Below, piece after piece: positions 1 to 64,000 of a stretch of 64,000 bases of DNA (positions are counted from its first letter, which is position 1; every line of letters starts with the position of its first letter). The position numbers were made by a program, and so were the translations under genes. This DNA comes from an uncultured Phycisphaerales bacterium (GTDB lineage: Bacteria > Planctomycetota > Phycisphaerae > Sedimentisphaerales > Anaerobacaceae). The stretch is from positions 7,217 through 71,216 of the forward strand of contig CALEZT010000082.1 of the NCBI GenBank assembly GCA_937927975.1, written 5' to 3'. The notes beneath the pieces are model-generated. The model had not been told where the DNA came from and searched no databases. It saw nothing but the letters and a program-made list of their open reading frames with translations.

Positions 1-1396
1 CGTGCAGGTCGCCGAAGACGACCCGGTACTCGCTGTCCGAGAGTTTCCATCGCATGAGCGGCAGTTTGATATCGCTCGGCGTAACCACATCGCCGCGATA
101 GACCGGGTCTTTCTGCTGGGCGCCCAGCATCTTGTGGAACATGGCCAGCGGCATGAGCTTCATCATCAGCGGCTGGATGGCCATCGCGGCAGCCTCTTTG
201 GATCCCGCATTCTTGATCTGCTCGCGCCATTGCTGAGCCGCGGGCTTGTCGCTCGTCATCATGGCGCCGGCCACGTCCATCGAGACCTTCCGCAGCCCCT
301 CGGTATCGATCGCCTCCGGGTAGCGTCCCGTGAACTCCACGACCATCTGCAGCGCCTCGATGAAGCCCTTCTCGCTGAAGGACGGCATCTGGGTCCCGTC
401 CATCGGATCGGCGGCGAAGTCCGCTGGGATCTCGGGCCTGAACTCGGCGGTGCTCACCGGCAGGTCCCACTGATAATCGTAGTCCACGGCGTCGATCCGG
501 AGGCCTTCCCGAGTCTCCATCTTCGTCTCGGACCGGACCGGGAGCCCGGACTCGGCATCGACCCACAGCGTCACATGAACCCGTTCGCGCGTGCCGCCCA
601 GATACCCCGGGTCCGTCGTCTCAAATCCCTGCACCTTCCTCCCGTCGATCACAGAGGTTCCGAGTTCCTTGTACCGGCACCCCAGGAGCGACTTGAGGGT
701 CTCGCGCGGGTCGCGGTTCTGCGTTCGCGCGTTCTCCAGCACGGCATCGTCGAGCGCCATTCGGGCATATCGCTTCTCACCCAGGTTGACCAGGACCACC
801 GCCTTCTCCTGCGGCAGCATGTACGTCACGAGCCGCGTATGCGTCTCCTGTCCGTCTTTCACGTGGGTGCCGGTCTGGTCGATCCGCATCCCGTACTCGT
901 TCGACACGAGCACGGTGCTCTCCGTCGCAGTCGTGCCGATCATCGGATCTTCCATGGTCGTCTTCGTCTTGTACATGTACGCCTGGATCTGTTCCACCTT
1001 CGCCAGGACTTCCGCCAGCGCGATGGACTGGGTGCCTGTCCAGAGCATCGCGCCAACGGCACAGGCCACCACCACCGCGGCGGCGGCCGCTATTCTTGTC
1101 TTTGGATTGTTCATAATCAGTCTCCTGATGCGAAGGCCCGTCCCGGCCTGTGCGGCCGACCTGAACCTCGCGTTCTGTTCTTGAATGATCCGGTTCATCA
1201 CGTCGTCTTCGACGCTGGCCTGAGCCAGCGCCTTGCCGTTGCCGACCAGGCGTTGCCGCAGGGTCTGCAGCCCCTGGAGCTCCGCCCGACACGTCTCACA
1301 CGTCTTGAGGTGTTCCCTGACGGCCTGCTCCTGCGAATCGTTCAGCAGTCCCTCAAGCCTTTCCACCAACAGTTCCTTGCATCCTGCGCAGTTCAT
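1..1396 (-). CDS. Zinc-finger membrane anti-sigma factor (3' end outside window)
   Basis: Probable membrane anti-sigma factor that holds the ECF sigma factor encoded just upstream. The N-terminus has an HxxxCxxC zinc-finger signature (H29, C33, C36, plus a C3/C6 pair) typical of zf-HC2 anti-sigma domains. One membrane span lies at about residues 102-119 and a long outer domain follows. The last visible residues (VFGDLH) match the IYADLH segment close to the C-terminus of the paralogue at 3707-5038, so few codons are missing. The start ATG overlaps the sigma stop (ATGA), implying translational coupling. A second ATG with an AGGAG site sits at 1114 just before the membrane span. The ligand of the outer domain is unknown. 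Confidence 0.8.
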   Translation of the reverse strand, partial: MNCAGCKELLVERLEGLLNDSQEQAVREHLKTCETCRAELQGLQTLRQRLVGNGKALAQASVEDDVMNRIIQEQNARFRSAAQAGTGLRIRRLIMNNPKTRIAAAAAVVVACAVGAMLWTGTQSIALAEVLAKVEQIQAYMYKTKTTMEDPMIGTTATESTVLVSNEYGMRIDQTGTHVKDGQETHTRLVTYMLPQEKAVVLVNLGEKRYARMALDDAVLENARTQNRDPRETLKSLLGCRYKELGTSVIDGRKVQGFETTDPGYLGGTRERVHVTLWVDAESGLPVRSETKMETREGLRIDAVDYDYQWDLPVSTAEFRPEIPADFAADPMDGTQMPSFSEKGFIEALQMVVEFTGRYPEAIDTEGLRKVSMDVAGAMMTSDKPAAQQWREQIKNAGSKEAAAMAIQPLMMKLMPLAMFHKMLGAQQKDPVYRGDVVTPSDIKLPLMRWKLSDSEYRVVFGDLH

Positions 1397-1932
1397 GCTT
1401 GCACCTCTCTTACTGTCTGCCGCTGCAGGGCGTCCCGCAGCAGGGCGTAGGCCCGCGAAAGCGTCTTGGTCACCGTGCCCAGGGGCGTATCGAGCTGGCT
1501 GGCGATCCCGCTGCACGATAGTCCGCCGTAGTATCGCAGCAGAATCACCTCTCGATACGCCTCGGGCAAGGCTGCAATCGCCGCCTCGAGAACGTAATCC
1601 TGGGAGAGTTCCGGTTCGGGCGTCTCTTCGCAGAACGCGCGGACGGACTCGCGCCGGCGGCGAATCTGCTCGGCCCGCTGCTGCTCTTTCGCCACGTTGT
1701 CGGCGATCCCGAGCAGCCACGGGAAGAACGATTCGGGCTTCTTGAGTTTGTCCATCCTGAAGTAAGCCCGCACGAACGTCTCCTGGGCGGCCTCCTCAGC
1801 CCTGTCCCGTCGGCCCAACTTGCCGGCAAGATGGGCCAGCAGGACCGGCTGGTACCGCCGCACCAGGTGGCGGAAGTCGTCCGGATGGCCATCCAGACAT
1901 CGCTCCACGTAGTATTGGTCTGTTTCCGTCAT
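1393..1932 (-). CDS. ECF RNA polymerase sigma factor
   Basis: A 179-residue sigma-70 family factor of the extracytoplasmic-function type. Region 2 occupies about residues 10-85 (AEEAAQETFVRAY is the core-binding and -10 recognition helix) and region 4 about 110-170 (LPEAYREVILLRYYGGLS followed by the recognition helix GTVTKTLSRA). The ATG at 1932 gives the usual ECF length; the frame stays open upstream to 2121 but that part looks unlike sigma factors. It is the first gene of a two-gene operon with the overlapping anti-sigma gene. A bipartite motif 38 bases upstream is shared with the second ECF operon at 5569. Confidence 0.9.
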   Translation of the reverse strand: MTETDQYYVERCLDGHPDDFRHLVRRYQPVLLAHLAGKLGRRDRAEEAAQETFVRAYFRMDKLKKPESFFPWLLGIADNVAKEQQRAEQIRRRRESVRAFCEETPEPELSQDYVLEAAIAALPEAYREVILLRYYGGLSCSGIASQLDTPLGTVTKTLSRAYALLRDALQRQTVREVQA

Positions 1933-1969
1933 ACGACACCTCAACGAACTCTCGGAGATTGCGTTCTCG

Positions 1970-2007
1970 CTATATAGTGCGGTCTCGGACGGTTTTGCGA
2001 CAGAAAA
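1970..2007 (-). promoter_or_regulatory. Bipartite promoter-like motif upstream of ECF sigma gene
   Basis: Read on the minus strand: TTTTCTGT, 18 bases, CGCACTATATAG, about 38 bases before the sigma ATG. The same arrangement with the same 18-base gap (TTCTCTGT, CGCACTCTATAG) lies upstream of the second ECF sigma gene at 5639-5676. It may be a promoter or operator shared by the two operons. Confidence 0.55.
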
Positions 2008-2134
2008 TCGGCGGGGGGGAGAAAAAGAGCGTTTCCGGCCACTAGCATGCGGTTTCTGGCGGTTCGCGCCCCTCATGAGGGCGAAGGACCAAAGGAATCC
2101 GGCCCGCACCGGGAGTGACATCTCCTCCGGTGCC

Positions 2135-2763
2135 CAGATCCTTCGCTTCGCTCAGGATGACAAGATTTCTGCCATGTGTCGGCTGTTCAACATGGGTTGG
2201 AGATCGTCTGTGTGTAGGTCAAGACCTGTCATCCTGAGCGAAGCGAAGGATCTGGCTTGCGGATGGAATGAGTGTTACAATATGCCCATGCGAGGGACCA
2301 GAACCTACTACGTCTACATCCTGACCAACAAGTCCGGGACTCTCTACACAGGTGTTACAGGCACGCTCAGAGGCCGCGTCTGGCAGCACAAGACCAAGCA
2401 GGTCGAAGGGTTCACGAAGCGGTACAACATCGACAGGCTGGTCTATTACGAGACGTTCTGCGATGTCTGGTCGGCAATCTCCAGGGAGAAACAGATCAAA
2501 GGCTGGTTACGCCGTAAGAAGCTGGACCTGATCGCCGGTTTGAATCCCGAATGGCAGGACCTCAGCGAAGGCTGGTACACGCCGGAGCAGTCGCGGGAAC
2601 AAGAGGACGACCAGAGCCACACCTCGTGAGGGACCCGGATTCGGGGTACTTCGTATACGCGAAGGGGGCTTGTCATCCTGAGCGCAGCGAAGGATCTGGG
2701 TGACGAGCGCGAAGGTCGCTCCCGGTCGCAGGCCGGATGCTTCACTTCGTTCAGCATGACACA
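2135..2763. mobile_element. Putative GIY-YIG nuclease cassette between inverted-repeat pairs
   Basis: A small nuclease gene (2282-2629) is bracketed by two copies of an inverted-repeat pair. Left pair: 2135-2163 (plus) and 2227-2255 (minus), both built on GCTTCGCTCAGGATGAC. Right pair: 2671-2700 (minus) and a diverged 2735-2763 (plus, CACTTCGTTCAGCATGAC). The same unit recurs at 54444-54553 without a gene. Repeats of this kind flanking a small endonuclease gene suggest a mobile or nuclease-mobilised cassette; target-site duplications were not identified. Confidence 0.5.
2282..2629 (+). CDS. GIY-YIG superfamily endonuclease (YhbQ-like)
   Basis: A 115-residue single-domain GIY-YIG protein. The two halves of the family signature are YYVYIL (residues 9-14) and LYTGVT (21-26), followed by RVWQHK with the conserved arginine and by the REKQIKGWLRRKK segment usual in this small subfamily. 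The acidic tail (residues 90-115) is variable in the family. ATG 2282 or the in-frame ATG 2288 could be used. Stand-alone members are presumed DNA nucleases, often of unknown target. The gene sits inside an inverted-repeat cassette unrelated to its neighbours, which suggests that it arrived as part of a mobile unit. Confidence 0.8.
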   Translation: MPMRGTRTYYVYILTNKSGTLYTGVTGTLRGRVWQHKTKQVEGFTKRYNIDRLVYYETFCDVWSAISREKQIKGWLRRKKLDLIAGLNPEWQDLSEGWYTPEQSREQEDDQSHTS

Positions 2764-2784
2764 ATCGTGCTTGTGCTTATGGTC

Positions 2785-3261
2785 CTATCCGGCGTATCCC
2801 TCGTCCACCGGCAGGTCTCTGCTCGACGCGGCTTTCTTGGAGAGGACGTCGCAGATCTCGTTATACTGGTGGCCGGCGTGGCCCTTGATCCAGACGAATT
2901 TCACCGTGTGACGCTCGCAGGCCGTCAGCAGCCGTTCCCAGAGGTCAGGGTTGACCGCCTTGTCCGTCTTGTTGCGACGCCAGCCGTTGGCCTTCCACCG
3001 CCGGGCCCAGCCCAGGCTCATGGCGTCGACGACGTACTTCGAGTCGCTGTAGAGCGTGACCGCGCAGGGACCCTTGAGGGTTTCCAGGCCCACGATCGCG
3101 CCCATGATCTCCATGCGGTTGTTGGTCGTCAGTCGAAAGCCGCCGGAGAGTCGCTTCTCGTGCTCGCCGTAGCGCAGCACGACGCCGTAGCCGCCGGGCC
3201 CGGGATTGCCCAGGCACCCGCCGTCGGTGTAGATGTTGACGTTCTTCTTCTGGTCTTCCAT
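2785..3261 (-). CDS. rnhA: Ribonuclease HI
   Basis: Degrades the RNA strand of RNA-DNA hybrids in replication and repair. The 158-residue protein is the normal bacterial length and has all four metal-binding acids: D13 (IYTDGG), E51 (NRMEI), D73 (YSDSKYV) and D138 ([11 protein letters not shown]), plus the catalytic-loop histidine in KGHAGH (126-131). The basic-protrusion segment [15 protein letters not shown] is present. The ATG at 3261 starts just before the conserved first strand; the frame continues upstream through repeat DNA and is not counted. It appears to be monocistronic. Confidence 0.95.
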
Positions 3262-3378
3262 CGTGGCGGCATTCTCGCAGTCTCCGTCGCGATCGTCAAC
3301 TGCATCTCGATTGTACGGTGGTTCCTCCCCACAAGACGCGGGGGACGCAGAGTCGTTGGGAACTGCCTTCTTGTTCTC

Positions 3379-3453
3379 CCGCAGAGACGCGGAGGCGCAG
3401 AGAAAGGCAAGATGGAACGTCTTTCTGCCTCTGCGCCTCCGCGTCTCTGCGCG
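3379..3453. repeat. Inverted repeat of the GCAGAGACGCGGAGGCGCAG type
   Basis: Two arms, 3379-3404 and 3421-3453, built on GCAGAGACGCGGAGGCGCAG and its complement, form a long hairpin. The period-like GAGACnC/GGAGGnnC composition resembles the CACCACAGAGACACGGAG repeats at 22.4 and 24.3 kb. It lies in the 445-base gap upstream of rnhA, in which no gene was found. Confidence 0.7.
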
Positions 3454-3652
3454 CAAACAACTCTTCTCCCACACGCTTCGATGATCCCCCCGAACCAGCG
3501 AGTTCCTCACGCAGATCAAGCTTCTATTGACAAGTCGCTTCCTGGATCAGGAAGTCGAGCTTCCTCGATTCCAAGAACTCCGGCCTCGTTCAGCGTACGC
3601 CCATCTCATAGCACCGCTCGCGGCGCAAAACAAGGAACGGGCGATGCGCAAG

Positions 3653-3678
3653 AAAAAAGCCGGGCATCAGGGCCCGGC
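3653..3678 (-). terminator. Rho-independent terminator of the second ECF operon
   Basis: On the minus strand, a GCCGGGC stem, 6-base loop and GCCCGGC stem are followed by a run of six T residues, 29 bases after the stop of the anti-sigma gene at 3707. Confidence 0.85.
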
Positions 3679-3706
3679 GCGGTTGTTGTTCGATAGTTGA
3701 TTCGGT

Positions 3707-5038
3707 TTATTTCGGCAGGTTCGCAGCATCGACGTCCGCCACGTGCAGGTCGGCGTAGATGACCCGCCAGGTGGGCGAGCCCGCCGGCTGGTACCAGAAG
3801 ATCGGCACAGCGGGGTCGCCGAACGAGACGTTCTGGCCGGCGTATCGCCACGTCCCTGTGGGCAACTGGCCCACGAACACGAACCCGCGGTACATGATCT
3901 GCGGCTGTTTCTCCTGGCCGTAGGCGGGGGCGTACGGCCCGACGAACTTCCCCTCGCGGGCCATCTGCACCGCGATTTTGGCGATTTCCGGGCTTCCCAC
4001 GATCGGCGGGAAGCTCGCGTCGACCGTCCAGTTCGACCACAGGCGGAGGAGTTCGATGAAGTCCCGCTCGCCCACCTGCGAGGCATCCGCGCTGACCTGC
4101 ACGGACGTATACCCCTGGGGTGGTTCGAGGCTGAACAGCGAATCGTCCAGGGGCGCGTCGAGCTGGAAGTCGCTCAGAATCACGTTCATCCCCGGTGCGC
4201 TGCCAAAACCAAGCTCCGCGCGGACAAGCTGGCCGGTCTTGGCATCGACCCAGACCCTCGTCGTGGCGCCGTCCTGGCGGACCTCAAATCCGTCGAGGGT
4301 CCGCCCGTCGATTTCCCTGCGTCCCAGCGATTCGTCGGCCTGCGTCGGCAGGGCCTTGAGCCGCTCGAGACTCACCCAGGGGTCCTTGGCGGGATCGTCC
4401 GGCACATTGGTCATCTCGAACACCACGTAGCTCTTCGTGGCCGGCACCAGACTGATGCCTTTGGCGCCGGTGGCCGTGGTTTCCAGGACGGTGACGTATC
4501 CGTCGGCCGTCGCGAGCCGGACGTGGCCGGTGTCCCGGTACGCCAGGTCCAGCCGGACCGTCGGCATGCTCTCGACGCCTGTCTTCGTAATCAGGCTGAA
4601 AGTCAGCGTGTGGGCGCCGTGCAACTGGTCCACCATGCGGGCGTAGGCCTTGCCGCTCCCGCCGCTGGAAAACAGGTTCCACCCCCCAATCACGGCCAAG
4701 GCGACCACGGCCGCCACGGCCCATTTCGTCATTCGATGGTTCATGATCGTTCTCCCGAGAATCGCCGTCCGCGATGTCTGGCGGCGACGTGATTGATTCT
4801 GATCGTTTGCCTCGGCAGCCAGCAGAACCGCACGGTTCGCCGACTCCACATTCTCCGTATTCTCCGCCGGCGCGCCCATGCGGTCGGCGCAGTCGAGCAG
4901 CGATTGCAGCCGCCCGGCCGTCCGCCTGCACGGCTCGCATCGGTCCAGGTGTGTCCGGATCTCACGAGCTTGTTCCGCAGGCAACTCGCCAAGCACGAAC
5001 TCAACGAGCTGCTCATTGGTCACGTTGTGAGGACTCAT
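3707..5038 (-). CDS. Zinc-finger membrane anti-sigma factor
   Basis: A 443-residue anti-sigma protein paired with the ECF factor at 5048-5569. The HxxxCxxC motif is at H30, C34, C37, a linker runs to about 100, one membrane span is at about 104-120, and an outer domain of about 320 residues follows. The protein is a diverged paralogue of the one at 1-1396 (same layout; IYADLH near the C-terminus). An internal ATG with a GGGAG site (4744) precedes the membrane span, as in the paralogue. Only 9 bases separate it from the sigma stop. The outer domain resembles lipoprotein-sensor folds only loosely; its signal is unknown. Confidence 0.8.
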   Translation of the reverse strand: MSPHNVTNEQLVEFVLGELPAEQAREIRTHLDRCEPCRRTAGRLQSLLDCADRMGAPAENTENVESANRAVLLAAEANDQNQSRRRQTSRTAILGRTIMNHRMTKWAVAAVVALAVIGGWNLFSSGGSGKAYARMVDQLHGAHTLTFSLITKTGVESMPTVRLDLAYRDTGHVRLATADGYVTVLETTATGAKGISLVPATKSYVVFEMTNVPDDPAKDPWVSLERLKALPTQADESLGRREIDGRTLDGFEVRQDGATTRVWVDAKTGQLVRAELGFGSAPGMNVILSDFQLDAPLDDSLFSLEPPQGYTSVQVSADASQVGERDFIELLRLWSNWTVDASFPPIVGSPEIAKIAVQMAREGKFVGPYAPAYGQEKQPQIMYRGFVFVGQLPTGTWRYAGQNVSFGDPAVPIFWYQPAGSPTWRVIYADLHVADVDAANLPK

Positions 5039-5047
5039 GGTTCACCT

Positions 5048-5569
5048 TCATCGATCCAGGTACTCGTGCAACTCTTCAGCCAGCTTCAGCACGGCCCGGT
5101 GCAGATGGACCCGCACCGTGGGCTCGGAACAACCCAGGAGCTTCGCAATCTCCGCGGTTTCCCGCTTCTCGATGCGAGACAGGATGAACGCGTCCGCCTG
5201 TCGTCGGGGCAGCCGGGCCAGGGCCGCCGCCAGCTTGTGCTGCAGCTCATCGGCCCGCATGGAAGCGTCGGGGGTGGCGGGAGCGTGAAATGCACCGTCA
5301 TCTTCACCTGAAACCTGACGCTTCAAACTGGAACCTGTCTTCTGGTCCCGCCCTCGGGCGAGCTCCAAGGCCTTCCGCACGGTCGCCCGGTACAGGTACG
5401 CCGGCCAACTCACGTTGCCGTTGTACCGATGCCAGCGCCGCCAGACGGCCAGGAACACCTCCTGATGCACGTCCTGCGCCAGGTTGGCGTCGCGCAGAAC
5501 CCGCGTCGCCGTGCCCAACACCTGCCGGCCGTGCTCGTTCACCAGGTTTTCAAAACTCTTGTCCGACAC
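5048..5569 (-). CDS. ECF RNA polymerase sigma factor
   Basis: A 173-residue ECF sigma factor. Region 2 covers about residues 5-72 (DANLAQDVHQEVFLAVWRRW is the core) and region 4 about 110-165 (LPRRQADAFILSRIEKRETAEIA style helix, then CSEPTVRVHLHRAVLKL). The linker (73-110) is longer than usual and rich in D, G and S. It is the first gene of an operon with the anti-sigma gene 9 bases downstream. A motif 70 bases upstream matches that before the other ECF gene at 1932, so the two pairs may share a promoter class. Confidence 0.9.
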   Translation of the reverse strand: MSDKSFENLVNEHGRQVLGTATRVLRDANLAQDVHQEVFLAVWRRWHRYNGNVSWPAYLYRATVRKALELARGRDQKTGSSLKRQVSGEDDGAFHAPATPDASMRADELQHKLAAALARLPRRQADAFILSRIEKRETAEIAKLLGCSEPTVRVHLHRAVLKLAEELHEYLDR

Positions 5570-5638
5570 TGTCGTACGACTCTCAAACAGAACCGCTTCG
5601 GGCCAAGCCCGGCTGCATGTAACCTGAGATCTCTACCC

Positions 5639-5676
5639 CTATAGAGTGCGCCGCATTCCCATGCGTTTACAGAGAA
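5639..5676 (-). promoter_or_regulatory. Bipartite promoter-like motif, second copy
   Basis: Read on the minus strand: TTCTCTGT, 18 bases, CGCACTCTATAG, ending 70 bases before the ECF sigma ATG at 5569. Spacing and both half-sites match the copy at 1970-2007. Confidence 0.55.
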
Positions 5677-5871
5677 TTCGCCCCGCTGGCATCACCCTCG
5701 TGCAGATCGGGGATTCCACAGGGGAGATTTTTTGCGTGAGAGCAAAGAAAAGCACGGCCGCGCGAACCTGGGCCGTTTTTCACAGTACTTTTCTATGAAT
5801 TATCCAGAAGTGCATTCCGCATGCTCTTTCGCATTGAGGCGCCATCGAAACTCATCGACCTGGAGGACATC

Positions 5872-8043
5872 ATGAATTCGAGACAGATTTCAAAGCTCGC
5901 GTATTTTGTACTGGGTATGTTGGCGTTGGCCTTCGGGCCGGCCCATGCACAATCCTACGACGTCGCCTGGACTTTCGGAGACGTAGGCATGATGGCCTAC
6001 CGCCTGGACGGGTTCGAGCCGACGAGCCTCCAGTTCCCGCCGCTGGGCACGGAGAACCCGACCCTGCCCCTGGAACTGGGCAAACGCTATCAGATCCGGG
6101 TGACCAACCCCGGCGCCCACCCGCTGGAAATCATGGCCAAGGCCGCTTCGCCCGCGCAGGACGTGGTCCTTCTGTCCATGTCGGTTCAGGGTTCGTTCGA
6201 ATCCAATGCAGGCGTCGCCTGGACCGACAACGGCCAGGGCACCGTGCGATTCACGCTCACCGGGGCTCTCTATGAAGCGATGACCCAGGGGGGCCGTAAG
6301 CCGGGCTATCGCTGCAGACCGCATTCTGCGACCATGCGCGGCGACTTCACCGTCGCAGGCCTGCCCATCGCCGATCGCATCGCGCCGTCGCCCGTCCGCG
6401 TCGATCTGCAAACGGTCGCGTCGGGTCTGGCGGCCCCGGTCCTGCTCGTGCCGGACCCCGCCCGGGTCGGCCGACTCCACATCGTGGATCAGGTCGGCCT
6501 CGTCCGCGTGGTCGAGCACGGCCAACTCCGCGATGCGCCGTTCCTGGATCTGACGAGCCTCGTCGTGCCCGTCCGCGTCAATTATGACGAACGCGGATTC
6601 CTCGGCCTGGCCTTCCATCCGGGTTATGCCGACCCCAGCAGCATCGGGTACGGTCGTTTCTACACCTACACGAGCGAGCCCGTCCAGGGATCGGCCGACT
6701 TCACGGTGCAGGTGCCCGCCGGAACCGCGATGAACCACCAGAGCGTCGTCCGCGAATGGCACTGGGACGGCGTCAGCGAGCAGGTCGATCCGGCTTCGTC
6801 CCGCGAGGTCCTGCGCGTCGACCAGCCTCAATCCAACCACAACGCCGGACACATGGAGTTCGGACCCGACGGCTATCTCTACATCGCCTTCGGCGACGGG
6901 GGAGGCGCCAACGACACCGCGGTCGGTCACGGCCCGACCGGCAACGGTCAGAACATCAACACCATCCTGGGCACGATCGCACGGATCGATCCGCTGCATC
7001 CGACTTTGACGCCGAACAGCGGGGACCCGGCGAGCGCCAACGGTCGCTATCGTGTGCCCGCGGACAATCCCTTCGTCGGCGCCGACGGCATCGACGAGAT
7101 CTTCGCCTATGGCTTGCGAAATCCCTACCGCTTCAGCTTCGACGCGTTCAGCGGGGCGCTGATCGTTCCCGACGTGGGCCAGAACCGCGTCGAGGAGGTC
7201 AATATCGTACGCAAAGGCCGCAACTACGGCTGGAACGTCAAGGAGGGCACGTTCGCCTTCGTGCCCGCCACAGGTGCGATCGGTGGGGTCTTGAACGATC
7301 CGAGATTCTCCGATCCGGTCGTTCAGTACGACCACGACGACGGCCTGTCGATCATCGGAGGCTACACCTACTACGGGACCGCGATCCCGCAACTGTGGGG
7401 CCAGTACGTCTGCGGGGATTTCTCCCGCCAGTTCTCCGTCCCCGAGGGCCGGCTCTTCGTCGCGGACCTCTTCACCGGCCAGATTCAGGAGCTCCTGATC
7501 GGTCCCACGGGCGATCCGCTCGGACTGTTCGTCAAGGGCTTCGGCCAGGACCTCGAAGGCGAGGTCTACCTGCTGGCCAGCACCGCGCTGGGCCCGGTGG
7601 GCGATACAGGCCTGGTCCTGAAGCTCGTGGCCGCAAGGACCGGATTGACCGCGGTGCTCAAAGGAGCCGACGCAGGGACGAATTCCGCCGCGACCGGCCT
7701 GGCGACCCTGCAACTGAACGCCGCCAGGGACACGGTGGCGTACCAGCTCAAGGTCCAGGGCATTGCGAACGTCACGATGGCGCACATCCACGTCTCGATC
7801 GAACCCGGCGCCAACGGCCCTCCGGCCGTCTGGTTGTTCCCGTCGGCCCCGCCGGCAATGCTGATCCCCGGCGAATTCACCGGACCCCTGGGCGCAGGCA
7901 ACGTCACGGCCGCCAACTTCGTCGGCCCCCTGGCGGGCAAGACGATGGCGGACCTGCTGGCCGCGATCCGCGAAGGTCGCGCGTATGTCAACGTCCATAC
8001 CGAGCAGTTCCCTGCCGGCGAGATCCGCGGGCAGTTGAAATAG
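5872..8043 (+). CDS. Secreted cupredoxin / PQQ-type sugar dehydrogenase-like / CHRD fusion
   Basis: A 723-residue exported protein of three parts. A signal peptide ends at AHA (about 26). Residues 27-162 resemble a cupredoxin with a likely type-1 copper set (H83 in NPGAHPLEI; C148, H151, M155 in CxxHxxxM). Residues 175-590 form a six-bladed propeller of the soluble glucose/sorbosone dehydrogenase family (GFLGLAFHP, HNAGHMEFGPDGYLYIAFGD, EIFAYGLRNPYRFSFD, NYGWNVKEG). Residues 595-723 are a CHRD domain ending AGEIRGQLK. ATG 5872 follows a GGAGG site; an earlier ATG at 5821 lacks one. It probably oxidises sugars at the cell surface, passing electrons to the copper domain; this is inference. Confidence 0.8.
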   Translation: MNSRQISKLAYFVLGMLALAFGPAHAQSYDVAWTFGDVGMMAYRLDGFEPTSLQFPPLGTENPTLPLELGKRYQIRVTNPGAHPLEIMAKAASPAQDVVLLSMSVQGSFESNAGVAWTDNGQGTVRFTLTGALYEAMTQGGRKPGYRCRPHSATMRGDFTVAGLPIADRIAPSPVRVDLQTVASGLAAPVLLVPDPARVGRLHIVDQVGLVRVVEHGQLRDAPFLDLTSLVVPVRVNYDERGFLGLAFHPGYADPSSIGYGRFYTYTSEPVQGSADFTVQVPAGTAMNHQSVVREWHWDGVSEQVDPASSREVLRVDQPQSNHNAGHMEFGPDGYLYIAFGDGGGANDTAVGHGPTGNGQNINTILGTIARIDPLHPTLTPNSGDPASANGRYRVPADNPFVGADGIDEIFAYGLRNPYRFSFDAFSGALIVPDVGQNRVEEVNIVRKGRNYGWNVKEGTFAFVPATGAIGGVLNDPRFSDPVVQYDHDDGLSIIGGYTYYGTAIPQLWGQYVCGDFSRQFSVPEGRLFVADLFTGQIQELLIGPTGDPLGLFVKGFGQDLEGEVYLLASTALGPVGDTGLVLKLVAARTGLTAVLKGADAGTNSAATGLATLQLNAARDTVAYQLKVQGIANVTMAHIHVSIEPGANGPPAVWLFPSAPPAMLIPGEFTGPLGAGNVTAANFVGPLAGKTMADLLAAIREGRAYVNVHTEQFPAGEIRGQLK

Positions 8044-8101
8044 CCTTCGAATCCTTTAGCTTCGGACCCGCACTGCGGTTCCTCCGATGACGGCCTCCAC
8101 G

Positions 8102-8140
8102 CCCCGGCCTGCGACACCCTCTCGCAGACCGGGGTTTCTT
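8102..8140 (+). terminator. Rho-independent terminator
   Basis: CCCCGGcCTGCGA and TCGCAGaCCGGGG form a near-perfect stem with a short loop, followed by TTTCTTT. It ends the transcript of the sugar-dehydrogenase-like gene. Confidence 0.8.
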
Positions 8141-8223
8141 TCTGCGCTCCTGTCGCCCCACGCGCCTGCCGGCAGAAAGAGAAATGGGGAACCATCTGAA
8201 ATACCGGCCCGACCCGCCCGACT

Positions 8224-8244
8224 AATAGTACGAATCGTACTATT
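8224..8244 (+). promoter_or_regulatory. PadR-type palindromic operator
   Basis: A perfect 21-base palindrome, AATAGTACGA / TCGTACTATT around one central base, lies 12 bases before the PadR start codon. Such a position fits autorepression of the regulator and its downstream genes. Confidence 0.7.
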
Positions 8245-8256
8245 GGAGATCGAAAG

Positions 8257-8808
8257 ATGAACAAGAAAACGGAGTTATCGAGGCTGTCGCTGGCGATTCT
8301 GGGTCTCATCCGCCAGCAGCCCCAGACGGGTTACGACCTCCGCAAGCTGTTCGCGACCACCCCGCTGGGGCACTTCAGCGACAGTCCAGGGGCGATCTAC
8401 CCCGCCCTCAAACGGATCGGGGATCTCGGCTGGATTCGCGGCCGGACCCGCCAGGGCAAGACCCGCCGGGAGCGAGTGGTCTACGAAATCACCCCAAAGG
8501 GACTGGGCGTCCTGACGGAGCATCTGGTGCGACCGGTCACCCAGGACGACGTCCTCTGGCGGATGGACGATCTGATGCTGCGGTTCGCGTTCATGGACCC
8601 GGTGGTCGGGCGCGAGGCGACGCTGAGGTTTCTGCGGGACTTCGCGGCACGGATCGATGCCCACGTCGCAGGCCTGCGCCGCTACCTCGACGACACGCGG
8701 GACATCCTGCCGATCTGCGGCCGATTGGCCATGGAAAGCGGCATCGAAAACTACGAAACGAACGCACGATGGGCCAGGCGGGCCATCGAGAAATTGGGAT
8801 GCGATTGA
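8257..8808 (+). CDS. PadR family transcriptional regulator
   Basis: A 183-residue PadR repressor. The N-terminal winged helix (about 8-85) carries the family signature: LAILGLI, TGYDLRK, SPGAIYPALKRIGDLGWI, and the wing RRERVVYEITPKG. The C-terminal half (about 100-180) is the helical dimerisation part of the Vir_act_alpha_C type. It starts after a GGAG site and a 21-base palindrome, so autoregulation is likely. The downstream membrane protein (8854) and secreted protein (9815) follow on the same strand and may be its regulon; PadR members commonly control membrane or efflux genes. Confidence 0.9.
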   Translation: MNKKTELSRLSLAILGLIRQQPQTGYDLRKLFATTPLGHFSDSPGAIYPALKRIGDLGWIRGRTRQGKTRRERVVYEITPKGLGVLTEHLVRPVTQDDVLWRMDDLMLRFAFMDPVVGREATLRFLRDFAARIDAHVAGLRRYLDDTRDILPICGRLAMESGIENYETNARWARRAIEKLGCD

Positions 8809-8853
8809 GCGAGGATAGTGTGCATGGCACACCCTGCAGGAAAGGAAAAGGCT

Positions 8854-9783
8854 ATGACTGCGATGCAGATGTTCAGAATGGCGATCGGGAATTCGTGGCG
8901 GTTGGGGTTGTGCGCGTTGGCCAACATCCTGGGAACCGTGATCGGCGGAGCTCTGATCTCCGCGCTTGGAATGACGGTGCCCGAGTCGCCTGGACAGGCG
9001 GGCCAACAAGTGGCGGGCCTGCTCCTGTTCTTCGCCAGCTTCGTCCTGGCGGCCGGACTGATCCCCCTGGCTCGACGGCTCCACGGTCCGTACTGGAAGC
9101 GATGGCTGTCGGTCGCGGCCCTTTGTTACGTGTGCCTGGGCCTTGCCTCCCCCCTGGAAGGGGCGATCTTCACCACGCTGGGCGGCATGGCGTCCATCCC
9201 TGTGCTGTTCATCCCGCCGTGCCTGCTGTTCGCGGCCGCCGTGACGGCTCTGTTCAAACCGACCCCAACGGGTCTCCCGCCACACGCGACCGTCCGGCGT
9301 TTCTTCCGCGACAGGACCCCGCGCCGGTGGGCGCTGCGTCTCCTCGCGGCGACCCTCGCCTTTCCTGTCGTCTACTGGACCTTCGGCCTGATGGTCGCGC
9401 CCCTCGTCATGCCGTATTACCAGCAAGGCCAGTTCGATCTGTCGATCCCGAGTCCCGGCGTGATCGTCCTGACCCAGTTCGCCAGAGGGCTGCTCTTCCT
9501 GGCAGGCAGCGTGCCCATCCTGATCCTGTGGTCCGGCTCGCGACGACAAGTGGTCCTGGCCCTGGGCCTGGCGTTCTATATGCTCGTGGGCCTGTTCGGC
9601 ATGGTCCAGAGCTACTGGCTGGCGCCCACGCTCCAGATCCTGCACAACACCGAGATCCTTGCCGATTCGATGGTCTACGCTTTGGCGATCGCTCTGCTGC
9701 TCGCACGCAAGGACCAAGCGAAACGCACTGAACCCTGTGTCGGCCTCGCGGTTTGCCGGAAACAAGTCGCTGTCGTGAACTGA
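8854..9783 (+). CDS. Polytopic membrane protein of unknown function
   Basis: A 309-residue protein with about eight hydrophobic spans spread evenly (for example VAGLLLFFASFVLAAGLI, VIVLTQFARGLLFLAGSVPI, VVLALGLAFYMLVGLFGM). I do not recognise the family. ATG 8854 is preceded by GGAAAAGG; an in-frame ATG at 8818 has no site. It follows the padR gene by 45 bases and may be co-transcribed, which would make it a PadR-controlled membrane protein, perhaps a transporter or permease partner; no ATPase gene is adjacent. Confidence 0.7.
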   Translation: MTAMQMFRMAIGNSWRLGLCALANILGTVIGGALISALGMTVPESPGQAGQQVAGLLLFFASFVLAAGLIPLARRLHGPYWKRWLSVAALCYVCLGLASPLEGAIFTTLGGMASIPVLFIPPCLLFAAAVTALFKPTPTGLPPHATVRRFFRDRTPRRWALRLLAATLAFPVVYWTFGLMVAPLVMPYYQQGQFDLSIPSPGVIVLTQFARGLLFLAGSVPILILWSGSRRQVVLALGLAFYMLVGLFGMVQSYWLAPTLQILHNTEILADSMVYALAIALLLARKDQAKRTEPCVGLAVCRKQVAVVN

Positions 9784-9814
9784 CGAACAACACCCATTCA
9801 GGAGACCATGAACC

Positions 9815-10777
9815 ATGAAGACCATCCGCATTTCGACCATCGTGACCTTGGCGACGCTCTGCAGTTCCCTCTGTTCCGGGGCCGATGACGCCAAGCGTCC
9901 AAACGATTCGATTCTACGCAGAACATTCGACCTGGCCGCTCCGCGATCGAACGAGGCGCAGGTATTTGAAATGGAGACCCGCGTCCTCACCTACGCCCTC
10001 GACGGCCGACGCGTGAACACCGACGTCCTGAAGCTGTCGCTCACGTGTACACCAGGCAAAGAGGCCGGCGACGCCGACCGGTACACCTGCACCCGGTTCG
10101 CGGTGCAGTTCGGGACCGGGCCCGAAATCGAGATCCCCGCCATGGCAGGCTGGAGCTATCCGTTCAAGCATGGCGGCACAGGCATCGACGAGAAAGGCCA
10201 GGTCTTCGGCATCGACCACGCGAAGTTCGAGAAGCTCGCCGACGCCAACGGCAAGCCTCTGCCCGTGGACAAGGCGTACTTCGTCTACAACACGTTCATC
10301 GACTTCCACGCGTTCTGCAACGTCTTCGCAGAACCCGTGACAGAGGGCAAGGGCATCCAGGATTTGAAACGCCTCGGCGACAAGATCGTGCACGCCGCCG
10401 CCAACACCGAAGCGCCGGTGAACCTCGGCGCAGGCATCCAGAAAGACTCGACCTTCAAGAACGGCCAAGTCACCCTCGAATTCAAGGGCCTCAGTCTCGT
10501 GGACAACGCTCCCTGCGTCGTGGTGGCCTACGACTCCGGCGAAAGCTCCTTCCAAATGATCGTGACGCCCATGCCCAGCATGGAGGTCCGCTCGGTCGGC
10601 AGCTCCCACTACAAGGGCGACCTCCACATCGACCTGGCGACCCGCTGGGTCCGCAAGGCGACCATGGACGAACTGGTCGTCACCGAGACCACCGTGCCGG
10701 GCATGGCCAACAAGATCAACGCGGTGATCGAGCGAGCCACCACGATCCGCAACGTCGCCGACAAGTCCCAAGGTTGA
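9815..10777 (+). CDS. Secreted protein of unknown function
   Basis: A 320-residue protein with a signal peptide of about 23 residues (MKTIRIS..., cleavage near CSG-ADD). The mature part is a mixed alpha/beta-looking domain with no motif I recognise. It starts 31 bases after the membrane protein, behind a CAGGAGA site, and is probably the third gene of the padR operon. Two cysteines (in TCTPG and YTCTR) could form a disulphide outside the cell. Confidence 0.65.
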   Translation: MKTIRISTIVTLATLCSSLCSGADDAKRPNDSILRRTFDLAAPRSNEAQVFEMETRVLTYALDGRRVNTDVLKLSLTCTPGKEAGDADRYTCTRFAVQFGTGPEIEIPAMAGWSYPFKHGGTGIDEKGQVFGIDHAKFEKLADANGKPLPVDKAYFVYNTFIDFHAFCNVFAEPVTEGKGIQDLKRLGDKIVHAAANTEAPVNLGAGIQKDSTFKNGQVTLEFKGLSLVDNAPCVVVAYDSGESSFQMIVTPMPSMEVRSVGSSHYKGDLHIDLATRWVRKATMDELVVTETTVPGMANKINAVIERATTIRNVADKSQG

Positions 10778-10787
10778 GTCCCCGCGA

Positions 10788-10910
10788 CGGGCGGCAGCGA
10801 CAAGCGCCGGGTGGCAGCGACAAGCGGAGTCTTCGGAGCTTGTCGATGGTTGATCGTTCGTCCGTGAGACACCATCGACAAGCTGCGCTTGCCGCTGCCA
10901 CCCGGGATCG
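10788..10910. repeat. GTGGCAGCGACAAGC inverted repeat, copy 1
   Basis: A long hairpin: arms on GGTGGCAGCGACAAGC and its complement CTTGCCGCTGCCACC, with inner arms GCTTGTCGATGGT / ACCATCGACAAGC. A related copy lies at 17736-17834. It sits between two convergent genes and may also act in transcription termination. Confidence 0.75.
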
Positions 10911-10941
10911 AGTCCTTCCTTGTGCATCCCTCCGTGCGCCG

Positions 10942-13299
10942 TCACCGGCGCGCGGGCTTTCCATAGACCTCGACCTCGATGTAGTGGTTCAGATCGTCGG
11001 CGGTGTTGCCGTTGCTGTAGAGTCGGACGTACCGGCCGCGAAGGCCCCTGGCGTCGAAGATCTCGCCGAAGTGGGTATCGACATAGTGCATGTCGGCGCC
11101 GACGCCCAGGCCCGCGGAGTTGTCCATGTCGTTGTTGAAGACCGTCTTGACGCCCTCGATGAAGTCCGGATCGTTCGAGATCTGAATGATTATATCGAAG
11201 TACACCCGCGGCTCCTTATGGAAGTGCCAGACCCGCACGCCGTAGACCTCGTGCTCGCCCTCCAGATCGATCGTAACGTGCTGAAGCAATGGCCCCAGCT
11301 CCACGTAGCTGCCGTCGGCCGCTTCTTTGTCGCCATCTGTGATCATCTCCAACTCTCCGGTGATCGGCTCGGGGTCGCTGGAAGAAACGGGCTTGCCCAG
11401 CGCGACATTCGTGGTTCCAGCCGGCGCCAGGAAGGGCGGGCCGGCCTCCATCTGTACTGCCTTGGTCCGCGGAGCCCGGAAATCCTTGGGCGTCCCCTCG
11501 AACACCCTCCCAGGCAGAATCGTGTCCACCGGCGCCAGTCGCGCCGCCGGACTCGTGACGGCCGCTTCATCCTGGATCGCCCGCACGAGGCGGAATCCGT
11601 TGTTGTAGTGACTGGCGGAAGGCTGCGTGCCCATGCGGCAGCCCGAGGCGAGCCACCCGGGCGGGTTGCCGATGGAACCGCCGCGGGAGACCACGTCCGT
11701 CGGGCCGTCCACGTTCCAGCGGGGCCGACCGTCGGTCGGCGCGCCCTCGTAGCTGGTCGTGAAGAAATCCAGGCACCATTCCCAGACGTTGCCGTGCATG
11801 TCGTAGAGACCCCAGGCGTTGGGCTGCTTCTGCGCGACCGGGTGCACGCGGCCCCCCGAGTTGTGCTGCGACCAGCCCATCGCGCCGAGCTCGCCTGCAA
11901 AGAGGCCCGCGGTCCCCGCCCGGCAGGCGTACTCCCACTCGGCCTCGCTGGGCAGGCGGATCTGCTGCCCGCTCTCGACGGACAGCCACCGGCAGAACGC
12001 CATCGCGTCGTACCAACTGACCAGCGTCGCGGGGCAATCGTCGGACTCGTCGGCAGTCACGCGGCGCCAGTCCAGGTTGTCCTCGCACTGCCAGTCCTGC
12101 GTTCCCTGTCGCAGCCAGCCGTAGCCTTCTTTCTGGCCGTCGCTGACGTAACCCGTCGCTTCGAGGAAGGCGCGGAACTGCGCGATTGTGACTTCGGTCA
12201 CGCCCATCTCGAATTCGCACCCGATCTGCACCTTGTGCCAGGGCTTCTCGATCTCTCCGGTGCCGCCCATCGTGAACTCGCCCGCGGGAATCCGGACGAA
12301 CTCGAACCGCACGCCGCGAGCGGTCAGGAGGGTTCGCCCTTTCTGCTCGTCGCGGATGCACTTCGCGTCGCCTCGCTTCTCCGCGCGGACAACCGCGGCC
12401 GGCTTCGCAGCGCCGGGATCGCCTGAAGACACCACGATTCGAAATCCCGTGTCGGGCCTGGCGAAGTTCCGGATGCGCCGCGACCGGTAGGAGGGGGAAA
12501 GCTGCCGAGCCGGGCCGGACCAGGACCCGCCTCGCAGGACGTAGCGCCACGCAGGCTGCGGCAGCGCCGGATCGTCCGTCCGCGCGCCGCTGTCCTCGCA
12601 GACGCCGTCGTAGCCCGGCTGATAGACGTCCAGACACCACTCGAAGGCGTTGCCCTGCATGTCGCACAAGCCCCAGGCGTTGGCTCTCCTGCCGCCGACG
12701 GGCCGTGCACGGGAGGCGTTCTCTTCGTACCACGCCGCATCGCTCACATCTTCCACGCCATCTTCCGCGCCGCCGGCGCGGGCGGCGTACTCCCACTCGG
12801 CCTCCGTCGGCAGGCGGACAGCCCGACCCGTCCGCTCGCTCAGCCACCCACAGAAAGCCATCGCATCGTTGCGGCTGATCACAAGCGCCGGATGCTCGTC
12901 GGTCGTCTCGAAGCCGGGCCGGCGCCAGTCGAGGCCTCGTTCATGCGAGTGCAGCCCGGGCAGCGGGCACGTGTACGCCCAGCCCGCCTTCTCGGCGTCG
13001 GTCTTGTACCCGGTCGCCTCCACAAATGCCCGAAACTGGCGGACCGTCACTTCGGTTCGCCCCATGTGGAAATCGTAATCGATGCAAACCTCATGAACCG
13101 GTCGCTCATCGCGGTCGCCATCCTCGGAGCCCATGAGGAACCGCCCCGGCGGGATACGCACGAGCTCGAATTCGACGTTCCCGGCCTTGAGAGTCGTGAG
13201 TTCGCTCGGGCATGCTCGATCCGCGGATAGCAGTCCCACGATCAGCAGAGCCGCGAACCTTCTTGCCGCCGTGCTTTGCGTAGCCTGTTCTCGCTTCAT
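10942..13299 (-). CDS. Exported protein with two FGE/sulfatase-modifying-factor domains and a discoidin-like tail
   Basis: A 785-residue protein. A signal peptide (1-32) leads to two SUMF1/FGE-like domains at about 40-290 and 320-570. Each has the family hallmarks GRFLMGSEDGD or GEFTMGG, WEYAxRAG preceded by RLPTEAE/RLPSEAE, NAWGLxDMxGNxxEWCLD and a C-terminal RGGS...GFR(I/L)V. The last 150 residues (ALGKPVSSSD..., LRGRYVRLYSNGN, HYIEVEVYGKP) form a discoidin-like carbohydrate-binding-type domain shared with the protein at 14260-15816. Most proteins with this domain are not sulfatase activators, so a binding or structural role outside the cell is as likely. Last gene of the operon. Confidence 0.8.
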   Translation of the reverse strand: MKREQATQSTAARRFAALLIVGLLSADRACPSELTTLKAGNVEFELVRIPPGRFLMGSEDGDRDERPVHEVCIDYDFHMGRTEVTVRQFRAFVEATGYKTDAEKAGWAYTCPLPGLHSHERGLDWRRPGFETTDEHPALVISRNDAMAFCGWLSERTGRAVRLPTEAEWEYAARAGGAEDGVEDVSDAAWYEENASRARPVGGRRANAWGLCDMQGNAFEWCLDVYQPGYDGVCEDSGARTDDPALPQPAWRYVLRGGSWSGPARQLSPSYRSRRIRNFARPDTGFRIVVSSGDPGAAKPAAVVRAEKRGDAKCIRDEQKGRTLLTARGVRFEFVRIPAGEFTMGGTGEIEKPWHKVQIGCEFEMGVTEVTIAQFRAFLEATGYVSDGQKEGYGWLRQGTQDWQCEDNLDWRRVTADESDDCPATLVSWYDAMAFCRWLSVESGQQIRLPSEAEWEYACRAGTAGLFAGELGAMGWSQHNSGGRVHPVAQKQPNAWGLYDMHGNVWEWCLDFFTTSYEGAPTDGRPRWNVDGPTDVVSRGGSIGNPPGWLASGCRMGTQPSASHYNNGFRLVRAIQDEAAVTSPAARLAPVDTILPGRVFEGTPKDFRAPRTKAVQMEAGPPFLAPAGTTNVALGKPVSSSDPEPITGELEMITDGDKEAADGSYVELGPLLQHVTIDLEGEHEVYGVRVWHFHKEPRVYFDIIIQISNDPDFIEGVKTVFNNDMDNSAGLGVGADMHYVDTHFGEIFDARGLRGRYVRLYSNGNTADDLNHYIEVEVYGKPARR

Positions 13300-13323
13300 G
13301 ATCTAATCCTCCACAGTTCGCTT

Positions 13324-14235
13324 TCAGGGTTTTGGCACATCGCACACGAGGCGAAAGCCGTTGTTGGAGTGGACCATGTGGCCCAGCGGCGTCTGCATCC
13401 GGATGTAGGACCGACACAGCCATGCGGGATTGAAGAAGGAGCCGCCGCGGGTGATGCCGCGAGGATCGACGTCGGTCGTGTCCAGCCAGGCCGAGCCGTC
13501 GGTCGGGGCGCCCGTGCAATCCCGATGGTAGAGATCCTCGACCCATTCCCAGGCGTTGCCGTGCATGTCGTACAGGCCCCAGGCGTTCGGCTGCTTCTGC
13601 GCCACCGGGTGCGTCCGCGATGCGCTGTTCCATGCGTACCAGCCCATCGCATCGAGACTGCCTGCGTATTCGCCCGTCGTGCCCGCCCGACAGGCGTACT
13701 CCCACTCGGCCTCGCTGGGCAGGCGGAGGGTGCGACCGGTCTTTTCGCTCAGCCACCGACAGAACGCATGCGCGTCGCTCCTGCCCAGACATACGACGGG
13801 CTCGCGGCCGGTCTGCGCGTAGCCGGGCCATTGCCAGTCGACCAGGTACTCGAAATGCCAGCCCGTGTCCGCAGGCGAGAAAACACAACCTCGTTTCTGT
13901 GCCTCGGTGACATAGCCCGTCTGCTCGACGAACAGGCGGAACTGCTCCACCGTGACCTCCGTCACGCCCATGTAGTACGCACGACGGATGGTCACCTCGT
14001 GGGCCGGCATCTCGTACGTCCAGTTGTATTCATCCACGTAACGATGCGGACTTCCCATCGTGAAACGGCCGGGATCGATCCGAACGAAGTCGAACGTCAC
14101 GTCGTCGACCTGGAGCGCGAGTCTGGCCGGAACGACAGGCCGACTCGCTTGGGCAGGGGCTCTCTCCGTCGCATGGCTCAAAAGGATCGCCGTAACGAGC
14201 AGGCAGAATCCGCGCGCAGCGTGTCTGTGTTTCAT
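13324..14235 (-). CDS. Exported single-domain FGE/sulfatase-modifying-factor-like protein
   Basis: A 303-residue protein with a signal peptide (1-28) and one SUMF1 domain (about 45-300): GRFTMGSPHR, VTVEQFRLFVEQTGY, RLPSEAEWEYACRAG, NAWGLYDMHGNAWEWVEDL, RGGSF and NNGFRLV. The start at 14235 has a GGAGA site; an earlier in-frame ATG at 14253 has none. It lies between the discoidin-tailed regulator (25 bases upstream) and the two-domain paralogue (24 bases downstream) in one operon. Catalytic FGE cysteines are not evident, so it may be a non-catalytic binding protein. Confidence 0.8.
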   Translation of the reverse strand: MKHRHAARGFCLLVTAILLSHATERAPAQASRPVVPARLALQVDDVTFDFVRIDPGRFTMGSPHRYVDEYNWTYEMPAHEVTIRRAYYMGVTEVTVEQFRLFVEQTGYVTEAQKRGCVFSPADTGWHFEYLVDWQWPGYAQTGREPVVCLGRSDAHAFCRWLSEKTGRTLRLPSEAEWEYACRAGTTGEYAGSLDAMGWYAWNSASRTHPVAQKQPNAWGLYDMHGNAWEWVEDLYHRDCTGAPTDGSAWLDTTDVDPRGITRGGSFFNPAWLCRSYIRMQTPLGHMVHSNNGFRLVCDVPKP

Positions 14236-14259
14236 GATGGGTTCTCCGCACATTCGTCG

Positions 14260-15816
14260 TCAGTTGCTCTGGATCGACTTCAGCGGTCTTCCGTAGACCT
14301 CGACCTCGGTATAGTGGTTCAGCTCGTCGTGGCTGTTGCCGTTGCTGTAGCAGCGGACGTACCGGCCCCGCACGCTCTTGGCGTCGATCAGCTTGCCCTC
14401 GTACGTCTCGGTGTACGTCAAATCCCGTCCCGCGCCCAGGCCCAGCGTATTGTCCGCGTCGTTGTTGAAGATCGTCCGCACCCCCCGCTTGAACGACCGG
14501 TCGTCCGAAACCTGCACCACCACGTCGTGATAGGAGCGAGGCCAGCGGTGATGGTGCCACAGCACGACCGCGTAGATCTCGCACGATTCCAGCAGGTCGA
14601 TCGTGATGAACTGCGGCCTGGGACCCAGCTCGACGACCCCGCCTTCGACCGCCTCCTTGTCCCCGTCGGTGATCAAGTCCAGACTGCCTGCGATCGGCTC
14701 GCGATCGCTCGACGCAACCGGCTTGCCCCTGGCGAGGTTGACCGTCCCGGCCGGCGCCAGGAACGGCGGGCGCGGACCGCCGCGAGGCCTCTCCAGATTG
14801 GCCGTGCGACCGTCCTGGGGCGTGCCGCTGAACTTGGCCTTGGGCAATTCGATCTGGAGCGGTTCGAGCCGGAATCCGCCCGACGCCGGCGGCGGCGTCA
14901 GCGACGCGCTCCAATCCCCCGGCGTGCCGCGATAGTTCTGGCGTGTGTCGAACACGCGGGCCGCGCGGGGCACGCCCAGATCGTAGACGCTGGCCGGACC
15001 CGACGCGGGATAGCTCATCGCCCACTCCTCACGCGCCAGCACGTTGCCCCGCGTCCCCTGGTGCTCGACGTTGGCCGCGACGATCCGGCGGGTCCTCGGG
15101 TCCGCCAGCACGGTCATCCGCAGGCGCGCCACCGGCTTGCCGTCGATGCTGTAGGCCGGCGCGTTGGCGTCGATCGCGTAGGCCCACACGGTCCGGCCTT
15201 CATGCTCGACGCTCGATTCCTCCAGCACTGCGTCCGCCCTGGCGGCGAAGACCGCGAAGGACGCGACGAAGTTGTAGGCGGATTCCGCGCCGAAAGGCCC
15301 GGTCCTGGGCAACTCCGAGACCACCAGCGTCTTGATTCTCGGGCTGTAAGCGAGTTTCACCTGGCGCTGCCCGTAGTCGTAGGCGACGACCGTCTCGTCG
15401 TCGGTGAGCACGTAGGTCTGCTTGTCCGCCAGGTTGCACCACTGCCGCTCGGTGGACGACTGGCCGCTGGTGTACCGCGTGGCGACCGCCAGCATCCAGG
15501 GCGCGCCCTCGGTGGCCAGGCGCACGCGTTCCAGACCGCTCGGCGAGCGGGACGAGCCCAACCACATCCAGGCGCCGACGCCTGCGACGACGAGAATCGC
15601 CGCCGCAACGGCCAGCCATGCGGCACGAATGGATCGGACAGGGGCGGGCGTCAAACCCGCCCCCGCGACGTCGGCCTGCGCGTCGCCGACGGCGCAGGCC
15701 TGTTCGAAGGCGGTCATCATCTGCCGACGGAGCCGTTCCCGATGAAGCGGGTTGGGCTCGTCGTCGGTCCTCAGGCCCGCAACGATCTTTCGGAAGTTGT
15801 TTTCGCGTTCGGACAT
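14260..15816 (-). CDS. Membrane anti-sigma-like protein with discoidin-like outer domain
   Basis: A 518-residue protein following its sigma gene with no gap (TAG then ATG), so it is probably the anti-sigma or sensor partner. There is no zinc finger; the cytosolic part is 65 residues, with one membrane span at about 67-86. The outer part begins with a region that resembles the outer domains of other planctomycete anti-sigma proteins and ends (about 370-518) in a discoidin-like domain (LARGKPVASSDRE, VRGRYVRCYSNGN, HYTEVEVYGRP). That domain closely matches the tail of the two-domain FGE protein in the same operon. The fusion suggests that the sigma factor is tuned by a carbohydrate or surface ligand; this is inference. 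Confidence 0.75.
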   Translation of the reverse strand: MSERENNFRKIVAGLRTDDEPNPLHRERLRRQMMTAFEQACAVGDAQADVAGAGLTPAPVRSIRAAWLAVAAAILVVAGVGAWMWLGSSRSPSGLERVRLATEGAPWMLAVATRYTSGQSSTERQWCNLADKQTYVLTDDETVVAYDYGQRQVKLAYSPRIKTLVVSELPRTGPFGAESAYNFVASFAVFAARADAVLEESSVEHEGRTVWAYAIDANAPAYSIDGKPVARLRMTVLADPRTRRIVAANVEHQGTRGNVLAREEWAMSYPASGPASVYDLGVPRAARVFDTRQNYRGTPGDWSASLTPPPASGGFRLEPLQIELPKAKFSGTPQDGRTANLERPRGGPRPPFLAPAGTVNLARGKPVASSDREPIAGSLDLITDGDKEAVEGGVVELGPRPQFITIDLLESCEIYAVVLWHHHRWPRSYHDVVVQVSDDRSFKRGVRTIFNNDADNTLGLGAGRDLTYTETYEGKLIDAKSVRGRYVRCYSNGNSHDELNHYTEVEVYGRPLKSIQSN

Positions 15817-16395
15817 CTACTCATCTCCACCCAGATCCCCCCGCAATACATCCTCCAACCGGCGGAGTATCCGGTGCAGCGTTACGCGGATCGTCGCGGG
15901 TCGTGCCTTGACGATCCGAGCGATCTCGTCGTAATCCATGTTCTCGAAGAACCGCAGCGTCAGCAGGGTCTGGTGCTCGGGCTTGAGCTGACCGACCGCC
16001 GCGTACAGCGTCGGCCAGTCCAGGTTCGACCACGCGCCCTGTTCCGGCGAATCTTCCATCCTCGCGGCCACCACGTTCTTCATCAGCCGCTGACGACGCA
16101 GGGTCTTGCGAATGTGGGCGTTCGCCTGGTTGGCCGCGATGGTGTAGAGCCAACTGCGAAAGTCCTGCTCCGTCCGCCCTTTGAACTCCCGCATCGTGCG
16201 AGCGACCGTCAGGAAGACCGACGAGGTCACGTCCTCTGCGGCCGAGCGGTTGAACAGCCGGTGGACGCAGAAGCGAAAGATCCGGTCGTAATACAGCTCG
16301 TACAGCCTGCCCAGGGCCGAGGCCTGGCTTTTCGCCAGGATCACCAGATCGTCGTAAACCGTTTGTTCAACGGGTTTTGCCATAATCGCGACCAT
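15817..16395 (-). CDS. ECF RNA polymerase sigma factor
   Basis: A 192-residue ECF sigma factor, first gene of a four-gene operon. Region 2 (about 18-95) includes YYDRIFRFCVHRLFNRSAAEDVTSSVFL-type helices and FRSWLYTIAANQANAHIRK. Region 4 (about 125-185) includes LKPEHQTLLTLRFFENMDYDEIA and RPATIRVTLHRILRRLE. The ATG at 16383 is an equally good start. It shares neither sequence nor upstream motif with the two ECF genes at 1.9 and 5.6 kb, so it belongs to another ECF class. Its likely targets are the three operon partners downstream. Confidence 0.88.
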   Translation of the reverse strand: MVAIMAKPVEQTVYDDLVILAKSQASALGRLYELYYDRIFRFCVHRLFNRSAAEDVTSSVFLTVARTMREFKGRTEQDFRSWLYTIAANQANAHIRKTLRRQRLMKNVVAARMEDSPEQGAWSNLDWPTLYAAVGQLKPEHQTLLTLRFFENMDYDEIARIVKARPATIRVTLHRILRRLEDVLRGDLGGDE

Positions 16396-16463
16396 TGCAT
16401 GGTTTCAATTGCGCATCCGCCCGTCATGTTACACGCCCGCCGGCCCAAAATCTCCCAAAAACA

Positions 16464-16863
16464 GGCTCATCCGGCTTTTGCGTACTGGGAGATAGGGCAA
16501 CGACCGGCCGCCGGGGACGCCGTCCCCGGACCCCTGGGATTTCCCGCTTTGGGCCAGAAACATCAGGTGCAGAGCGGAGCCGATCCGTGTTCCAGGAAAA
16601 CCGACACCACTTGCTTTCTGTCCTCCCGCCTGGCGTTGGCTCGGGCGGATCTCTTGTCGCAGGTCCCGCTCTGCTGGGCAGCAACCCGCCCCCCGGCGAG
16701 AGCCCGCGTTGCGGGAGGGCCACGGTCCAGGGACCTGGGCGACGTTGCCTGTGTGGTTCGTCGCCTTCCCCTATGCCATGTTTCTGGCGCAAAGCGACAA
16801 ATCCCAGGGGGCTGGGGACAGCGTCCCCAAAGGCCATGGAAGTACGCGAAAACCGGATGAGCC
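16464..16863. repeat. Composite inverted-repeat element, copy A
   Basis: Outer ends GGCTCATCCGGCTTTTGCG and its near complement at 16841-16863 enclose a second, inner pair: GACCCCTGGGATTT...GGGCCAGAAACAT (16529-16563) and ATGTTTCTGGCG...AAATCCCAGGGGGCTGG (16778-16820). The middle holds no convincing gene. Related elements lie at 33236-33305, 34072-34583 and 35533-35774. Size (400 bases) and nesting suggest a non-autonomous transposable element; no transposase was found. Confidence 0.6.
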
Positions 16864-16908
16864 ACAAATGCTCATGATGCCCCCACGAAATCGAATGGCA
16901 CACACGTA

Positions 16909-16951
16909 CGCGCCACACGCGCCATGTAAAAATGTTGGCGCGTGTGGCGCG
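16909..16951. other. Perfect 16-bp hairpin
   Basis: CGCGCCACACGCGCCA, an 11-base A-rich loop, then TGGCGCGTGTGGCGCG. No T run follows either strand, so it is not an ordinary terminator. It lies in the 960-base gap before the primase remnant; the rest of that gap holds the composite element and the leader repeat. Confidence 0.6.
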
Positions 16952-17140
16952 TTTGGCGCGGAGGACGGCCCGCAGAGTCTGCGCGATTTTACAGGCCCTT
17001 GGGCCGCGTCCGACGCGGTTTTCCGGGTCGCCGGGGCGTCCGACCCCCTGCCGGGGCCCTGACAACGCGGTTGCCTGAAGTGGCGGCATAACCGCAACTG
17101 TGGGCAGGCTGTGAGGCTTCCCAATCCCCCGTTCCTCCGT

Positions 17141-17300
17141 GGGAATCGCAAAATTCGTGCAACATCTGAAACCCCAAAACACCCCGGACGCACAATTTTT
17201 TTTATTCCTTTCATCAGCTCAGGTTATGTGTATTTCAACCATCGCGAAAACACGAATTTTTCGACAAATTCGTGCAACATCGGGCAAGGGTAGAGGGACG
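17141..17300 (+). repeat. Phage-gene leader repeat, copy 1
   Basis: A 160-base block that recurs at 50817-50977 in the same orientation. It holds two direct copies of AAATTCGTGCAACATC, an A/T tract (CGCACAATTTTTTTTATT) and a palindrome CACGAATTT / AAATTCGTG with a 6-base loop (17251-17274). It ends 56 bases before the primase-like start codon. It could be a promoter and operator or an attachment-type sequence. Confidence 0.7.
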
Positions 17301-17625
17301 CCTCATTGCGAGCGGCCCCGAAACCGGACGAAAAAAAGGACGCAAGGAGAGGATCATGAGCACTGCTGCAGTGAGTGGAAACCAGGGTTCGATGAATCCG
17401 TTCGAGTTGGTGCTGTCGAAGCTGCCGGACGCCAGGCCGGTGGCGGGCAGTTCGCACAAGGCGTGGAAGGCCCGATGTCCCGCCCATGCGGACAGCGACC
17501 CCAGTCTGTCGGTCACGCTCGGGGACCAGGGCGGCGCGTTGATCCACTGCTACGCAGGCTGCTCGCCCGAGGCGGTCGTCGGAGCGCTGGGCCTGACGAT
17601 GGCCGACCTCATGCCGCCGCGGGAA

Positions 17626-17722
17626 ACACAAAGGGGACATTCTACTTTTCCCGCTTGCCCCAACCATCCGCCGGAGAAGGCCAACGCGCCGGTTGAAAAA
17701 GCAGAATGTCCCCTTTGTGTCT
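17626..17722. repeat. ACAAAGGGGACATTCT inverted repeat
   Basis: Arms ACACAAAGGGGACATTCTAC and its near complement (AGAATGTCCCCTTTGTGT) about 50 bases apart. The element is inserted within, and opens, the primase reading frame. Confidence 0.75.
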
Positions 17723-17735
17723 CGGCAGGTTCCTG

Positions 17736-17834
17736 TCCGGGTGGCAGCGACAAGCACCAGCTTGTCGATGGTCTTGTGAACACGCGAGGGCCATCGACAA
17801 GCTCCGAAGACTCCGCTTGTCGCTGCCACGCGGG
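17736..17834. repeat. GTGGCAGCGACAAGC inverted repeat, copy 2
   Basis: Arms GGGTGGCAGCGACAAGC and GCTTGTCGCTGCCAC enclose GCTTGTCGATGG / CCATCGACAAGC. It is the same family as 10788-10910 and lies directly after the ACAAAGGGG hairpin. Confidence 0.75.
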
Positions 17835-17997
17835 ATTGGATTCGGACTCCTTGCATTCCTCAAGCCCCCCACGAAATCCAGCCGCGAGCTTCCCATGACG
17901 CGAGCGGTTTTTTGGCGTTTCGACGGCGCGCGGGAGGGGCTATAATGTCTGCGTGCGACGGACCCTGGAGACTCGATGATTGAAAGGAGGCCGGATC

Positions 17998-20013
17998 ATG
18001 CGGCTGTTTCGACTGGCGATTCTGGCGGTGGCGGCGGTTTGTGCGGGGGGTTCGATCGGATGGGGTCAGGAGTATGGCCGGGCGGACCGCGATCAGCCGG
18101 GCGATGCGATGATCCAGGAGTACCTGGCCCGCGAGGCGCAGCGGATTCATGAGACCTTCGCAGAGGACCTCGCATCGAAGGACCAGTGGGAGACGCTGCG
18201 GACGCGGTATCGGCGCGAGTACCTCTACATGCTGGGCCTGTGGCCGATGCCCGAGAAGACCCCGCTGAAGGCCATCGTCACCGGCACGCTGGAAGGCGAC
18301 GGGTACGTCGTGGACATGCTCCACTACCAGAGCACGCCGGGATTGTACGTCACGGGGAACCTCTGGCGGCCCGCGAAGGTCGAGCCGGGAGAGCGGCTGC
18401 CTGCGGTGCTGTACGTCTGCGGGCACACCCCCTGCGGCCGCAACGGCACCAAGGCCGCCTATCAATCGCACGGCCTGTGGTTCGCGCGGCATGGCTACGT
18501 GTGCCTGGTCCTGGACACGCTCCAGCTCGGCGAGATCGCGGCGATCCATCACGGGACATACCGCGAGAATCGATGGTGGTGGCACTCGCGAGGGTATACG
18601 TCCGCCGGAGTCGAGTGCCTCAACGGAATTCGCGGGATCGACTACCTCGTCGGTCGAGCGGACGTGGACCCGCAGCGCATCGCGGTGACGGGAATCAGCG
18701 GCGGAGGCGCCGCCACCTTCTGGATCGCGGCCGCCGACTATCGCGTGAAGGTCGCGGTCCCTGTCAGCGGCATGGCGGACCTGCCGTCCTACGCCTCCAA
18801 TCGCGTCGTCAACGGCCACTGCGACTGCATGTTCCTGTACAATACGTACGAATGGCCCTGGACCCGCATCGCGGCGTTGATCGCGCCGCGTGCGATGCTC
18901 TTTGCCAACAGCGACGCGGACGCCATCTTCCCGATGGACGCCAACCAGCGCGTCATCAACCGTCTGGAGCGGATCTACAGCCTCTACGGCGCATCGGACT
19001 TCGTCGACAGCTTCGTCAGCATCGGCGACCACGCCTACCGCCAGGACCTCCGCCAGGCTGCGTACCGCTTCATCAACACGCACCTCAAGAACGACCCGCG
19101 CGTCGTCGAGGACAGCGAGGTGGACATCCCGACCGGCCCTCGCGACAAGCGAGAGTATTCCATCGACCCGGTGAAACTCCGCGTCTTTCCCACGGACGCC
19201 GACCTTCCGAAGGACGAACTGAACACGACGATCGACAGGCATTTCGTGCCCATGGCCGAAGTCGAGCCGCCGACGAAGGGCACATTCGACGGCTGGAAGA
19301 TCACGCTCCTGAGCGCTCTGCGCAACGTGACATTCCGCCATTTCAGCGAACCGATCCCGGCGGCGGAAGCGCTCGAACAGGACGGGTCGCAACAGTCGTG
19401 GCTGTCCTCCGAGCCGGGTATCCGCGTGCGGTTGCGATTGCTGGCGAATCCCGCCGGGGCCACGCGGATCCTGCTGGTCGTGCAGGATGCGGACGCCAGC
19501 GAGACTCTCGACTGGCTCGACCGCGTGCGCCAGCCCGATGACGTTGTCTACGTGCTCGCGCCACGCGGCGTGGGCGAGACCCGCTGGACGCGGAAGAATC
19601 CGCCGAACTACGTCGAACGCTCGCACGTGCTGCTCGGTCGGACCGTCGATGAAGGACGAATCCGCGACGTGATCGCAGTGGCGAAGTACCTCCGCGATAA
19701 GCACGAGGGCGCGGTCCCGGTCCACCTCTGCGGCCGGCGCGGCGCAGCGATCCTGGCTGCCTACGCGGCTCTGCACGACGCCAGACGAATCGCAGGCGTC
19801 ACAGCCGTCGACCCGCCGGCGTCGCACATGGACCCCGACGCCCCGCAACTGCTGAACGTCCTGCGGGTGTGCGATATCCCGGATGCGCTCGGGATGCTCG
19901 CGCCGCGACCGCTGACGATCCATGGCCAGGCGGCCGACTGGGAGAAAGTGTCACGGATCTATTCAGCGGCGGACGCTCGCGACAAGCTGCAATTCAAAGC
20001 CGCCGCACCCTGA
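17998..20013 (+). CDS. Exported alpha/beta-hydrolase (acetylxylan-esterase-like)
   Basis: A 671-residue secreted protein (signal peptide about 1-23). The first half is an alpha/beta-hydrolase with the nucleophile elbow GISGGG (S234), a preceding VCLVLDTLQLGE strand, the acid in ANSDADAIFP (about 301) and the histidine in SIGDHAYR. The second half (about 400-671) looks like another, non-catalytic hydrolase-type fold. Planctomycete homologues of this kind are annotated as acetylxylan or prolyl-oligopeptidase-like esterases; the substrate is unknown. ATG 17998 follows GGAGG. A likely -10 (TATAAT) is at about 17940. Confidence 0.75.
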   Translation: MRLFRLAILAVAAVCAGGSIGWGQEYGRADRDQPGDAMIQEYLAREAQRIHETFAEDLASKDQWETLRTRYRREYLYMLGLWPMPEKTPLKAIVTGTLEGDGYVVDMLHYQSTPGLYVTGNLWRPAKVEPGERLPAVLYVCGHTPCGRNGTKAAYQSHGLWFARHGYVCLVLDTLQLGEIAAIHHGTYRENRWWWHSRGYTSAGVECLNGIRGIDYLVGRADVDPQRIAVTGISGGGAATFWIAAADYRVKVAVPVSGMADLPSYASNRVVNGHCDCMFLYNTYEWPWTRIAALIAPRAMLFANSDADAIFPMDANQRVINRLERIYSLYGASDFVDSFVSIGDHAYRQDLRQAAYRFINTHLKNDPRVVEDSEVDIPTGPRDKREYSIDPVKLRVFPTDADLPKDELNTTIDRHFVPMAEVEPPTKGTFDGWKITLLSALRNVTFRHFSEPIPAAEALEQDGSQQSWLSSEPGIRVRLRLLANPAGATRILLVVQDADASETLDWLDRVRQPDDVVYVLAPRGVGETRWTRKNPPNYVERSHVLLGRTVDEGRIRDVIAVAKYLRDKHEGAVPVHLCGRRGAAILAAYAALHDARRIAGVTAVDPPASHMDPDAPQLLNVLRVCDIPDALGMLAPRPLTIHGQAADWEKVSRIYSAADARDKLQFKAAAP

Positions 20014-20163
20014 CCGACACGCACCCTCTTCGACGCGGCAAATCCGGTTGATGTTCGCACGCCGAATCGTACAATGGAAGCGTGCGAGGCTTCGGGCCTC
20101 GACGCAGAGTGCATCCCCGGCATACCTCTGTGGATTGGTAGGAAATCCGTTGGAGATTCAGTG

Positions 20164-21825
20164 GTGCGTATCGCGTTAGGGCAGTTCAACGCCACGGTCG
20201 GCGACCTGGCCGGCAATGTGGCGAAGATGAAGAAGATTTGGACCCAGGCTGTCCAGGCCGGGGCGGACCTGGTGGCGTTTCCGGAGATGGCGATCTGCGG
20301 GTATCCGCCGGAGGACCTGGTGTACAACCGCCAGTTCGTCCGCGATGGCCGGGCGGCACTGGAGGATTTGGCTTCGTTTTGCAGGAAGGGGACCGTCGTC
20401 GCGGGCTTCGTCGAGAGCGGCGCCCACAGCCTGTACAACGCCGCCGCGGTGATTCAGAAGGGCCGGATCGTCCACACCTACCACAAAGCCAACCTGCCCA
20501 ACTACAGCGTCTTCGACGAACAGCGCTATTTCCGGGCAGGCGAGCGGCCGGTGGTCTTCAACGTCAACGGTCTGCGCGTCGCGGTGACCATCTGCGAGGA
20601 CCTGTGGAACCCGCAACGACTGACCGATCTGCTGATGGGCGTCAGCCGGTTCCACGTGCTGCTGAACATCTCCGCTTCGCCGTTCGACGTGGGCAAGATC
20701 TCCCGGCGGGAAGACGTCATCCGCAAATGCACGGATGTCTTCGACTGCGCCGTCGCCTACTGCAATCTGGTAGGCGGCCAGGACGAGCTGGTCTTCGACG
20801 GTCGGAGCATCCTCATGGACTCTTCGGGCCGGGTGGCGGGCAAGGCGAAGGCTTTCGACGAGGATCTGCTCATCGCCGACGTCCAGGAGGGCGCCGAAGG
20901 GGTCACGTTGGCGCCGACGCAGCCGGCGGCGGTTCAGCCGGCCGACAAGGTCGAGGAAGTCTACGAGGCCCTGGTGCTGGCGACCCGCGACTACGTAATC
21001 AAGAACGGGTTCAAGCAGACGATCCTGGGCATCAGCGGCGGCATCGACTCGGCGGTCACAGCGGCCATCGCCGCCGCGGCGCTGGGACCCGAGAACGTCC
21101 AGTGCGTGACGATGCCCTCGCGGTTCAACAGTCCTGAGACGATCGCCGACTCCAAGCTCGTCGCGGACAACCTGGGATGTCCCTTGCTCGCGATCCCGAT
21201 CGAGCCGATCCTGACGCAGTTCAGTCGGTCTCTCCAGGCGGACCCGCGGTGGACCGAGGGCGGCATCGCCTACGAGAATCTCCAGGCCCGCATCCGCGGC
21301 ATGATCCTGATGTCCCTGAGCAACCAGGTGGGCTCGCTCGTTCTGACCACAGGCAACAAGAGCGAAGTCTCCGTCGGCTACAGCACGCTGTATGGCGATT
21401 CCGCGGGCGGCTTCGGCATCATCAAGGACCTGCTCAAGACGATGGTCTACCAACTGGCCGAGTACATCAACCGGCGCGCCGGGCGCGAGGTCATCCCGGC
21501 GGCCGTGATCCGGCGGATTCCCAGCGCGGAGCTCCGACCCGACCAGAAGGACACGGATTCGCTGCCCGACTACGATCTGCTCGACCGGATCATCACCGGT
21601 TACGTCGAAGAGGACAAATCCGCACGGGAACTGGTGGAGTCGGGCTTGCCCGCCGAGACGGTGGAGCGGGTGATCCGCATGATCGATCGGAACGAGTACA
21701 AGCGAAGACAGTCGGCCCCCGGCGTGCGGATCACGCCCAAGGCCTTCGGCAAAGACCGCCGACTGCCCATCACCAATCGCTACACAACCACAGTGAACCC
21801 CCAAGGCCGGCAAGGGCGACCCTAG
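20164..21825 (+). CDS. nadE: Glutamine-dependent NAD+ synthase
   Basis: Makes NAD+ from deamido-NAD+ with glutamine as nitrogen donor. The N-terminal nitrilase-type glutaminase has the E-K-C triad (E41 in FPEMAICGYPPEDL, K108 in YHKANLPNY, C144 in ICEDLW). The C-terminal synthetase (from about 265) has the ATP-PP loop SGGIDSA (291-297), NKSEVSVGYSTLYGD and RRIPSAELRPDQKDTDSLP. At 553 residues it is the normal length of the two-domain form. GTG 20164 gives the usual VRIALGQ start and has a GGAG site 8 bases upstream; an adjacent GTG is at 20161. Confidence 0.95.
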   Translation: MRIALGQFNATVGDLAGNVAKMKKIWTQAVQAGADLVAFPEMAICGYPPEDLVYNRQFVRDGRAALEDLASFCRKGTVVAGFVESGAHSLYNAAAVIQKGRIVHTYHKANLPNYSVFDEQRYFRAGERPVVFNVNGLRVAVTICEDLWNPQRLTDLLMGVSRFHVLLNISASPFDVGKISRREDVIRKCTDVFDCAVAYCNLVGGQDELVFDGRSILMDSSGRVAGKAKAFDEDLLIADVQEGAEGVTLAPTQPAAVQPADKVEEVYEALVLATRDYVIKNGFKQTILGISGGIDSAVTAAIAAAALGPENVQCVTMPSRFNSPETIADSKLVADNLGCPLLAIPIEPILTQFSRSLQADPRWTEGGIAYENLQARIRGMILMSLSNQVGSLVLTTGNKSEVSVGYSTLYGDSAGGFGIIKDLLKTMVYQLAEYINRRAGREVIPAAVIRRIPSAELRPDQKDTDSLPDYDLLDRIITGYVEEDKSARELVESGLPAETVERVIRMIDRNEYKRRQSAPGVRITPKAFGKDRRLPITNRYTTTVNPQGRQGRP

Positions 21826-21966
21826 CTGTCCGAGCACCCCCGCCTGTGAATGGCGCCCCCCTGGGGGATCGGTTCGCCGATTCGCCCGATCCCGGTTTGG
21901 AATTGCCGTCGGGGCAGTTGGCGGTTACACTGGGGATTTGGCAACCGACGGATTTTTGAGGTTCAG

Positions 21967-22413
21967 ATGAAGATTGCTTTGGGCACGGATCACGCAGGAT
22001 ACGAATACAAGGAACGCATCAAGAAGCACCTGATCGGGAAGGGGCACGAGGTGATGGATTTCGGGGCCCATTCGAGCGAGTCGTGCGACTACCCCGATTT
22101 CATCTATCCCGCGGCCCTGGCGGTCGCGAAAGGCCAGTGCGACCGGGCGATCGTCATGGGCGGCAGCGGCAACGGCGAGACGATCGTCGCCAACAAAGTC
22201 CGCGGCGTCCGCTGCGCCGTGGTCTGGACCGAGGAGCTGGCGCGCCTGAGCCGGGCCCACAACGACGCCAACGTCATCTCCATCGGCGCCCGCACGGTGT
22301 CGGTCGAGCTGGCCCTCAAGATGGTCGACGTCTGGCTGACGACCCCCTTCGACGGCGGCCGCCACACCGAGCGAGTCCGCAAGATCGCGGAACTCGACCG
22401 CTGCTCGCTGTAA
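21967..22413 (+). CDS. rpiB: Ribose-5-phosphate isomerase B
   Basis: Interconverts ribose 5-phosphate and ribulose 5-phosphate in the pentose-phosphate pathway. The 148-residue protein has the RpiB/LacAB fold motifs: MKIALGTDHAGYEYK, DYPDFIYPAALAV, VMGGSGNGETIVANKV and SHNDANVISIGAR-like SRAHNDANVISIGAR. It has GGSGNGE (E71) in place of the cysteine loop of the E. coli enzyme, like the mycobacterial type, in which this glutamate is the base. ATG 21967 starts the conserved first strand; the frame is open upstream but unlike the family. A hairpin repeat begins 6 bases after the stop. Confidence 0.9.
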   Translation: MKIALGTDHAGYEYKERIKKHLIGKGHEVMDFGAHSSESCDYPDFIYPAALAVAKGQCDRAIVMGGSGNGETIVANKVRGVRCAVVWTEELARLSRAHNDANVISIGARTVSVELALKMVDVWLTTPFDGGRHTERVRKIAELDRCSL

Positions 22414-22418
22414 GAGAT

Positions 22419-22552
22419 TTCACCACAGAGACACAGAGTGCACAGAGAAGAATAGGAGAATTGAGATGTGGGATGCGAAGACTATTAATCAACAGTCAAC
22501 CCTCAACAATCACCCCTCTCTTCTCCGTGTCCTCCGTGTCTCTGTGGTGAAC
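22419..22552. repeat. CACCACAGAGACAC inverted-repeat pair without its own gene
   Basis: Left arm 22419-22452 (TTCACCACAGAGACACAG...) and right arm 22519-22552, the complementary TCTCTGTGGTGAA type. It is the same pair that brackets the GxxExxY gene at 24316-24778. The right arm lies within the first codons of the FAD oxidoreductase gene. Confidence 0.8.
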
Positions 22553-24313
22553 GCTCTTCTCTTCTGCTTCGTCGCGTCCGCCGCCGGCGGGCAGGTCCTG
22601 ATCGAGGCCGAGAGCTTCGACAACCCCGGCGGGTGGGTCGTCGATCAGCAGTTCATGGGCCAGATGGGCTCGTCCATGCTCCTGGCGCACGGAATGGGAG
22701 TTCCGGTGCCCGACGCTGTGACGAACGTCGCAATCCCGGCGGGCCAGTACCGCGTCTGGGTCCGCACGCGGAACTGGGTCCCGACGAGCGAAGGACCCGA
22801 TGCGCCCGGCCGGTTCCAGGTCCTGATCGACGGCGCGCCGCTGCAGACCACCTTCGGCACGGAAGGGGCCGACTGGCACTGGCAGAACGGTGGCGAGGTC
22901 GAGATCAAGAAGGACAAGATCAAGCTGGCGATCCGCGACCTGACCGGCTTCGACGGCCGATGCGATGCGATCGCGTTCATGAGCGACCTGTCGGCGCGAC
23001 CGCCTGAAGGCGAGGCGCTGGCTTCGTTGCGACGTTCGGAGAAACCGCAGGAAGCGGGGCAGTTCGATCTCGTCGTGGTCGGAGGCGGAATGGCAGGGAC
23101 CTGCACCGCGATCTCCGCCGCTCGGCTCGGACTGAAGGTGGCCCTCGTCCACGACCGGCCCGTCCTGGGCGGCAACAACAGCTCGGAGGTCCGCGTCCAC
23201 CTCAACGGCCAGATCAACCTGCCGCCGTATCCGCGGATCGGCGACGTCGTCGCCGAGCTGGACCCGGCCAACCAGGGCAACGCCCAGGCCGCGGCCTTCT
23301 ACAACGACCAGAAGAAGCTCCGCATCGTGAAGAACGAACCCAATCTCCGCCTGTTCCTCAATATGCACGCCTATGCGGTCGAGAAGCAGGGCGACCGGAT
23401 CGCCGCGGTCGTCGCCAAGGACATCCGGACCGCGAAGGACCTTCGCTTCGTCGCGCCGTTGTTCGCCGACTGCACAGGCGACGGGACCATCGGCTTCCTG
23501 GCGGGCGCCGATTTCCGCATGGGACGCGAGGGCTGGCAGGAGACGGGCGAAACGCTCGCGCCGCAGGAGCCGGACAAGATGACGATGGGCGCCTCGACGC
23601 AGTGGTACACGGTCGAGACGCTCAGACCCGCTCCGTTCCCCGAGTGCCCCTGGGCGCTGCCCTTCACCGAGGCAAGCTGCGAGCACGCGACTCGCGGCGA
23701 CTGGAACTGGGAGACCGGCCTGAACAAGGACCAGATCGCGGACTTCGAGTCGATCCGCGACCACGCGCTGCGGGCCGTCTACGGCAACTGGTCCTTCCTC
23801 AAGAACCACAGCAAGGACAAGGCGAAATACACCCACCGCCAGCTCTCCTGGGTCGCGTACATCGCAGGCAAGCGCGAGAGCCGCCGGCTGCTGGGCGACG
23901 TGATCCTCACGCAGCAGGACGTGCAGGAGCAGAAGGTCTATCCCGACGCGATGGTCACGACGACCTGGTCGATCGACCTGCACTACCCCGATCCCAAGAA
24001 CACCGAGCACTTCCCCGGCGAGGAGTTCAAGACGATCTGCAAGACCCCTGCGATCAAGCCCTACGCGATCCCGTACCGCTGCCTGTACTCGCGCAACGTG
24101 GAGAACCTGTTCATGGCCGGACGCGACATCAGCGTCACGCACGTGGCGCTGGGCACCGTCCGCGTCATGCGGACCGGCGGCATGATGGGCGAGGTCGTCG
24201 GCATGGCCGCGTCGATCTGCAAGAACCGCGACACGACCCCGCGAGGCGTCTTCGTGGAGCACCTTCCCGAGCTGAAGGAACTCGCCACCCGCGGCGTGGG
24301 GAAGAAGAAATAA
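22466..24313 (+). CDS. Exported FAD-dependent oxidoreductase
   Basis: A 615-residue protein of the FAD_oxidored (PF12831-type) group common in Planctomycetes. A hydrophobic export segment (about 20-40) is followed by a CBM-like beta region (41-195; VLIEAESFDN, YRVWVRTRNW), then a Rossmann FAD domain beginning DLVVVGGGMAG (201-211) with VLGGNNSSEVR. The C-terminal block GRDISVTHVALGTVRVMRTGGMMGE closes the FAD site. The substrate is unknown. A GGAGAATTGAG site precedes the ATG. The codons for [12 protein letters not shown] come from the inverted-repeat element overlapping the 5' end, so the export signal appears to have been recruited from repeat DNA. Confidence 0.85.
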   Translation: MWDAKTINQQSTLNNHPSLLRVLRVSVVNALLFCFVASAAGGQVLIEAESFDNPGGWVVDQQFMGQMGSSMLLAHGMGVPVPDAVTNVAIPAGQYRVWVRTRNWVPTSEGPDAPGRFQVLIDGAPLQTTFGTEGADWHWQNGGEVEIKKDKIKLAIRDLTGFDGRCDAIAFMSDLSARPPEGEALASLRRSEKPQEAGQFDLVVVGGGMAGTCTAISAARLGLKVALVHDRPVLGGNNSSEVRVHLNGQINLPPYPRIGDVVAELDPANQGNAQAAAFYNDQKKLRIVKNEPNLRLFLNMHAYAVEKQGDRIAAVVAKDIRTAKDLRFVAPLFADCTGDGTIGFLAGADFRMGREGWQETGETLAPQEPDKMTMGASTQWYTVETLRPAPFPECPWALPFTEASCEHATRGDWNWETGLNKDQIADFESIRDHALRAVYGNWSFLKNHSKDKAKYTHRQLSWVAYIAGKRESRRLLGDVILTQQDVQEQKVYPDAMVTTTWSIDLHYPDPKNTEHFPGEEFKTICKTPAIKPYAIPYRCLYSRNVENLFMAGRDISVTHVALGTVRVMRTGGMMGEVVGMAASICKNRDTTPRGVFVEHLPELKELATRGVGKKK

Positions 24314-24315
24314 CA

Positions 24316-24778
24316 TTCACCACAGAGACACGGAGGACACGGAGAACAGAAGAAGGGAGGGGAGATGGATAGGAATGAGATTACCGAACGGGTGATTGGG
24401 GCCGCGATTGAAGTGCACCGCGCGCTGGGGCCTGGATTGCTGGAATCCGCCTATGAGGAGTGTCTCGCGCATGAGCTTGCGCTGGGGGGCGTGACGTTCG
24501 ACCGGCAGCGGCCGTTGCCTGTCGAGTACAAGGGAGTCATGCTCGATTGCGAATATCGTTTGGATCTGCTTGTCGAGAATACGGTCGTCGTGGAGATCAA
24601 GGCGGTCTCGGAGATCGAGCCTGTGCACGAGGCGCAACTGTTGACCTACCTCCGCCTGGGCGGCTGGCGGGTCGGCCTCCTGATCAACTTCAACGTCCCT
24701 GTCCTGAAAAACGGCATTCGTCGGAGGGTTTTATGATTCCCTTTCTTCTCCGTGTCCTCTGTGTCTCCGTGGTGAACA
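24316..24778. mobile_element. Putative GxxExxY cassette with terminal inverted repeats
   Basis: TTCACCACAGAGACACGGAG (24316-24335, extending to 24347) and its complement at 24744-24778 bracket a 123-codon GxxExxY gene. The layout, of about 460 bases, resembles a minimal mobile unit; the gene-free pair at 22419-22552 looks like its non-autonomous relative. Target-site duplications are not evident. Confidence 0.55.
24365..24736 (+). CDS. GxxExxY protein (PD-(D/E)XK nuclease-like)
   Basis: A 123-residue member of the GxxExxY family (PF13366/TIGR04256 type). The naming motif is GLLESAY (24-30), and the nuclease-like core is D67 in YRLDLLV with E77-I-K79 in [17 protein letters not shown] and [16 protein letters not shown] are typical. 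The biochemical role is unproven. It has a GGAGAT site at 24357-24362. The stop overlaps the next ATG (ATGA), so the host gene downstream is translationally coupled to the cassette. The inverted repeats on both sides suggest mobility. Confidence 0.88.
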
Positions 24779-26295
24779 CTCTTCCCGTCCCTCCGGCCGC
24801 GGTCGAGCAGGCAACCGATTCGGCGCGGATCGCCGGCTATGCCATGAGCAAGGTCCAGCGATGGCTGCATGAGACCGCGCTGCCTGTCATCGACCCGAAC
24901 ACCGGGCTCTATCCCGCCGACGGGCTCTGGAACTACCGCGACACCGCCGCGGACTGCTATCCCTTCCTGTGCTGGGCCGCGTTCGTTACCGATCTCGATG
25001 CGCTCAACGGGCCCGTTCGGAACGTCCTGCGCGTCGAGCAGAAACTCTGCAACCATCTCGACCGCATCCCGGTCCCGTACGATTGGAGGAAGGGCCGAAA
25101 GCTCGCCCCCGAGTACGACGAGCTGATCTTCCAAGCCTCCGAGTACGTCAAGGACGGACTGATCGCCATCGTCGAGGTCACCGGCCGCGACGAGTGGTTC
25201 GATCGGATGCTCGCCATCGAGGAAGACATCTGGAAACACGCGAGGATCGACACGCCCTTCGGCAGGATCCCCTCGCTGAACGTCGAGGTCAATGGCGAGC
25301 AGCTCCAGGCCCTGGCCCGCCTGTACACCATGACCGGACGCGAAGAGTTCGTCGTGTGGGCCGAGCGACTGGCGGACTATTACTTCGCCCAGCCGGACTT
25401 CGTCCCCGAGCGGCTTCGCGATCACGGCTGCGAGATCATCGGCGGCCTGGGCCTGCTCCTGGCGGTCGAGACCCAGAACAACCGACCGAAGGCCAGAGAA
25501 TACCAGGCCAAGCTCAAACACGTCTTCAACACGATCCTGGCCCAGGGCTGCAACGAGGACGGCCTGATGTTCAACCACCTCACAAAACGCGACGGCGGCA
25601 ACGGCGCCCTGAGCGACGGGTGGGGCTACAACTACGTCGGCTATCTCTGCTACGACATGGCCGTGGGCCGGCCCCTCTATCGCGAGCAGGTCCGTCGAAC
25701 GCTGGCCAACCTCCGCAAGCCCGCCTACGACCGCTACAACTGGGAGGGCAACTACTCGATCGACGGCTTCGCCGACTCGATCGAAGGAGCGATCTACCTG
25801 CTCAACCGCGTCCCGGTCGAGGAGGGCTTCCAATGGGTGGACCGCGAGATGGCCCGCAGTGTCACGCGGTCGAGCGAGCCGCTGGAGACCGCGAAGCTCT
25901 GGGGCACGATGAAGCTGGAGTCCAACGGCGTCCGCACCGTCCTGATGCATGCGCTGATGCACACGCAAGGCGTGATCGCGCGACCCTGGCGAAAGGGCCT
26001 GGAACTCGGCGCGGCCCGCACGGACGAGGGGCTCGTCCTGGTGATCCGGTCGGACAAGCCCTGGTCGGGCAAGCTCTGCTTCGACATCCCCCGCCACAGA
26101 GAGTACATGGGCTTTGAGAAGGACTGGCCCCGCATGAACACGCTGCCCGAGTGGTTCACGGTCGAGCCCGCGCGGCAATACACGATCCGCGACCTCGACA
26201 CCGGCTCCCAAACCCCCCGCACCGGCAGACAACTCCACGAAGGCTGGGACCTCGTCCTCGCCCCCGGCGTCGCCCGGCGCCTGGCGATCCGATGA
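24733..26295 (+). CDS. Exported predicted alpha/alpha-barrel protein of unknown function
   Basis: A 520-residue protein. The first 20 residues ([20 protein letters not shown]) are encoded by the right arm of the GxxExxY cassette repeat and look like a weak export signal. The body is mainly helical with aromatic and acidic patches ([62 protein letters not shown]) like six-hairpin glycoside-hydrolase or lyase barrels. I cannot name the family or substrate. It overlaps the GxxExxY stop by ATGA with a GGAGGG site. The next gene, 26480, has its own promoter. Confidence 0.7.
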
Positions 26296-26365
26296 CAGAC
26301 AAGGAAACGGACTGAAACCGACAGGGTCTCTTGGAGATTCCGTCGGTGTGCGACGCGGGTTTTCC

Positions 26366-26394
26366 TTGACAAGCACGGTCGAAAAAGGTATACT
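26366..26394 (+). promoter_or_regulatory. Sigma-70-type promoter of sorting-tail gene
   Basis: TTGACA, a 17-base spacer and TATACT, about 80 bases before the GTG at 26480. The -35 is perfect and the -10 is 5 of 6. Confidence 0.8.
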
Positions 26395-26479
26395 GATCGA
26401 AGTGGTGCAGGGAAGGACGGCGTTTCGGGTTGTCTGGGTGCGTTCGCGTAACAAGTCACTTTATCATTGGAGGTGGGTC

Positions 26480-27052
26480 GTGAAACAATGGGCAATTGTT
26501 CTGGCGGTTCTTGCGGTTCTTCCGACGGCATCCTGGGCGGGCTTGCACTCCTTCCCGTCCGAGACTTCCACGGTCGTCGGCGCGGTCGGATTCATTGACG
26601 GTGAGCAGATCGGGTACTTCTGGAGCGTCGATAGAGGCGATCGGGTCGTGCAGACGTTCGCCGATCCGCTGGCCTCTGTAAACCGGGCGATCTTCGATTT
26701 CGCGGTGCCTTACAATGTCCTCTCGGGCGGAGCCACGGTGGAGTGGGACATCCTGATCAACTCCACGCCGGTCGGCGACTTCACGATCGTTCAGAACTTC
26801 ACGGGTCCTGTGCATCTGGACCTGTCGTTCGCACCGGTCGCCAACATCGGCGGCGACTATACCGTGGCCTTCGTCGTCACGAACGAAGTCCCCGGCGGCT
26901 CCGGCTCCCACACGCTGGGCTATGCGGGCAACTGGTTGCACTCGGTGGAATTGCTCAGCACCGGCGCCGCCGTCCCGGTTCCTGGGGCTGTGGTTCTGGC
27001 CGGTCTGGGTTCGGGCCTGGTGGGCTGGCTCCGCAGACGCCGTTCGCTCTAG
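26480..27052 (+). CDS. Small exported protein with PEP-CTERM-like sorting tail
   Basis: A 190-residue protein with a signal peptide (1-20, ending SWA-G), a beta-rich body and a C-terminal tail of VPVPGA, a hydrophobic stretch, GLVGW and RRRR. This fits a planctomycete variant of the PEP-CTERM sorting signal recognised by exosortase-type systems. The start is a GTG after TTGGAGG. It has its own TTGACA-N17-TATACT promoter and a terminator directly after the stop. Three other genes in the window carry the same type of tail (28667, 40501, 43714). The body has no known domain. Confidence 0.8.
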   Translation: MKQWAIVLAVLAVLPTASWAGLHSFPSETSTVVGAVGFIDGEQIGYFWSVDRGDRVVQTFADPLASVNRAIFDFAVPYNVLSGGATVEWDILINSTPVGDFTIVQNFTGPVHLDLSFAPVANIGGDYTVAFVVTNEVPGGSGSHTLGYAGNWLHSVELLSTGAAVPVPGAVVLAGLGSGLVGWLRRRRSL

Positions 27053-27719
27053 ACAACCGCTGTCCCTGTCGCAAGACTTCAAGGCTGCAAGCTCCGGCTC
27101 GCAGCCTTTTTTGTTGTTCCCGTTCGTGGGCGGCGAGGATCTGTCGTCCTGAGGCGCAGCCGAAGAGCCTGCCCTGAGCAACGCGAAGGGATGACAAGAC
27201 CCGCGCACGAATCATTCCGAATCCGGATGAGCGGTATCTTTGATGCGTATCCGTTGACGCGCCACGCGTGTGGACCACGATCCAGTTGCCGCCGTAGAGG
27301 CGGTTGAAGGCCAGGCGCATCGAGTCGGCGCAGGCGGCGACGTAGTCGGGATCGCCCTGACGCGAGAGAGGTCGGACGTAGACGGGCTTTCGCACACCCG
27401 CCAGGTGGGGTTTGTCCCTGGGCGGCTCGAGGCATTCGAGAAAGACGTTCGTCTCCGGCACGTCGCGGGTCCTGCGGTCGTGCCCCGCCGACGGTTCCGC
27501 CAGGGCGCGGGCCTTGGCCAGGAAGCGGCCCAGCACCGGGCGGTGCGCGTTGACCGTCAGCTCGGCAAAGCACGCCTGCGCCGCGCGTCGGGCGAGGACA
27601 TAGTCGAGCGTCGCCAGCTCGGCCATCCAGACCCGCAGCTCGGCGTCGGTGGGCTGCCACTGGGGCCAGAGGCCCTTGAGGTCCTCGTTGAAGAACCTCG
27701 TTCGTTCGGTCGCGTTCAC
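26955..27719 (-). CDS. Phage replication-associated protein (partner of the DnaD-like gene), extended or decayed C-terminus
   Basis: GTG start overlapping the previous stop (GTGA at 27716-27719). Residues 1-145 are a clear homologue of the partial gene at 63824-64000: RVWMAELATLDYVLARRAAQACFAELTVNAH against RVWMAELATLDYALARRAAQ..., split here into short matches. After about residue 160 the frame runs into a repeat (27142-27200), a terminator and the opposite-strand gene at 26480, so the natural stop is probably lost and the tail is random. The two genes likely acted in phage DNA replication or helicase loading. Confidence 0.6.
   Translation of the reverse strand: MNATERTRFFNEDLKGLWPQWQPTDAELRVWMAELATLDYVLARRAAQACFAELTVNAHRPVLGRFLAKARALAEPSAGHDRRTRDVPETNVFLECLEPPRDKPHLAGVRKPVYVRPLSRQGDPDYVAACADSMRLAFNRLYGGNWIVVHTRGASTDTHQRYRSSGFGMIRARVLSSLRVAQGRLFGCASGRQILAAHEREQQKRLRAGACSLEVLRQGQRLSRANGVCGASPPGPNPDRPEPQPQEPGRRRRC
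27083..27112 (+). terminator. Rho-independent terminator
   Basis: GGCTGC and GCAGCC arms with a 12-base loop, then six T. The same stem and loop occur after the sorting-tail gene at 28667. Confidence 0.85.
27142..27200. repeat. Degenerate copy of the GIY-YIG-type repeat
   Basis: GTCGTCCTGAGGCGCAGCC and AACGCGAAGGGATGACAAG resemble the two arms of the GCTTCGCTCAGGATGAC repeat, diverged and rearranged. Confidence 0.4.
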
Positions 27720-28444
27720 AGGCCCTCCTCGCGCTCCAGGCGCGCCAGCTGGTCGGCGATGCTCTCGGATCGGGCGCCTGCCGCGGCGCGGGCCATCTCC
27801 AGCTCCAGGCGGTCGAAGTGCTTCCGCAACGCGGCGGGACTGAGGATGTTCACCGACCAGAACGGGTCCCGCTGCGACCACCGGATCACCGCCTCGACCC
27901 GCTCGGGACTGCGCCCGTCGAGTTCCAGCATCGCGGCCATCGGCTCCCGCCACGGCTCCCTCGGCGGCTCGCAGAAATCGCTCTTCCTCCGTCGGATCTC
28001 CTGCGAAAGCAACTCACAGAGGAGCTCTCCTTTCTCCTTCTTTTCATTCTTATCTTTCTTCTCATTCTTGTTAGTTGTTGGCTGTGTGTTGGTCGTTTGT
28101 TGCTCGTTTGTTGTCTGTTGGTTGTTTGTTTGTTGGGCAGGGGTGTCGTTGATGTCGTAAATCCTGTGGTCCAGGAGCTGTGCGATCGTGCCGCGGCTTG
28201 TTGGCTTGAACGCGGCCAGGCCCCAACCGGCGAGATGTTTCTGCGCAGTGCGGTATTGTTGGTGCGTCAGGCCGTACCGTCGGTAGTCGCCGAGGAGGGC
28301 TTGGCCGGTCTTGAGGTTGTGAATGTTGAACTCGTCGGTGCGTCGGGCCCGCATCGCAATGACCGTCAGCAGGGCGAAGGCGTTCGGGTCGTTGAGCAGC
28401 TCCAGCGTCTCGTTGGAGCGGTTGAGCTTGATGAAACCGGTCAT
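27716..28444 (-). CDS. Phage replication initiation protein (DnaD-like/HTH)
   Basis: A 242-residue protein. The N-terminus (MTGFIKLNRS..., AFALLTVIAMRARRT, HQQYRTAQKHLAGWGLAAF, GTIAQLLDHRIY) is the winged-helix module usual in phage replisome organisers. A low-complexity linker (about 103-140; TNNQQTTNEQQTTN, NEKKDKNEKKEK) precedes a C-terminal part (AVIRWSQRDPFWSVNILSP, LRKHFDRLELEM) shared with the shorter protein at 63540. AAGGAGATATCC before ATG 28444 is a strong ribosome site. It is coupled to the next gene by GTGA. No other replication gene is adjacent, so the pair is an isolated phage module. Confidence 0.75.
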   Translation of the reverse strand: MTGFIKLNRSNETLELLNDPNAFALLTVIAMRARRTDEFNIHNLKTGQALLGDYRRYGLTHQQYRTAQKHLAGWGLAAFKPTSRGTIAQLLDHRIYDINDTPAQQTNNQQTTNEQQTTNTQPTTNKNEKKDKNEKKEKGELLCELLSQEIRRRKSDFCEPPREPWREPMAAMLELDGRSPERVEAVIRWSQRDPFWSVNILSPAALRKHFDRLELEMARAAAGARSESIADQLARLEREEGL

Positions 28445-28476
28445 GGATATCTCCTTAAGCAGATGGGTGTTTTTCC

Positions 28477-28505
28477 TTGACAGCCCGCTGCACAAAGGGT
28501 AGGCT
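28477..28505 (+). promoter_or_regulatory. Sigma-70-type promoter of sorting-tail gene
   Basis: TTGACA, 17 bases, TAGGCT; the -10 is weak. It faces the gene at 28667 and lies back to back with the phage replication gene. Confidence 0.6.
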
Positions 28506-28666
28506 GCGAGCCATACTCCAAAGGATGAGGGGTCGGCATATCCGCCACGGCTGGCAGTTGGCTTGCCGTATCTGATGTGTGTGGTCGGAATCATCGTCTG
28601 TGTTTCTCTCCCAAGAGGGACAACACGCGGAATGTTCACGAACAGAAAATGGAGGAGAAGAAAGTC

Positions 28667-29293
28667 ATGAATGGCAGGAACATCAGTGCGTTGGCCGTCG
28701 TGTGTGGTATCGTCCTTAGCGTCTCGGCCGGCCTCGCGACGGCGACCCCCGTGCTCGATCAGGAGTCGCCGTATTGGGGCATTCGAATTACTGTGAGTCC
28801 CTATTTCATCCTCCAGCAGGAGGTGGCCGTCGGAATCGCGGGGCAGCTCTCGCGGATCGAGCTCTACACGCAGAACGCCGGGACGACGCCGGTGTTCATC
28901 AACAGCGGAAGCCCGTGGCAGAGTGACGCCAGCGAGTTCTCCACGCTGCTCACGTCGGCTGGCGAGGGTTGGGTGACGATTGACACCTCCTCCGCGGGCC
29001 TCTTCTTCAACGCCGGCGACAAGTTCGTGATCGGCGTAGGTGGCTCCGGCAGCGACTGGCTAGGGATGGGCGCCAACGTCGCCTCTCCGAACGGTGGCTA
29101 TCCAGCCGGGCGACCCTGGGCACAAGACCCGGAGGGCATTGGGCGATACGCCCGTGAATACGACCTGGCTTTCCGCACGTATGTCGGATCGCCGGACGGT
29201 CCGGCGGCGGCGGTGCCTGCCCCAGCGGCATTCGCACTGAGTGCCCTCGGCGCCGGCCTGGTCGGCTGGTTCCGCAGACGGCGCACGCTCTAA
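28667..29293 (+). CDS. Small exported protein with PEP-CTERM-like sorting tail
   Basis: A 208-residue protein with signal peptide (about 1-25, ATATP after a hydrophobic run), a beta-rich body and the tail VPAPAA...GLVGWFRRRRTL. ATG 28667 follows GGAGGAGAAG. The body (GVGGSGSDWLGMGANV, GRYAREYDLAFRTYV) resembles no domain I can name. The promoter is at 28477 and the terminator at 29330; the latter is nearly identical to that after 26480, which suggests that the gene-terminator unit was duplicated. Confidence 0.78.
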   Translation: MNGRNISALAVVCGIVLSVSAGLATATPVLDQESPYWGIRITVSPYFILQQEVAVGIAGQLSRIELYTQNAGTTPVFINSGSPWQSDASEFSTLLTSAGEGWVTIDTSSAGLFFNAGDKFVIGVGGSGSDWLGMGANVASPNGGYPAGRPWAQDPEGIGRYAREYDLAFRTYVGSPDGPAAAVPAPAAFALSALGAGLVGWFRRRRTL

Positions 29294-29329
29294 GCGATCG
29301 CGATCGAAATTCGAACCACGTCAACTTCA

Positions 29330-29357
29330 GGCTGCAAGCTCCAGCTCGCAGCCTTTT
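29330..29357 (+). terminator. Rho-independent terminator
   Basis: GGCTGC and GCAGCC arms, then TTTTCT; the loop differs in one base from the terminator at 27083. Confidence 0.8.
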
Positions 29358-29408
29358 CTATTTGACCGTGCTCACTCTCGATTGGCTCTACCCGTTTGAG
29401 GGCGCAGG

Positions 29409-29471
29409 AGGGTGGGACTTGCCCCACCGTCGTCTCTGACGTCCGTTCTGCGGCGGGGCAAGCCCCACCCT
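29409..29471. repeat. AGGGTGGG-CTTGCCCC inverted repeat
   Basis: Arms AGGGTGGGACTTGCCCCACC and GGCGGGGCAAGCCCCACCCT around a 21-base loop, a stable hairpin downstream of both the sorting-tail gene and the convergent PIN gene. Confidence 0.75.
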
Positions 29472-29534
29472 ACCTGTTGGCAACCTCGCTCGGGAAGAGA
29501 TCGTCAGACGGGTTCGAGAACCTCGCGGCTGCGT

Positions 29535-30059
29535 TCACTTGCTCAGCCCGCCACCTTGGATAGAATCGGCCTGCCCCATGGATGTGTACTTGCGGCGGAA
29601 CTTTTCCGTGAACCGCCAGTCGAGTTGGCATGCGAGTCCGATGTCTGCGAGGATTTCCTCCAGAGACACTCCTTGCTCGCTTCTGCCCAAGACTCCGAGG
29701 GCTCTGAACACACTTCCGTCGGCGGCGCAGATCCTCCAGTCGTCCGGCTCACCGCACAGAAATGCGAGGGCTTCCTTTTCCCCATCGTGCAGAAGAGCTT
29801 TGTAGGAGAGGTCAAATTTGTCATGGAAGGCTTTGACGCACGACAATGGGACATCCTCTATCCGAATACGATGATCGCGTTCATAGGCGTCGAGATCGAT
29901 GCGGATGTCTTCTGACTCGCCGCTCGCCCAACGGGCCTCTTCCGCGACGGTTCGACAAATCGTCAGATCGCACTTGGCGATGAACGCTTCCCAAAGACCT
30001 AACCTGAAGAGTTCGAGGATCGGTCCGGCGTCAAGCAACAGAAACCGATATTTCTTCAT
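29535..30059 (-). CDS. PIN-domain protein (toxin-like ribonuclease)
   Basis: A 174-residue protein with a PIN layout: D10 in LLLDAGPILEL, an acidic pair in TVAEEARWA, E in DGEKEALAFL and D in ICAADGSVFRAL, i.e. the four acids of a metal-dependent RNase. It overlaps the end of the XRE-ImmA gene by 29 bases, so the two are one transcript. PIN proteins are often toxins; here the partner would be the HTH-protease fusion rather than a small antitoxin. Whether it is active is unknown. Confidence 0.7.
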   Translation of the reverse strand: MKKYRFLLLDAGPILELFRLGLWEAFIAKCDLTICRTVAEEARWASGESEDIRIDLDAYERDHRIRIEDVPLSCVKAFHDKFDLSYKALLHDGEKEALAFLCGEPDDWRICAADGSVFRALGVLGRSEQGVSLEEILADIGLACQLDWRFTEKFRRKYTSMGQADSIQGGGLSK

Positions 30060-31137
30060 CCGCCAGATTCTCCCGATCCGTCAGATACTGTTGCGCTTCC
30101 CTGTAGGAGAGGCCCGTGTATTTTGCGAACTGAATCAGAGACACCTTTCCGTCGCGAAGAGCCCGAACCGCCAGGCTCCAATACCGCTCAGGCAGTGGAT
30201 CAGGCTGATCCGAGCGTCGCGGCGGACGCATCAACTTCAGTCTTTCGCCTTCCTCGATCAACAGTTGGATTTCCTCGACGCTCTTGTTGTAGAGATACAG
30301 GAGCCTCCACAGGAGCGCGTTGAGTGAAACGCCGAATTCTCGCGCGATCTCGTCCAATTGCTCCAAGCCGATCTGACCCTTGTCGTTCTTGAGATCGTCT
30401 ATTCTGTTTCTGACAGCGTCCGTTGGAAGAAGCAACCGGCTGGCGAATGCATCCGCAAGTTTCTCTTCCTGCTCCGTGGCGGCGCACGTGACAGGAGCAG
30501 AAACACGAAATACGCTCCATGTGAGAAGGTGAAACAGCTCATGCGCCAGATCGAAATTCCGACGCCACAACTTGCTGCTGGAATTCAATAAAACTGCAGG
30601 ACCGAATTCAGGGGACAACGTCGAGATCGCGCTGCCTGAAAACGACAGGTGGAATACTTTGATGGAGAACCGTTCCTCCAGCACTTGTCTGAGCGAGGCG
30701 CTGGGTATCTCGCCCGGCAGAAACTGCTTCTGGAAGTTCTCTGCCAGACGAGCGCTGTCCTTGAAAGTGAACCTCTCCGATGAACCCTCAGCTTGCGGCA
30801 AACCCGGACCTTTCGGTTCGTCAAGCAGCAATTCCAACCGGTGATACTGCTCACAAAGCCGCCGGAATTCCGCTTCAGTGCTCTTGATCTGTTCGTCCTG
30901 CGATGGGGGGTCGCGCCAAAGCATCAACTCGTCGACCACGAGACGGTCGTTCAGAAAGAAGTCCACCGACCTCCGATAGAATTCCGCCAATCGACTCAAC
31001 TGAGAGAACCGAGGTTCTCTCTTGCCGTTCTCAAACTCACACAACGAGGATTGACCGATTCCGGTTCCCTCTGCTACTTTTTCGAGAGTATAGCCAATAG
31101 CGTTACGTGCAAGCCGCAGTCTTTCACTGAGTTGCAT
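30031..31137 (-). CDS. XRE-family HTH regulator with ImmA/IrrE metallopeptidase domain
   Basis: A 368-residue fusion. The N-terminal Cro/CI-type HTH (about 5-60; GYTLEKVAEGTGIGQSSLCEFENGKREP) is followed by an ImmA/IrrE zinc peptidase with HELFH (in FDLAHELFHLL) and EEKLADAFASRLLLP. A C-terminal helical part contains another HTH-like segment (GKVSLIQFAKYTGLSYREAQQYL). Such proteins derepress genes by cleaving a repressor, in phage and stress systems. The PIN-domain gene overlaps its 3' end. The AT-rich gap to the terminase at 31260 is likely a promoter region. Confidence 0.85.
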   Translation of the reverse strand: MQLSERLRLARNAIGYTLEKVAEGTGIGQSSLCEFENGKREPRFSQLSRLAEFYRRSVDFFLNDRLVVDELMLWRDPPSQDEQIKSTEAEFRRLCEQYHRLELLLDEPKGPGLPQAEGSSERFTFKDSARLAENFQKQFLPGEIPSASLRQVLEERFSIKVFHLSFSGSAISTLSPEFGPAVLLNSSSKLWRRNFDLAHELFHLLTWSVFRVSAPVTCAATEQEEKLADAFASRLLLPTDAVRNRIDDLKNDKGQIGLEQLDEIAREFGVSLNALLWRLLYLYNKSVEEIQLLIEEGERLKLMRPPRRSDQPDPLPERYWSLAVRALRDGKVSLIQFAKYTGLSYREAQQYLTDRENLADEEISVSVA

Positions 31138-31259
31138 ACGCCAACCTCCTTCGCATATCTAGAAGATCATACTGTAATTATCGACCCAAGACAAGCCGTC
31201 TTTTCTGCAATACGAAATTTATGCGGAAGTGTTCGTGATATGGTTAGTTTTCCACATCT

Positions 31260-32789
31260 TTAGTACGCCCGGCTGACGGATTGCACGGGTCGCTTGCGGT
31301 GGATGAAGAAGTAGCGCAGCGCGTCGATCGGGTGGTCGTGGACGCCGTCCTTGAAGGGCAGCTCGCCGGATACGGCGCGGGCGTCGTCGGGGTAATGGTA
31401 GCATTCCATTGCCTCGATCAGGCGCACGCAGCGGGGCGAGATCGCCAGCGAGGTCGAGCCGTCGCCCGCCCGCACGGATCGACGGATCAGCTCGATGCCT
31501 TCGAGGATCGCGCTGCGTCGGTACTTGACCGCGATGCCCAGGCTTCGCAGTTCGCGGACGCTGCTGGTGCCGGTGACGTCGTTGGAGCCGGAGCCCGCGG
31601 GATCGCAGTAGGTGGCCGCCACCTGCTCCTCGGGGCAGGGCGTGCGGGCCTTCATTTCTTTGGCATGCACGTCGATCGTCGCGCGGCTGCGGACGTACTC
31701 GTCGATCACGCGGACCTTGCCTTCGCCATCGACCTGGACCCACAGGCACACGAACGGGTTCACGAACCCGAAGTCCAGCGTCCGATAGAGCGGCAGGTTC
31801 GGATCGTAGTCGACGGGTCGCACGTGCACGCTCGCGTCGAACTCGCTGAAGACAACGTTCTCCGACGAGGGACGGATGCACAGCATCTCGGACTCCCACG
31901 CGGCCCGGCTGCTGCGTCGCATCTGCGCGATGCAGTCGTCGATTCGCAGGTAGCCTGCGGCGTGTTGGGCCCGCCCGCCGCAATCGGACCAGAGGGGGCA
32001 GCGCGAGCAGTCGCGGCCGACGCACTTTTGGATCGTCTCCCACAGGCACCACTTGAAGACCGGGACGCCCAGCTCCTTGGCCGCTGCGACCTCGCGCTGC
32101 ATGATCCCATAGGGCTTGTGCATCGTGCTGATCAGCTCCATCGACCCGACGCAGACGTCGGTGCTGAGCGTGGTGAACTTGGCGGCCGCGAAGACGTCCT
32201 CGTCGAAGAGCTCGACCTCGTCGCAGCGGAGTTTCTGGACGTGTGTGCCGCGGACGCTGGTGGCCGACTGCGTGAGGACCTCGACGGATGAGCCGTTGGC
32301 GAATCGGCAGCCTCCTTTGCGGACGGGTCCGGCCAGCGACTCCTCGAACCCGCGGCGCAGGAAGCGCACGAGGTAGTCGTACAGGCGCGAGGACTGCTCG
32401 CCCGAGCCGCCCAGGATGCGGACGTGACAGTTGGGCTTGAAGAAGGCGTCGAGCAGCGTCGCGATCGCGGCCAGCTCGGTCTTGCCGCCCGCGCGGTTGG
32501 CCCAAACGATGGAGTCGGAGCATGGAGGATGGATGACCGACGATTGATGATGGATTATGGATGATGGATTATCAATGGAAAAGCTGTTCCACAGGTAGTC
32601 CATCGGGCTGCTGTGGTCGGGGCAGAGCCGCACGTCGGGAACGTCGAGGTCGAGGAAGGTCTTGACGTAGGTCTTGAGCTCCTCGCGGGTGCGGGGCCGG
32701 GCGTGACGCAGGGTCTCGCGATGACGGGCCCCGGCGAGGGACTCTTGATTCATCATGGATTCTTCAGAAAGCAGATTCGTCTCAGTCAT
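31260..32789 (-). CDS. Phage terminase large subunit
   Basis: A 509-residue DNA-packaging ATPase and nuclease. Walker-A-like WANRAGGKT (96-104), Walker B KLRCDE (D190, E191), and the nuclease acids in RTLDFGFVNP (D339), YCDPAGSG and DHPIDALRYFF. Four cysteines (256-270) may bind zinc. Start ATG 32789 has a GGAGG site; a TTG at 32804 has none. Residues 71-92, just before Walker A, are a low-complexity insert (SIIHHQSSVIH) encoded by short TGATGGAT repeats, which is absent from the usual fold. No portal or capsid gene is adjacent; these lie 18 kb away on the other strand. Confidence 0.9.
   Translation of the reverse strand: MTETNLLSEESMMNQESLAGARHRETLRHARPRTREELKTYVKTFLDLDVPDVRLCPDHSSPMDYLWNSFSIDNPSSIIHHQSSVIHPPCSDSIVWANRAGGKTELAAIATLLDAFFKPNCHVRILGGSGEQSSRLYDYLVRFLRRGFEESLAGPVRKGGCRFANGSSVEVLTQSATSVRGTHVQKLRCDEVELFDEDVFAAAKFTTLSTDVCVGSMELISTMHKPYGIMQREVAAAKELGVPVFKWCLWETIQKCVGRDCSRCPLWSDCGGRAQHAAGYLRIDDCIAQMRRSSRAAWESEMLCIRPSSENVVFSEFDASVHVRPVDYDPNLPLYRTLDFGFVNPFVCLWVQVDGEGKVRVIDEYVRSRATIDVHAKEMKARTPCPEEQVAATYCDPAGSGSNDVTGTSSVRELRSLGIAVKYRRSAILEGIELIRRSVRAGDGSTSLAISPRCVRLIEAMECYHYPDDARAVSGELPFKDGVHDHPIDALRYFFIHRKRPVQSVSRAY
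32524..32580. repeat. Short GATGGATTAT/TGATGGAT repeats inside the terminase gene
   Basis: Imperfect tandem units such as GATGATGGATTATGGATG are in frame and add about 20 residues to the terminase ahead of Walker A. A similar CCATCATCCATCA tract precedes the scaffold-like gene at 52755. Confidence 0.55.
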
Positions 32790-32884
32790 GGGGAGGGCCT
32801 CCAAATTGGGGTTCTGTCTTGTCGTGGACGTGGTAGAATGATGGCAGTGATGAGTGTTCCTGCCATTTCACGGGATGAAGTTCT

Positions 32885-33232
32885 ATGACGACAAACTCGG
32901 TAGCCGTAATGGGTCTTTCGATCATAGCTGTGCTCTTCGGCGTCGCGGTGCTGGTCTTCACGACCGTGGGGATCCGGTGGGCCGTGCAGAACGATTTCTA
33001 CTTGCTGGCGAGAGACTACGATCCGAACATCCCGGCGGCCGAGCGACCGTCGGCGACGTACCGGGAGCTCTATGGCTGGACGGACAATCTGATCCGCCAG
33101 CGCAATCACGACGTATTGGCGTTCCACTACACGCTGGGGACGTCGTGCATAGTCATCGGATTGCTCCTGATCGCCTGGACGGTGGACCGCGAGCGACTGC
33201 GGCGCAGAGCCAGGAACGGCGACACGTTGTGA
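32885..33232 (+). CDS. Small membrane protein, paralogue of 33725
   Basis: A 115-residue protein with two membrane spans (about 8-30 and 85-102) around a soluble loop, ending WTVDRERLRRRARNGDT. The same C-terminus and layout occur in the gene at 33725-34066. I do not recognise the family. ATG at 32885 is preceded by GGGATGAAG. The two paralogues flank a third small membrane protein and each is followed by the same repeat, so a tandem duplication is likely. Confidence 0.6.
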   Translation: MTTNSVAVMGLSIIAVLFGVAVLVFTTVGIRWAVQNDFYLLARDYDPNIPAAERPSATYRELYGWTDNLIRQRNHDVLAFHYTLGTSCIVIGLLLIAWTVDRERLRRRARNGDTL

Positions 33233-33235
33233 GCC

Positions 33236-33305
33236 GCGTGCCTGGGGACTCTGTCCCCAGACCCCTGGGATTTTGCGCTTTGCGCCAGTAACAGGTTGAT
33301 GAGGA
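33236..33305. repeat. CCCCAGACCCCTGGGA element, half copy
   Basis: TGGGGACTCTGTCCCCAG followed by ACCCCTGGGATTTTGCGC and GCCAGTAACAGG, directly after the stop of the small membrane gene. It is nearly the same as the left half of 34072-34583. Confidence 0.75.
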
Positions 33306-33455
33306 AAAGCTGGGATGTTCGAGTTGTCTGGGTCATGGGGTATCCTCCATAGTGTGGTTTCAATTGTCGGGATCGATTGCGTTGAACAGAAGCTACGCCG
33401 GGGGTAGAATGGCTGTGTCGGCAACGCGTTCTCCGGTTGGGTGAAAGGTTGACGG

Positions 33456-33728
33456 ATGGAAGAGCGAGGTCTCGTGTCGCGGGCTATCAGGCGGGTGGCG
33501 TTTGCGGTCGTCTTCGGACTCGTGGCGGGCGCGCTGATACACGTCCTGATGAGCGCTCGCTGGTATTACCTCCGGGGCGACCTGTTCCGCGCGACGCGCC
33601 AGGACGGATCGCGCATGGGGTTCATCGAGTACACGGTCTATCACGATCCCTGGCTCGGCATCGGGACCCTCGCAATCACGTTCGGCATCGCACTGTGGAA
33701 GGGTCCGGGAGATTGGATGGAGCCATGA
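33456..33728 (+). CDS. Small membrane protein of unknown function
   Basis: A 90-residue protein with two spans (about 12-32 and 64-84) and a basic N-terminus. Its stop overlaps the start of the next gene by ATGA, so the two are translated together. No family recognised. It lies between two paralogous membrane proteins. Confidence 0.55.
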   Translation: MEERGLVSRAIRRVAFAVVFGLVAGALIHVLMSARWYYLRGDLFRATRQDGSRMGFIEYTVYHDPWLGIGTLAITFGIALWKGPGDWMEP

Positions 33729-34066
33729 CGACGCGATCGGGAATCCTCATCGGATTTTTCATGTTGGCCCTGCTTTGCGGGGTCGCTCAGCTTGTCCTCA
33801 CGGCGGTGAGGGCGACGCCTGTTACAGCCGGGAAATACTTCCTCGTTCTGAATGCCATGCGGTATGATCCCAACGCGGATGCCAGTCAACAACATGAGCG
33901 ACTCCGTACCTGGACGGAACACGTGCTGTGCCAGCGCATTCACTATGAGCGAGCATTCGACTGCACGCTGGGCGCGTCGTGCGTAGTCGTCAGCCTGCTG
34001 CTGATCGCCTGGACGGTGGACCGCGAGAGGCTGCGGCGCAGAGCCAGGAATGGCGACACGATGTAG
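33725..34066 (+). CDS. Small membrane protein, paralogue of 32885
   Basis: A 113-residue protein, two spans (about 5-27 and 82-102), C-terminus WTVDRERLRRRARNGDTM, clearly paralogous to 32885-33232. It starts within the stop of the 90-residue membrane gene (ATGA). Function unknown. It is followed at once by the same repeat as its paralogue. Confidence 0.6.
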   Translation: MTTRSGILIGFFMLALLCGVAQLVLTAVRATPVTAGKYFLVLNAMRYDPNADASQQHERLRTWTEHVLCQRIHYERAFDCTLGASCVVVSLLLIAWTVDRERLRRRARNGDTM

Positions 34067-34071
34067 GGCGC

Positions 34072-34583
34072 GTACCTGGGGACGCTGTCCCCAGACCCCT
34101 GGGATTTTGCGATTGGAGCCAGTAACAGGTTGATGGGAGAGGATGGGTGTCATCTGTCAATTGCCTGGACCCCGTCATTCCTGCGAAAGCAGGAATCCAG
34201 GGATACTGGAATCGTCGGTATCCGCTGACGCGGATTCCCGCCTCTGATCGGGTCGGGGGCAGGCCTTCCGCGGAATGGCCATCCGAGGCGAAGCCTGTGA
34301 TTCGCCGGATCTTCACGTTGGCGTCCTTTCGCCCGCCAGGGAATCTGGGCATACCCGGAACGTCGCTATCGCCAGAACTTCCTTGCGGAGATAGGTGGCA
34401 TATGATATCCTGAACTGTGCCGTCACAGAGGATAGGGCTCTGCCGGGAGGCAACCCGAGCGCTGTGGCGGGCCGGTGACAGGGCGACGCGCCGCGAATGG
34501 CGCGTCGCCTGCTTGACATGAGCCTGTTGCCGGCCCAAAGCGGAAAATCCCAGGGGTCAGGGGACAGCGTCCCCAGGTATGGG
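34072..34583. repeat. Composite inverted-repeat element, copy C
   Basis: Ends on TGGGGACGCTGTCCCCAG, CCCCTGGGATTTTGCG and GCCAGTAACAGG (34076-34136), with the complementary CCTGTTGCCGGCC, AAATCCCAGGGG and GGGGACAGCGTCCCC at 34513-34575. Between them is a common ATTCCTGC/GCAGGAAT hairpin (34173-34200). The gap holds no gene I can support. Confidence 0.6.
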
Positions 34584-34752
34584 CAGGGACGTGGGGATTT
34601 GTCACGAACCTTCGTCGTCGAAGTTGCTGTCGATTTGGCGGTTGACGCGGGGGGACCGCGCCTCTATCGTGTGCTTCGGTTTCGAGAGGTCCTCGGGCAG
34701 CTCGGCTGGTCCCGGCAGACCGCTTCTTTCGCTTTGCATAGGGAGACCTGTC

Positions 34753-35424
34753 ATGGGACACAGGACGTACGTGGTTCTTGGGGTGGTCGCGATGACGCTT
34801 TCGCTAACCGGTGTAGCGGGTGCGGCGTTCGAGGATTGGGCGATCGGGGCCAAGGCCGGGACGCTGGGCATCGGAGGCGAGCTGACGACGAACCTCGCGC
34901 CGGACGTGCACCTTCGCGCCGGGGTCCAGGGGCTGGGCTTCGACTTCGAAGCGGAATTCGACGACATCGACTACGACGTGGACGTCGACCTGCTCAACCC
35001 CATGCTCGTCCTGGACTGGTATCCCTTCTCGGGCAGCTTCCGCGTCAGCGCGGGCGTCGTATTCAACAACAGCGACATCAGCCTGGAGGCGACGTCGAGC
35101 CAACCCATTGAGATCGGCGGCTCAACCTACGACCCGGCGGACCTGGGCAGCATCCGCGGCGAGTCGGATTTCGACGCCATCGCGCCCTACATCGGCATCG
35201 GGTTCGGCAACCCGTTCTCCTCGGACGGCCGGTGGGGGTTCAGAACCGACGCGGGAATCGCGTTCATCGGCTCGCCGAACGTCACATTGCGTGCGACTGG
35301 CCCTTTTGCGAACGACCCTGCCTTGCTGGCGGATCTGGCTCTCGAAGAGGAAGAGATCGAAGACGACCTGGACGTTGTGCGGCTCTACCCGGTCCTGTCC
35401 TTCACGTTGTACTACCGCTTCTGA
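34753..35424 (+). CDS. Outer-membrane beta-barrel protein
   Basis: A 223-residue protein with a signal peptide (1-24, ending GAA) and alternating hydrophobic strands ending in YPVLSFTLYYRF, the C-terminal aromatic signal of outer-membrane barrels. Strands such as WAIGAKAGTLGIGGEL and GWGFRTDAGIAFIG fit an 8-10 strand OmpA-like or porin-like barrel. A GGGAGA site precedes ATG 34753. An acidic loop (about 201-209) is unusual. It implies a diderm envelope. Its neighbours give no functional hint. Confidence 0.75.
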   Translation: MGHRTYVVLGVVAMTLSLTGVAGAAFEDWAIGAKAGTLGIGGELTTNLAPDVHLRAGVQGLGFDFEAEFDDIDYDVDVDLLNPMLVLDWYPFSGSFRVSAGVVFNNSDISLEATSSQPIEIGGSTYDPADLGSIRGESDFDAIAPYIGIGFGNPFSSDGRWGFRTDAGIAFIGSPNVTLRATGPFANDPALLADLALEEEEIEDDLDVVRLYPVLSFTLYYRF

Positions 35425-35532
35425 CTGGGCTTCCGCGATAGTCCGGTTTTGCCTTTTGCAGAAGAGCCTTGTACGCCGCTTCTCCTGTCCTTCGGCACTG
35501 TGCTTTGGATGGTCTGGCGAGATAAGAAATAA

Positions 35533-35774
35533 GGCTCATCCGATTCTCGCGCACTCTTGTGGTTTCGGCACGCCCCAAGCGGCTTGCGGAGGAGATTTTC
35601 CGCTTTGAGCCAATAGCATGGAGGGGCGATCCGTGACCGGTGATCCGAGACACCAGCCATGGACCACCAGCTAGGCGTACGCAGCACGCCGTCCATGCTG
35701 CCGGCGAAAAGCGCAAAATCTCCCAGGCCCGCCCGCTTCGGGCGGGATCGAAGTACGCGAAAACCGGATGAGCC
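35533..35774. repeat. Composite inverted-repeat element, copy B
   Basis: Ends GGCTCATCCGATTCTCGCG and, at 35752-35774, CGCGAAAACCGGATGAGCC, the same outer ends as copy A at 16464-16863, with shorter inner parts (ATTTTCCGCTTTGAGCCAATA, split across 35593-35620, and GCGCAAAATCTCCC). Confidence 0.65.
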
Positions 35775-36302
35775 ATAATTCCCATGGGACAACCTCGCGA
35801 AACGGCCCGCTTGGACGTGCCGGAGGCATGCAAAAATTGCGTTCTCCTGGCAAAAATACCTACTTGTACGGATAGCAGGCCCCTCGCAGGGCGGATATTC
35901 TGACTCTGTTCGGAGTGGCTGGAGTCAAATGAGGTTAGTTTGCAGGATCAATATAGGAGAAAGGCTTATGCGTGCCAGAATCATAACAGCGCGAGCTCGC
36001 GAAGCCGTTCCTTCGCCATGAATGGCTCTGCAACTATGGCGCAGGGATACAGGGGTCCATCTCTTGTTTTCTTATTCTACTTAAATTTCCTGTTTTTTCA
36101 TCTACATCCGGCAAGCGACAGACGCCTTGATTGAGTGGCAGTCCGACGGCATATGGTGTCTGTGGCCGCAGTGACTTCGGTGTAGTCCTAGGCGTCGCCA
36201 ACAAGGTTTCCGCGTGCAACGAATCAACGCATTCTCGTATGTCTCGAAGGGCGGAGAGATAGTGGAACAGTGCGGTAGACACCTTTTCAGCAACGTGGCG
36301 CC
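35775..36302. other. Gene-poor stretch upstream of a LuxR-type regulator
   Basis: About 530 bases with no open frame that I can support and no clear promoter or repeat. The composition is more A/T-rich than its neighbours. Confidence 0.5.
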
Positions 36303-36968
36303 ATGAAAAGCGAATCGCGAAGGCGTATCTATTGCTACGGAAAGGAACCTCAGGTCCGCCACATGGTGGAAACGGCGCTGGGACGCGCGGACAAGCTGCT
36401 CGGCTACTTCTCCCAGTGCCGGGATTGCCTGGAGAAACTGTCCGCCAAACCCTGTGACATTCTCATCGTGGATCTGGAGGGGGCCGAGGGAGAAGGGTTG
36501 GAGTTGCTGTCGCAGGTCCGTCGAATGGCGCCGTGGGTATCCACTGTGGCGATCGTCGAGCGGGCCGCGGTGCCAATGGCCGTAAAGGCTGTCAAGGCCG
36601 GGGCTTGTGAGTGCCTTGAGAAACCCGTCGTGGCCGACCGCTTGTGCGAAGCGATCGAAACCCAACTGGTGCGGATTGCCTCATCGTCCCGTACTCAGCG
36701 GGCCCTGACCCAGATGGAGATTCAGATCATGAAGTTGATCCTGGCCGGCAAGACCAGCCAGGACATCGCAGTCCACCTGCACCGCTCCAAGCGAACCGTC
36801 GACGTCCACCGCAAGCACATCATGCGAAAGCTCCAGGCGTGCAGCCTGGTGGACCTCATCAGACGGGCCCTGAGCATGGGCCTGATCGACGACGGAGAGC
36901 CCAACGGACATTCCGAATTCAACGGCACCACCCACTCCGCCGACGATTCGACCCCGTTGTGTTCCTGA
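36303..36968 (+). CDS. Response regulator-like protein with LuxR-type HTH
   Basis: A 221-residue FixJ/NarL-type protein. A receiver-like domain (about 8-120) keeps the phospho-acceptor D57 (DILIVDLEG) and a lysine (K107 in EKPV), but the usual N-terminal acidic pair is replaced by CYGKEP, so phosphorylation is uncertain. The HTH (about 140-195) has LTQMEIQIMKLILAG and RTVDVHRKHIMRKL. No histidine kinase is adjacent. The tail (196-221) is polar and disordered. Targets are unknown. Confidence 0.85.
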   Translation: MKSESRRRIYCYGKEPQVRHMVETALGRADKLLGYFSQCRDCLEKLSAKPCDILIVDLEGAEGEGLELLSQVRRMAPWVSTVAIVERAAVPMAVKAVKAGACECLEKPVVADRLCEAIETQLVRIASSSRTQRALTQMEIQIMKLILAGKTSQDIAVHLHRSKRTVDVHRKHIMRKLQACSLVDLIRRALSMGLIDDGEPNGHSEFNGTTHSADDSTPLCS

Positions 36969-37133
36969 AACAGACGCAGCCTGCACATTTGTTCATCGTC
37001 TGCCCCCACCGCCAGCGAATCAAGATGAAGACGAGTTCATACTCTGCCTGATCGGTGATACAGCAGGGATCTCGCGTTTGCGAGAATGTTAAAGACTCTT
37101 TATGAAGTTGTCACAGAGCGCGCTCGCAGGCAC

Positions 37134-37781
37134 CTATGACCGTCGGCCAGTCGTCTCGTCGCGTGCCTGCGTGAGGAACTGCCCTGCGATCTGCGTCAAA
37201 GCCGCAGCCCTTCCGGCGGCGCGACTGCGTTCTTGGGCAGACGGGTCCGCAGCGAGGAGGGCCTCTTCGATCTGTTGCTGCTGTCCGTCGTCCACGAAGA
37301 ACACCATCGCTTTGGCGAACGCGGAGGCCTTCTGTGCCGTCGCGCGGCCGAGCGGCTGGGAACTTGTGAGCCGTTCGATCTGGCCGAGCGTGGCAGGCAG
37401 CAGCCGGGCCAGCTTGCGGATGGGAATCCGACGGACCAGGCGTCGCAGCAGCGCGAGCTTCTTGTCGAGGCAGTCCCGACCACCGAGACGGTTCAGAGTG
37501 CCCAGCAGGATGTCCGCCTGCTCGTCATCGACGTCCCAGACGACCGCCTCCGCGGCGGGGAGCCCGAGCTTGCGAATCGCTTCGCAGCGGTGCCGACCGT
37601 TGAGTATCTGGTAGAAACCGTCCCGGCGGGGGCAGGGGCGGACCACGAGCGGCTCGTACCGCCCGGTCCGCTCGATGTTGTGCAGCAGCTTGTCGGCGTT
37701 CGCCCGGCTCATGCGGTTGGGGCTGTCCGGATGGGGCACGAGCCGGTCCAGAGGGATGTGCTCGATCGTTGTCCTTCTCAT
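37134..37781 (-). CDS. ParB-like nuclease/CTPase-domain protein
   Basis: A 215-residue protein. The N-terminal ParB/sulfiredoxin-type domain (about 5-100) has IPLDRLVPHPDSPNRMS and the NGRHRCEA box (61-68); CTP or nucleotide binding is typical of the family. The remainder (100-215) contains a possible HTH (RKLARLLPATLGQIERL). Its ATG overlaps the GNAT stop by ATGA, so it ends the HTH-ABC-GNAT-ParB operon. Such ParB proteins occur in phages and mobile elements; a partner ParA is absent here. Confidence 0.75.
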   Translation of the reverse strand: MRRTTIEHIPLDRLVPHPDSPNRMSRANADKLLHNIERTGRYEPLVVRPCPRRDGFYQILNGRHRCEAIRKLGLPAAEAVVWDVDDEQADILLGTLNRLGGRDCLDKKLALLRRLVRRIPIRKLARLLPATLGQIERLTSSQPLGRATAQKASAFAKAMVFFVDDGQQQQIEEALLAADPSAQERSRAAGRAAALTQIAGQFLTQARDETTGRRS

Positions 37782-38518
37782 GGTTTGGCCTCCGTCATCG
37801 ATGGGTTGAACCAGATATAGTACGAGGGGCGGTGGGTCAGCTTGCCCAGCAGATAGCGAGTCCGCTCGATGCCGCGGGGCATGGTTCGGCGTGTGCCGTG
37901 GCTCCTGAGAAAATCCGCGATGTGGTGCTCGATGAACGCCTTGCGCGAGCCGGTCAGGCGATCGAGACGCTCTTGCACGGTCGCCGGCGAGACGAGATCC
38001 CGTTCCTCCACACCCGTTGCGCTGAACGCCTCGATCAGCTTGACGTGCTCGACCGCGACCCGCGGCTCGCAGACCTTCATGCCGGCCCGTTCGAGGAATG
38101 GATTCGCCAGGGGCATGATGCCCAGCGCCTCGACGATCGGCACGTTCATCGCGGGCATCGTCTCGCGCACCAGTCGCGTCGCCAGGCCGATGCCGCGCAG
38201 TCGCGGCTCGACGATCACCCTCGCGATGCAGCGGACGCTTCGGTTGAGCATCGCCAGTTCCGTCTGGCGGTCCAGGCCCGCGAAGAGGCCGCCGGTGGCG
38301 AGGGTTCGCAGTTCCACGCGCGGGTTGGGCATCGTGTAGACGATCACGCCCGCGGTCTTTCGCCCGAACGAGCCCAGCGGTTCGACGGGACGCAGCGCAT
38401 ACACCGCCTTGACCGCGACCGGGCGCTCCTGGCGGTAGTGATGCACGGCCAGTTGCGTGTAGTCGCTCATGTCCCCAGAGACAAGTTTCAGCGATCGCAT
38501 GATGGAACATGTGTGCAT
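37778..38518 (-). CDS. GNAT-type acetyltransferase, partner of ABC ATPase
   Basis: A 246-residue protein of the GNAT superfamily. The acetyl-CoA motif is RLRGIGLA (105-113 region; RxxGxG/A). AAGGAGAACCC before ATG 38518 is a strong site, and the gene overlaps the ABC gene by 31 bases. In archaeal and bacterial genomes a related ABC-type ATPase is fused to such an acetyltransferase domain (COG2401); here they are separate adjacent genes. The acceptor is unknown. The C-terminal third, with MPRGIERTRYLLGKLTHRP, is not GNAT-like. Confidence 0.75.
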   Translation of the reverse strand: MHTCSIMRSLKLVSGDMSDYTQLAVHHYRQERPVAVKAVYALRPVEPLGSFGRKTAGVIVYTMPNPRVELRTLATGGLFAGLDRQTELAMLNRSVRCIARVIVEPRLRGIGLATRLVRETMPAMNVPIVEALGIMPLANPFLERAGMKVCEPRVAVEHVKLIEAFSATGVEERDLVSPATVQERLDRLTGSRKAFIEHHIADFLRSHGTRRTMPRGIERTRYLLGKLTHRPSYYIWFNPSMTEAKP

Positions 38519-39159
38519 GGGTTCTCCTTGTAGATGACCTGGGCGGGTCCCGTGAAGTCCTTGCGGATCAGCACGTCGGGCGCCAGGTCGATCAGGAAGT
38601 CGTCCCGACCGGAGGCCAGGATCAGCGTGAGCCTGGCCCGCCTGGCGAAGCGATGCACGTTGAACGCGACCGTCGCGGCGGTGATGCGGTCCAGCTCGCT
38701 GCAGAACTCGTCGGCAAAGAGGAAGGGCCGCCCTGAGGCCAGAGCCTTCGCCAGGCGAAAGCGGTGCTTCTGTCCCTCGCTCAGATGCGACGGACGGTTC
38801 AGGATGGAGAACACGTCCGCCAGACCGACCGCGCTGAGCGTCTGGAGGCTGGCGACGAGGTCGTCACAGAAGCAATCGATCACCGTGCGGTCGTCGGGCA
38901 ACTCGATCTCGTCCAGATCGACCGCGTCCCGGGCAGGCACGCAGCTCTGAAGCTCGCGGAGCAAGACGCTCTTGCCCGCGCCGGAAGGACCGGTGATGTA
39001 GACGATGTCCCCCGGTGCGATTCGGACTCTGCACGCGTGCTCGGGGGCTCCCGCGGTGAGTCGATCGACGGTGAGCCCGAACATGCGACAGATCCGCACC
39101 GCCCGTTCGCTCAAGGGGCCCTGCCAGGTGAATCGTTTCGAAACCGTGTACGTTGTCAT
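38488..39159 (-). CDS. Soluble ABC-type ATPase (COG2401-like)
   Basis: A 223-residue ATPase with Walker A GPSGAGKS (57-64), signature LSEGQ (126-130), Walker B FLFADE (D150, E151) and D-loop CSELD. No membrane span and no permease gene nearby, so it is not a transporter. The H-loop position reads ASGRDD, without the usual histidine. Strong AGGAGG site before ATG 39159. The adjacent GNAT gene and ParB gene form one operon. A role in a phage or mobile-element nucleoprotein process is plausible but unproven. Confidence 0.8.
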   Translation of the reverse strand: MTTYTVSKRFTWQGPLSERAVRICRMFGLTVDRLTAGAPEHACRVRIAPGDIVYITGPSGAGKSVLLRELQSCVPARDAVDLDEIELPDDRTVIDCFCDDLVASLQTLSAVGLADVFSILNRPSHLSEGQKHRFRLAKALASGRPFLFADEFCSELDRITAATVAFNVHRFARRARLTLILASGRDDFLIDLAPDVLIRKDFTGPAQVIYKENPCTHVPSCDR

Positions 39160-39209
39160 GCGAAATTCCTCCTGCTCGTATCAGTTCTGCGACCGATCGG
39201 AGACGCAGG

Positions 39210-39629
39210 TCAGGACTGCGCCGGTTGCGAGAGGTCTCTCGCTTTGTCGACGATCGCGCGGACGCGGTAATAGCGCAGGCCGGAGTCCCGCGCGATCCTC
39301 GCGAGAGACAGGCCTCGGATCAGGTGGTCCCGAAGAACATCCATCTCCTGATCGCTGAACCTGTCCCGGCTCGCCAGGCACGCCAGGTACGTGCGGTCGG
39401 AGAGCCTGCGGAGGATCTTTCCAATCCGCCGGGAAATGGAGGATCGGTTCATCCCGGTCAATCGGCCGAGCTGCTGGAAGCTGCACCCGGCCTGGATGTA
39501 CAGGGTCAACAGGGTTCGGTCTACGCCGATGAGCCAATCCGCTTGTCGCCGGAGGAGGTCCACGCCGTCCCGTTGCACGGGGGCGCAATGCAGATCCCGT
39601 TCCGCCGGCTGCTTGCTGAGGCGTCGCAT
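39210..39629 (-). CDS. Small HTH protein, possibly sigma-like or terminase-small-subunit-like
   Basis: A 139-residue protein with two helix-turn-helix stretches: SFQQLGRLTGMNRSSISRRIG (split here: residues about 64-84) and SLARIARDSGLRYYRVRAI (about 110-128). The first resembles sigma region 4. ATG 39629 has an AGGAG site 8 bases upstream; the longer frame to 39674 has none. It is the first gene of the operon with the ABC ATPase 50 bases downstream. It may be a transcription factor for the module; a terminase small-subunit role is an alternative. Confidence 0.6.
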   Translation of the reverse strand: MRRLSKQPAERDLHCAPVQRDGVDLLRRQADWLIGVDRTLLTLYIQAGCSFQQLGRLTGMNRSSISRRIGKILRRLSDRTYLACLASRDRFSDQEMDVLRDHLIRGLSLARIARDSGLRYYRVRAIVDKARDLSQPAQS

Positions 39630-39745
39630 ACTCCCATCTCCTAACAATACAGTGGTTGCGCCAGTCTTCAACAAGGATGCCGAATCTCGTGAGGGTCTCG
39701 CTCAGACCCCCTGGCTCTGTTCTGTGCAGAACCAACTGGAGTACA

Positions 39746-39773
39746 AGTTTAACAGACAACCGGACTCTGTCAA
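39746..39773 (-). promoter_or_regulatory. Sigma-70-type promoter of HTH-ABC-GNAT-ParB operon
   Basis: On the minus strand TTGACA, a 16-base spacer and TAAACT, about 120 bases before the HTH start. The 361-base gap also holds an AACCCC/GGGGTT stem at about 39823-39842. Confidence 0.6.
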
Positions 39774-39990
39774 CATAAATTGTTGTATACTGACTGAACT
39801 TTTATGGTTCATTTATCATAACCCCCTATCCCTCAGGGGTTTGGGGCAAGAAAAAAACGTCCCGAAATTCAAAGAAAAGGGCAGGATCGCTTTCCCAGAC
39901 GCCTGTGCGGAAGCCCGTCGCGATTGACGGATCAGGGGGTCGTACTTTATCCTTGAGGCGTGACGTGGTTTCGTAAGGTGGAGTCGCAGC

Positions 39991-40413
39991 ATGAATGAAC
40001 GAATCGGCGGGCGAATCGGTTGGGTCGTCCTGGGATGCCTGCTGGCGGGTGGATGTCAGGGACCGAGTTCCCAGTCGGCCCAGGCGATCAGGACGGTGAT
40101 GCGGCCGGAGATGGCCAGGCCGACGGTGGCCGGACCCCACCGGGAACTGGTCGTTCCGCGACGGCAGGAGAAGATCCTCGCGGGCGCTCTGCGGGTCTTC
40201 AAGGACACAGGAGTCGAGCCGACCGCGGCCTGGGAACCTCAGGAGGGGTTCTGGCTGCTGGGCAAATCCCTGGCAGGACGACAGGTGCTGATCGATATCG
40301 TGCCGATTGTGCCCGGGCGGTTCGTGGTTCGGATCACCGTCGAAGGAGCCGACCGGGTCACCAAAGACCTCCTGGAGGACATCGCCCGCAAGCTCACGGC
40401 CCGGATCGGCTGA
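39991..40413 (+). CDS. Small lipoprotein of unknown function
   Basis: A 140-residue protein with a signal peptide ending in a lipobox LLAGGC (C22). The mature part begins with a disordered stretch and holds a small alpha/beta domain (FWLLGKSLAGRQVLIDIVP, then RFVVRITVEGADRVT). No family is recognised. It is divergent from the phage-type operon and convergent with the sorting-tail gene at 40501. Confidence 0.65.
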   Translation: MNERIGGRIGWVVLGCLLAGGCQGPSSQSAQAIRTVMRPEMARPTVAGPHRELVVPRRQEKILAGALRVFKDTGVEPTAAWEPQEGFWLLGKSLAGRQVLIDIVPIVPGRFVVRITVEGADRVTKDLLEDIARKLTARIG

Positions 40414-40500
40414 CGATCCCCAGGGCGCATGGAAAAGGGGCGGTCGAATCGAGATCGACCCCCCCTTGGGAAGCCCCTGCTATATGCAGTCGATCGCTTG

Positions 40501-41007
40501 TCAGATCGACTTTCGTCTGCGAAGCCAGCCGACCAGGCCGGCCCCGAGCGTTCCAAGCAGAATCGCGCCGGGGGCAGGCACCGCCGCGACGTCCACCCGC
40601 AGTCCTCCTCTGCCCATCTGGAACGGGTTGACGGAAGCGAACAATGTGATGGCGTGTTCGCCGGGCTCCAGGCGAAACTCGCCCGAGCTCCAGAGGGGGC
40701 TCGCAAATGCCTGGTCGAAGTTGTCCGTCCACGTGTCGGTGCCGGCCGGTGCCGAAGTCGTCCCGATCAAGACGCCGAGATCGTAGACTTCGAATCGGTC
40801 GAAGTCCGTGCCGATGTCTGTCACCTTCAGAGTGGTCCAGGAGTCTGAAAGGAACGTGAAGGCTCCCTCATCGTTCCAGGCGTCCTGATCGAAACCCCAC
40901 CAGAATTCCTGCCAACCGCCATCCACTGTCAAGGGGACCGCCTGCGCCGCGCCTGCAAGAACCGTCAACAACACAACCGCCAGGCCGATTCTACCGATGG
41001 TCTTCAT
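40501..41007 (-). CDS. Small exported protein with PEP-CTERM-like sorting tail
   Basis: A 168-residue protein: signal peptide to about 23 (GAAQA), a beta-sandwich-like body with tryptophan-rich WQEFWWGFDQDAW, and the tail VPAPGA, hydrophobic run, GLVGW and RRRKSI. The start at 41007 has AAGGAGAG. A near-consensus promoter lies at 41057-41085. The body resembles secreted planctomycete sorting-tail proteins of unknown role; surface attachment is likely. Confidence 0.8.
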   Translation of the reverse strand: MKTIGRIGLAVVLLTVLAGAAQAVPLTVDGGWQEFWWGFDQDAWNDEGAFTFLSDSWTTLKVTDIGTDFDRFEVYDLGVLIGTTSAPAGTDTWTDNFDQAFASPLWSSGEFRLEPGEHAITLFASVNPFQMGRGGLRVDVAAVPAPGAILLGTLGAGLVGWLRRRKSI

Positions 41008-41056
41008 AATCACTCTCCTTGCGAAAGAAAGATCCTTGACTCAACAGTCGCGCGTC

Positions 41057-41085
41057 ATTGTATGGGGCGAGGCTGCCCCTGTCAA
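41057..41085 (-). promoter_or_regulatory. Sigma-70-type promoter of sorting-tail gene
   Basis: Minus strand: TTGACA, 17-base spacer, TACAAT, about 50 bases before ATG 41007. A near-consensus promoter. Confidence 0.8.
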
Positions 41086-41230
41086 ATCGATCTGGCCCCC
41101 GATGCACCCTGCAGGCAGCTTGGCCTAAGGTTTTTCCTTGATTTTTCGGAAGGCTTGGTGCGTCTTGTAGACAAGAGAGATGACCATTCGATCGGACCGC
41201 AACCGCACGATGAGCGACGAAGGAGTGAAG

Positions 41231-41761
41231 ATGGATAAGATCGATCCAAGGCACGAACAGACGAGAAGCGTTCTTCGCACGGTGGGGATTGTCCTGCTTC
41301 TTGTGGGCGGGACTTTCCTGGTCGTCGGCATCGCCAGTTTCTTCGCGGCGTTCGGGGGGATGGAGCCGCCGCGATACTTCTGGTGTGCGTTCGTCGGCAT
41401 GCCGATCCTCTTTGCGGGAGGGGTCCTGACGTCCTATGGCTTCATGGGCACGGTCATGCGGTATTCCGCCCAGGAAATGGCCCCGGTCGGCAAGGACACT
41501 TTCAACTACATGGCGCAAGGCACGAAAGACTCGGTCAAGACCCTGGCTTCCGCGGTCGGCGAAGGCCTGCGATCCGGCGCGCCGGCGCCCGCAGAACGGG
41601 TTCGCTGTCACAAGTGCAACCAACCCAACGACGCGAGCGCGAAGTTCTGCAGCGGGTGCGGAACCTCGCTGGGCAAGACGAAGGGCTGTCCCGCCTGCAA
41701 CGAGCTGAACGATCCCGACGCCAAATTCTGCGACCACTGCGGCCGGCCGTTGGGCTCGTGA
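41231..41761 (+). CDS. Membrane protein with two C-terminal zinc ribbons
   Basis: A 176-residue protein. Two membrane spans (about 15-40 and 52-72) are followed by a linker and two CxxC...CxxC zinc ribbons: RCHKCNQPN with KFCSGCG, and GCPACNELN with KFCDHCG, a double zinc ribbon. An AAGGAGTG site selects ATG 41231; ATGs at 41180 and 41210 have none. Such proteins are common in bacteria and usually of unknown role. The neighbouring gene at 42554 also has a zinc ribbon. Confidence 0.75.
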   Translation: MDKIDPRHEQTRSVLRTVGIVLLLVGGTFLVVGIASFFAAFGGMEPPRYFWCAFVGMPILFAGGVLTSYGFMGTVMRYSAQEMAPVGKDTFNYMAQGTKDSVKTLASAVGEGLRSGAPAPAERVRCHKCNQPNDASAKFCSGCGTSLGKTKGCPACNELNDPDAKFCDHCGRPLGS

Positions 41762-41907
41762 AAGGGGCTGTCTCAATCGTGACGATACAGCGTGACGCGG
41801 AGGAAACAGTGCACTCGACGGGCGGAATCGAGTATGATGATGTCAAAGCGGGGCGTGCGCCGCATGCCCTTGAAGACGCAGGCATTTGACAGTGGAGGAT
41901 TCTCGCA

Positions 41908-42519
41908 ATGACGTGGCGTATAGATACCAGGAGCGTGGTGTTGGGCGTCGTGCTCGGAGCAGGGCTGTGCGTGCTGGTCGGAGCGGCCAGGAATGAATTG
42001 CTCGGTCCGGTCGGGCGATATCAGGCCTGTTCTTCTCAGAACACCGCCTATCTCGTCGATACGATCACCGGGCAGGTCTGGCTCAGCAGCGAGCGGGAAT
42101 TCCGACCGCCCAAGCTGCGGCCTGCGACCGCGGTCGAGACTCCGAGCGCCAAGAGCCCGATCCTTCCCGACCCGACGGCGCCGGCTCCGACCGCCCAGGA
42201 CCCCGCGCCGGCAAGACCGCCTGCAGCGAGGACCCCTGTCTTCGAGATCCCCAGGACGACTCCTCGCCCGACGGGCTTCGTCGGCAAGTGGGTCCTGAAG
42301 CATCCGACCGAGGGCGAGTTCGGCATCCAGATCCTGGCGGGCGGACGAGCGGTCCTGACCCTGGGCGATCAGAAGTCCGAAGGCAAATGGGAGATGGCGG
42401 ACAATCAGATCAAAGTCACCACCGATCAGGAATCCATGACCGCCCGGCTCGACGACCAGGGCAGGCTCCTGGTCAGCCAGGGCGACAGCGAGCCGATCGC
42501 ATTCGAATGGACTGAATGA
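41908..42519 (+). CDS. Membrane-anchored protein with proline-rich linker
   Basis: A 203-residue protein with an N-terminal membrane anchor (about 9-27), a proline/alanine-rich linker (70-120) and a C-terminal domain (125-203; GKWVLKHP, EGKWEMADNQIKVTTDQ) that resembles small lipocalin-like or META-type folds. No motif identifies a function. It precedes the zinc-ribbon gene at 42554 by 34 bases and both may be one transcript. Confidence 0.6.
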   Translation: MTWRIDTRSVVLGVVLGAGLCVLVGAARNELLGPVGRYQACSSQNTAYLVDTITGQVWLSSEREFRPPKLRPATAVETPSAKSPILPDPTAPAPTAQDPAPARPPAARTPVFEIPRTTPRPTGFVGKWVLKHPTEGEFGIQILAGGRAVLTLGDQKSEGKWEMADNQIKVTTDQESMTARLDDQGRLLVSQGDSEPIAFEWTE

Positions 42520-42553
42520 CGACCGACGAATCCCTGCGAGGGAGGTCGAAGCG

Positions 42554-42889
42554 ATGGCTGATGACAACGTCGAGACGAATGAGTCCGAAGACGAGGGACC
42601 CGCGACGCCGTTGTGCCTGCGGTGCCTCAAACCCGTGGACCCGGTTTCGCACTTCTGCGCCAATTGCGGATATGCGACGGGGCAACTGACGCCGTATCTG
42701 CCCTTCGAGAGCATCCCGTGGGAAACCGGCATCTGGGGCCAGATGTGGCGCCAGCTCGGTTCACCCAGGGTGTCCGGCGCAGGCTGGTTCCTGCGGCTGG
42801 TCATGATCGTCCTGAACGCGCCGGTGTTGCTGATCGGCCTGCTCTTTCCCCGGCGCGATGCGGGCTCGGGCAAGCCGCAACAGTCGTGA
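42554..42889 (+). CDS. Zinc-ribbon membrane protein
   Basis: A 111-residue protein with one zinc ribbon (CLRCLKP and FCANCG, about 21-40) and a membrane span near the C-terminus (about 80-100). GGAGG precedes the ATG. It is probably co-transcribed with its neighbours (41908 and 42891). No function known. Confidence 0.65.
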   Translation: MADDNVETNESEDEGPATPLCLRCLKPVDPVSHFCANCGYATGQLTPYLPFESIPWETGIWGQMWRQLGSPRVSGAGWFLRLVMIVLNAPVLLIGLLFPRRDAGSGKPQQS

Positions 42890-42890
42890 C

Positions 42891-43394
42891 ATGCCCACAA
42901 TGAAACCGCCGCGGAATATCCTGTTGGCCGCCGTCGCAGCGAGCGTTCTCCTTATCGTGCTGCTGCACGCGGTGTTCATGCGGCCGACCGCTCAGGCCAA
43001 TCGCTTCTGTCGCGACGCAGGGTTCGGCGGTCTGCCCCCCTCCGCGCGGGATCTGCACATCGAACGCCGGGGTCCGCCTTTCACGACGCAGAGTCTATAC
43101 CTTCGATTCCAGACGACCCCCGCGGAGGCCAAGTCGTTCTTCCATCGCAGCGGCATCGATCCCAACGATCCCAATCAGGAGCCCGGACCGATGCAGACCA
43201 TTCGCTTTGGACCCAAGGCCCCGCCCTGGATGCACTGGTCCGATCCGATTAACGGACGCATCTACAATCTCCGAAGGCGAAGCGCCAGCGTCTGGCTGGC
43301 GATCGACGACGATTCCCACACGATCTACATGGCGATGCACGAATCCCGTCCTCCCTGGTTTCGCAATCTTCTGGAACGGCTCGGATTGGGTTGA
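42891..43394 (+). CDS. Membrane-anchored protein of unknown function
   Basis: A 167-residue protein with one N-terminal membrane anchor (about 9-28) and a soluble domain. It starts 1 base after the stop of the zinc-ribbon gene (alternative ATG 42900), so it is likely in the same operon. No recognised family. Confidence 0.55.
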   Translation: MPTMKPPRNILLAAVAASVLLIVLLHAVFMRPTAQANRFCRDAGFGGLPPSARDLHIERRGPPFTTQSLYLRFQTTPAEAKSFFHRSGIDPNDPNQEPGPMQTIRFGPKAPPWMHWSDPINGRIYNLRRRSASVWLAIDDDSHTIYMAMHESRPPWFRNLLERLGLG

Positions 43395-43499
43395 CCCTGT
43401 CCGGTGACGTGTCCCAGGGAGTGGATTGGCGCTTCTGCGGGAATGACATTCCGGGTTCTCCATGAACCCCTGTTGCACGTGTGCCAATACGGTCACACA

Positions 43500-43519
43500 C
43501 CGGGCCTCGGGCCCGGTTT
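43500..43519 (+). terminator. Possible terminator hairpin
   Basis: CCGGGCC and GGCCCGG with a 3-base loop followed by TTTG; a weak T run. It ends the operon of zinc-ribbon and membrane proteins. The rest of the 319-base gap holds the promoter at 43537. Confidence 0.5.
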
Positions 43520-43536
43520 GCCCCATTGCATTTATA

Positions 43537-43565
43537 TTGACAATCGGGGTGGATAATGGTATCTT
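43537..43565 (+). promoter_or_regulatory. Sigma-70-type promoter of sorting-tail gene
   Basis: TTGACA, 17-base spacer, TATCTT, about 150 bases before ATG 43714. Confidence 0.6.
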
Positions 43566-43713
43566 CACAGAATGGAGGAGCAGGCTGGTTGTCCTCGAAT
43601 GGTCGCCTTCGGCGGCGAGGGAGGCAGGTTCGCAAGTGTACGCCGAGCCGGGAGACGGTTCCACGGCGTGGATATCCGATCAGTAGGTGGTCTGACTCGT
43701 GGAGGGTTGAGAA

Positions 43714-44406
43714 ATGGCTGTGTCCGTTCGATCGCGTATTCAGCGGGGATTCGTGTTGGCTTGTGTCGCTCTCGGGCTCGTCTCCACCGCTTGGGGCAGT
43801 CCCGTGTGGGTCCAGGTTACCGGGGAGGTAAGGTACTCGGACTTCTTAACCATCGGCGTTGGCAGCCCGGTCACGGGCTTCTACACCTACGACGACCATG
43901 CCGAGCCATTGCCGGAGTCCGGCGAAAATCCCATCTGGTACGAAGCGATCGCGATGGGTCTGACCTTCGTTGACGGCTCCTCGATCCAGACAAACACAGT
44001 CGCGATCATGATCAACAACAACAGTGGCGGCAAAGTGACGGGGGTCGATGAATACGCCGTCGACTTCGACCTCCTATTCGCTGGAGGCACGTGGACCGGC
44101 GCGTTCGAGGGACCAGTCTGGGACATTCTTCACGGATCGATCATCCGACACGATCCAGCGGGAACGGCCTGGGACGATGTCGCCCTGCCGGACCCTGAGA
44201 CGGTCCTGGCTCTGCTGCCCGACGACGACAGTTGGGTAAACTTCTACGACTACGTGGGCGAAGGCAGCGTCGGCATCAGGTCCATCCGTTTTGAGGTTAT
44301 GGATCTGTCCGTCGTTTCCGCACCGGTGCCCGTGCCCGGGGCCCTGATGCTTGCGGCCATCGGCGCAGGCTGCTGCCGCTGGGTGCTCAGGCGCAAGACG
44401 GCGTGA
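43714..44406 (+). CDS. Exported protein with divergent PEP-CTERM-like sorting tail
   Basis: A 230-residue protein: signal peptide to about 28, a beta-rich body, and a tail VPVPGALMLAAIGAG, then CCRWVLRRKTA, which departs from the GLVGW form. The body has typical short strands with WVQVTGEVRYSD and YEAIAMGLTFVDG. ATG 43714 follows a TTGAGAA stretch rather than a strong site. It has its own promoter. Function unknown; surface attachment is likely. Confidence 0.72.
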   Translation: MAVSVRSRIQRGFVLACVALGLVSTAWGSPVWVQVTGEVRYSDFLTIGVGSPVTGFYTYDDHAEPLPESGENPIWYEAIAMGLTFVDGSSIQTNTVAIMINNNSGGKVTGVDEYAVDFDLLFAGGTWTGAFEGPVWDILHGSIIRHDPAGTAWDDVALPDPETVLALLPDDDSWVNFYDYVGEGSVGIRSIRFEVMDLSVVSAPVPVPGALMLAAIGAGCCRWVLRRKTA

Positions 44407-44515
44407 TGGACATCCGACAATTCCCTGCTCCTTGCTCCGTCCAAGGTCTACCACAGGTGGTCTGCGCGCGGTAGACTGATCGTGCTGGTTCGACATGACA
44501 CGATTAGGAGAAACC

Positions 44516-45463
44516 ATGATGGACAGGGCGGCAGATCATCCGATGGGGACGAGCGGTCGAATTCTCGTTGTGGCGGCGATCCTTGCGAAGATGGCGGTCT
44601 CGTCGGTCCAGGCCCAACCTCCATCTCGTCAGACAGACCCGCCCAACGCGACTGTACTTCGAGATATCGCGTATGTGCCGGACGGCCACGAGCGGCAGAA
44701 ATTCGATCTGTATCTGCCGAAGGGGCCTCCAAAGGACGGTGGAAGGCCGCTGATCGTCTGGGTCCACGGCGGGGCCTGGCTGGGCGGCAGCAAGGACAAC
44801 TGCCCGGCGGTGCGGTTCGTCAGCGACGGCTACGCGGTCGCCAGCATCAACTATCGACTGAGTCAGCACGCGATCTTCCCTGCCCAGATCCAGGACTGCA
44901 AAGCCGCGATCCGCTGGCTGCGGGCCAACGCCGACACGCACGGAATCGACCCCAACCGCATCGGCGCCTGGGGCGCCTCGGCGGGCGGACACCTGGTCGC
45001 TCTGCTCGGGACCGCAGGCGACGTGAAGGACTTCGACGTCGGGCCCCATGCAGGCGTCTCCAGCCGGGTGCAGGCGGTGTGCGATTTCTTCGGACCCACC
45101 GACTTCACGCAGATGGGCAAGTTCCCCAGCTCGATGGATCACGACGCGGCCGATGCTCCCGAGGCGAAGCTGATCGGCGGACCCATCCCGCAGAACAAGG
45201 ACAAAGCCCAGCGAGCCAACCCGATCACCTACGTGACCAAGGACGATCCGCCCTTCCTGATCGTCCACGGCGACAAGGACCCGCTGGTCCCGCACAACCA
45301 AAGCGAACTGCTCTGCGACGCCCTCAAAGCCGTCGGCGTAAGCGTCGTGTTCTACACCGTCCAGGGCGGCGGTCACGGCGGCTTCAAAGATCCCCAGGTG
45401 GACGTCCTCGTCACCGAGTTCTTCAAGAAACAGTTGAAGCCGACCCCACCCGCGCAGATATAG
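44516..45463 (+). CDS. Exported alpha/beta-hydrolase esterase (BD-FAE/HSL-like)
   Basis: A 315-residue hydrolase with a signal peptide to about 34. Oxyanion motif HGGAW (84-88), nucleophile elbow GASAG (S155), acid in HGDKDPLVP and histidine in GGGHGGF, an intact triad. The start at 44516 has an AGGAG site; an in-frame ATG at 44495 does not. Related enzymes are carbohydrate or aryl esterases of feruloyl or acetyl type. The neighbours give no operon; the next gene is convergent. Confidence 0.85.
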   Translation: MMDRAADHPMGTSGRILVVAAILAKMAVSSVQAQPPSRQTDPPNATVLRDIAYVPDGHERQKFDLYLPKGPPKDGGRPLIVWVHGGAWLGGSKDNCPAVRFVSDGYAVASINYRLSQHAIFPAQIQDCKAAIRWLRANADTHGIDPNRIGAWGASAGGHLVALLGTAGDVKDFDVGPHAGVSSRVQAVCDFFGPTDFTQMGKFPSSMDHDAADAPEAKLIGGPIPQNKDKAQRANPITYVTKDDPPFLIVHGDKDPLVPHNQSELLCDALKAVGVSVVFYTVQGGGHGGFKDPQVDVLVTEFFKKQLKPTPPAQI

Positions 45464-45523
45464 ACCGCCTTTCGACTGCACCGATGGTTCTCATAACAGC
45501 TTGCCCGTTCGGTCTGACTTCAC

Positions 45524-46639
45524 TTACGGCAAATCGTCGCCATAATCCTCGATGCCGGTCGCGGCTTCCCCGGCGTCGACCAGACCGTCCCCCTGCTGGA
45601 TGGCCGGCAGTTCTATGTCGTCAGCCGTCGTGAAGATGTTCAGGGACAGGGCCAACGTCCCGGCTACGTGCGGCGCCGCCATGCTGGTGCCGCTCAAGGT
45701 TGCATAGCCGCCTCCCTTGTAGGTGGAGTAGATACTGACGCCGGGAGCTGCAATATCGACTCCGATCCCGAAGTTGCTGAATGAGGCGAAGGCGTCCGAA
45801 CTATCCGTGGCCGATACGCCGATCACGTTGGCATAGGCTGCCGGATAGCTGACAGCGCCGCTCTCATTACCTGCGGCCGCCACAATTTGCACCTCCGCCG
45901 CGGCAGCTGCATCACAGAGATTCTGGAACTCCTGAATGTACGAGCCGCCGCCAAGGCTCATGTTGACTACGTCCATCCCTTCCGTGATGCACCAGTCCAC
46001 ACCCGCCATGATATCCGATGTCCAGCCCATTCCGCTTCGGTTCAGGACCTTGACTGCGTAGAGGGATGCCGCCGGGGCCACGCCGATCACACCGATCGCA
46101 TTGTCCCTGGCCGCAATGATTCCGGCAACATGGGTCCCGTGGCCGTTGTCGTCCGCGTACGATTTGGCGGGGTTGATGATATTGATGCCGCCTGCGACGC
46201 CCAAATCAGGATGCGTCAAGTCGATGCCGGTGTCCACTACGGCCACCTTCGCCCCCTGACCGAGATAATCTTTGGCGTGTGCCCATTCCGCGTCGATCCG
46301 GTTTATGCCCCAGGGCAGGGTCTGGGCGGGGGGCGTCGGCGGTTGCTTAGGTGGTTTTGCCATAGTGGAGACAATCGAGTCTGGCTCAATGTCGACGATG
46401 AGGGGATTCCGCTGCAGCCCTGCCAAGGCCTGCGCAGGGACTTGGATGGCGATGGCCGGAATGTTGTCGTAAACGTGGATTACGCTTCCGCCTGCGCGCA
46501 TGACCGCCTCCGCCGCCTGTTCTGTGGGGGCCTGAATCGTAACGATATACCGGCCTGACTGCTGGGCGTCGCTCGGGCACACGAGGATCGCGCACACCAG
46601 GATCAAAAAGGACAACAAGAATCTCGTTTGCAGCTTCAT
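45524..46639 (-). CDS. Exported subtilisin-like serine peptidase (S8)
   Basis: A 371-residue protease with signal peptide (1-26), inhibitor I9-type propeptide (about 30-92) and S8 catalytic domain. D136 in VVDTGID, H170 in NGHGTHVAG, N258 in AAAGNES and S319 in GTSMAAPH form the site. The C-terminus (340-371) is acidic and has no anchor. ATG 46639 follows AAGGGG; the frame is open to 46762 but unlike the family. Likely a secreted nutritional or processing protease. Confidence 0.92.
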   Translation of the reverse strand: MKLQTRFLLSFLILVCAILVCPSDAQQSGRYIVTIQAPTEQAAEAVMRAGGSVIHVYDNIPAIAIQVPAQALAGLQRNPLIVDIEPDSIVSTMAKPPKQPPTPPAQTLPWGINRIDAEWAHAKDYLGQGAKVAVVDTGIDLTHPDLGVAGGINIINPAKSYADDNGHGTHVAGIIAARDNAIGVIGVAPAASLYAVKVLNRSGMGWTSDIMAGVDWCITEGMDVVNMSLGGGSYIQEFQNLCDAAAAAEVQIVAAAGNESGAVSYPAAYANVIGVSATDSSDAFASFSNFGIGVDIAAPGVSIYSTYKGGGYATLSGTSMAAPHVAGTLALSLNIFTTADDIELPAIQQGDGLVDAGEAATGIEDYGDDLP

Positions 46640-47030
46640 TTTCGTCCCCTTCAATTTGCGGATGAAACACGATTGCTGGAGCAGCCTACCAGAACAGACA
46701 ACCAAGCCCGACGCGGCCCGCACAGGAATTGACCGAACTCCTGAGGGCTGTCTCCCAGACATGGTGCACCTCCAAGGTAAGCATAGCTCCAGTTTGGTTG
46801 GCGTTGGTGGTCAGGACCAGCGTGATGCCGAAGAACATGAGACGTCGCCAAGTACAATCACTATATCGGCCAATCGGGACGTTGTCCAGGTAAATTCAGG
46901 GGAATTGGAGGAATTCCCCATGCCCTGGGCTGACTGGCGGATAACCAGCGGCTTTTGGTCTTGCATCGGACTCCATTCCTGAGATGATGGAACGGTCGCC
47001 CGTCGGACGTCCGAATTGGAAAGGAATACT
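46640..47030. other. Gene-free intergenic region
   Basis: About 390 bases between divergent genes; no open frame with a credible site, repeat or clear promoter was seen. Confidence 0.4.
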
Positions 47031-47315
47031 ATGGGAAATGTCGGCGATGAGTTTCAGCAGCAGACGAAATACCGGCCGGATATGATGGGGACCGAGGTGG
47101 TGCGGCGCGGACCCCGGCCGGAGTTGTACAAGACCTATCCCGACAGCAAGAAGGTCTCGCTGCCGATGTTCGAGCCGGAGGTGCTCATGACGCTCGACAG
47201 GATTCTGGGCGATCGAAAGAGCGTCCGCAGCTTTGGGGCCAAGCCTCTGTCGCTGGGGCAGTTGAGCTATCTGCTCTGGGCCTCGAACATGTCCGTCGTC
47301 GGCGTCCCGGCATAG
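47031..47315 (+). pseudogene. Truncated SagB-type nitroreductase fragment
   Basis: A 94-residue product. Its last half carries the N-terminal signature of SagB/ThcOx-type nitroreductases (RKSVRSFGAKPLSLGQLS, then LLWAS), after which the frame stops at VVGVPA. The family is normally over 200 residues, so the FMN domain is missing and this is a remnant. The ATG follows AAAGGA. The adjacent gene at 47340 is intact and unrelated. Confidence 0.65.
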
Positions 47316-47339
47316 AAGGAAGGATCGACCGCCGAACCT

Positions 47340-47717
47340 ATGGACCACGCCGCACCACCGCAGAGCTCCCTGGATGAGCTGTTCGAGGCGTTGAAGCGAT
47401 CAGGGTTCCGCAGCCGGTTCCGGCTTCGGGGCAAAGAGGCGGCGTACCTGCGGGAAAAGGGTCTGGAGACCGTCCTGGAGCACGCGAGGGATTTCGTCGT
47501 GAAGAGGCTCGCGCCCGCGAGGATCGCCAACGACGGCAAGCAGACCCCCATGCGAAACCACCCGGTCTTCGTCGCCCAGCACGCGACCGCCACCTGCTGT
47601 CGCGGCTGCCTGGAGAAATGGCACAACATTCCTAAAGGTCACGCGTTATCCGACCGAGAAGTCCTGTACGTGGTGGCTGTTATCCGACGGTGGCTTAGTT
47701 CACAGCAGCCGCAATAG
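47340..47717 (+). CDS. DUF4186 family protein
   Basis: A 125-residue protein of the DUF4186 group: QHATATCCRGCLEKWHNIPKG is the conserved core (about 81-101; shown here with its C89-C90-x2-C92 cysteine and H80-type histidine set), with YVVAVIRRWL at the end. The cysteine-rich core may bind a metal. No function is known. It starts 24 bases after the truncated nitroreductase gene on the same strand and may be a chance neighbour. Confidence 0.8.
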   Translation: MDHAAPPQSSLDELFEALKRSGFRSRFRLRGKEAAYLREKGLETVLEHARDFVVKRLAPARIANDGKQTPMRNHPVFVAQHATATCCRGCLEKWHNIPKGHALSDREVLYVVAVIRRWLSSQQPQ

Positions 47718-47826
47718 GGCAGTTCCGACCCCTGCGTCCGGAAAAACCCGTTGCCGCAATAACGTTGCGGCACTATAGTGGAGTCCGATCATCGAAGGTC
47801 AATCAGGTACACGAACAGGTAGCAAC

Positions 47827-48804
47827 ATGACGGAACGGAATCCGAAAATCGTAGTCATCGGAAGCACGTACATCGACCTTGCGGTCAAGTGCAGCAATAT
47901 CCCCACCCCCAGCCAGGCCGTCAGCGGTTCTTCCCTGGCGTGCACCCTCGCGGGTCCCGGCCCGATCCAGGCGGTGCAGGCGGCTTTGTGCCGATGCGAG
48001 GTCTCTCTGATCAGCAAGGTCGGAGGCGACGCCTTCGCACAGATGGCCCTCAAGAGCCTGGCGGAATACAAGGTGGACACCGAGTACGTGTTCTTCGCGG
48101 AGTCCAAGACCACCGGCGTCATCGTCACGCTGGTCAACTGCGAAGGCGAAAACGCCACCTGCCACTACACCGGCGCCAACTGCGCCCTGCAGCCTGCGGA
48201 CATCCAACTGGCTGAGGAACGCATCGCCCAGGCGGACGTCTGCCTCATCCACGGCTGTCTGCCTCAGGATGCGATCGCGGCGGCCATCCACTGCGCCAAC
48301 CTCCACGGGACCCGCGTGATCCTCAACCCCGCCCGACCGATCGAGCAGACGGACCAACACCGCGTGGACCTGCCTTCGGAGTACTTCACGGCCGACGTCC
48401 TGGTGGCCAACCTGGAGAAGGCCGCGGAGATTGCCGAACAGGCGGCAGCCCATGTCCGCACCGCCAAGATGATCGGCTCGGACCTCATCGCACGCGGCGC
48501 CCACAGCGCGGTCATCACGATGGGTCGTCGCGGCTGCGTGGTCGTGGACCGCAACGGCGCCGACCACGTCCAAGGCTTCGAGGTCGATTGGGTGGACCGA
48601 ACCGGCAGCGGAGACGCCTTCGCCGGGGCGCTGGCCGCCTATTGCGGGGTCAAGCACGATCTTCGCGCCGCGGTCAAATTCGCCTCCGCGGCGGGCGCCC
48701 TGGCCTGCACGAAATTCGGCGCGATCGAGTCCCTGCCCTCCAAAGCCGAGATCATCCAACTCCTCCAGAACGAAGACATCGACCTGCTCCATCACAGCCA
48801 GTGA
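47827..48804 (+). CDS. PfkB/ribokinase-family sugar kinase
   Basis: A 325-residue kinase of the ribokinase superfamily. The catalytic-base motif DRTGSGDAFAG (258-267; D263) and the NPARP loop are normal. The N-terminal substrate motif, usually GGKGxNxA, reads AGPGPIQA (42-49), so sugar binding may differ. The substrate cannot be told. The start ATG follows AGGTAGCAAC, a weak site. A hairpin repeat follows the stop. Confidence 0.85.
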   Translation: MTERNPKIVVIGSTYIDLAVKCSNIPTPSQAVSGSSLACTLAGPGPIQAVQAALCRCEVSLISKVGGDAFAQMALKSLAEYKVDTEYVFFAESKTTGVIVTLVNCEGENATCHYTGANCALQPADIQLAEERIAQADVCLIHGCLPQDAIAAAIHCANLHGTRVILNPARPIEQTDQHRVDLPSEYFTADVLVANLEKAAEIAEQAAAHVRTAKMIGSDLIARGAHSAVITMGRRGCVVVDRNGADHVQGFEVDWVDRTGSGDAFAGALAAYCGVKHDLRAAVKFASAAGALACTKFGAIESLPSKAEIIQLLQNEDIDLLHHSQ

Positions 48805-48805
48805 A

Positions 48806-48879
48806 ATGGTGCGTCGTACGCACCCTACAAGACTACAAGACGCATCGCCACAGCCTGTAGGGTGCGTACCACGCACCAT
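48806..48879. repeat. ATGGTGCGT...TACGCACCCTACA inverted repeat
   Basis: Arms 48806-48829 and 48856-48879, nearly perfect complements, between convergent genes. It may serve as a two-way terminator. Confidence 0.75.
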
Positions 48880-48894
48880 CTTCTCAGATTTCGC

Positions 48895-49752
48895 TCAATA
48901 ATCCTTGAATTTCCGCATCCACGCCGGCCACTGCTCCGGCTGCACCTCGCCGGCCTTCGTCCAGGGCCCGTTCGTATCGAATTCCTTGTGCCACTTGAGC
49001 GTCCAGAGTTCTTTCAGACCCACCCTGCGGACCGACCAGTCGAGAAACACCATGTTGATCCCCTGGCCATGACGCTCTGTGAATAGATACGACACACGAT
49101 CGCCATAATAGGAGCTGGGATTCAGCTCGGGGGGCGGCGTGAACGGCTGCTTGGGTGGCGGGTCCAGATGATGAAGTCCCGCGAACCAATGGGTGCAATC
49201 GAAGAACACCGGTACCCGCGAGGGCCCCTTGACATCCGCGGTACGCCACATGCGTCCTTTCCACGGGTACATCTCGTCGCGGGTGTAGTCCAACCACGTG
49301 TTCCAACCGAGACTGCCATACCCCGTGACACTCCGTTCCTCCGGTGGCGCCGCAGGGTCCACTCGTCCGAAGGCATACGCATGAAACGCATCACCCCAGG
49401 GGACGGGCGGCCCGGGTAAGGGTGTCAGGGCAAGAGGACAGAGCCGCAGTCTGGGCTCCAAAGCCCGGCTCTCGTGCCAGAAAACACGCCAGACGCCACC
49501 GAGACCCGACTGCTCGCCTCCTGGCGAGCCGATGTGCTCCTGCATGTAGATGGCCGACAGCAGACCCAGCTCGCGCAGCCTTGACTGGCAGACGACGCCT
49601 TTCGCCTGTTTCCGGACCCGCTGGAGCGTCGGGAGCAGGATCGCCATCAGCAGGGCGACGATGGAGATCATCACGAGCAGTTCGATGAGGGTGAACGCCC
49701 TGCGAGAGTGGTTCTGAGCGAGGCACGGCCGGAATATCCCTTCACCGCTCAT
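48895..49752 (-). CDS. Type II pseudopilin/prepilin-like protein
   Basis: A 285-residue protein with a type IV prepilin N-terminus: RRAFTLIELLV (cleavage before F) and a hydrophobic ISIVALLMAILLP helix. The C-terminal part has the HxxG-like and WGDAFHAYAF/FTERHGQGINMVFLDWS features of planctomycete/lentisphaeral prepilins (DUF1559-like). It is probably exported and assembled by the type II secretion or pilus machinery; these proteins are often paralogous in the phylum. The AGGGAGAAACC site selects ATG 49752. Upstream is an unrelated methyltransferase. Confidence 0.85.
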   Translation of the reverse strand: MSGEGIFRPCLAQNHSRRAFTLIELLVMISIVALLMAILLPTLQRVRKQAKGVVCQSRLRELGLLSAIYMQEHIGSPGGEQSGLGGVWRVFWHESRALEPRLRLCPLALTPLPGPPVPWGDAFHAYAFGRVDPAAPPEERSVTGYGSLGWNTWLDYTRDEMYPWKGRMWRTADVKGPSRVPVFFDCTHWFAGLHHLDPPPKQPFTPPPELNPSSYYGDRVSYLFTERHGQGINMVFLDWSVRRVGLKELWTLKWHKEFDTNGPWTKAGEVQPEQWPAWMRKFKDY

Positions 49753-49886
49753 GGTTTCTCCCTGCCAACAAACCTTCATCGATTCTACCCACTCCCTGCG
49801 TTGTGATGCAAGCGAAAGACCGCAGATTTCTCGCCGGGGAGACCCTCTTTCGCGGGGCATGATGGCCAGTACGGCCTGTCGCCCGG

Positions 49887-50591
49887 TCAGGTCTTTATGG
49901 CGTAGTACAGCTTCCGCAGGAGCCGGCCGTGCTCGCTGATGTCCTCGCGTCGCTCGGCGATGAACGTATCGATGGCGCGGGTTGCGCCGCGGTACTCCTG
50001 GTTGTCGTAGTCGTCGAAGACGCAGCATCCGCCCGGCGACAACCGGGGCCATACGGTTCTGGCCGCATAGAGCATGCTGTCGTGCAGGTCGCAGTCGATG
50101 AAAGCGAAGCAGAAGGGGCCCTGGAGCGTATCCAGCGTCGTCTGGAACAACCCCTGGACCAGGACGACCCGATCGGCCACGCCGAGACGCTCCAGCTTGC
50201 GGCGGACATAGTGGAGATCGGTTTCTTTGAAGGAATGGCGTCGTGTGGCGTCGCCGGCTTCCTGCTCCCGCCGGATCTCCTCGGGATCGAAGCCCGCGAA
50301 CGTGTCGCACGCGTAGATGCGTTTGGGAAGCTGCCGCATCTTCAACAAGCGGGCCATGCTGACGGTCGTGCCGCAGAGGAAACTCCCGCATTCGATGACG
50401 TCGCCCTCAAGATCGAGCGAAGCCTCCAGACGCGCGATCAGAGCTTCCACTTCATCCGGCACCAGGCTTCCCTCGTATTGCACGCGCCTCGTGGCGTAGA
50501 GCGAGGGAAACCGCAGGAGAATCCCTCGTCTGAGGCGCCGTCGCCACGAGGGGGGAAGACACCGACCCAAACGCGCCAGGGCGCCGAGCAT
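49887..50591 (-). CDS. TylF/MycF-type SAM-dependent methyltransferase
   Basis: A 234-residue protein of the macrocin O-methyltransferase (TylF) family. The SAM site has DVIECGSFLCGTTVSMA, the acid D in YACDTFAGFD and the metal acids in FAFIDCDLHDSM and CVFDDYDN. ATG 50591 has a GGGAG site 7 bases upstream; a GTG lies at 50597. Such enzymes methylate sugar hydroxyls. No glycan or natural-product cluster surrounds it, so the substrate is unknown. Confidence 0.88.
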   Translation of the reverse strand: MLGALARLGRCLPPSWRRRLRRGILLRFPSLYATRRVQYEGSLVPDEVEALIARLEASLDLEGDVIECGSFLCGTTVSMARLLKMRQLPKRIYACDTFAGFDPEEIRREQEAGDATRRHSFKETDLHYVRRKLERLGVADRVVLVQGLFQTTLDTLQGPFCFAFIDCDLHDSMLYAARTVWPRLSPGGCCVFDDYDNQEYRGATRAIDTFIAERREDISEHGRLLRKLYYAIKT

Positions 50592-50816
50592 TCGCACACT
50601 CCCTTCAACCAGGTCTGATTCGACACGTCACGTCACCCGATCATTCTAACGGACCGCTTCCATTTTGCCCAGAGCCGGCCTCCGGAGTTCGATTCCGTCG
50701 GGGAGGTTGCCCGCAAAACGCGGTCTTCGCCACCGAGAAGGGCAATTTGCTTCACTCTGCGGTTCGTCCGCACCTAGGGGCACAGCAATCTCCCTGAATA
50801 TCCCTACTGAACGCCT

Positions 50817-50977
50817 CGGAATAGCAAAATTCGTGCAACATCTCAAAACCTAAAACGCCCCTGTCGCACAATTTTTTTTATTCCTCGCCGGGCCTGGAGT
50901 TAAGTGCATTTCCACCTTCCCTAAAACACGAATTTTTCGACAAATTCGTGCAACATCGAGCAAGGGTAGAGGGACGC
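50817..50977 (+). repeat. Phage-gene leader repeat, copy 2
   Basis: Near-identical to 17141-17300 in its palindrome (CACGAATTT / AAATTCGTG, 50927-50950), its two AAATTCGTGCAACATC units and its A/T tract. It ends 27 bases before the portal gene. Confidence 0.7.
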
Positions 50978-51003
50978 GTCAGTCCGAGCGACCCGAAAAC
51001 GAG

Positions 51004-52671
51004 ATGAAAACGACACAGCGGAAAGGGCGACAGGACATGGCATTCGAGCTTGAAGCTTTCGATGGGCGGACGGGGGACCCCAAACGCGGCACATCGCGTC
51101 CGGGAACTCTCGACGCGGACTACCTCGACTGGCTGGTGGACGTGCACGCCGCGAGTATCCAGCAGCACTTCTCGCGACTGTGGGACTACTACGCCAACCC
51201 GATGTCCGACGCCTGCGGCGCCGCCGCGGCCGATCGCAAAGTCAGCGAGTCGGGACGCTGCTACATCCAGGCGCAGGAGGTCGGTCTGCCCTCGCGGATC
51301 ACCGGCCTGGCCCGCTCGCCCCACGGCGGCGCATTCGGCGCCCAGCCCGTGCGGGACATCCAGCGCAAGGAAGTCGTGATCGAGAACGACATCGCCTGGC
51401 GCGTGAACGCCGCAGCGGACTTTCTGTTCGGTAAACCGGTCACTCTGATCTCCCGGGCCTCCGACGACCGCAAGCGCAAAGACATCGAAGCGATCCTCAA
51501 GGCGCTGTTCGCGGCCAATGGCGGTCCCGGCTTCTTCCAGGACATGGCAGTGCTCGGAAGCGTCTACGGGTTCGTCGATTGCCTCATCCGAGCGCCCCAG
51601 ACGCAAGATGCGTTTGGGAATCCGCGGTCTCGGCAACCCCTCCCCGAGACCTCTTCCCTCGCTTGCCCTCCACCTCCCTCCCAGGGTCCCCGGCCCAGCG
51701 ACACAACCGGGGACCCACTCTCCCCTGTGCTGCAATGGGCACAAGCGATCGATCTGGAACTGATCGAGGCGCCCCGAGCGCTGCCTGTCCTGGACGAAGA
51801 CGACTATCGAACCATCCGACTGTACGTGCAGCACTTCCACCAGAAGACCAACACGATCAGCGGCAAGGGCTCGTTCCTCGCGCGCATCCTCGGCGCCGCA
51901 GGCTGTCGAAGCGACACCCGACAGGTCGTCGCGGTGACGGAGATCACGTCGCCCGACTACTGGCAGCGGTACGAGGACAAGGAACTCGTCGCGGAAGGCC
52001 CGCTGCCCTGGGGTTTCCTGCCGATCGTGCACATCCAGAACGTCGCGCAGCCCTACTACTACGAGGGCGTCAGCGACGTCGAGCCGCTGATCCCGCTGCA
52101 GGACGAGCTCAACACGCGTCTGAGCGATCGGGCCAGCCGAATCACGTTCCAGTCGTTCAAGATGTACCTGGGCAAAGGCATCGAGGGCTTCGAGAACAAG
52201 CCCGTCGCGCCGGGCCGGATGTGGTGCACCGACAATCCCGACGCCTCCATCCAGGAGTTCGGCGGCGACCTCGCGGCCCCCAGCGAGCACGCGCACATTG
52301 CGGAGATCCGTGAAGCGATGGACAAAGCCAGCGGCGTGACGCCTGTCGTCGCAGGCATCCTCCAGGACCGACTGGGCAATCTCACCAGCGCCGTGGCGCT
52401 GCGTCTGACGTTCATGGGCATGCTCAGCCGGAACGAACGAAAGCGCCACACCTACGGCGAGGGAATCCGCAAGATCTGCCGGATGGTCCTGAGCATGCTC
52501 GACACCGCGGGCGTCTACTCCACCAGCGAATCGGATCGGGACGTCGAGATCGCGTTTGCCAGCCCTCTGCCGGAGAACCTCATGGAGAAGCTCCAGGAAG
52601 CGCAGATCAAACGCGACCTGGGCGTCCCCCAGGACCAGATCCTCAAGGAGTTGGGCTACGAAACGAAGTGA
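51004..52671 (+). CDS. Phage portal protein (SPP1 gp6-like)
   Basis: A 555-residue portal: a ring through which DNA enters the head and to which terminase docks. N-terminal clip/wing segments (ERVRxD-like YWQRYEDKELVAEG), the portal core (GDVEPLIPLQDELNTRLSDRASRITF in pieces) and the C-terminal AIRAMRL-like SAVALRLTFMGMLSRNERKR helix are recognisable. Residues about 197-245 are a proline-rich insert. An ATG at 51037 is an alternative start. The terminase partner is absent from the cluster (see 31260). First gene after the leader repeat. Confidence 0.85.
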   Translation: MKTTQRKGRQDMAFELEAFDGRTGDPKRGTSRPGTLDADYLDWLVDVHAASIQQHFSRLWDYYANPMSDACGAAAADRKVSESGRCYIQAQEVGLPSRITGLARSPHGGAFGAQPVRDIQRKEVVIENDIAWRVNAAADFLFGKPVTLISRASDDRKRKDIEAILKALFAANGGPGFFQDMAVLGSVYGFVDCLIRAPQTQDAFGNPRSRQPLPETSSLACPPPPSQGPRPSDTTGDPLSPVLQWAQAIDLELIEAPRALPVLDEDDYRTIRLYVQHFHQKTNTISGKGSFLARILGAAGCRSDTRQVVAVTEITSPDYWQRYEDKELVAEGPLPWGFLPIVHIQNVAQPYYYEGVSDVEPLIPLQDELNTRLSDRASRITFQSFKMYLGKGIEGFENKPVAPGRMWCTDNPDASIQEFGGDLAAPSEHAHIAEIREAMDKASGVTPVVAGILQDRLGNLTSAVALRLTFMGMLSRNERKRHTYGEGIRKICRMVLSMLDTAGVYSTSESDRDVEIAFASPLPENLMEKLQEAQIKRDLGVPQDQILKELGYETK

Positions 52672-52754
52672 CGATGGCTGACCGGAGACCCGCGGGGGCC
52701 TCTCTTCCATCATCCATCACCAATCATCCATCATCAATGAAATACGGAGTCAGT

Positions 52755-53171
52755 ATGAGCGACAACGACGGGACCAACACGGAGAACCTGGCCGAGCAAC
52801 TGGCCCAGGCGAACGAGCGGATCGCACAGATGTCCGAGGAACTCAGCGGCCTTGCGATCGAGCAGAAGCTCACGCACAAGCTGGCAGGGGTCGGAGCGAT
52901 CGACCTCGAAGCGGCGCTCCTGCTGGCGCGAGCGAGGATCGAAGGCCGGACCGAAGCGGATATCGACGAGTGCGTGACCCGCCTAAGAAAGGAGAAGGCA
53001 TACCTCTTCGGGGGATCGAACCCAGTGGTGATGCCCCGAAAGACCGCAAGCGCCAAGGACCGCGTCACACGCAACCAGGCGGTGCTCGAACAGGCCGCCA
53101 GGCGAGCCGCCAGGACCGGCAGCCGCGTGGACCTCCAGCGGTATCTGATGCTGCGAAGAAGCATGATGTGA
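52755..53171 (+). CDS. Putative phage scaffold protein
   Basis: A 138-residue protein, largely charged and helical: a coiled-coil-like N-terminus (ENLAEQLAQANERIAQMSEEL) and a basic C-terminus. Between the portal and major capsid genes, this is the usual place of the scaffold. ATG 52755 has a GGAG site; the frame runs open to 52668 through a CCATCATCCATCA repeat tract and is not counted. No sequence family is evident, so the call rests on position and composition. Confidence 0.6.
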   Translation: MSDNDGTNTENLAEQLAQANERIAQMSEELSGLAIEQKLTHKLAGVGAIDLEAALLLARARIEGRTEADIDECVTRLRKEKAYLFGGSNPVVMPRKTASAKDRVTRNQAVLEQAARRAARTGSRVDLQRYLMLRRSMM

Positions 53172-53241
53172 CGGACGTTGGGTCTATCCGACTTCCGGCT
53201 TCACACTTCAAACTTCACACTTTTTTCAAGGAGACACAAGC

Positions 53242-54396
53242 ATGGCATTCACCGGAAAAGCGACGTACAGCGCAGGGATCGCTCTGCCCGAGCTGGCTGA
53301 GGACGTGGCGGACCTCATCGGTCTCATCACGCCCGCCGAGACGCCTCTGCTCGACGCGCTGGGCGACCCGCTGCGCGAGGCGACCAGCACGCACCACGAG
53401 TGGCTGGAGGACGAGCTGCTGCCTAACAAGGACGCGGTCAATGACTCGACGTGGACCAACCCCGCCTCCGACACAACGTTCGACGTGGACCATGGAGGCC
53501 GCTTCCGCACAGGCGATCAGATCCAGGTCGAAGGCAGCGAGGAGCTGATGCTCGTCGCATCGGTCGCCGGCAACACGATCACCGTGCAGCGAGGGTACGC
53601 GAACACGACGCCCGAAAACCTCGCCAACAACCAGGTCATCAACATCCTGGGCAACGCGGCCCTCGAGGGCGACACCCGGCCCAACGCACGATTCACCAAC
53701 CGCGTCCGCTGCGGCAACTACACGCAGATCTTCACCTCTGCGGTCGAGGTCAGCGGCAGCGACATGGCCGCCAGCCAGCTCGGCCTGGCCAACGAAATGG
53801 ACTATGCAAAGCAGGTCCGCCTGCGCGAGATGGTCCGCGATCTGGAGAATACCGTCCTCAACGGCGGCAAACCCGTCGCCGATCCGCAGGGCAGCGGCGC
53901 CGTCCGACGAACGATGAAGGGCATCCTGCAGCACCTGGCCACCAACGTCTTCCGCGCCGGCGACAGCGGTTTTCCCTCCGGCGCCGACCTCGACGAAGCC
54001 AAGGTCAACTACGTCCTGCGGAAGATCTGGGAGAACAGCAGCGGCAACGTGGACCTGATCGTCGTCGGCGGCTTCCAGAAGCGAAAGATCAACGCCTTCT
54101 GCTCCGACAGTCGCAGCTACGGCGCGGACGACACGACGTTCACCGACATGGTGAGCCTGTACGAAAGCGATTTCGGCGTCTGTCGGATCGTGACGACCCG
54201 GCACATCCCGCAGGACGCGGTCCTGTTCCTGGACTCGTCCCGCGTCAGCGTGCTGCCGCTGACCGGTCGGAGCTTCCACTTCAAGCCGCTGGCCAGCTCC
54301 GGCGACTACGAGTGCGGCGAGCTGATCGGCGAGTACACCCTGGAGTTCAAGAACGAGGCCGCCCACGGCCTGATCCGCGACCTGACCGCGAGTTGA
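53242..54396 (+). CDS. Phage major capsid protein (SU10-like/DUF5309)
   Basis: A 384-residue major head protein, HK97-fold by family. GKATYSAGIALPELAEDVAD and LLDALGDPLREATSTHHEWLEDEL at the N-terminus and VDLIVVGGFQKRKINAFCS in the core are typical of DUF5309/SU10-type coat proteins. CAAGGAGACACAAGC precedes the ATG. A terminator and a repeat follow, so expression of the downstream genes may depend on read-through or another promoter. Confidence 0.85.
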   Translation: MAFTGKATYSAGIALPELAEDVADLIGLITPAETPLLDALGDPLREATSTHHEWLEDELLPNKDAVNDSTWTNPASDTTFDVDHGGRFRTGDQIQVEGSEELMLVASVAGNTITVQRGYANTTPENLANNQVINILGNAALEGDTRPNARFTNRVRCGNYTQIFTSAVEVSGSDMAASQLGLANEMDYAKQVRLREMVRDLENTVLNGGKPVADPQGSGAVRRTMKGILQHLATNVFRAGDSGFPSGADLDEAKVNYVLRKIWENSSGNVDLIVVGGFQKRKINAFCSDSRSYGADDTTFTDMVSLYESDFGVCRIVTTRHIPQDAVLFLDSSRVSVLPLTGRSFHFKPLASSGDYECGELIGEYTLEFKNEAAHGLIRDLTAS

Positions 54397-54403
54397 CGAC
54401 GAC

Positions 54404-54440
54404 AACGCCCCGGCGGTCGTCGTCCCCCCGTCGGGGCGTT
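54404..54440 (+). terminator. Rho-independent terminator after the capsid gene
   Basis: AACGCCCCG and CGGGGCGTT form a stem with a 19-base loop, followed by TCTTG. Confidence 0.7.
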
Positions 54441-54443
54441 TCT

Positions 54444-54553
54444 TGTCATGCTGAACGAAGTGAAGCATCTGGCCTGCGGATAGGAAACTGGCATCGCATT
54501 CCCAGCCGCATTCCACTCCCAGGCCAGATCCTTCGCTCTCGCTCAGGATGACG
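54444..54553. repeat. GCTTCGCTCAGGATGAC inverted-repeat pair, gene-free
   Basis: TCATGCTGAACGAAGTGAAG (minus arm, from about 54446) and CCTTCGCTCTCGCTCAGGAT (plus arm, to about 54549). It is the same family as the GIY-YIG cassette, inserted within the structural cluster. Confidence 0.7.
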
Positions 54554-54585
54554 GAATCGAACCATTGGCATGAGGATGAACGAAC

Positions 54586-55242
54586 ATGGCACAGTTCTCG
54601 AATGATGTGGATGTTTTGAAATACGAGCCCGCGCTGTTTGGCGAGTTGCATCTGCCGTCGCAGGTGCAGACCAGCGGAAACGGCGCGGTTCTGAACGGGA
54701 CCACTCTGGCCGCGCCCCAGGCGGACTTCATCAAGTCAAGCGTCGAAGCCGGCGGCGTCGTGCACTTGAGATCCGCGGACGGATCGCTCGACGGCGCCTA
54801 CGAGATCGTCTCGGTCGATTCCGCGACGCAACTGACGGTCTCCGTCGTGAGGGCCGATCCGACGAGCCCGCCGGTCGCTCCTCCCGTCGGAGGCGAAGTC
54901 TCCTATCGAATCAGCACGCTGGGTCCCCAGGCTGTCGATGCGGCTCTCCAACTGACGCAGCTTTTCGGCATCCGCCCCGGCGACCCCTCCAGCTCGATCT
55001 GGCCCAACGACCTCATTGAGATCGAAGGCCTTCGCAGGGCCTCGACGCTCCTGGTGATCGCCAACATCTACACAACGTGGGCGGGACAAGGCCCAGGCAA
55101 GTGCTTCACAGACAAGAGCCGGCACTATCAGCAGCTCTTCGAAAAGGCCCGGCAGCGGTGCCGTGTGAGCGTCGATCTTGGCTCCGATGGCATCGCCGAC
55201 CGCCATCGCGTCGGCGGCGTGGTCCGGCTCGTACGCGATTGA
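54586..55242 (+). CDS. Phage protein, probable head-tail connector
   Basis: A 218-residue protein of the structural cluster. Position right after the capsid and the mainly beta N-terminus suit an adaptor or connector, but I do not recognise the family. The N-terminal half includes DNGDTTL-like beta repeats (VDSATQLTVSVVRADP). Confidence 0.5.
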   Translation: MAQFSNDVDVLKYEPALFGELHLPSQVQTSGNGAVLNGTTLAAPQADFIKSSVEAGGVVHLRSADGSLDGAYEIVSVDSATQLTVSVVRADPTSPPVAPPVGGEVSYRISTLGPQAVDAALQLTQLFGIRPGDPSSSIWPNDLIEIEGLRRASTLLVIANIYTTWAGQGPGKCFTDKSRHYQQLFEKARQRCRVSVDLGSDGIADRHRVGGVVRLVRD

Positions 55243-55270
55243 GGCCCCCTCGCAGAAGAAAGGATCAGTC

Positions 55271-55663
55271 ATGAGCGTGACACTCGACGGACAAGCGATC
55301 TTCGATGAGCAAGGACTGACTCTCTCGGTGGATAGCCCGAGCAGATCCTCGATCGAGCGGGCGGTCGCCGGATTGGATGGCCTGCTGAGCATCGACCTGG
55401 GGACCCGCGCCCGACAGATCCGACAGACCGGGACTCTCCGCGCCGCCGGTCGGGCGGCGATGCGAAGTCGCATCCAGGCCATCGCGCAGTTCATCGACGG
55501 ACGCGAACACACCCTCGTCGCGGCCGACGGCCAGGCGTTTGGCAGACTCCGCATGGACAGCTTCAAGAAGCTCACGGAATACCCCGCTGGCCCCGGCGTC
55601 GTCGCGGAGTACGAAATCACCTACACACAATTGGGAGGCCACAGCAATGCGGCTTCATCGTGA
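55271..55663 (+). CDS. Phage structural protein of unknown role
   Basis: A 130-residue protein. ATG 55271 is selected by AGAAGAAAGG upstream; the longer frame has no site. A small alpha/beta layout (SIERAVAGLDGLLSIDLG, RQIRQTGTLRAAG) may be a tail-completion or connector protein. It overlaps the next gene by 17 bases. Confidence 0.5.
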   Translation: MSVTLDGQAIFDEQGLTLSVDSPSRSSIERAVAGLDGLLSIDLGTRARQIRQTGTLRAAGRAAMRSRIQAIAQFIDGREHTLVAADGQAFGRLRMDSFKKLTEYPAGPGVVAEYEITYTQLGGHSNAASS

Positions 55664-56426
55664 CGGAATCAAAGGCGTCTTCGCGGTTCCTCTGCCTGAG
55701 GCGATTGCCGCCGACGGGTGCGGGACCGCTGTGAGCGGCGCGGTGCTGGTGACCTGGCGTTCGTCGCACGAGGGCATGCTCCACCAGGTGTACCTCAACG
55801 GCCGCTTCGCGGGAGCGACCCTCGACGTCGACCAGCGGCAACTGGTGGTGCAGCCGCCTTCATCGTTTCTCGCGGCGGTGCGCGTCGAGGTGGCGGCGGT
55901 CCGACCGCAGGACGCCCATCTCAATCTCGGCAGCGAACTCGACCCGCCTTCCGCGACCGGTCGCGTCCGACTGGTCCTTCTGCAAAGCCAGACCCTGCCT
56001 CCCAGGGCGCGCTTCAACGTATACTCCGACTACGGCGCAGGAACGATCGACTACGCCGCGCCGCTGAACGCGTCCCCGATTCCCGTCTGGCCGTGTCCCC
56101 AGGACAAGGCAGGCTTCGGAATGGCCGCCTTCGGCGCGAGCGACTTCGGATACGACTCCCCGGCCTGCGTCGGATTCGGCAGGGGGCGCTTCGCAGAGGG
56201 ACCGTTCGGCATGGACGCCGGCGCGATCGAGTGGATCAGCCCGCTGTTGCCGCTGGGGCGGTATCGCTTCGGCGTCAAGACGCTCGACGCATCAGGCAAC
56301 GAAGGCCCCGCCTGCGAGAGCTCGCCTATCGCGGTCGTTCCTTTGCCCAAACCTGCGGCGGCGCTGCACGTCGCATCGTTCGACCCACAGACCCATCAAC
56401 TCACCCTTCACATTGGCGACTCGTGA
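55647..56426 (+). CDS. Phage tail/minor structural protein
   Basis: A 259-residue protein, beta-rich (VLVTWRSSHEGMLHQVYLNG, ARFNVYSDYGAGTIDYA, RYRFGVKTLDASGNEG), with fibronectin-like strand patterns usual in tail proteins. It starts inside the 3' end of the preceding gene (ATG 55647) and ends 13 bases before the next start. No named family. Confidence 0.5.
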   Translation: MRLHRDGIKGVFAVPLPEAIAADGCGTAVSGAVLVTWRSSHEGMLHQVYLNGRFAGATLDVDQRQLVVQPPSSFLAAVRVEVAAVRPQDAHLNLGSELDPPSATGRVRLVLLQSQTLPPRARFNVYSDYGAGTIDYAAPLNASPIPVWPCPQDKAGFGMAAFGASDFGYDSPACVGFGRGRFAEGPFGMDAGAIEWISPLLPLGRYRFGVKTLDASGNEGPACESSPIAVVPLPKPAAALHVASFDPQTHQLTLHIGDS

Positions 56427-56439
56427 CAAGGAGACCATC

Positions 56440-57228
56440 ATGGCCGAGGCTTATCCATCGGACAGCGAACTACTGAACCTTCAATCGGACCCCGAGACCG
56501 GTGTCGAATACATCCCGACCGGCGCCGCGCCCTATTACCTGCATTTCCGCAAGCTGCTGCACCGGCTCCTGCTGGCCGCGCGCCGCGCGAACGACCTGCG
56601 AGTCTACGACGAGGGAGGACTCGATATCGGCGTCAAGCCCGGCAAGTTCTGGCTGAACGCCGACCTCGTGACCTTCGCCGGCTCGACCGGCAACGCCCTG
56701 GCCGACGACAAGGACGCGATCTACGTCTATCTCGACAGGCAGGGCAACTTCGTCACGAACGAATACGCCGGATTTCCGAGCATGGCGGCGACGCCTCACG
56801 TGCGTCTGGCGGTCGTGAGCACCGCCGATGGGGACATCGTCTCGATCACCGACTGTCGAGACGCACACAACGTCGTCGTTCCCCACGCAGCAGGGGGCGT
56901 TCGTAGAACTGTCGAAACCCACACGGCTGGCGACCTCCTGGACGCAGCCGAGTCGGGCAGCGTCCATACGAACCTCGGAGCCGCCGGCGCGGTGACGTTG
57001 ACGCTTCCCGATGCTCCGCCGGCAGGGACCGAATTCACCTTCGCAGTTCAAGCGGCCTGCGACCTGCGAATCGAGCCAGGCGACGCCGCGATCCGCGACA
57101 GCAGCGGACAGGCCGCAGGCAAGTACAAGGCCGCCTCTGCGATCGGAGCCGCTTTGACCGTCGTTGCAGACTCCAACGGCGACTGGGCGGTGACCGCCAG
57201 AACAGGCACGTGGACAGAAGAACCGTAA
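56440..57228 (+). CDS. Phage tail protein, probable distal or fibre component
   Basis: A 262-residue protein. Helical N-terminus (PYYLHFRKLLHRLLLAARRAND) then beta-rich repeats (VYLDRQGNFVTNEYAG, GAVTLTLPDAPPAGTEFTFAVQ) of tail-fibre type. ATG 56440 has a CAAGGAGACC site. The family is not recognised. Confidence 0.5.
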   Translation: MAEAYPSDSELLNLQSDPETGVEYIPTGAAPYYLHFRKLLHRLLLAARRANDLRVYDEGGLDIGVKPGKFWLNADLVTFAGSTGNALADDKDAIYVYLDRQGNFVTNEYAGFPSMAATPHVRLAVVSTADGDIVSITDCRDAHNVVVPHAAGGVRRTVETHTAGDLLDAAESGSVHTNLGAAGAVTLTLPDAPPAGTEFTFAVQAACDLRIEPGDAAIRDSSGQAAGKYKAASAIGAALTVVADSNGDWAVTARTGTWTEEP

Positions 57229-57262
57229 GACATCCCCCTCCGATGAAGAAAGGCACAGAATC

Positions 57263-57721
57263 ATGGCATACGAGATTCAGGCGGACTACGCATCAGGCAG
57301 CGTTCTCTACGCGATCATTCGCAATCCCGCCGGGCAGGTGTGGCATCCCGCGGGACGCGCTTTCGAAGAATGGGGCGCGAGCGGCCACGCAATCAGCGAC
57401 TACGCCATCTCGCTGATCGACCGAAGCGGCAACCGATACGTGGGCGACTTCGACTCGAACATCCCCGGTGGCTCGTACTGCATCCAGGTCCTGCGACAAG
57501 TCGGCGCGAGCCCTGCGGATACGGACCTTCTGGTGTGCAGCCGGGACATCCTCTGGACCGGCGCGGGCGAACTGACCGTGATCAAGATGCTGGCCAACCG
57601 CGCCGTCCAGGACACGATCACCCGCGACATCGACTACTACGATGACGACGGTCAAACCGTCCTGCTCACCCTGACTCCGCGCGACGACGACGACACCTGC
57701 TCGCTGACGCCGCAATCGTGA
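57263..57721 (+). CDS. Phage structural protein of unknown role
   Basis: A 152-residue protein: beta-rich with acidic C-terminus (IDYYDDDG, RDDDDTCS). Its position between tail genes is the only evidence of function. A GAAAGG site precedes the ATG. Confidence 0.45.
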   Translation: MAYEIQADYASGSVLYAIIRNPAGQVWHPAGRAFEEWGASGHAISDYAISLIDRSGNRYVGDFDSNIPGGSYCIQVLRQVGASPADTDLLVCSRDILWTGAGELTVIKMLANRAVQDTITRDIDYYDDDGQTVLLTLTPRDDDDTCSLTPQS

Positions 57722-57756
57722 GCGACTATTCCACCCACCTCAACAGGAGCATAGAC

Positions 57757-58152
57757 ATGGGCAGTTTCTCGAACTACTGGGAGAACGAAGTTCTCGACCA
57801 CCTCTTCAGCAAAGGGACGTACGCGCCCCCGACGATCCACGTGGCCCTCTCGACCGCCGACCCGGGCGAAGACGGCTCGGGCCTCGACGAGCCCGAGGGC
57901 GGCGGATACGCCCGCGCTGTGACGCAGGCGAGCGATTGGAGCAGCGCCGACAGCGGCCTCGTCGACAACGCTCAAGCCATCGAGTTCAACGCCGCGACCG
58001 GCGCCTGGGGCACGCTGACGCACTTCGCGCTGTTCGACGCCGCGACCGCAGGCAACCTGCTCGCCCACGGCTCGCTCACGCAGCCCAGGACCGTCAACGC
58101 GTCGGACGTCCCTGTGTTCCCTCCGAGCGATCTGCAAGTGACGTTGGATTGA
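57757..58152 (+). CDS. Phage tail-fibre/gp80-like protein
   Basis: A 131-residue protein with the KGTYAPPTIHVALSTADPG-like opening common in phage tail-fibre (gp80-type) proteins, followed by GGYARAVTQASDW and a LTHFALFDAAT segment. ATG 57757 follows CAGGAGCATAG; an earlier ATG is at 57718. It probably contributes to the tail or baseplate. Confidence 0.6.
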   Translation: MGSFSNYWENEVLDHLFSKGTYAPPTIHVALSTADPGEDGSGLDEPEGGGYARAVTQASDWSSADSGLVDNAQAIEFNAATGAWGTLTHFALFDAATAGNLLAHGSLTQPRTVNASDVPVFPPSDLQVTLD

Positions 58153-58181
58153 CGATGAACGATTCATAAAGGAGCCCGATC

Positions 58182-58667
58182 ATGAGCGACATCAAGACCC
58201 AGTACGGCAGCGCCAACCAGTCGCTGTCCATCACTCTCAATGGCCTGGCCAACGACGCGAAACGCGAGTCCGCATCCGTCGACAACTCGACGAACGGCTT
58301 TCTCGACGCCCTCGTCCAGGTGAAGATCGCGACCAACGCGAGCGCCGACTCCACCGGCGACAAGGCCCTCTACGTCTACGCCTACGGCACCGCTGACGGC
58401 GGCGCCACCTGCTCAGGCAACGCCTCCGGCAGCGACGCCGCCTTCGGGACGGACCCGCAACAGCTTGCCAACTGCCGAGTCATCGGAGTGATCTATGCCC
58501 CCACGCAGAACAAGGTCTACGAGTCGGACCTGATGAGCGTCGCCTCCGCGTTCGGCGGGCTCCTGCCCCAGCGGTGGGGGATCATCGTCCACAACAAGAC
58601 CGGCCAGACGCTCAAGACCAGCGACTGCTCGGCCATCTACCAGGGTCTTTGTGCACAGTCGAGCTGA
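58182..58667 (+). CDS. Phage structural protein of unknown role
   Basis: A 161-residue protein of simple composition, with ASSDSTGDK-type small residues and a core LYVYAYGTADGGATCSG. AAAGGAGC precedes the ATG. No recognised family; the neighbour downstream is a LamG-type protein that starts 4 bases later. Confidence 0.45.
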   Translation: MSDIKTQYGSANQSLSITLNGLANDAKRESASVDNSTNGFLDALVQVKIATNASADSTGDKALYVYAYGTADGGATCSGNASGSDAAFGTDPQQLANCRVIGVIYAPTQNKVYESDLMSVASAFGGLLPQRWGIIVHNKTGQTLKTSDCSAIYQGLCAQSS

Positions 58668-58670
58668 ACC

Positions 58671-60296
58671 ATGCTGACCCGAACCCAATCGCAAATCAAG
58701 CCGCCGGTCTGGGCGTCGGTCGATCGCGCCCATCCGCTCGCTCGCGGCCTGGCGGCTTGCTGGCTCCTCAACGAAAGCGCAGGAAAAATCGCGAAGGACA
58801 TCGCGGGCTCTCGACGCGATGGGACCTTCTCGGGCAATCCCTCCTGGTCCGCAGGCCCGTTCGGATCGTCCCTCGACTTCGACGGCGCCGACGACTGGAT
58901 CAGCATGGGCGACTGCCTGAACCTGGGCGCCGACGACGTCTCGGTGCTGGCGATCCTCAAGTACAGCGCCGCCAACCAGCCCGACAACTGGAGTGGAACG
59001 CGGATTGGCGCAGTCCTGGGTAAAGGCTACCTCGACGGCGCGGGCAAAGGCTATGGCCTGCTCGTCGAAACCGACAACCGCCTCTCCTGGCAGGTCCGCA
59101 ACCAGGCGACCGCGTTCGCAGCCGGCTCCGACAACGCTCTGAACGACAACCGCTGGCATCTGGCGATCGGCGTGTGCGACCGCGACGACCCTTGCGGTCT
59201 GCGGCTCTACATCGACGGCCTTCGACAGAGCGTCGCCGCCGACGCGACGAGCCTCAACGGGATCGACCTGAGCGGGTCGAGGGCCTTCGCCATCGGATCG
59301 CGACAAGAGACCTCCGGTACGTGGTTCTGGGACTTCGCAGGCAGCGTGGCGCTGGCCTGCGTGTGGAAACGCGTCCTCTCGGAAGCGGAGATCCGTCGGC
59401 TCTGTCGGAACCCCTTCGAGATGCTCTCGCCCCGCCGCATCGCGACGAGACTTCAACCCGCCGGGACTGTCGTCCCCTGCGCCGGCGCGATCCACGCATC
59501 CTCCTCGGTCCGTGGCAGCCTTCACATCCCCGGCCCAGTCCCGCTGGCCGGGACCGTGCGAGGCTCCTCGCATCTGCACGCGAGCCTCTCGATCCGAGCG
59601 CCGCGACGGGCCTTCCAGGGCCGATTGAAGACCGAGCCCGCCTGGCAATTGGAGGCGCTCTTTCGCGGCAAGTCGCGCGACGCCTTCGCACTGGGGACCG
59701 CGCTGACGCGAGGCTGGTTCTGGGTCCGTCGGGCAGGATACGCCGCGATCTATCGAGGGACCACCCTTGGCGACGTGGACTGGAGTCGAATCCTGTGCGT
59801 CGTCAGGCCGGGGACGCGGGAGGTCACGTTGCCCTCGCATCTGTCCCATCGGCCGGGCTCGACCGAGTGCTACGTCCTGCGCCGCTTCGACGCTCGCGGA
59901 CGCCAGGAGAAGACGACGATCGCCTCGACGCTCCTTCGCATTGACTCGAACGGGCGACAGGCTCTGCCTCGACCCAACGCGGTGACCACACTGGCCGCGC
60001 GGCCGATCGGCGCAGGTCGGGTCCGACTGACGTGGTTCTACTGCCCACTCGATCAGGAAACCGCGCCGAGCCGGTTCAATCTCTACCGCGCCGCAATCCC
60101 GATCGGGTCCGTCTCCTGCGAAGGCCAAGGCTTCCATCAATACGACGCCGAAGCCGCGACGGATGGCCCCAGCGCATTTGTCGTGCGAGCCGCAAGCGTC
60201 GCAGGCGTCGAAGGCAGTTCCGCCGTCGTATCGGTGCATCCGAGTTCGGATGCGCCACCCGCACCGCCGACGATCCTCGTCGCACGAGCTGTTTGA
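58671..60296 (+). CDS. Phage tail protein with LamG/concanavalin-like domain
   Basis: A 541-residue protein. The N-terminal 30 residues precede a LamG-type domain (about 30-235; LLNESAGKIAKDIAGSR, LDFDGADDWISMGDCLN, WHLAIGVCDRDDPCGLRLYIDG split here, WKRVLSEAEIRRLC) that binds sugars in many phage receptor-binding proteins. The C-terminal part has two fibronectin-like repeats (ITLARPIGAGRVRLTWFYC-like). It starts 4 bases after the previous stop. Probably a host-recognition or tail protein. Confidence 0.65.
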   Translation: MLTRTQSQIKPPVWASVDRAHPLARGLAACWLLNESAGKIAKDIAGSRRDGTFSGNPSWSAGPFGSSLDFDGADDWISMGDCLNLGADDVSVLAILKYSAANQPDNWSGTRIGAVLGKGYLDGAGKGYGLLVETDNRLSWQVRNQATAFAAGSDNALNDNRWHLAIGVCDRDDPCGLRLYIDGLRQSVAADATSLNGIDLSGSRAFAIGSRQETSGTWFWDFAGSVALACVWKRVLSEAEIRRLCRNPFEMLSPRRIATRLQPAGTVVPCAGAIHASSSVRGSLHIPGPVPLAGTVRGSSHLHASLSIRAPRRAFQGRLKTEPAWQLEALFRGKSRDAFALGTALTRGWFWVRRAGYAAIYRGTTLGDVDWSRILCVVRPGTREVTLPSHLSHRPGSTECYVLRRFDARGRQEKTTIASTLLRIDSNGRQALPRPNAVTTLAARPIGAGRVRLTWFYCPLDQETAPSRFNLYRAAIPIGSVSCEGQGFHQYDAEAATDGPSAFVVRAASVAGVEGSSAVVSVHPSSDAPPAPPTILVARAV

Positions 60297-60314
60297 TGAT
60301 CCGGAGACACGCAT

Positions 60315-62135
60315 ATGACCAACACCGCGCAACTATATCAGCCCGAATGCCGCCGACTGGCCCTGCCCGCAGGCACGATGCTCGCCTCTCTCGACGGCGT
60401 CCTGTGCGACGACCTCGAACCGATCGAGATCGTCCGCAGCGGCTGGCCCGAGTTCGGTTGGGCGAAGCTGGCCTGGAAACCGTCGGGCCAGGACGCCGCC
60501 GCCATGCTGGTCGAGGACATCGAAGACCGCTTCGCGTTCGGCCGCACGATCCGTCTGCACCAGCTCTACAACGCCCGACCGCCTGCGTCGCACACGACGA
60601 CTCTAACCCTCTTCGTCGGGCAGATCGACGGTCTTTCCACCACGATCCGCTCGGACCGCGAGACGGTCGAGATCCTCGCCAGGGACTTCAGCGAGAGTCT
60701 GCGGCGCGTCACCGTCTACGGCCGGCGAGTCCTTCGCAGCGACGGCTCGACGATTCTGCTGCCCGGCCTGGAGACCGCCTTCAATCCGCTCGGGCAAGGC
60801 AACGCCGTACAGGTCGAAGGCTTCGCTCACACGCTCTTCTCGCCAGGGGGCCTCCACGACAGGACCTGGACCTGCGCCGATGCGATCCTCTATCTCCTGA
60901 AGGAGCACGCTCCTGCAGGGGCGCTCGCCTGGCCCCCCCTGGCGCAACTGCTGGCCCTGACCGACTGCCAGCCCCTGCGGGACCTCGACGTCACCGGCAT
61001 GAACCTGCTGGACGCCCTGCACGCTTGCTGCGAATCGGCAGGCCTGGAATTCCGCTTCGAGCCGCGACTGATCGAAACGGGACCCGCCCAGGCGATCGTC
61101 TTCCGTCGTCGCGATCACGGGCGAACCGTCGAGCTGAACTGCCAGCGACCGGGAGAGCCCCTGAGCGTCTCACGAACAAGCGTCGCAGCGTTCCACAGCG
61201 AGCGAGCGTTCTACCCCGTCACGCATCGCACGCTGGGCCTGGGCGACTTCAAGGTCTACGAAGCGACCTTCGAGCTGGTCAAAGCCTGGGACCCTGCGTT
61301 GGAGGGCACGAGCCTCAGTCGCTTCTCGATCAGTGGCAACCCCCAGTTCCACCAGGTCAAGGACGTCTACCGCAAGTGGTGCCTCAACGAAGCGGGCGAC
61401 TACAGCGGTCCGCCCTTCGACCGAGGCGAGCCCTACGACTTCTCGCGTCTCTTCGAGGGCGCCGACTGGATTCCGCGCCGAAGGCGGTTCTGGCCCGCGT
61501 TGAGCGCCGACGCCCAGGGCCGCTCGCTGGGCTACTTCCTGCAGGTCTCCTACGACGGCCTGCGCTGGTGGAACTACCGCCACGCGTTCACCAATCTGCT
61601 CGACGAGTGCGGCGTGTGGCTGGCGAGCGACGAGCTCGACCTGGACACGTGGGTCGCAGCCCTCAAGGGCCTGCTGCGAATGCGGATCACCGCGTCGGTC
61701 GTCAGCGACGAACGGCTCGCTTGCGTCGTCGCGGACGGGCCCGTCGGTTCGACCGCGCCGGTCGTGGACCACGTGCTCACGCTGCCCCGTCGGTTCGCGT
61801 ACCGCAAAGTCTCCTCGCAGAGCCTCTTTGCGAACAACTCGCAGCCTGGACTGGGCGCGCCCGATGAAGCCGACGATTCCGCGGCGCTGCGACAGTTCGT
61901 CCGCCGACAGGCCCAGTCATCGCCTGCGCTCATCGAGACGATCGACATGCGGACGCCCACGCTGCGGCCGCACCTGCAACCGGGCGACCGCGTGACGTCG
62001 AGTCCCGAGAGCCGGGACCTGTTCGCCTGCCGGCGCGACCCGCGCAGCGTCGTGCGGATCGAGCGGGTCCGCATCGATTTCCGAAACCAGTGCACGGACC
62101 TGCGGCTCGTCCGCCGCAGGGAGTCTCAAGTGTGA
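60315..62135 (+). CDS. Phage baseplate/tail-hub-like protein
   Basis: A 606-residue protein. The N-terminal 150 residues (IEIVRSGWPEFGWAKLAW, GRTIRLHQLYNARPP) and the C-terminal stretch resemble phage hub or tail-spike proteins. The size and position after the LamG gene suit a baseplate hub. No enzymatic motif was found. It is preceded by GGAGAC. Confidence 0.5.
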   Translation: MTNTAQLYQPECRRLALPAGTMLASLDGVLCDDLEPIEIVRSGWPEFGWAKLAWKPSGQDAAAMLVEDIEDRFAFGRTIRLHQLYNARPPASHTTTLTLFVGQIDGLSTTIRSDRETVEILARDFSESLRRVTVYGRRVLRSDGSTILLPGLETAFNPLGQGNAVQVEGFAHTLFSPGGLHDRTWTCADAILYLLKEHAPAGALAWPPLAQLLALTDCQPLRDLDVTGMNLLDALHACCESAGLEFRFEPRLIETGPAQAIVFRRRDHGRTVELNCQRPGEPLSVSRTSVAAFHSERAFYPVTHRTLGLGDFKVYEATFELVKAWDPALEGTSLSRFSISGNPQFHQVKDVYRKWCLNEAGDYSGPPFDRGEPYDFSRLFEGADWIPRRRRFWPALSADAQGRSLGYFLQVSYDGLRWWNYRHAFTNLLDECGVWLASDELDLDTWVAALKGLLRMRITASVVSDERLACVVADGPVGSTAPVVDHVLTLPRRFAYRKVSSQSLFANNSQPGLGAPDEADDSAALRQFVRRQAQSSPALIETIDMRTPTLRPHLQPGDRVTSSPESRDLFACRRDPRSVVRIERVRIDFRNQCTDLRLVRRRESQV

Positions 62136-62175
62136 AGTCGCAAGCAAGAAGCGTCAAGTCGCAAAGGAGCCCATC

Positions 62176-62508
62176 ATGGACAATCGATACACGACCGATC
62201 AACAGCAGGTCCTGGCCGACCTCGCTCGCGGCGGGCCCGCTCACAGGCAGGAGACCTCCGCGCTGGTCGCCCCCGGCGGCGGCGTCTGGGCCTGCGTTGT
62301 CACGATCAAGAGCCTGGTCTGTCGAAACGTCTATCTCGTCCGCGCAGTCGTCGTCGGAGAGGCCGGCTCGATCCCCGTCGAGATCGGCGACCCGGTCGAA
62401 GCGACCAACCTGGCCGAGTCGCATCAGGAACCAGGCACGCTCCCGCCCGGCGCCTGCGCGATCCTGATCCGCCTGGGCGAAACCAACGTCTTTTACGCCA
62501 AACCCTGA
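62176..62508 (+). CDS. Phage structural protein of unknown role
   Basis: A 110-residue protein, beta-rich (GGGVWACVVTIKSLVCRNVYL split into short parts), likely a tail or capsid accessory. AAAGGAGC is the ribosome site. No family. Confidence 0.45.
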   Translation: MDNRYTTDQQQVLADLARGGPAHRQETSALVAPGGGVWACVVTIKSLVCRNVYLVRAVVVGEAGSIPVEIGDPVEATNLAESHQEPGTLPPGACAILIRLGETNVFYAKP

Positions 62509-62578
62509 GCCAGGGACGCGACGATGTCTTCTATCAACCACCAACAATCAACCTTCGCAAATGCCAAAAGGAGTTCCC

Positions 62579-62854
62579 ATGACCTCAGACCACAACGCCC
62601 GCTGGCGCCTGGACCGCAGGGTCAACCTCTCGGTCCTGCTGCAACTGATGGTGCTGGCCTCGCTGATCCTCGGGAGCTGGGTGAACCTCCAGCGCCAGCT
62701 CGGCCTGCTCCAGCACGACGTCGCGGCCCTTCTGCAGAGCCACAAGGAGTTCCAGCAGAAGCTCGAAATGCTCGCGGCCCGAAGCCTGGCCGGCGACTAC
62801 CGCCTCCAGGCGGTCGAGAAGCAGCTTGCCGATTCCACCAACGCGATTCGATAG
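62579..62854 (+). CDS. Small membrane protein, possible holin-like
   Basis: A 91-residue protein with one N-terminal span (about 17-35; VLLQLMVLASLILGSW) followed by a charged helical tail. AAAAGGAGTT before ATG 62579 is a strong site. Holin or other phage membrane role is suggested by position only; no lysin is adjacent. Confidence 0.5.
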   Translation: MTSDHNARWRLDRRVNLSVLLQLMVLASLILGSWVNLQRQLGLLQHDVAALLQSHKEFQQKLEMLAARSLAGDYRLQAVEKQLADSTNAIR

Positions 62855-62896
62855 CCCGCGCCGACGTCGGCGCATCCGAACCTTGGGAGAAAAGCC

Positions 62897-63511
62897 ATGA
62901 CACAAGAGACCCGATCCATCCGACGCGCAAGCCCTCGAACCCCTCTGTTGCCGGCCGCGGCCCTGCTGCTGCTGACCGCAGGCTGCAATGGTCTGCGCCT
63001 TGCGCCGGACGAGACGCAGAAGCAGAACGCCTGGCTGCACAACCGCACTGCGACGGTCGCCGCACAGACCGCGCGGGAGGAGGGCTCCTCGCAGCAGCTC
63101 CAGGCGCTCACGAAGCTCTCGGAACTGCAGAGCCGCTCGTTCAACGCCTATTGCGGCCTGCCCAAGGAGTACCCGCAGGCCGAGACCGTGGACGACATCC
63201 TGGCCGAGTCGAGCGTGCAGATCGCGACCGCGGCGCTGGCCCGGTCCGCCGAGCGGCCCGATCCGTGGGAGGTCGCCGACTCGGCGCTCGATATCGGGAT
63301 CGGCGTGTCCGCCCTGTTCGGCGGGGTCCTGGGCGCCCGCGCCGTCCGCCTGCTCCAGGAGGCCCGCGACAAGAGCAAAGCCCTGCGGGAGATCATCCAG
63401 GGCAACGAGCGGTTCAAGAGCCAGCACGCCGACCAGGTGGCCGCGTTCAAGGCCGCCCAGGAGAACCAGTCGCCCGAAACCCGCAGGCTCGTGACCACAA
63501 TGAAAGGATGA
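62897..63511 (+). CDS. Lipoprotein of the phage-like cluster
   Basis: A 204-residue protein with a lipobox (LLLLTAGC, C29) after a signal peptide, so it is probably anchored in a membrane. The remainder is charged and helical. A lipoprotein in a phage cluster may be a spanin-like or superinfection-exclusion protein; neither can be shown. Confidence 0.55.
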   Translation: MTQETRSIRRASPRTPLLPAAALLLLTAGCNGLRLAPDETQKQNAWLHNRTATVAAQTAREEGSSQQLQALTKLSELQSRSFNAYCGLPKEYPQAETVDDILAESSVQIATAALARSAERPDPWEVADSALDIGIGVSALFGGVLGARAVRLLQEARDKSKALREIIQGNERFKSQHADQVAAFKAAQENQSPETRRLVTTMKG

Positions 63512-63539
63512 TCCATCGTACGCCAAGGGAAAGAGCCCC

Positions 63540-63827
63540 ATGAACACCGGCTGGATCATGCTGCACCGCAAACTGCTGGAGAATCCCCTGGCCCGCAGGC
63601 CCGCGTACTGCCACCTCTGGGTACACCTGCTCCTGCGGGCCTGTCACAGGGAAGTCTCGTTCATCTGGAACGAACGCGATCCCTTCTGGTTCGCGAATAT
63701 CCTGACTCCCGCCTCGCTGCGAAAGCACTTCGACCGTCTGGAGCTGGCGATGCGAGGCTCGGCTCCGGCCCACAGGGAGACCGTCCGGGAGATGGTCGCA
63801 CGCATGGAACGGGAGGGCACACTGTGA
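63540..63827 (+). CDS. Shortened phage replication protein (DnaD-like), paralogue of 27716
   Basis: A 95-residue protein. The first 35 residues (MNTGWIMLHRKLLENPL, then AYCHLWVHLLLRA) are the N-terminus of phage replisome organisers, and the last 55 (NERDPFWFANILTP, LRKHFDRLELAM) match the C-terminus of the 242-residue protein at 27716-28444. The middle, about 150 residues with the DNA-binding part, is missing, so the gene is an internal deletion. It is coupled to the next gene by GTGA. Confidence 0.65.
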   Translation: MNTGWIMLHRKLLENPLARRPAYCHLWVHLLLRACHREVSFIWNERDPFWFANILTPASLRKHFDRLELAMRGSAPAHRETVREMVARMEREGTL

Positions 63828-64000
63828 ATCGCGACGAACGGATGCAGTTCATCGAGTCCGAGATCAAGACCCTTTGGTCCCGGTGGGACCCCACGGAGGC
63901 GGAGGTCCGTGTCTGGATGGCCGAGCTGGCGACGCTGGACTACGCCCTCGCCCGACGCGCGGCGCAGGCGTGCTTTGCCGAGCTGACGGTCAACGCGCAC
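63824..64000 (+). CDS. Phage replication-associated protein (5' part; 3' end outside window)
   Basis: Fifty-nine codons to the window edge, a GTG start overlapping the previous stop. The residues (VWMAELATLDYALARRAAQ in part) match the N-terminal half of the gene at 26955-27719, so the same pair of genes occurs twice. Confidence 0.65.
   Translation, partial: MNRDERMQFIESEIKTLWSRWDPTEAEVRVWMAELATLDYALARRAAQACFAELTVNAH

Follow-up and report, generated by a model that had tools for sequence, protein, structure and literature searches.

A conserved planctomycete operon of HTH, ABC ATPase, GNAT and ParB genes and its link to scattered phage-type packaging and head genes

The operon and its products

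The stretch of DNA analyzed here, 64,000 nt from an uncultured Phycisphaerales bacterium (the window), carries on its minus strand the genes of an HTH protein, an ABC ATPase, a GNAT-fold protein and a ParB-type protein. A preliminary description had placed these four overlapping or close genes in one coupled operon, and we confirmed this arrangement: the last three genes overlap, ABC and GNAT by 31 nt and GNAT and ParB by an ATGA. The promoter described before the operon, TTGACA-N16-TAAACT, was found on the same strand at 39746..39773, 5′ of the HTH gene; it is sigma-70-like, with a consensus match of 10/12 and a 16-nt spacer.

The HTH gene (39210..39629) encodes a sigma-70 region 4-like protein, perhaps the regulator of its own operon. 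The solitary ABC ATPase (38488..39159) has Walker A GPSGAGKS, signature LSEGQ and Walker B FLFADE. Its relatives (best 120 listed) are 67–96% identical; several are named as phycisphaeral or planctomycete, and several bear the database name ‘ABC-type ATPase with predicted acetyltransferase domain’. An ABC transporter was considered and set aside, the recurrent same-strand partners being GNAT, ParB, HTH and terminase genes.

The GNAT-fold protein (37778..38518) matches phrog_886 (2.1e-9), with no Pfam match above cut-offs, and its predicted model has the GNAT fold. Residues H27, Y28, R71, N92, R100, R108, E130, A145 and Y233 are invariant in 19 planctomycete and phage sequences. A Foldseek search with the model gave TmcA, Mom and NAT10 among the first seven matches listed. 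On closer structural comparison Mom was level with dozens of ordinary acetyltransferases, thus the fold does not settle the substrate of the GNAT protein; its assignment to Mom was set aside, as the common feature is the fold only. The last gene (37134..37781) encodes a protein with a ParB N-terminal domain; no ParA gene was noticed in its neighbourhood. PADLOC yielded partial resemblances only, of ABC to mad3 (1.6e-14) and of ParB to a type II methyltransferase model (6.7e-6), and a known defence system was likewise set aside.

The ABC gene is present in 85 out of 397 genomes of one class (E<=1e-30) and in 37 out of 392 genomes from the phylum of G001, a Fimbriiglobus bin (E<=1e-20). We collected 61 ABC loci, the window and 60 places picked by score and length of contig. 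The GNAT gene accompanies ABC in 59 of them, ParB in 52 and the HTH family, adjoining ABC, in 49, with all four genes in 42; the two loci without GNAT (L243 and L287) sit at contig ends. The commonest arrangement is HTH-ABC-GNAT-ParB in one direction. A second arrangement, ParB-ABC-GNAT, occurs in L267, L271, L273, L278, L279 and L281, where a different HTH gene precedes ParB. The preliminary description had cited COG2401, an ABC ATPase fused to an acetyltransferase domain, and had held that the two halves are split here. This is indeed the case in the window, where they are overlapping neighbours, while a single frame holds both in L270, L273 and L281. The name COG2401 was not found in the literature searched.

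Terminase and head genes around the operon

The gene for a large terminase (TerL; 31260..32789, phrog_2 4.9e-21, Terminase_6C above cut-off) lies on the operon strand, 4.3 kb downstream of the operon with ordinary genes intervening. Both its ATPase and its RNase H-like nuclease motifs are intact in the window; Walker A WANRxGGKT, Walker B LRCDE and the nuclease motifs DFG, DPAG and DHxxDALRY are invariant in 12 sequences. Between TerL and ParB is a response regulator gene (36303..36968, plus strand), found at the same place in G701 and G615. Directly after TerL, on the minus strand, is a gene for an XRE-HTH and ImmA/IrrE-like regulator (30031..31137), with relatives directly after TerL also in G665 and G749; it is paired with a gene for a small protein (29535..30059, minus strand) that has no family match. 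Also near TerL is a gene for a DnaD-like helicase loader of phage replication type (27719..28444, minus strand, phrog_2514 2.8e-29). It has relatives in L231, L234, L235, L236 and L394, and its membership in the system is uncertain.

The TerL family is present, mostly in single copy, in 199 of the 397 genomes of the class and GNAT in 257; 176 genomes have both, 23 TerL alone, 81 GNAT alone and 117 neither (odds ratio 11, Fisher p 2.6e-24, kinship uncorrected). Among the 61 operon stretches, a small-terminase-like gene occurs in 30 and the TerL family of the window in 27. The small terminase (TerS) of L237 matches phrog_2538 (2.4e-7). No TerS was found within the window, and the nine nearest loci (L228–L236) are absent from the TerS cluster. 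The loci with the second arrangement have another TerL (phrog_9, 7.5e-21) 3′ of GNAT, along with a weakly TerS-like gene.

Located 11 kb upstream of the operon on the opposite (plus) strand, again with ordinary genes between, are the genes for an SPP1-type portal protein (51034..52668, phrog_64 1.9e-24), a scaffold-like protein (52740..53168, phrog_194 4.6e-4, with linked relatives in 6 loci) and an SU10-type major capsid protein (53242..54393, phrog_1328 2.5e-78). In a Pfam search of 58 chosen window proteins (25 of 46 families among the matches listed), one protein matched SPP1_portal (1.6e-16), one SU10_MCP (1.9e-87) and one the podophage fibre family Gp80. The five plus-strand genes after the capsid gene (54586-55239, 55268-55660, 55646-56423, 56440-57225 and 57263-57718) have no clear family match, and their relatives stand in the same order in G701, G615 and G686. 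They are followed by a gene of a phage ‘head protein’ family (57718..58149, plus strand, phrog_240 2.4e-27), with a relative also on the operon contig of G217 (L346, 3e-18). The last plus-strand genes, at 58182..63508 (58182-58664, 58671-60293, 60315-62132, 62176-62505 and 62897-63508), would be fibre or baseplate genes at a guess, judged from position only; by eye, the second is LamG-like and the fifth lipoprotein-like, and the third encodes 606 aa. None of the window genes was recognised as encoding a tape-measure protein.

Two of the ordinary genes between operon and portal, both on the plus strand, encode a 125-aa protein (47340-47714) and a pfkB-type kinase (47827-48801), and they stand in the same order in G701, G615 and G692. 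The order TerL, response regulator, ParB-GNAT-ABC-HTH, 125-aa gene and pfkB is identical in the window, G701 and G615; after pfkB, the portal, scaffold, capsid and remaining head-cluster genes also follow in the same order in these three. A portal of the window type is near the operon in G615, G701, G686, G692, G579 and G199, and the capsid also in G332, which gives 7 out of 60 genomes with window-type portal or capsid, as counted in the examined stretches of each.

The ratio dN/dS (Nei-Gojobori, window versus the nearest relatives available) was determined for six genes, ParB and HTH being left out, at pS of 0.31–0.51. The values, 0.13 and 0.21 for ABC, 0.16 and 0.17 for GNAT, 0.15 for TerL, 0.20 for the portal, 0.14 for the capsid and 0.29 for the 606-aa gene, indicate purifying selection on all six. 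As judged from gene content and order, the operon, an intact TerL, a portal and a capsid occur in one window, relatives carry these families in a matching order, and the parts are scattered among ordinary genes. The preliminary description had missed the TerL, portal and capsid of the window; in planctomycetes the terminase and the head genes occupy separate sites among ordinary genes.

A second lineage and the phage relatives

A contiguous set is seen in the single-contig genome G374: HTH, ParB, ABC-GNAT, TerS-like gene, TerL, portal, a protease-like gene (weak, 0.014), capsid, neck and a short tape-measure-like gene (236 aa). The portal is directly 3′ of TerL in G374 as well as in G362. The capsid of this second lineage matches the capsid part of phrog_133 (6.5e-14); its relatives bear a phage-capsid name and Pfam PF25209, and the organism names among its best 120 relatives, where given, are those of planctomycetes. 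Symmachiella macrocystis and Schlesneria paludicola are among the organisms with a recorded relative of this capsid. We searched with second-lineage profiles in 80 genomes (37 with ABC, 25 without and 18 more of the class of the window). The portal was found at E<1e-200 in 13 of the 37 operon-positive genomes and the capsid in 12, all within those 13. No match of this strength to either was found in the 25 operon-negative genomes or in the 18 of the window's class, where silence means little, since the portal and capsid of the window type in G579 and G701 also escaped these profiles. Weaker matches were seen in G195, G025, G304, G143, G153, G369, G373, G389 and G703.

ABC, portal and capsid are all present in 12 genomes, and in G374 only do they fall within a 10-kb span. 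In others ABC and portal are together and the capsid is distant (23 kb in G362, inverted; 460 kb in G153), or portal and capsid are together and ABC lies 68 kb away (G292) or on a different contig (G217, G258 and G316). All three genes are separate in G025 (3.51, 3.69 and 0.11 Mb for ABC, portal and capsid) and in G106 (0.29, 0.06 and 0.18 Mb), and they are on three contigs in G267, G138 and G195. Still, the ABC, portal and capsid distances correlate (Mantel r 0.80, 0.75 and 0.88; p 2e-4, 7e-4 and 1e-4; 12, 11 and 12 genomes), as expected from common descent. The head-gene families differ between the lineages, phrog_64 and phrog_1328 in the window versus phrog_21 and phrog_133 in the second lineage; a single origin of the whole set therefore does not follow.

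A tblastn search in 50,697 phage records found ABC in 55 of them, in 41 with coverage of 80% or more; GNAT matches eight phage records. The preliminary description had proposed a search for the same genes near terminase or portal genes, and such neighbours exist both inside the window and in phage-plasmids. ParB genes together with ABC and a GNAT-like gene shortly precede TerL and portal in nickie, RHEph10 and an Acinetobacter 105-kb plasmid, with a capsid seen in addition in nickie and the Acinetobacter plasmid; in SSU5 the ParB-ABC-GNAT block is at the end of the record and TerL at its start. Phage-plasmid TerLs rank first against the window TerL by coverage times identity; a Gordonia phage has a better E-value, but over 46%. 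In an unrooted FastTree tree of 107 ABC sequences, 44 of the 46 viral or phage-plasmid sequences cluster together (support 0.992) and are separate from each of the 61 planctomycete ABCs, and the remaining two, from actinophages, fall with the planctomycetes.

A candidate gene transfer agent

The conservation of these genes supports the view that planctomycetes have kept, and pass on vertically, a packaging and head system of phage origin. Our preferred reading, which we hold with reasonable though not high confidence, is that the operon is the control and packaging-accessory part of a scattered system of this kind, most probably a gene transfer agent (GTA). In the available part of one account (PMC11841831), GTAs combine packaging with structural genes, spread over several loci that may be as much as hundreds of kb from one another, are inherited vertically and are described without evidence of replication genes. 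Terminase, portal and capsid are present in the window as well as in the second lineage; conserved synteny and the correlated distances of separated genes would be compatible with vertical inheritance. That the system is a working GTA is likely, as judged from its genes. The replication-type DnaD-like gene near TerL speaks against the GTA reading; conceivably, by analogy, it is linked to run-off replication, as told for BaGTA in the same account. That the window yielded neither a TerS nor a recognised tape-measure protein also weighs against it, and integrase genes may be present as well, the Pfam search having listed 25 of 46 families. The preliminary description had suggested an uncharacterised nucleoprotein or phage system. 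The phage part holds, as the set is phage-related; still, the planctomycete set looks stably inherited and not like an ordinary phage.

The set could instead be a conserved but phage-like or decaying prophage or satellite without host function, its pieces separated by rearrangement, an explanation we regard as unlikely. The DnaD-like loader and XRE/ImmA regulator near TerL, the phage-plasmid relatives of the module and the contiguity of the second-lineage set in G374 are in its favour, as are two viral-labelled contigs (L432 and L510) with longer parts of the two sets. The virion genes of an ordinary prophage would be contiguous, whereas pfkB, the response regulator and other ordinary genes stand between the parts in the shared order of the window, G701 and G615, and ABC, portal and capsid are at three places in G025 and G106. 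The dN/dS of 0.13–0.29 and the mostly single-copy TerL in half of the class (199/397) also argue against this explanation. So do profile scans of 2.9 million viral contigs, which confirmed only 3 contigs with the TerL family of the window, 1 with a window-type portal and 1 with a second-lineage capsid, all lower bounds as each scan used two short patterns; single-sequence scans of viral contigs with ABC and GNAT gave no matches. In two of the 3 TerL contigs a PF04860 portal comes next, which shows that there are phages with relatives at 30–37% identity. Relatives of the window-type capsid, by contrast, are on at least 166 confirmed viral contigs (best 81%), which weighs against the GTA reading.

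A more doubtful alternative is that capsid and tail parts were domesticated for another use, such as a storage shell or a weapon, with ParB, ABC, GNAT and TerL serving another task. The operon is indeed separable from head genes: PF04860 portals exceed the cut-off in 4 of 42 operon-positive genomes (1 of 14 in another set), the SSU5-type portal profile is found in 0 of 42, and 24 of 37 have no strong second-lineage portal match; these profiles miss the window-type portal, so their silence is no absence. PF05065 occurs in 10 of 42 genomes and PF05136 in 13 of 24, and several of the PF04860, PF05065 and PF05136 matches are probably ordinary prophages. The ATPase and nuclease motifs kept by TerL, and the portal directly after TerL in G374 and G362, speak against this alternative. 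Least plausible of all is a modification-restriction defence in which GNAT, ABC and ParB mark self DNA, TerL cuts unmarked DNA and the head genes are mere neighbours: the predicted acylation of a DNA base by GNAT with ABC (PMC7824862, available part) and the PADLOC resemblances would fit it, and synteny and co-occurrence with portal and capsid oppose it.

Within the GTA reading, a more specific and tentative proposal, to which we give considerably less weight, is that Planctomycetota have an ancient scattered GTA in which ParB-ABC-GNAT acylates host DNA as a licence for packaging, with the same marking in SSU5-type phage-plasmids. In the preferred reading itself, the HTH protein would switch the operon; ParB might load onto DNA as a nucleotide-gated clamp, and the ABC ATPase would engage the ParB-loaded DNA and position the GNAT enzyme, which may acylate a DNA base or a protein on that DNA. 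This acylation would mark or ready host DNA for TerS and TerL, which would cleave the marked DNA and drive it into the capsid by way of the portal. With host DNA as cargo there would be no need for the genes to remain linked, and their scatter would be accounted for. The available parts of two sources bear on this mechanism: in one, a GNAT paired with an ABC ATPase is predicted to modify a DNA base with an acyl group (PMC7824862), and in the other the nucleotide bound by ParB-fold proteins is CTP, ATP or GTP, with GTP for one fusion to an acetyltransferase (PMC12704722). If true, a planctomycete GTA would tie the unexplained ParB-ABC-acetyltransferase trio, known from phage-plasmids and from the name COG2401, to DNA packaging.

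Several known systems resemble parts of the set. COG2401 has the same two domains as the ABC and GNAT of the operon, fused there and encoded by two overlapping genes here; Gordonia phage Axumite has ABC and acetyltransferase in one protein, each slightly below the Pfam cut-off. Compared with the nucleobase acyltransferases Mom and TmcA-NAT10, many protein and small-molecule acetyltransferases score equally against the GNAT. SSU5-type phage-plasmids share ABC (35–39% identity), a GNAT-like protein (19–23%) and ParB, all shortly before terminase; their virion genes directly follow the block, whereas the planctomycete genes have a different order and are for the most part scattered. In the available part of PMC11841831, proven GTAs are those of Rhodobacter and relatives, Bartonella, Brachyspira, Desulfovibrio and Methanococcus, to which a planctomycete GTA, if true, would add a phylum; none was found among titles and abstract openings in the literature searched. 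Except for the DnaD-like gene, the present set fits the GTA description given there. Like RcGTA, CcGTA and BaGTA, it has packaging and head genes at several loci with signs of vertical inheritance; unlike them, it belongs to another phylum, has other gene families, is a candidate predicted from its genes and adds the ParB-ABC-GNAT-HTH operon.

The window-type terminase family and its neighbours

In the alignment of the large terminase (TerL) family found in the window (A7), positions 255-269 contain four cysteines, C255, C260, C263 and C269, all of which are invariant and suggest a metal-binding insert in the family. In three genomes TerL is directly followed by an XRE/ImmA regulator and a small unknown gene (window 29535-31137, minus strand; 7517-9116 of locus L300; 1-1495 of locus L260). 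The small terminase (TerS) and TerL flank rpiB in seven genomes (loci L252, L253, L254, L248, L264, L266 and L258); rpiB of the window is located at 21850-22410.

Other genes of the window

A DnaD-like helicase-loader gene (27719-28444, minus strand) lies at one end of the set made up of the operon, TerL and head genes, and a short relative (63540-63827, plus strand) lies at the other. Two FGE-sulfatase-type genes, preceded by a sigma-factor-like gene, occupy 10945-16395 on the minus strand.

Genes in prophage-like, viral-labelled and phage sequences

Loci L319 (genome G288, contig C1, 1230001-1250000) and L320 (genome G304, contig C9, 14001-34000) each contain a lambda-like cluster of head and tail genes that includes its own terminase, 760-785 aa long. 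The two portals are 62% identical, and the cluster is perhaps of an ordinary prophage type.

A 14 kb contig labelled viral (L510) carries second-lineage ABC, GNAT, TerL-like, portal-like and capsid genes in one row; it may come from either a virus or a chromosome. In Gordonia phage Axumite, a single protein combines ABC and GNAT (L005, 603-1808); its gene is situated at the record start, with ParB on one side and a terminase on the other.
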